Assembly: GCA_017455225.1 (NCBI GenBank)
Contig: JAFTBL010000042.1
Location: forward strand, 1-16,869
From: Oscillospiraceae bacterium
GTDB taxonomy: Bacteria; Bacillota_A; Clostridia; Oscillospirales; Oscillospiraceae
Direction: 5' to 3'
Length of the DNA: 16,869 bases
Shown here piece after piece: positions 1 through 16,869 of this stretch (its first letter is position 1; each line of letters starts with the position of its first letter). The notes under the pieces were generated by a model that was not told the DNA's origin, searched no databases, and worked only from the letters and a program-made list of their open reading frames with translations. Position numbers and translations under genes: made by a program.

Positions 1-42
1 ACCGCCTGCCGGGAGAACGGCCGGAACAGGCAAGACACAGCC

Positions 43-50
43 GGGGAGGA
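43..50 (+). promoter_or_regulatory. Ribosome binding site of first permease
   Basis: GGGGAGGA lies 8 nt upstream of the ATG at 59. It overlaps the alternative in-frame ATG at 50, so it argues for translation starting at 59. No promoter is recognisable in the first 49 bases. A frame that closes with TAG at 54-56 could be the tail of an upstream gene, but it is too short to identify. Confidence 0.6.
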
Positions 51-58
51 TGGTAGAT

Positions 59-1081
59 ATGGCAAGCAGAACGGCAGAAAAAACATGGGAGAGCAGAAAG
101 CGCGAGCTGGGTCTGTCCCTGTATGAGGGCAGACGGCGGATCAGTCAGGCGCTGTTCGGTCGTATCAAGCCGGGGCGGCAGCTCAAGGCGCAGACCAAGC
201 GAAACATCTTTGTCTGGGCCATGCTGGCGCTGCCTCTTTTGAACCTGCTGGTATTCTGGCTGTACGTAAACATCGACTCGATTTTGATGGCGTTCCGGAA
301 CGTGGACTATGCCAACGGCGGCGTGGAGTACTGGACGCTGGATAACTTCAAGACCATCTATAAGATGTTCACGGAGCAAAATCAGGGCGCCGATATGCTG
401 CTCTACGGCGCCAACACTCTGAAATACTGGCTTCTCGGCACGGTGTGGAGCATTCCCCACTCCATTTTGCTGACCTACGTGTTTCACAAAAAGCTCAGGG
501 GCACGAAATTCTTCCGCGTCGTGCTGTATCTGCCGTCCATCATCTGCTCGGTGGTGCTGGCGGGCATCTTTGAGGCGTTCATCTCCGGCAAGGGCGTGTT
601 CGGCAAGCTGCTGATGGACGTGTTCCACGTGGCCCGTGTGCCGGCATGGTTTCAGGAGGCGGAATACGCCACCCCCATGCTGCTGTTTTATTCCTTCTTC
701 TTCGGCTTTGCAGGCAGCTATATCCTCTTCAGCGGCGCCATGGCCCGCATTCCCAAAGAGGTGATGGAGGCCGCCGCGCTGGACGGCGTGACCATGTGGC
801 AGGAGCTGTGGCACATCATCATCCCCCTGATGTGGCCCACGCTTTCTATGACCATCGTAACGAGCTTTGCGGGGATCTTCGGCGCCAGCGGCAGCATATT
901 GCTGTTTACGCCTTATATGGAATCCACCTTTACCTTCGGCTACTGGATCTTCGATCAGGTGCGAAGGTACAACGCATACTACTTACCCTCGGCATTGGGA
1001 TTGATTTTTACACTGATCGCTTATCCTCTGTGTCTGCTGCTGAGAAAGCTGGTCACCAGCATCTATGCGGACGTGGACTAA
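59..1081 (+). CDS. ABC sugar transporter permease, CUT1 family, MalF/UgpA/LplB-like
   Basis: This 340-aa integral membrane protein would form one half of the channel of a carbohydrate ABC importer. It has a basic cytoplasmic N-terminus of about 45 residues and then a series of hydrophobic segments starting near residue 50. The cytoplasmic EAA loop is clear: EAAALDG begins at residue 237 and is followed by an IIIPLMWP stretch, the site where the ATPase docks. The ATG at 59 is chosen over the one at 50 because the Shine-Dalgarno sequence overlaps the latter. The second permease follows 16 nt after the stop, as is usual for CUT1 systems. The solute-binding lipoprotein is not in the window and probably lies upstream. 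The ATPase may be a shared MsmX-type protein encoded elsewhere, which is inference. The substrate cannot be read from the permease. The neighbouring glycosidases suggest an oligosaccharide. Confidence 0.93.
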   Translation: MASRTAEKTWESRKRELGLSLYEGRRRISQALFGRIKPGRQLKAQTKRNIFVWAMLALPLLNLLVFWLYVNIDSILMAFRNVDYANGGVEYWTLDNFKTIYKMFTEQNQGADMLLYGANTLKYWLLGTVWSIPHSILLTYVFHKKLRGTKFFRVVLYLPSIICSVVLAGIFEAFISGKGVFGKLLMDVFHVARVPAWFQEAEYATPMLLFYSFFFGFAGSYILFSGAMARIPKEVMEAAALDGVTMWQELWHIIIPLMWPTLSMTIVTSFAGIFGASGSILLFTPYMESTFTFGYWIFDQVRRYNAYYLPSALGLIFTLIAYPLCLLLRKLVTSIYADVD

Positions 1082-1097
1082 GGGAGGGACGACAGAC

Positions 1098-1982
1098 ATG
1101 AGAAAGAAAACGAAACGGGACGTTTTAGAGCACAGACGCACTGTGCCGGAGCGCATTTTCTTCATCTGCGCGTTCATCATTCTGGCCGTCTGGGCTGCGA
1201 TCGTTTTATATATGCTGTTCTGGGCGCTGATGAGCGCTTTCAAATCCAACATCGACTATCTGCGCGAGCCGTTGGCCATGCCCAAGCTGTCCGACCTGCG
1301 GTGGGACAATTTCCAAATGGCCATCGACAAGCTGAAATTCAACAACGTGGGCTTCTGGGGCATGCTGTTCAACAGCATCTGGCTGGTGTTCGGCTCGTCC
1401 TTGCTGGCGTCCTTCTCCATCTGCGTCACGGGCTACGTGTTTGCCCAGTATGAGTTCAGGGGACGGGAGCTGCTGTTCAAGATCGTGCTGTTTATCATGA
1501 TTATCCCCATCTACGGCGCGCTGCCCGCCACCTATAAGCTGATCTACAGTCTGGGGATCAATGACTCTCCGCTCTACCTGATGACGCAGATCGGCGGCTT
1601 CAGCGCCAATATGCTGATCACCTACGGCTTTTTCAAGGGGGTGCCCCGGGCGTACCGGGAGGCAGTATATGTAGATGGCGGCAGCGATTGGAAGGCATTT
1701 ACCACCATCGGCCTGCCCATGGGAAAAAACATCCTCATTGCATTTTTCCTGCTGAATTTCGTCACCAACTGGAATGACTACAACACGCCTCTGCTCTACT
1801 TCAATGAGCGGCCCACGCTGGCGCTGGGACTGTATGCCTTCCAGCAGGAGATCCAATACGCGGCCAACTATCCGGCCTATTTTGCCGGTGCGCTGATCGC
1901 CATGCTGCCCATCCTCGTCATCTTCATCTTCTTCTCCGACAAGCTGATGGGGCAGATGTATTCCGGCGGCTTGAAGGGCTGA
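1098..1982 (+). CDS. ABC sugar transporter permease, CUT1 family, MalG/UgpE/YtcP-like
   Basis: This 294-aa inner-membrane protein is the partner of the preceding permease in a carbohydrate ABC importer. A hydrophobic helix at about residues 20-45 is followed by a periplasm-side loop typical of MalG-type subunits and further membrane helices. The EAA loop starts at residue 188 (EAVYVDGG followed by IGLPMGKNI). Residues WNDYNTPLLYF and the C-terminal FFSDKLMGQMYSGGLKG are typical of the family end. GGGAGG at 1082-1087 places the start at the ATG at 1098, not at an upstream in-frame ATG inside the previous gene. It is probably co-transcribed with the first permease and the downstream beta-mannosidase (46-nt gap). 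The cargo is unknown. Confidence 0.93.
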   Translation: MRKKTKRDVLEHRRTVPERIFFICAFIILAVWAAIVLYMLFWALMSAFKSNIDYLREPLAMPKLSDLRWDNFQMAIDKLKFNNVGFWGMLFNSIWLVFGSSLLASFSICVTGYVFAQYEFRGRELLFKIVLFIMIIPIYGALPATYKLIYSLGINDSPLYLMTQIGGFSANMLITYGFFKGVPRAYREAVYVDGGSDWKAFTTIGLPMGKNILIAFFLLNFVTNWNDYNTPLLYFNERPTLALGLYAFQQEIQYAANYPAYFAGALIAMLPILVIFIFFSDKLMGQMYSGGLKG

Positions 1983-2028
1983 CGGCGCGGACGACACTCA
2001 CGCTTCAAATGGATAAGAGGGGTAATGG

Positions 2029-4416
2029 ATGAAACAAATCAGCTTAAACGGAGTTTGGCGCCTGTCCGGCGCGGGCTATGACTGCCAGGGCACGGTGCCC
2101 GGCTCGGTCTATTCCTTCCTGCTGGAGAGCGGGAAGATGGAGGATCCCTTTTACCGGCAGAACGAGCTGCAGGCGCTGCGGCTTATGGACAATGAATTCA
2201 CCTTTTCCCGCACCTTTGACTTCACACCCGACGGCCACAGGACGCTGCTGCGCTTTGAGGGACTGGACACTCTGTGCGACGTGTATCTCAACGGCAGCCA
2301 CGCGGCGTATACCGACAACATGCACCGCACCTATGAGCTTGACGTGACGGAGCTTCTGCGCTGCGGAGAAAACGAGCTGCGCGTCGTCTGCCACCCGCCC
2401 GTTCCTTATATCACGCGCAAGCAGAAGGAGGAGCGGCTGTATGAGCCATGGCACTGCACGGAGGGCGCCGGCCATATTCGCAAGGCGCACTGCATGCTGG
2501 GCTGGGACTGGGGCCCCCGTCTGCCGGATGCGGGCATCTGGAAGGACGTGAGCCTGCTGGTGCTGGACAGCGCCCGGATCACGGACCTGCGGATCGTGCA
2601 GCGCCATGAGGCGGGCCGGGTCTTTCTCACGCCCCTCGTCCAAACGGATCGCCCTGCGGCGGTAGATGTGACGGTGACGGCGCCGGACGGCGCCTGCTAT
2701 CCGCTCAGGAACGGGCAGGAGACGGAGATCCCTGACCCGCAGCTTTGGTGGCCCAACGGCCTGGGCGCACAGCCGCTGTATACCGTAACGGCGGAGTGTG
2801 AGGGCTGGCGGGAAACGCGCCGGATCGGCCTGCGCACGCTGCGGCTTGTGCGGGAGAAGGACAAATACGGTGAGAGCTTCTGCCACGAGGTGAACGGCGT
2901 CCGCTTTTTTGCCATGGGCGCCGACTATATCCCCGAGGACAACATCCTCTCCCGGGTCACGCCGGAAAAGACGTATCAGCTGATCCGCCGCTGCCGCGAC
3001 AGCCATTTCAACGCCATCCGCGTCTGGGGCGGCGGCATATATCCCCGTGACGCGTTCTTTGACGCCTGTGACGAGATGGGGCTGGTGGTGTTCCTCGACA
3101 TGATGGTGGCCTGCGTTACTGTCAGCAGCGAGGCGGCCATGAGGGAGAATATCGAGGCGGAGGTGCGGGACAATCTTTCCCGGATCCGGCATCACGCCTC
3201 GCTGGCCCTGATCAGCGGAAACAACGAGGTGGAGGAGATGTTTGCCTACGGCGAGGCAAAGGATCACCCCGCCATGGTGGAAACCTACCTCTATCTCTAC
3301 GAGGACATGATGCCCCGTGTGGTGGGCGAGCTGTGCCCCGACGTGTCCTATATCCCGTCCTCGCCCACCTCCTGCGGCCATTTTATCGATCCGCGCAACG
3401 AAAACGTGGGCGACGCTCACTACTGGGAGGTCTGGCACGGCGGGAAGCCGTTTACCGACTACCGAAACAAGTATTTCCGTTATTTGAGCGAGTTCGGCTT
3501 CCAATCCTTCCCCTGTGAAAAGACCATTCAGGCCTTTACCGCCGAGGAGGACAGGAACATTTTCAGCCGTGTGATGGAGATGCACCAGCGCAACGGAGAG
3601 GCCAACGGCAAAATTTTGAACTATCTGTCCCAGACCTATAAATACCCTGCCGAGTTGGGCACGCTGGCCTATGCCTCCCAGCTGCTGCAGGCGGAGGCCA
3701 TGCGCTACGGCGTGGAGCATCTGCGCCGTCACCGGGGCAGATGTATGGGCACGCTCTATTGGCAGCTCAACGATATCTGGCCCACCGCCTCGTGGTCCAG
3801 CATCGACTATTACGGGCGGCTGAAGGCGCTTCACTATGTGGCCGGACGCTTCTACAGCCCCGTGCTCATCAGCTGCAAGGAGACGGGGGAGCGCAGCACA
3901 CGGTATTTCCCCACGCTGGATCCGCGCGTGACCTATGAGACCAAGGCGCAGCTTTGCGTGACCAACGAGACCCGGCAGGACGTAACGGGCGTCGCGTCAT
4001 GGGCGCTGCGAAGCAACAGCGGCGCTGTTTTGCGTCAGGGCGAAACGGTGTTGACCGTGCCGGCGCTGACGTCGGTATGGCTGGAGGAGATGGAGTTCAC
4101 CGGGCTGGACGTGGATCGCACCTATGTCAGCTATGCGTTTGAGGCAGAGGGACAGACGCTCTCTGAGGGAACGGCGCTGTTCACCGTGCCCAAGTATTTC
4201 GACTTTCTCGATCCCCGGCTGACGTATGAGCTCCGCGGCAATGAGATCACCGTGTCTGCCGAGTCCTTTGCCTCCTACGTGGAGATCGACGCGCCGGATG
4301 CAGATATGGTGTTGAGTGACAATTATTTCGATATGAACGCAGGCTCCAAGACCGTGAAGATATTAGAGGGCCGGCCCGGAACCATCCGGCTGCGCTCCGT
4401 ATATGATATCCGATAG
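2029..4416 (+). CDS. Beta-mannosidase, glycoside hydrolase family 2
   Basis: This 795-aa enzyme should remove non-reducing beta-linked mannose from oligosaccharides by the retaining mechanism. It has no signal peptide, so it acts in the cytoplasm on imported substrate. The N-terminal sugar-binding domain contains the beta-mannosidase signature [17 protein letters not shown] (residues 158-174). The TIM barrel has [19 protein letters not shown] (331-349), the acid/base Glu400 in SGNNE, and the nucleophile Glu488 in [26 protein letters not shown] lies further on and is followed by beta-sandwich domains. The length matches the family. AGAGGGG at 2017-2023 precedes the ATG. Related GH2 activities such as exo-beta-glucosaminidase cannot be fully excluded, but the GWDWGP signature favours mannosidase. 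Its position directly after the permeases suggests the imported glycan carries beta-mannose, for example mannan fragments or an N-glycan core. Confidence 0.92.
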
Positions 4417-4430
4417 GGGAGGAGAACGCT

Positions 4431-4814
4431 ATGAAGCAAAGGGCAATCGCCGTTTTGCTGGGGCTGGTGAGCCTTTGCCTCTGCGCCTGCGGCGGGCAGA
4501 ACGAGTGCACGTGTGCGTGCGACTGTGATGCGTGCAGCTGCAGCCAGAAAGCGGATGCGGCGCCCGAGTCTGATCTGGCGTCTTATGCTTCCGGCGTGGA
4601 GTATACGGGTCAGCTTCGCAAGGAAGGCGTGTTCATCGGCTCCGTCTCCGAGGACGGCGCCACCATGCGGGTGGGTCACCGGGGCGGCGTCTGGGTCATG
4701 GACTGCGTAGAGGGCGTCCACGTGTACGACACGGTATGGGCGGTGATCGCGGACAGCGGTACACCCGATGACTTTACAGACGACGTCTTTGTGGCGTTTT
4801 TGCCCGAAGAATAA
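4431..4814 (+). CDS. Small putative lipoprotein with a cysteine cluster
   Basis: This 127-aa protein matches no family I recognise. The N-terminus is a lipoprotein signal: MKQR, a hydrophobic stretch, then a lipobox-like LCAC with the likely lipidated Cys20 (Cys16 and Cys18 are other possibilities). Immediately after it, residues 26-37 hold six cysteines in twelve positions (C26, 28, 30, 32, 35, 37), a pattern reminiscent of metallothioneins and metal-binding tails. An acidic/Ala-rich linker leads to a domain of about 80 residues that looks beta-rich, with GVFIGSV, MRVGHRGGVWVMD and VYDTVWAVI. GGGGAGGAG at 4417-4425 gives a strong start. The gene sits 14 nt after the beta-mannosidase and 16 nt before the next gene, so it is in the operon. 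Surface metal binding is inference from the cysteine pattern only. Confidence 0.8.
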   Translation: MKQRAIAVLLGLVSLCLCACGGQNECTCACDCDACSCSQKADAAPESDLASYASGVEYTGQLRKEGVFIGSVSEDGATMRVGHRGGVWVMDCVEGVHVYDTVWAVIADSGTPDDFTDDVFVAFLPEE

Positions 4815-4830
4815 CACAGGGGAAACACAG

Positions 4831-6357
4831 ATGAAGTCGATCAACGTAATGAACTTCGTCCGGGACGTGGACGAGCGGCTCCCCGCCGGGTCGGATATCC
4901 TCTACCGCGCCACCGAGTCGGAGCTGGCGCTGGTGAACGAATACGGCATTGAGAATACGTTTTTGCTGCAGTACGACGCGCTGTGTGACCCCCGCTATCA
5001 GGAGCTGTTTCGCAGCCGCGCCACAGAGCGGACGGAGCTGGGTCTCTGGTATGAGATCGTGGAGCCGCTGACCGCTGCCTGCGGCCTGCCCTATCGCAGC
5101 GAGATGGGCTGGAAGTGGGACTGGCACATTGTGCCGGGATTTTCCATGGCCTACACCCCTGAGCAGCGCCGCAGGCTGATCCGCGAGGCGATGCGGAAAT
5201 TCAAAGAGGTGTTCGGCTGTTATCCCAAAACGGTGGCCAGCTGGCTGATCGACACGGAAACGGTCAACGAATTGGTCGATCACTACGAGATCAGTGCGCT
5301 TGCCATCTGCCGCGACCAGACCAACTGCGACGCCTATACGCTGGTGGGCGGCTATTTCAATCAGGCGTATTATCCTTCACGCCGCAATATGTTCACCCCG
5401 GCGCAGACGGCGGCGATGCAAAACAAGGTGCCGGTGTTCCGGCTGCTGGGGCCCTGCCCTGTGCATAACTACGACGACGGGAAATACTGTGCCGACCCGA
5501 CGCTTCGTCCCCCCTATACGCTGGAGCCCGTGTGGCACAACGGCTCCGATCCACGCTGCGTGGACTGGAGCTTCAAGACCTATTTTCAAAACGAATCACT
5601 GGGCTTTGCCTATGCGCAGCTGGGACAGGAGAATTGCTTCGGCATGTACGACCTGGTCACCCCGCTGCGGATGCAGATCGAGAAGGCCCTGCGCTTGCCG
5701 GATGTGACCATTGAGAAGATGTCCGCCACGGGTGAGCGGTTCAAAAAGGCGTTTCCCCACGGCACCCCCGCCACCGCAGTGACGGCGCTGGACAGCTGGG
5801 ACGCCGGCGCGGAGCTTCAATCGGTTTATTACGATTGCCGCAACTATACGGCCAACCTTTTCCGCGCCGGGGGCCGGATCTTCTTCCGCTCGCTCTACCT
5901 GTTTGACGAGCATGTGGCGGATCTGTATCTGACGGAGCCGTGTACCACGCCGGCGAACGCGCTTTATGAAAATCTGCCCGTCGTGGACACCCTCGCTTGG
6001 AGCGGTGAGGAGAAGGAAAACTGCGGCTTGACGGTGGATGAGTGCACCGAACCCTTTACCGCCGAAAAAACGGCGGAGGGGATGCTGCGCGTTTCATGGA
6101 GCGGCGGCTCGGTGACCTTCGACGAAGAGGGGATCACGGTGTGCGCGCAGAAGCTGCATTTCCATGCAGGCGCCCCCCAGCCGCAGATCCGGCTGGAGGA
6201 CGGTGCGCTTTGCTATGAGTACAAGGGCACGGTCTACGCGCTGCGGATCGAAAACGCCTCGGTCACGGCGGCGGAGGACGGAGGTTTTGACGTCGTACCG
6301 GAGGGCCGGTGCAGGCTTTGCCCGGTGCGCGGCGGCCAGATGCAGAAGCTCGGCTGA
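4831..6357 (+). CDS. Uncharacterised 508-aa protein, possible polysaccharide-deacetylase-like barrel plus beta-rich C-terminus
   Basis: I do not recognise the family. There is no signal peptide or membrane helix, so it is probably cytosolic. Residues about 38-210 alternate strands and helices in a way that recalls NodB-type deacetylases and related glycoside hydrolase barrels: FLLQYDAL near 44-51, WKWDWHIVPGF at 94-104, an EQRRRLIREAMRKFKEVFG helix at 111-129, then TVASWLIDTETVNELVDHY (134-152), which resembles the 'climb to the next strand' segment of that superfamily. Residues from about 325 onward are beta-rich and could be an accessory domain. The start at 4831 is chosen because it follows AGGGGAA and leaves the lipoprotein gene intact. 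An earlier in-frame ATG at 4768 lies inside that gene. Its place between a glycosidase and a secreted GH123-like protein suggests glycan processing, but the reaction is unknown. Confidence 0.8.
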   Translation: MKSINVMNFVRDVDERLPAGSDILYRATESELALVNEYGIENTFLLQYDALCDPRYQELFRSRATERTELGLWYEIVEPLTAACGLPYRSEMGWKWDWHIVPGFSMAYTPEQRRRLIREAMRKFKEVFGCYPKTVASWLIDTETVNELVDHYEISALAICRDQTNCDAYTLVGGYFNQAYYPSRRNMFTPAQTAAMQNKVPVFRLLGPCPVHNYDDGKYCADPTLRPPYTLEPVWHNGSDPRCVDWSFKTYFQNESLGFAYAQLGQENCFGMYDLVTPLRMQIEKALRLPDVTIEKMSATGERFKKAFPHGTPATAVTALDSWDAGAELQSVYYDCRNYTANLFRAGGRIFFRSLYLFDEHVADLYLTEPCTTPANALYENLPVVDTLAWSGEEKENCGLTVDECTEPFTAEKTAEGMLRVSWSGGSVTFDEEGITVCAQKLHFHAGAPQPQIRLEDGALCYEYKGTVYALRIENASVTAAEDGGFDVVPEGRCRLCPVRGGQMQKLG

Positions 6358-6374
6358 AAGACCGACAGGAAAGT

Positions 6375-6380
6375 GGAGGG
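6375..6380 (+). promoter_or_regulatory. Ribosome binding site deciding a GTG start
   Basis: GGAGGG lies 7 nt before the GTG at 6388. The alternative GTG at 6373 overlaps this site and would put acidic and neutral residues before the lysine cluster of the signal peptide, so 6388 is the better start. Confidence 0.6.
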
Positions 6381-6387
6381 AAACGGA

Positions 6388-9300
6388 GTGAAGAAAAAAT
6401 TCGTCAGCACACTGCTGTGCGCGGCGCTCATACTTACCATGGCGGGGCCGGTCGGCGTCATAACCACGGCAGAAGCGGCCACCGGCACGTATTACGGCGA
6501 CGCGTCGTCGTGGAATACAGAGGGGCGCTGCCCGAAGGCGGAGGGACAGGTGTTCTCCGGCTGGTATCAGGACGTGTCGCTGCAGACCACGGTGGATGGC
6601 CCGGCGGACTTTGCCCCCGGCGCCTACGCCGCGTTTGCGGATGAAAACGTGCTGGGTGTGCGCTATCAGGTTGCCGGCGGCACCACCAAGGACAGCGACA
6701 AGACCAGCCTGCGGCTGGTAACGTCAGTAGATTCGCTGCGTTACCGCTCCGTGGGCTTCTCGGTGGAGATCAACGGCCGGGTGCAGACGCTGACCACCGA
6801 CAAGGTGTATAAAACCATTCAGGGCTATACGAAGGAGGACGGCGTGACCACCTATACGCCGGAGGAGTCCTTTACCGATACGTCCCGCTATTTCATGGCC
6901 TTTACGCTGCGGAATATCCCCAAGAGCGTTTTCGGCACCCCTATTCAGGTCACTGCCATATGGACCACGATGGACGGTACCGTCGTGTCGGGCAAGACCA
7001 GAACGGTGGTGCTTTACGGAGCCATGCAGGAGGATCTGCAGGACGCCACGGGCTATGGCCGGCTGTGGTCGGCACCCTCCACGGTGAAGATCGGAAAAGC
7101 GGAAACGGACTACGCCAACAAAGGCGCCCCGTCGCTTTCTTTCCGGGCGGTGCGCAATGAGTATGAAAGTGCCCAGCTGCTGCTTACGGCGGACAAGGCC
7201 GTCAGCTCCTTTGCGCTGTATCCCGGTGATCTGACCTGCGGCGGGAAAACCCTGCTGGCGGAGAATGTGGACGTATACGTACAAAAAAGCATCAACTACA
7301 ACGAGAGTGTTTATTCCTACGGCAGCGGCAGTATGCCGGATGCCCTGCTGCCCATGACGGCGGCGCAGCATTACGGGGAAAATACCGCCGCAGCCGGTAC
7401 CAACGGCGGCATGTGGGTCACGCTCTACGTGCCGAAGGACACACCCGCCGGCGTATATGAGGGCAGCTTTATCCTGCACGTTGCGGGCGCCGATGGCGAG
7501 GAGCTGGTCACTGTGCCTGTGTCGCTGGAGGTGCTGGACTATACGCTGGGCGACACACCCGCTGCCAAAACGCTGTTTTCATGGCGCTATGACCGCGTGG
7601 CGCCCGGTGAGCTGGACGGCAGCCTTGCCATGATGGAGCGGTACTACGAATTCTTCCGTGACTACCGTATCTCACTGCAGGCGCTGCCGCTGGGCACCCT
7701 GTCCGGCGAGGAGCTTGTCCGGGCTGTGGAGAAGTATTACGACACGTTGAGCACATATACGATCCTGTCCGAGGTGGGTGACATCTCCGGCTCGCTGCTG
7801 AGCCATACGGACGCGGCAAAGGAGCAGATCCTCGCCCTGGCAGCGGCCAGCACGCCTCAGCGAAATCTGCTGGACAAGGCCATGATCTATTTCATTGACG
7901 AGCCGGATATCACGGACGCGGAGACCCGGAATGCTGTGATCACATGGATCGACCAGCTCAATGCCATCCTTGACGAGTGCGTGCAGACCATCGCATCGGA
8001 TCAGACCGGACGGTACGATCAGTTTAAGCAGATCGACGGCTGGCAGAGCTGGGTGCGGGATATCCCCAACGTGATCCCCATCACAAAAGCGGATTGGCTG
8101 CTGAGCAACCAGAACGGCGATGCTAACGCGCTTCTGAACAAGATGAACGCGGTGTGCCTGCTGTTCGACGCCTTTACGCAGTCGCAGTCGTCCCGGATCC
8201 GCACGATGTGTGACACTTTCGGGCTGCACCTGTGGTGGTACGGCAACTCCACGCCGGGCAACCCCGCGCCCTCCTACCACGTTGCGGATACAAACCTGCT
8301 GAGCAGCCGCAGCGTTTCCTGGCTGCAGAGCAAATACGGCGTGGAGGGCAATCTCTACTGGGATGCGGCAGCCTATACGGATGAGGCGGCACAGACCTAT
8401 AACGAGTATATAGACGTATATGCGGGCGCCCACCGCAATACGGATGCCACCTGGGCTACGGGGGACGGCAATCTGACCTATCCCGGTGCGCCTTACGGAG
8501 TCTGCGGCCCCATTCCGTCCCTGCGTCTGATGAGCATCCGTGACGGCATGGAGGAGTACGAGCTGCTGCAGGCGGTGGAGGAAAAGCTGAACAGTCTGTC
8601 CTTCAGCGGCGGAACGCCCTCGGTGGCGGACGCTATGGAGTCGCTGTTCTATCGGCCGCTTTATACGGGCGATATGACTTCCGTAACGGCAGACGGGGCC
8701 AACGGCTTTGCGTTTTCTGCTCTGCGGCAGAAGCTGCTGGGTCTGCTGGTGAATCTGGACAGGGGACTGGGCTATACCATGGGCCCCATCACGACCACCT
8801 CCAGCCTTTTCAGTAACAAGGCGACCTTCACCTGCTACGTGCAGCCCGGCGCAACGCTGTCCATTGACGGCACAGCGGTCAGCTCCGGTACGTCCCGGCA
8901 GGTCACGCTGAGCAAAGCCGGTACGTCCGTGACCGTGACCGTCACCAAAGACGGAGAAACGGCTTCCTATACCCAGTATCTGGGCAAGTCCAATTCGCTG
9001 TTCGGCGCAGCGGCCGGCACGGCGCAGCCCGCTGCCCCTGCCGCCCCCGCTTCTGCCGCCCCCGCGGCAGGAAACGGCACGGCTCTGCTCTCCTTCGAGT
9101 CCTACGGGGAGATCACCGGCGCGGGCCTCCGGATGAGCAAGCTGCTGGGGCGCACGGAGATCAATACGGATCCGAGATATGTCACCGGCGGCGCTGCCTC
9201 GTGGATGATCCGGCCGGAGGGAGATTACGGCGATCCGAACGGCTATCCGTGGTTCCGTATGCGCTGTCCTGCCTTTGGTGCAGGAGACTTCAGCTCCTAC

Positions 9301-10143
9301 GGGAAGATCCTGATGGACGTATATAACGCGGGCGACGAGGCGGTGCTGCTCCGGTGGAGCTTCACCGTGGCGAACGGGAACGGCGAATACGTCGTACCGG
9401 ATGAGGTGTTCTGTGAACTGGCGCCCAATGAATGGACGGTCTGCTCCTACGATCTGACGGACGCAGTATACGATACGCTCTTTGATCTGACGGACGTAAA
9501 GTATATGACGGTTACGATCCTGAATAAGAAGGAGAGCCGGGAGGAGGTCCTGGCACCGCTTTACTTTGACTCACTGCGCGCCCAACCTCTGGAGGGCCAG
9601 CGCCACGCGGCGCAAAACAGCTTTGCGGCCGGTATTTCCTTTGACGGCCTGACCGATGCCGACGCCTTTGCCGTGGCGGAAGATCAGATGGTGCGCATGA
9701 CCGCCGTCCGGACGGATTATCGGGAAACACCCATGGCGGCGGCTGCCGCTGCGTTGGATCTGGGCACTCACTGCCTGCGCGCCGACGCCACCGGCAGCGT
9801 CTGGCCGGAACTGACGGTGACCTTTGACCGGACGTACGACCAAGGCAAGCTGTTGACGTTCTGGCTGTACGTGGCGGCGGATGAGTCTGCTGCCGCCGGC
9901 AAGACGTACCGCCTGGAGGCCTTCCGTCAGCGCAGCGGCACGGAGTACAAGGTGCTCAACGGCGATTGCCGGTTTAATCGCTGGGTGCAGATATCCATTG
10001 AGCTGGCGGAGGCCACGGATCACCTGTGGTACTTCATCAATCTGGACAACGGAGCCGGTGTCAGCAAGCTGGGTGCGGAGCAGGTGAGCGTCTATCTGGA
10101 TGAATTCCAGATCGTCGATAATACTTGGGGCCCGCTGAGCTGA
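6388..10143 (+). CDS. Large secreted DUF4091 / GH123-like protein with C-terminal carbohydrate-binding-like modules
   Basis: This 1251-aa exported protein starts with a signal peptide (MKKKF, a hydrophobic core, cleavage likely after AEA near residue 30). Domain order by eye: a fragment resembling the Flg_new/InlB-type repeat (FSGWYQD, around residue 55); a beta-rich domain with SLRLVTSVDSL; a beta-sandwich lead-in; then a GH123/DUF4091-type catalytic region. This contains FIDEPD with an adjacent Asp504-Glu505 pair, the arrangement used by GH123 beta-N-acetylgalactosaminidases, and the DUF4091 signature GDGNLTYPG plus GPIPSLRLMSIRDGMEEYE (about 692-725). A small beta-sandwich (SIDGTAVSSG) follows, then a Pro/Ala linker at about 873-896 and two jelly-roll-like modules (about 898-1068 and 1075-1248) that may bind sugars. 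No LPXTG anchor, SLH domain or dockerin is seen. Extracellular glycan cleavage is likely, and GalNAc specificity is only suggested. Confidence 0.85.
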   Translation: MKKKFVSTLLCAALILTMAGPVGVITTAEAATGTYYGDASSWNTEGRCPKAEGQVFSGWYQDVSLQTTVDGPADFAPGAYAAFADENVLGVRYQVAGGTTKDSDKTSLRLVTSVDSLRYRSVGFSVEINGRVQTLTTDKVYKTIQGYTKEDGVTTYTPEESFTDTSRYFMAFTLRNIPKSVFGTPIQVTAIWTTMDGTVVSGKTRTVVLYGAMQEDLQDATGYGRLWSAPSTVKIGKAETDYANKGAPSLSFRAVRNEYESAQLLLTADKAVSSFALYPGDLTCGGKTLLAENVDVYVQKSINYNESVYSYGSGSMPDALLPMTAAQHYGENTAAAGTNGGMWVTLYVPKDTPAGVYEGSFILHVAGADGEELVTVPVSLEVLDYTLGDTPAAKTLFSWRYDRVAPGELDGSLAMMERYYEFFRDYRISLQALPLGTLSGEELVRAVEKYYDTLSTYTILSEVGDISGSLLSHTDAAKEQILALAAASTPQRNLLDKAMIYFIDEPDITDAETRNAVITWIDQLNAILDECVQTIASDQTGRYDQFKQIDGWQSWVRDIPNVIPITKADWLLSNQNGDANALLNKMNAVCLLFDAFTQSQSSRIRTMCDTFGLHLWWYGNSTPGNPAPSYHVADTNLLSSRSVSWLQSKYGVEGNLYWDAAAYTDEAAQTYNEYIDVYAGAHRNTDATWATGDGNLTYPGAPYGVCGPIPSLRLMSIRDGMEEYELLQAVEEKLNSLSFSGGTPSVADAMESLFYRPLYTGDMTSVTADGANGFAFSALRQKLLGLLVNLDRGLGYTMGPITTTSSLFSNKATFTCYVQPGATLSIDGTAVSSGTSRQVTLSKAGTSVTVTVTKDGETASYTQYLGKSNSLFGAAAGTAQPAAPAAPASAAPAAGNGTALLSFESYGEITGAGLRMSKLLGRTEINTDPRYVTGGAASWMIRPEGDYGDPNGYPWFRMRCPAFGAGDFSSYGKILMDVYNAGDEAVLLRWSFTVANGNGEYVVPDEVFCELAPNEWTVCSYDLTDAVYDTLFDLTDVKYMTVTILNKKESREEVLAPLYFDSLRAQPLEGQRHAAQNSFAAGISFDGLTDADAFAVAEDQMVRMTAVRTDYRETPMAAAAAALDLGTHCLRADATGSVWPELTVTFDRTYDQGKLLTFWLYVAADESAAAGKTYRLEAFRQRSGTEYKVLNGDCRFNRWVQISIELAEATDHLWYFINLDNGAGVSKLGAEQVSVYLDEFQIVDNTWGPLS

Positions 10144-10153
10144 AGCACGGGTC

Positions 10154-10205
10154 ATGCAGCGTATACGGCGTCTGTCCGCACCGCCGTATACGCTGCGTTG
10201 GTTTT
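10154..10205 (+). terminator. Strong hairpin, probable intrinsic terminator or attenuator
   Basis: A perfect 15-bp inverted repeat (10156-10170 with 10182-10196, arms GCAGCGTATACGGCG and its complement) encloses an 11-nt loop and is followed by GTTGGTTTT. The stem is strong but the T tract is interrupted, so termination may be partial. It begins 12 nt after the stop codon of the large secreted protein gene. Only 23 nt separate the T tract from the next start codon. Confidence 0.7.
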
Positions 10206-10215
10206 GCGACGCGAG

Positions 10216-10224
10216 AGGAGGGGG
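10216..10224 (+). promoter_or_regulatory. Ribosome binding site deciding the yesL-like GTG start
   Basis: AGGAGGGGG ends 4 nt before the GTG at 10229 (7 nt from the AGGAGG core). It supports this start over the in-frame ATG at 10154, which would place the hairpin inside the coding sequence. Confidence 0.65.
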
Positions 10225-10228
10225 AACG

Positions 10229-10879
10229 GTGCAGAGTCCGTCGAGATATGATTCGCCGCTGTTCAGCTTTGTAAACCGGATCGCGGATCTGGTCTGGCTG
10301 AATGTGCTGACGGTGCTGGGCTGCCTCGGCGTGGTCACGGCACCTGCCTCTCTCACCGCCTGTCATTATGCCGCGCGCAAGCTGCTGCGAGGTGAGTCCT
10401 ACGTAACAGCCAATTTTCGCAAGGCGTTTCGGGAAAATCTGCTGCAGGCGGGCCTGCTGGGTCTTGTGCTGGCGGCGGCGTGCCTGATCACGGGGCTCGT
10501 ATTCCTGTTCTCACCGTCGTTCTTCGGCGGGGCGCTGCTGGCCATGGTACGGGGCTTTGCGGCATTCATCGAGCTGGGGCTTCTGGCGGTGGGCGTGTGG
10601 CTGTTTCCGCTGCAGGCAGGCTTTCACTACCGCTTTTCCGACAGCTTGTTCAATGCGTATGTTCTGGCTGTCAGACAGCTGCCCCGCACAGCGGCCATGA
10701 TCGCCTTGTGGGTCGTGCCGGCGTTGATGCTCTGCAGCGCGCGGATCAGCTGGCTGCTGGTGTTTTTGCTGCTGGGACTGTCTGTGCCCACGTATCTGTG
10801 TGCCCGACTGTACAGGCGGGTGTTCGACGCGCTGGAGGCGGAGATAGCGGCCAGACAGGAGAAAGAGCGGGAAACATAA
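10229..10879 (+). CDS. YesL-like membrane protein, DUF624 family
   Basis: This 216-aa membrane protein of the DUF624 family has the characteristic opening YDSPLFSFVNRIADLVWLN, then VLTVLGCLGVVTAPASLTACHY and a GESYVTANFRKAFREN cytoplasmic segment. Five or so hydrophobic helices follow, and a charged C-terminal tail. The family is named after Bacillus subtilis YesL, which is encoded beside a polysaccharide-type sugar ABC importer. Its molecular role is not established. The same association with CUT1 permeases occurs here, 8 kb downstream of the two permease genes. The start is the GTG at 10229, directed by AGGAGGGGG. The length is normal for the family. The gene follows a strong hairpin with no space for its own promoter, so expression probably depends on readthrough or on a promoter inside the upstream gene. 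Confidence 0.9.
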   Translation: MQSPSRYDSPLFSFVNRIADLVWLNVLTVLGCLGVVTAPASLTACHYAARKLLRGESYVTANFRKAFRENLLQAGLLGLVLAAACLITGLVFLFSPSFFGGALLAMVRGFAAFIELGLLAVGVWLFPLQAGFHYRFSDSLFNAYVLAVRQLPRTAAMIALWVVPALMLCSARISWLLVFLLLGLSVPTYLCARLYRRVFDALEAEIAARQEKERET

Positions 10880-10933
10880 CGAACTGCGCCCCATGTCGGG
10901 CGCCGGGAAAAAGAAAAACGGAGGATCGCAATT

Positions 10934-12100
10934 ATGGCAAACACAGTGAAGGCGGCTGTTCTGACGGCGCCGAGGACCATCGAGCTGCAGGAGTTCCCCT
11001 ATCCCGCGCTGCCTAAGGGCGGCGCTATCATCCGCACAGAGTTGTCCGGCATCTGCGGCACGGATAAACACACATTCAAGGGTGAGATCCGTCAGTACGC
11101 TGGCACGGCGCAGGAAATCACCACGCCTTTCCCCATTATTCAGGGTCACGAGAACGTGGGCATTATCGAGGAGATCACGGAGGAGGGCAAGCGCAAGCTG
11201 GAATTTGACGGCGAGGAGCTTCACGTAGGCGACCGGGTGGTCATGTGCCCGGACACGGTGTGCGGCGAGTGCTGGTTTTGCAAGCATATCCCGGACTATC
11301 CGTGGTGCAACGAGATCCGCTCCTACGGCAACTCCTTTTCCTGCAAAAACCCGCCCCATCTTTTCGGCGGCTTTTCCCAGTACATGGCCATCATCGACCG
11401 GGTAAAGCTCTACAAGGTGCCGGAGGGGATGAAACCGGAGGTGGCGGTGTTTGCAGAGCTCTTTGACGTAACGTATTCTCTTGACAAGGCCAAGGAGCTA
11501 TACGCATTTGACGGCGAGGGCTTTGCCTTCGGTGACACGGTGGTGATTTTGGGCGCCGGGCCGCTGGGCATCATGCACCTTATCAAGGCGCGTATGCTGG
11601 GCGCCGATCAGGTCATCATGACCGACACGTCCCCCTTCCGGCTTGCTTTTGCCAAGCAGTTTGGCGCCGATCTGACCCTGTGCCTCGCAGATACTACGCT
11701 GGAGGAGCGGGTCGATCTGGTCAGGCAGCGTACCGGCGGCCGCGGTGCGGACGTGGTGGTGGAGTGTGCCGGCGAACCGGAGGCGTTTCCGGAGGGGCTG
11801 CAGATGGTTCGCAAGGCGGGCACCTATCTGATCGTCGGCAACTTCGTGGACGTGGGGCGCACGGTGGAGCTCAAGCCCCATGAGATCTGCTCCAAGAACG
11901 TGCGTATTATGGGTATGTCCAACCACTCCATCTCCGGCTACCGTCCGTCGCTTCGGATGATGCAGCGGTATCAGGATCAGTTCCCCTTTGATAAACTGAT
12001 CACCCACCGCTTCGGCTTGGCGGAGGCGGAAAAGGCGCTGTATACAGCCATGGATTACAGCGCCAGCATGAAGGTGGTCTTTGACCCGTGGAAGAAGTAA
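10934..12100 (+). CDS. Zinc-dependent medium-chain alcohol/polyol dehydrogenase
   Basis: This 388-aa cytosolic oxidoreductase belongs to the zinc-containing MDR (sorbitol/threonine dehydrogenase-like) superfamily and should oxidise a hydroxyl or a hemiacetal with a nicotinamide cofactor. Catalytic zinc ligands are visible as Cys41 (GICGTDKH), His72-Glu73 (GHENVG) and Glu175 in FAELFD. The structural zinc lobe is C110-x2-C113-x2-C116-x8-C125, one residue wider than the usual last spacing of seven. The Rossmann motif is LGAGPLG (206-212), and Asp231 at the end of the second strand suggests NAD rather than NADP. GGAGG 9-10 nt upstream sets the ATG. It leads a tight cluster: the GAPDH homologue starts 28 nt after it. 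The substrate is unknown. Candidates are an aldose (oxidised to a lactone), a cyclitol such as myo-inositol, or a sugar alcohol. Confidence 0.9.
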   Translation: MANTVKAAVLTAPRTIELQEFPYPALPKGGAIIRTELSGICGTDKHTFKGEIRQYAGTAQEITTPFPIIQGHENVGIIEEITEEGKRKLEFDGEELHVGDRVVMCPDTVCGECWFCKHIPDYPWCNEIRSYGNSFSCKNPPHLFGGFSQYMAIIDRVKLYKVPEGMKPEVAVFAELFDVTYSLDKAKELYAFDGEGFAFGDTVVILGAGPLGIMHLIKARMLGADQVIMTDTSPFRLAFAKQFGADLTLCLADTTLEERVDLVRQRTGGRGADVVVECAGEPEAFPEGLQMVRKAGTYLIVGNFVDVGRTVELKPHEICSKNVRIMGMSNHSISGYRPSLRMMQRYQDQFPFDKLITHRFGLAEAEKALYTAMDYSASMKVVFDPWKK

Positions 12101-12128
12101 GGGCGAGAAAAACGAGGAGGCAATACAT

Positions 12129-13184
12129 ATGGCAAAGATCAAGGTGGGCGTGGCGGGCTACGGCACCATCGGCCAGCGGCTGGCGGACGGTGTGGCGCTG
12201 CAGGAGGACATGGAGCTGGTGGGCATTGCGGATCTGGCGCCCACGCTGGCCATCCGCGCCCTGCGGGAGAACGATATGGTGGGCGTGAACGGCGTAACGT
12301 ATCACCTCTATCTGGTGGACGGGGCGGACAAGTCCGCCTTTGCCGCCTACGATATCCCGGTAGCGGGCAGCTTTGAGGAACTGTGCGGCAAGGTGGACAT
12401 CATGCTGGATTCCTCTCCCGGCGGCGTGGGCGCCAAGAACAAGGCGCTTTACGAGAAGCTGGGCGTCAAGGCCGTTTTTCAGGGCGGCGAAAAGAACTCC
12501 GTGGCGGACGTGTTTTTCCACGGCTACGCCAACTATGAAAAGGGACTGGGGCAGAACTATCTGAAGCTGACCAGCTGCAATACCACCGGCCTCATCCGCA
12601 CGGTGGACTGCCTCGACCGGGCTTACGGCGTTTCCAAGGTGGCCATCACCATCATCCGCCGCGTGGCCGATCCCGGCGATTATCACCGGGGTCTTACCAA
12701 CGCTCTGCAGATGGACAAGGCACCCAGCCATCAGGCAGTGGACCTGATGACCATCATGCCCCACATCGAGGCCACCGGCATTCTGGTGCATACCCCCGTG
12801 ACCCACGGCCACATCATCACCGTGCTGGCCAGCGGCAGGGACGGGCGCAAGATCACCCGTGACCAGGCCATCGCCGCCTTCCGCGCCCACCCCCGCATCC
12901 GCACCGTCACCGTGGACGAGGGCTTTTTGGGCAACGCCAGCTTCTTCAAATACGCCCGGGATCTGGGCAATCGCCGGGGCGACCTGTATGAGATCGGCCT
13001 GTGGGAGGACAGCGTGGTGGAAAGCGGCAACGACGTCATGTACGCCATCCACATCCCGCAGGAGAGCGTGACCATCCCGGAGACCATCGACGCGGTGCGC
13101 GCCGCCATGCGGATGCAGCCCACCCGGGAAGAGGGCACCGCCATGACCAACAAGTATCTGAAGATCGGACGGTTCAAGAAGTAA
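12129..13184 (+). CDS. Type II (archaeal-type) glyceraldehyde-3-phosphate dehydrogenase homologue
   Basis: This 351-aa protein aligns along its whole length, by memory of the family, with archaeal phosphorylating GAPDH and not with bacterial GapA. It has the Rossmann start VGVAGYGTIGQRLADGV (6-22), FQGGEK (117-122), the catalytic Cys150 in TSCNTTGLIRT, RRVADPGDYHRG (177-188), the probable catalytic His226/His228 in TPVTHGH, and GLWEDSV near the C-terminus. Archaeal enzymes usually have a Thr/Lys stretch after the second strand, whereas here Asp35 (VGIADLAP) suggests NAD. The chemistry should be reversible interconversion of an aldehyde and an acyl phosphate. GAGGAGG at 12114-12120 fixes the ATG at 12129; an earlier in-frame ATG (12081) lies inside the dehydrogenase gene. 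It is followed after 13 nt by an archaeal-type PGK, which makes a functional pair likely. The substrate need not be glyceraldehyde 3-phosphate. Confidence 0.9.
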   Translation: MAKIKVGVAGYGTIGQRLADGVALQEDMELVGIADLAPTLAIRALRENDMVGVNGVTYHLYLVDGADKSAFAAYDIPVAGSFEELCGKVDIMLDSSPGGVGAKNKALYEKLGVKAVFQGGEKNSVADVFFHGYANYEKGLGQNYLKLTSCNTTGLIRTVDCLDRAYGVSKVAITIIRRVADPGDYHRGLTNALQMDKAPSHQAVDLMTIMPHIEATGILVHTPVTHGHIITVLASGRDGRKITRDQAIAAFRAHPRIRTVTVDEGFLGNASFFKYARDLGNRRGDLYEIGLWEDSVVESGNDVMYAIHIPQESVTIPETIDAVRAAMRMQPTREEGTAMTNKYLKIGRFKK

Positions 13185-13197
13185 GGGGATAAAAGCC

Positions 13198-14454
13198 ATG
13201 CGATTTGGGATCAGAACGCTGGACGAGGTGTCGCTGCAGGGCAAAACGGTGCTGTGCCGGGTGGACATCAACCAGCCGGTGGATCGGGAGAGGGGCATGC
13301 TGAAAAGCACCAACCGCATCCGCGCCTGCGTGCCCACCGTGCGGGAGTTGTCCGACAGGGGCGCCAGGGTGGTGCTGCTGGCCCATCAGGGCAGCGACAT
13401 CGAGTATCAGAATTTTTACACCACGAAGCCCCACGCAGCCGTTTTGTCGGAGCTGCTGGGCCGGGAGGTGCAATGGATCGACGACGTGTGCGGCCCGGCG
13501 GCGCGGGAGAAGATCCGCGCGCTGGCGGACGGGGAGATCCTGCTGCTGGACAACGTGCGTTTTGTGTCCGAGGAGCAGACGCTGTTTGAAAAGAAGCTGC
13601 GCCTGAGCCACGAGGAGCAGGCCAAAACGCTGCTGGTGGAGAAGCTGGCGCCGCTGGCGGAGCTCTACGTGTGCGACGCCTTTGCCGCCGCCCACCGGGA
13701 TCAGCCCAGCCTGTGCGGCTTCGAGCAGGTGCTGCCCTCCGCCATGGGGCGGCTCTTTGAGCGGGAATACTGCGCTGTGTCGCAGGTGATGGAATCGCCG
13801 GAGCGCCCCTGCGTGTTCGTGCTGGGCGGGGCGAAGATCGCAGACGCCTTCGCCATGATGGATACCGTGCTGACGCGGGGTGTGGCGGATCGGATCCTCA
13901 CCGGCGGACTGGTGGCCAACATCTTTTTGCTGGCGCTGGGTCATGCCATCGGCGAGGGCAGCGCGGAATTCATCCGCAAGTCCAACTACGAAGAGTATTA
14001 CGAAAAGGCAAAGGCGCTCTACGACCGCTTCGGCCACCGGATCGCGCTGCCCGCAGACCTTGCGTGGCTCTCTGGCGGGGAACGGCGTGAAGCGGGCGTC
14101 GACGCCATGCCGGAGCAGGCCGCCGCGGTGGACATCGGCGAGAAGACGGCGAAAGCGTACCGCGAGGCGATCCTGCAGGCCGGAACGGTGTTCGTCAACG
14201 GCCCCATGGGAGTGTTCGAGCAGGCGGCCAGTGAGCACGGGACAAAAACTGTTTGGCAGGCGCTGGCGGATACGGCGGGCTACACCGTCCTCGGCGGCGG
14301 CGACAGCATCACCGCCACGGAGAAGTACGGTCTGACGGAGCAGATGGGTTACATCTGCACCGGCGGCGGCGCGCTGATCCGCTTTTTGAGCGGGGAAGAG
14401 CTGCCGGTGGTGCGGGCCCTGCGCCACGGCTCGCAGATCGCGGAGAAGGTGTGA
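13198..14454 (+). CDS. Archaeal-type phosphoglycerate kinase homologue
   Basis: This 418-aa cytosolic kinase belongs to the PGK family and resembles the archaeal subgroup. It would transfer phosphate between ATP and a carboxylate to make or consume an acyl phosphate. Conserved elements are RVDIN (Arg21, Asp23, Asn25), Arg40/Arg42, AHQG with His63, DNVRF with Arg121, AFAAAHRDQPS with Arg167, GGAK with Lys213, NGPMGVFE (334-341) for the nucleotide, and GGGDS (366-370). The basic patch for 3-phosphoglycerate is incomplete: the Arg of the usual H-x-G-R-P motif is Ser66, followed by DIEYQNF. The second lysine after GGAK in bacterial and eukaryotic PGKs is Ala217. The nucleotide half is intact, so the protein looks active but possibly with another acid as substrate. 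It lies 13 nt after the GAPDH homologue and 4 nt before the LarA homologue. Confidence 0.88.
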   Translation: MRFGIRTLDEVSLQGKTVLCRVDINQPVDRERGMLKSTNRIRACVPTVRELSDRGARVVLLAHQGSDIEYQNFYTTKPHAAVLSELLGREVQWIDDVCGPAAREKIRALADGEILLLDNVRFVSEEQTLFEKKLRLSHEEQAKTLLVEKLAPLAELYVCDAFAAAHRDQPSLCGFEQVLPSAMGRLFEREYCAVSQVMESPERPCVFVLGGAKIADAFAMMDTVLTRGVADRILTGGLVANIFLLALGHAIGEGSAEFIRKSNYEEYYEKAKALYDRFGHRIALPADLAWLSGGERREAGVDAMPEQAAAVDIGEKTAKAYREAILQAGTVFVNGPMGVFEQAASEHGTKTVWQALADTAGYTVLGGGDSITATEKYGLTEQMGYICTGGGALIRFLSGEELPVVRALRHGSQIAEKV

Positions 14455-14458
14455 GGTC

Positions 14459-15745
14459 ATGAAGCTGGAGTTCGGTTACGGCCATACCACCCAGACGGTG
14501 GAGGTGCCGGAGAAAAACCTGCTGGCGGTGCTGACCGCCAACCCCATGGCCCATGAGCGCCGAGGGGAGGAAGCCGTCCGCTGGGCGCTGGATCACCCCA
14601 TCGGCAGCCGTCCCCTTCACGCGCTGGCGCGGCCGGGGCAGAAGGTGGCGATCATCACCAGCGACGTGTCCCGCCCCCTGCCCAGCTATGAGGTGCTGCC
14701 CGCCGTGCTGGACGAGCTGTACCGGGCGGGGGTTGCAAAGGAGGACGTCACCGTGGTGCTGGCGCTGGGCAGCCACCGCCGCCACACGGAGGACGAGCGG
14801 CGCCGTCTGGTGGGCGAGCGGTGCTGGAACGAGGTGCGGGTGGAGGACAGCGACCCGGCGGACTGTGTGCGCATGGGGATCACCTCCCGGGGCACGCCGG
14901 TGGATATCACCCGCACGGTGGCACAGGCGGATCTCCGCATTTGCCTCGGCAACATCGAGTTCCACTATTTTGCCGGCTACTCCGGCGGCGCCAAGGCATT
15001 GATGCCCGGTGTTTCCACGCCGGAGGCCATCCAGTGCAATCACCGTATGATGGTGTCGCCGGATGCCTGCGCCGGCAAGCTGGAGGGCAACCCCATCCGC
15101 GCCGACATCGAGGAGGCGGAGCGCCTTTGTCCCGTCGGCTTCATCGTCAACGCCGTGCTGGACGAGCACAAGCGCATCGTGTACGCCGTGGCGGGCGACG
15201 TGACGCAGGCCCACCGGGCGGGCTGCCGGTATCTGGATCAGATGTACCGCAAGCCCATCCCTCGCCGGGCGGATATCGTGCTGGTCAGTCAGGGCGGCGC
15301 CCCCAAGGACGCCAATCTCTACCAGACCCAGAAGGCACTGGAAAATGCCAAGTACGCGGTGAAAGAGGGCGGCACCGTCATTGTCATCGGCGCGTGCCCG
15401 GAGGGACTGGGCAGCGCCAAATTCGAGGAGTGGCTGACGCGCTCGCCCTCCGCCCGCCACATGGTGGAGCGGATCGGACGGGATTTTGAATTGGGCGGCC
15501 ACAAGGCTGCCGCCATCGGCATGGTGCTGGAGCACGCCCGCATCGATCTGGTGTCGGAGATGCCGGATGATTTTGTCCGCAGCATCTTCCTCTATCCGCA
15601 GCCCTCGGCGCAGGCCGCCTTTGACGAGGCCATGGCGCGCTATGGGGAAAACGCCTCCGTCATCGCCATGCCCTTCGGCGGCGCCACGCTGCCTGTCGTG
15701 GAGAGGAATATGCCTTTTGAAGGAGGAGCAGAGTATGTTCGATAG
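14459..15745 (+). CDS. LarA-family nickel-dependent 2-hydroxyacid racemase/epimerase
   Basis: This 428-aa enzyme belongs to the lactate racemase (LarA) superfamily, which inverts the 2-hydroxyl carbon of hydroxyacids using a nickel-pincer nucleotide covalently bound to lysine. Visible motifs are SDVSRPLP with Arg72 for the carboxylate, ALGSHRRHT with the proton-transfer His106, GNIEFHYFAGYSGGAKALMPG with His169 and the cofactor Lys179, and CNH with the nickel ligand His195. The spacings His169-Lys179-His195 (10 and 16) equal those of Lactiplantibacillus plantarum LarA (His174, Lys184, His200). The family also includes malate and aldonate (gluconate) epimerases, so lactate should not be assumed. 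Cofactor synthesis genes larB, larC and larE are not in the window. It starts 4 nt after the PGK homologue and overlaps iolE by 11 nt, so translation is probably coupled. Confidence 0.9.
   Translation: MKLEFGYGHTTQTVEVPEKNLLAVLTANPMAHERRGEEAVRWALDHPIGSRPLHALARPGQKVAIITSDVSRPLPSYEVLPAVLDELYRAGVAKEDVTVVLALGSHRRHTEDERRRLVGERCWNEVRVEDSDPADCVRMGITSRGTPVDITRTVAQADLRICLGNIEFHYFAGYSGGAKALMPGVSTPEAIQCNHRMMVSPDACAGKLEGNPIRADIEEAERLCPVGFIVNAVLDEHKRIVYAVAGDVTQAHRAGCRYLDQMYRKPIPRRADIVLVSQGGAPKDANLYQTQKALENAKYAVKEGGTVIVIGACPEGLGSAKFEEWLTRSPSARHMVERIGRDFELGGHKAAAIGMVLEHARIDLVSEMPDDFVRSIFLYPQPSAQAAFDEAMARYGENASVIAMPFGGATLPVVERNMPFEGGAEYVR
15720..15726 (+). promoter_or_regulatory. Ribosome binding site of iolE inside the LarA-family gene
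   Basis: A perfect AAGGAGG lies within the last codons of the LarA-family gene, 8 nt before the ATG at 15735. It decides that start over an in-frame ATG far upstream (15486) and shows that iolE is translated through an overlap with its neighbour. Confidence 0.7.
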
Positions 15746-16637
15746 CCATAAGGTTCAGTTGGGCATCGCGCCCATCGGCTGGTGCAACGACGATATGCCG
15801 GAGCTGGGGGCGGAAAATACCTTCCGCCAGATCGTCAGTGAAATGGCGCTGGCGGGCTATGCCGGCTGTGAGATCGGCAACAAGTTTCCCACCGATCCGG
15901 TGGAGCTGCGCCAGCAGCTGGCGCTGCGGGATCTGCGGGTGGCCAGCCGCTGGTACTCATCCCTTCTTCTGACAAGGCCACTGGAGGAGGAGATCGCGGA
16001 CTTTACGGCGCATCTTGATTTTCTGGCTGCCGTGGGCGCCGACCGGATCAACGTCAGCGAGCAAAGCGGCTCCATTCAAGGGCAGATGGACACCCCCATC
16101 CTCACAGGCTCCCACAAGCCGGTGATGGATGAGCCGCAGTGGCAGCGCTTTGCCGCCGGGCTGAACGAGCTGGGGCGCATTGCCTGCGCCCGCGGCTTCA
16201 AGCTGTGCTACCACCACCATATGGGCACTGTGGTGCAAACGGCGGCGGAGACGGATCGGCTGATGGCCATGACCGATCCCCGGTACGTGTTTTTGTGCTA
16301 CGACACGGGTCACTTTACCTTTGCCGGGGAGGACCCCTTGGCCATACTGCAAAAGTATGTCCACCGGGTGGGCCACGTGCATTTGAAGGATATGCGCCTC
16401 CACGTGGTGGAGAAGGCACGCCGGGAAAACTGGAGTTTTCTGCGCTCTGTAAAGGAAGGTGCCTTTACAGTGCCCGGCGACGGTGACGTGGAGTTCGATC
16501 CGGTGTTCCGGTCGCTCTCCGAGGCGGGCTATCAAGGCTGGCTGCTGGTGGAGGCGGAGCAGGATCCCGCCAAGGCAGACCCGCTGGTCTGCGCCATGAA
16601 GGGCCGGGCCTATATCCGGCAGCATACGGGACTGTAA
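15735..16637 (+). CDS. iolE: Myo-inosose-2 dehydratase (IolE)
   Basis: This 300-aa TIM-barrel protein matches IolE closely. In inositol catabolism IolE dehydrates 2-keto-myo-inositol (scyllo-inosose) to a dihydroxy-cyclohexanedione. Family hallmarks are LGIAPIGWCNDDMPELG (9-25), EMALAGYAGCEIGNKFP, VSEQSGSIQG (107-116), YHHHMGTVVQT (159-169), CYDTGHFTFAGEDP (188-201), GHVHLKDMRL (213-222), VPGDGDVEFDP and EAEQDPAKADP (273-283). Likely metal and catalytic residues include Glu109, His162, Asp190, His193, His216 and Glu273, assigned by position and not by structure. The length is usual. It overlaps the LarA-family gene by 11 nt and is followed 12 nt later by an IolB-like gene. Some IolE relatives act as sugar-acid epimerases, for example in the Thermotoga inositol pathway, but the strong hallmark match favours the dehydratase. 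Confidence 0.93.
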   Translation: MFDSHKVQLGIAPIGWCNDDMPELGAENTFRQIVSEMALAGYAGCEIGNKFPTDPVELRQQLALRDLRVASRWYSSLLLTRPLEEEIADFTAHLDFLAAVGADRINVSEQSGSIQGQMDTPILTGSHKPVMDEPQWQRFAAGLNELGRIACARGFKLCYHHHMGTVVQTAAETDRLMAMTDPRYVFLCYDTGHFTFAGEDPLAILQKYVHRVGHVHLKDMRLHVVEKARRENWSFLRSVKEGAFTVPGDGDVEFDPVFRSLSEAGYQGWLLVEAEQDPAKADPLVCAMKGRAYIRQHTGL

Positions 16638-16649
16638 GGAGGGTGGAGC

Positions 16650-16869
16650 ATGACGTATTTTGAGAAAAGCGCCCTGCAGCGGGGCTACAACGCCTATTTA
16701 AGCGCGGAAAACAACTATATGGCCACCGGTATGAACGTGGGGCTTGTGGTGCTGGAGCCCTGCGACGTCTACACCTATGAAAGCCGCGACAGGGAAGTGG
16801 CGATCCTGCTGCTTGAGGGGGCGGTGCGTTATGCGTGGAACGACCGTACGGCGGAGGCCGTGCGCCCGG
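16650..16869 (+). CDS. iolB: IolB-like 5-deoxy-glucuronate isomerase, N-terminal part (cut by window end)
   Basis: Only the first 73 codons are present, and the gene runs off the window. The start is firm: AAGGAGGG at 16636-16643 precedes the ATG. The visible part is the first beta-strands of a cupin: residues about 27-45 (GMNVGLVVLEPCDVYTYES) followed by REVAILLLEGAVRYAW, which matches the early core of IolB/KduI-type isomerases (a charged 'EVAxLLLSG' strand pair). IolB isomerises 5-deoxy-glucuronate to 2-deoxy-5-keto-gluconate, downstream of IolE and IolD in inositol catabolism. The metal-binding His/Glu motif lies beyond the window and cannot be checked, so a related sugar-acid isomerase remains possible. 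The position 12 nt after iolE supports the assignment. Confidence 0.72.
   Translation, partial: MTYFEKSALQRGYNAYLSAENNYMATGMNVGLVVLEPCDVYTYESRDREVAILLLEGAVRYAWNDRTAEAVRP

Follow-up and report, generated by a model that had tools for sequence, protein, structure and literature searches.

An inositol operon with GAPDH, PGK and LarA homologues suggests an alternative to the IolC branch that leads through D-malate

The gene run analysed here, located in a 16,869 nt stretch of DNA from an Oscillospiraceae bacterium (the window), is an inositol operon, because it continues into a gene for IolE and the start of a gene for an IolB homologue (Table 1). We hold it to be quite probable that this operon is part of an alternative lower inositol branch that replaces IolC by a route via D-malate, in which a type II GAPDH (GAPDH-II), a PGK and a LarA homologue act with substrates and in a direction that we infer. 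By the same reasoning the branch would also replace the aldolase and the semialdehyde dehydrogenase downstream of IolC. What we observed directly is the gene content and its linkage, the signatures of the families, the exclusion between IolC and this gene set, and an altered PGK substrate site.

Table 1. Genes of the run, with positions in the window and the matches on which each assignment rests.
Feature	Position	Strand	Basis
Zinc MDR dehydrogenase, head of the run	10934..12100	+	Pfam ADH_N and ADH_zinc_N
Type II (archaeal-type) GAPDH	12129..13184	+	NF003251, 383.6 bits (cut-off 185)
PGK homologue	13198..14454	+	Pfam PGK, 386 bits (cut-off 27)
LarA homologue, malate racemase LarAH6 group	14459..15745	+	NF052593, 542.5 bits (cut-off 500)
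IolE, myo-inosose-2 dehydratase	15732..16637	+	TIGR04379, 404.8 bits (cut-off 290)
IolB homologue (5-deoxy-glucuronate isomerase), 5' part, truncated by the window end	16650..16869	+	Likeness to the L053 and L055 IolB homologues

An earlier note on this DNA had described a run of four genes separated by gaps of 28, 13 and 4 nt. These open reading frames were confirmed, all on the forward strand, and the families named for them match Pfam or NCBIfam models, the MDR protein by Pfam only, as it exceeded no NCBIfam cut-off in the profile search. Overlooked at that time was the extension of the run past LarA, whose gene is overlapped by iolE over 14 nt and followed by that of the IolB homologue. 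The translation of this truncated reading frame resembles homologues from two sister loci, L053 and L055; the Pfam KduI/IolB match is that of the L055 protein, and the family is thus assigned by analogy. Within the window no gene was seen for transketolase, malic enzyme or IolD. A GH2 beta-mannosidase-like gene lies upstream of the run, and nothing was found that ties the gene set to it or to mannose, as had been suggested.

The GAPDH-II has 446 relatives, and in 80 related loci, from Clostridia and four Spirochaetes, neighbouring genes were scored with named proteins as tblastn queries. In 71 of the 80 loci the first module gene to follow GAPDH in the same orientation is PGK, a pairing far above chance. 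Further partners of the pair are IolG, IolE, IolD, IolB, LarA, a split transketolase (TktN, TktC) and malic enzyme; IolD and IolG exceed their cut-offs in sister operons, where IolB is represented by homologues. GAPDH, PGK, TktN, TktC, LarA, malic enzyme, IolE, IolB and IolD occur all together on one strand in 18/80 loci. Among the 40 well-covered loci, PGK was found in 38, LarA in 36, IolE and IolB in 35 each, IolD in 34, both TktN and TktC in 27, IolG in 25 and malic enzyme in 19, which leaves 13 loci without a linked transketolase pair and 21 without malic enzyme. In one locus (L009, genome G017) GAPDH adjoins IolE, with neither a module PGK nor LarAH6. The 32 genomes with an IolE-less locus include 14 without any IolE match and one with fragments only. 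Locus L027, from the cultured Oscillibacter valericigenes An411, carries GAPDH-II and PGK; LarA was not seen in it, and IolE lies at another site of that genome. The dehydrogenase is matched in 3/80 loci, at only 26-30% identity, and many relatives lack LarC.

A survey covered 297 genomes of one order. Of the 43 IolE-positive genomes, 25 contained IolC and 18 GAPDH-II, with none containing both or neither, a distribution that is uncorrected for relatedness across the 43 genomes and from which only 4 independent pairs can be drawn (p 0.125). This exclusion persists even though the GAPDH-PGK pair is unlinked to iol genes in 11 of the 18 genomes. As a control, GAPDH-II, PGK, LarA, malic enzyme and transketolase gave hits in none of 20 iol loci of IolC-positive genomes. 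Among relatives of the window carrying the module, IolC exceeded its cut-off in 0/20 and 0/50 genomes. At the level of loci, IolA was seen only in L159, an operon of the IolC type.

Furthermore, GAPDH and PGK give the impression of copies specialised for substrates other than the glycolytic ones, because GAPDH-I and a second PGK coexist with them and the substrate site of PGK has changed. The earlier note had named the lack of any other GAPDH or PGK gene, combined with activity on the glycolytic substrates only, as speaking against its reading; in relatives, GAPDH-I accompanies GAPDH-II in 17 of the 18 IolE- and GAPDH-II-positive genomes, and 16 of the 18, versus 0/25 IolC-positive genomes, contain a second PGK. 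The window PGK matches PF00162 over its full length (residues 8-400, profile positions 1-379 of 379), and its best solved relative by sequence is 2cun. By the usual numbering of PGK site residues, it does not have the complete 3-phosphoglycerate site: the Arg/Lys of the substrate loop (H-x-G-R/K) is Ser, while the remaining checked positions are kept. The same position is Ser in 70/70 non-gapped type-1 module PGKs, Asp in 10/10 type-2 module PGKs, and Arg/Lys in 30/30 housekeeping PGKs used for comparison. This change is also compatible with a substrate bearing a hydroxyl rather than a carboxylate, and it is not obvious how the Asp of type 2 would pair with a carboxylate. The window GAPDH also exceeds the cut-off of TIGR01546 (285.7 versus 232.9 bits), and the catalytic Cys and His are kept in 92/92 aligned GAPDH-II rows. 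Position 35, where the earlier note had read an Asp at the end of the second Rossmann strand, is indeed Asp in 88 of these rows and Gly in four, versus Lys in the four solved archaeal enzymes of the alignment; the corresponding Asp of the MDR protein was read by eye from the translation only.

The LarA residues point to malate. The catalytic and NPN-binding cofactor residues are present in 65/65 rows and the malate-racemase His-Lys pair in all 64 non-gapped ones, the window included. The window protein carries Y172, F173, H350 and K351, and does not carry the E, V, A and H given as substrate residues of D-gluconate 2-epimerase in the accessible part of a study of the LarA superfamily (PMC11770544). 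LarAH6 was found in 14/18 IolE- and GAPDH-II-positive genomes (all except G017, G244, G266 and G306) versus 0/25 IolC-positive genomes. LarC, which LarA requires for its NPN cofactor, was present in 3/19 and 30/50 genomes of relatives and lacking in 16/19 and 20/50, and searches with TIGR00299 and PF01969 returned the same 3 genomes. A role of LarA on 3-phosphoglycerate was dropped once transketolase, malic enzyme and iol genes appeared in the loci.

The zinc MDR dehydrogenase is inositol-linked, as a copy with 83% identity heads an iolC-D-B-E-G-iolA operon of the classical type in L159. Its role in the pathway is putative, and it has no close solved relative, the best being 1vj0 (181 bits).

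In the pathway that we propose, inositol dehydrogenase, IolE, IolD and IolB would lead to DKG (2-deoxy-5-keto-D-gluconate), the ketose end of which corresponds to xylulose 5-phosphate with CH2-COO- replacing CH2-OPO3. A transketolase, for which many sister operons but not the window have genes, would transfer the two-carbon ketol of DKG to a sugar-phosphate aldehyde acceptor, and the leftover would be (R)-malic semialdehyde, which is to D-glyceraldehyde 3-phosphate what a carboxylate is to a phosphate ester. With NAD and phosphate, GAPDH-II, predicted to be an NAD-dependent phosphorylating D-malic semialdehyde dehydrogenase, would form D-malyl phosphate, from which PGK, as the putative D-malyl phosphate:ADP phosphotransferase, would yield D-malate and ATP. 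LarA, the predicted malate racemase, would convert D-malate to L-malate, and malic enzyme L-malate to pyruvate. A racemase would be needed because DKG, as derived from the structures of DKG and malate with their configurations, should give the R aldehyde and hence D-malate. The earlier idea that PGK and GAPDH act on a non-canonical carboxylate is supported by the altered PGK site and the coexisting copies, whereas their direction is likely oxidative and ATP-yielding, the opposite of the reductive, ATP-spending one assigned to them. We consider it probable that the module mirrors lower glycolysis with carboxylates: in Clostridia and Spirochaetes of the gut and rumen, homologues of transketolase, GAPDH and PGK would accept CH2-COO- for CH2-OPO3, and the kinase branch would be replaced by one in which D-malyl phosphate is a natural intermediate rich in energy, ATP arises by substrate-level phosphorylation and the exit to L-malate depends on a racemase.

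The earlier note had read the four genes as a loop in which oxidation of an aldose, C2 inversion by LarA and phosphorylation are followed by reduction to the C2-epimeric aldose. In chemical terms these steps can be linked in this sequence, the upstream GH2 gene would suit it, and LarA homologues active on mannonate exist (PMC11770544, in the text available). This loop can hardly be right, given the malate-type LarA residues, the inositol context with its exclusion of IolC and the presence of the dehydrogenase orthologue in the classical operon L159; it also leaves no role for IolE, IolB, IolD, transketolase or malic enzyme. That GAPDH-II and PGK are extra glycolytic or gluconeogenic copies, acting on GAP and 3-phosphoglycerate and co-regulated with inositol use, agrees with the glycolytic names of the matching family models and with the mostly kept PGK substrate residues, but is very unlikely: it does not explain the IolC exclusion, the loss of Arg/Lys in 80/80 non-gapped module PGKs or the coexistence of GAPDH-I and a second PGK. 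The first two of these points led to its rejection as a main reading.

Two further alternatives assume other substrates. The same replacement branch might use another C3/C4 semialdehyde, for instance if an unphosphorylated aldolase cleaved DKG to malonate semialdehyde, GAPDH-II and PGK formed malonate and ATP, and LarA and malic enzyme handled other malate. This agrees with the exclusion of IolC, keeps an oxidative step by GAPDH and PGK and would suit the 13/40 loci without linked transketolase, but we regard it as unlikely, since it leaves unexplained the linked split transketolase (27/40) and malic enzyme (19/40) as well as LarA (36/40) with its malate residues (64/64); nor did an aldolase come to notice among the genes of the loci. 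Alternatively, the module could convert another inositol- or uronate-derived 5-keto-hexonate, such as D-fructuronate or D-tagaturonate, to tartrate-type acids. In its favour, locus L078 pairs IolN (275.8, cut-off 245), an IolO-like protein (272.9, below the cut-off of 300), UxaE and an MDR dehydrogenase with GAPDH-II, PGK and split transketolase in a genome where IolE is absent, and weak action of malate racemases on tartrate has been reported (accessible part of PMC11770544). This is highly improbable for the module as a whole, because LarA is absent from the L078 locus, and most loci carry IolE, IolB and IolD, which lead to DKG, as do IolE and the IolB start in the window. In IolN/IolO-type genomes such as that of L078, the same enzymes may nevertheless lead from 5-keto-hexonates to tartrate-type products.

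Among the matches listed from the open-access PMC literature, covering titles and the starts of abstracts, no description of the route via D-malyl phosphate was found. To our knowledge it would, if true, add a new natural acyl phosphate and a new ATP-forming step. It would also provide a physiological role for LarAH6 malate racemases and a reason for the second GAPDH and PGK in module genomes, and predict that inositol is fermented by other routes as well, which pass through malate. Counted with the accepted yields, DKG costs the kinase branch one ATP, and the malate branch would gain one. Released from phytate, inositol is a carbon source common in both diet and soil.

The classical inositol pathway of Bacillus and others consists of IolG, IolE, IolD, IolB, IolC, IolJ and IolA. 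The module shares with it IolE in the window, IolD, IolG and IolB homologues in sister operons, and the dehydrogenase of L159, but IolC is absent from 70/70 module genomes and 18/18 of the order survey and is replaced by GAPDH-II, PGK and LarA, often with transketolase and malic enzyme. The Thermotoga-type pathway (IolM, IolN, IolO, UxaE) is approached by one module locus, L078, whereas most loci carry IolE, IolB and IolD. The archaeal GAPDH-II/PGK pair represents the nearest families by sequence and differs in having Lys where module GAPDH has Asp35 and, in 2cun, Lys where module PGK has Ser or Asp. As far as the accessible text shows, a survey of inositol clusters required at least three of IolB/C/D/E and ascribed an absent fourth gene to incomplete assemblies, errors or frameshifts (PMC9430895), so that the branch would be hidden in plain sight. 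Window LarA shares the family model and the cofactor, catalytic and malate residues with the Thermoanaerobacterium malate racemase LarAH6/MAR2, whose in vivo role is left open in the available part of its description (PMC7583248), and for which the module offers a proposed D-malate-producing pathway. Finally, carnitine breakdown provides a precedent for the conversion of malic semialdehyde via D-malate to pyruvate, by a non-phosphorylating aldehyde dehydrogenase and D-malate dehydrogenase according to the part of the report at hand (PMC11353897), whereas the module would employ GAPDH-II, PGK, a racemase and malic enzyme.

The positions and spacings (28, 13 and 4 nt) that the earlier note had given for four closely packed genes were borne out by the ORFs of the window, and family-model searches affirmed its assignment of these genes to zinc MDR dehydrogenase, type II GAPDH (GAPDH-II), PGK and LarA. 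The run, correctly located, had been ended one gene too early, with IolE coming next. Neither transketolase nor malic enzyme genes were found in the window, nor was any tie between the upstream block and the inositol genes.

Genes of the window and its upstream block
Feature	Position	Strand	Remark
Upstream block	50-10879		two ABC permeases and a GH2 beta-mannosidase-like enzyme
127-aa protein	within 50-10879		no Pfam match
507-aa protein	4834-6357		no Pfam or NCBIfam match
1256-aa protein	within 50-10879		weak GH123-type matches
DUF624/MusI-like protein	within 50-10879		
Zinc MDR dehydrogenase	10934-12100	+	
GAPDH-II	12129-13184	+	
PGK	13198-14454	+	
LarA	14459-15745	+	
IolE	15732-16637	+	404.8 bits (cut-off 290); 14-nt overlap with LarA
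IolB homologue	from 16650	+	from translation; truncated by the window's end

A scan of genome contigs with the GAPDH as query detected 446 relatives, the best 80 of which (81-90% identical as listed) constitute loci L001-L080. Nearly all derive from MAGs, with titles mostly naming Clostridia, Clostridiales, Oscillospiraceae or Lachnospiraceae and four naming Spirochaetes or Spirochaetales. Curated models applied to example loci gave the neighbour families: matches to IolG (450.9 bits, cut-off 355), IolE (408.4, cut-off 290) and IolD (889.8, cut-off 715) exceeded the cut-offs, and the IolB/KduI homologue scored 152.3 with Pfam and 91.3 with TIGR04378 (cut-off 205). The classical operon L159 has an IolB homologue that likewise reaches no more than 101.4, so a weak IolB match is not confined to the module. 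Malic enzyme matched Pfam models (113.7 and 92.1; cut-offs 23.1 and 23.5) and stayed under NCBIfam cut-offs; the transketolase is split into two genes, TktN and TktC, over the Pfam cut-offs, each half being under the full-length NCBIfam cut-offs.

The co-occurrence search proposed in the earlier note supported linkage of PGK (38/40) and LarA (36/40) to GAPDH in the 40 of 80 loci that extend at least 2 kb upstream and at least 8 kb downstream of it. These loci also carry IolE and IolB (35/40 each), IolD (34/40), TktN and TktC (27/40 each), IolG (25/40) and malic enzyme (19/40). Across all 80 loci, many truncated at contig ends, the counts are 72 for PGK, 62 for LarA, 49 for TktN, 47 each for TktC, IolE and IolB, 42 for IolD, 39 for IolG and 28 for malic enzyme. 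GAPDH, PGK, TktN, TktC, LarA, malic enzyme, IolE, IolB and IolD occur together on a single strand in 18/80 loci. The window's order GAPDH-PGK-LarA-IolE, with IolB, recurs in seven (L005, L020, L023, L030, L041, L044 and L056), in which transketolase and malic enzyme had no match. In the spirochaete operons L042, L051 and L060 a distant LarA (34-36% identical) follows IolD, not PGK. A 520-aa protein with metalloenzyme/iPGM domains, found in 25/80 loci, often with HAD-type hydrolases, and adjoining IolG and GAPDH in L053 (7323-8891), may perhaps remove phosphate from inositol phosphates.

In 297 genomes evenly drawn from the order of G001, IolE, GAPDH-II and IolC, the DKG (2-deoxy-5-keto-D-gluconate) kinase of the classical inositol pathway, exceeded their cut-offs in 43, 19 and 28 genomes, respectively. 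The 43 IolE-positive genomes split into 25 with IolC and 18 with GAPDH-II, none having both or neither (Fisher p 1.6e-12, uncorrected for relatedness). GAPDH-II without IolE was found in G111, with a below-cut-off fragment in G075, and IolC without IolE in G052, G095 and G204. For housekeeping PGKs from 30 of the 43 genomes (the 30 best-scoring, made up of 15 of each kind), the best tree shows 6 switches of the label, and on starred branches there are at least 4; four independent pairs all point in the expected direction (p 0.125, four alone being unable to reach significance). IolC was over cut-off in 0/20 and 0/50 genomes of two other module sets, which share G001, G002, G004, G017 and G231 with the survey; sub-cut-off matches of at most 199.2 bits occurred in 20/20 genomes of the former. 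In 7/18 genomes GAPDH and IolE are no more than a few kb apart; in 11/18 GAPDH is on another contig or far from IolE and pairs with a second-type PGK. The exclusion thus rests on more than linkage. G198 (L117) packs IolE, IolB, IolD, two IolG-like genes, GAPDH, PGK, LarA, malic enzyme, TktN and TktC into 13 kb.

When DKG is viewed from the CH2OH end, it has the structure of a D-threo 2-ketose and resembles xylulose 5-phosphate, with CH2-COO- in place of CH2-OPO3. Transketolase acting on DKG would leave (R)-malic semialdehyde, which GAPDH-II and PGK could convert via D-malyl phosphate to D-malate with formation of NADH and ATP; a racemase would then be required ahead of malic enzyme. In carnitine breakdown, conversion of malic semialdehyde through D-malate to pyruvate by other enzymes is established, according to PMC11353897.

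GAPDH-II retains its catalytic Cys and the THGH-motif His in 92/92 rows, and several further positions fixed in the four archaeal GAPDHs of solved structure are changed in 92/92. Position 35, which is Lys in those four, is Asp in 88/92 and Gly in 4/92 rows; this suggests NAD as cofactor, in line with the earlier note's hint from this Asp. In PGK, the H-x-G-R/K loop, which we take to be part of the substrate site, carries Arg (21) or Lys (9) in 30/30 housekeeping copies, and archaeal PGK 2cun retains Lys. This position is Ser in 70/70 non-gapped of 71 type-1 module rows, including the window, and Asp in 10/10 type-2 rows; Asp, Asn, Arg36, His59, Arg118, Arg151 and Lys197 are invariant among the substrate positions checked. 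Mean identity to housekeeping PGKs is 37.4% for type 1 and 35.0% for type 2. LarA retained its catalytic and cofactor residues in 65/65 rows and the His-Lys pair for malate in 64/64 non-gapped rows, including three spirochaete proteins.

Genome-wide copy counts make a glycolytic role of GAPDH-II and the second PGK unlikely. Among the 43 IolE-positive genomes, a second PGK was present in 16/18 with GAPDH-II (absent from G017 and G287) versus 0/25 with IolC, GAPDH-I in 17/18 and 24/25, and LarAH6, the malate racemase group of LarA, over cut-off in 14/18 (absent from G017, G244, G266 and G306) versus 0/25; G295 gave a sub-cut-off LarAH6 match of 331 bits. Lack of any other GAPDH or PGK gene, part of what the earlier note held would speak against its reading, does not apply to most of the 18 genomes with GAPDH-II. 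A second type of GAPDH-II/PGK pair, with Asp rather than Ser in the PGK loop, shares about 70% (GAPDH) and about 44% (PGK) identity with the pair of the window. It occurs without iol linkage in L113-L116, L118-L120 and L122-L124, and LarA follows its PGK in L119 and L120.

Some loci do not fit. L009 (G017) has GAPDH-II between IolG and IolE, and a genome search found LarC, the nickel-inserting enzyme for the LarA cofactor, but no module PGK or LarAH6; this is possibly an intermediate or reduced form of the module. Co-occurrence with LarC, also raised by the earlier note, was limited to 3/19 and 30/50 module genomes; in the 16/19 and 20/50 where LarC was not found, the explanation would be scavenging of the cofactor, another protein in the place of LarC, or a gene missed by the assemblies. 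Among 32 genomes with an IolE-less locus, 17 have IolE elsewhere over cut-off, one has fragments only and 14 have no match. Two of these 14 are represented by L078, with IolN, an IolO-like protein, UxaE and an MDR dehydrogenase beside GAPDH-II, PGK and split transketolase, and L035, which by eye adjoins an apparent pyruvate/acetoin dehydrogenase set.

No description of this route was found among the open-access matches listed, with preprints and most subscription journals outside this scope, and such absence is no proof of novelty. In passages of two inositol papers, the route downstream of IolB leads via IolC (PMC9430895) and via IolC and IolJ (PMC8355322). The 19 kb around IolE in 20 of the 25 IolC-positive genomes (matches of at least 75 bits counted) contained IolC with IolB, IolD, IolE and IolG in 19/20, the exception, L163, having IolE only and its IolC on another contig; GAPDH-II, PGK, LarA, malic enzyme and transketolase were found in 0/20. 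The 10.7-19.5 kb around IolE in the 11 unlinked GAPDH-II genomes, counted likewise, contained IolC in 0/11 and IolB, IolD, IolE and IolG in 9/11; L165 had IolE and a weak IolG2 match only, and L166, truncated by the contig end, lacked IolB. A counterpart of the window's MDR dehydrogenase, with 83% identity to it, is present in L159 (G031), where it precedes IolC (372.5, cut-off 300), IolD, IolB, IolE, IolG and an IolA-type dehydrogenase (TIGR01722 584.9, cut-off 448.5). As L159 has IolG too, the MDR dehydrogenase is probably not a simple substitute for it. Where L159 has IolC after this dehydrogenase, the window has GAPDH-PGK-LarA and next IolE and IolB, an arrangement that looks like an exchange of the kinase gene.
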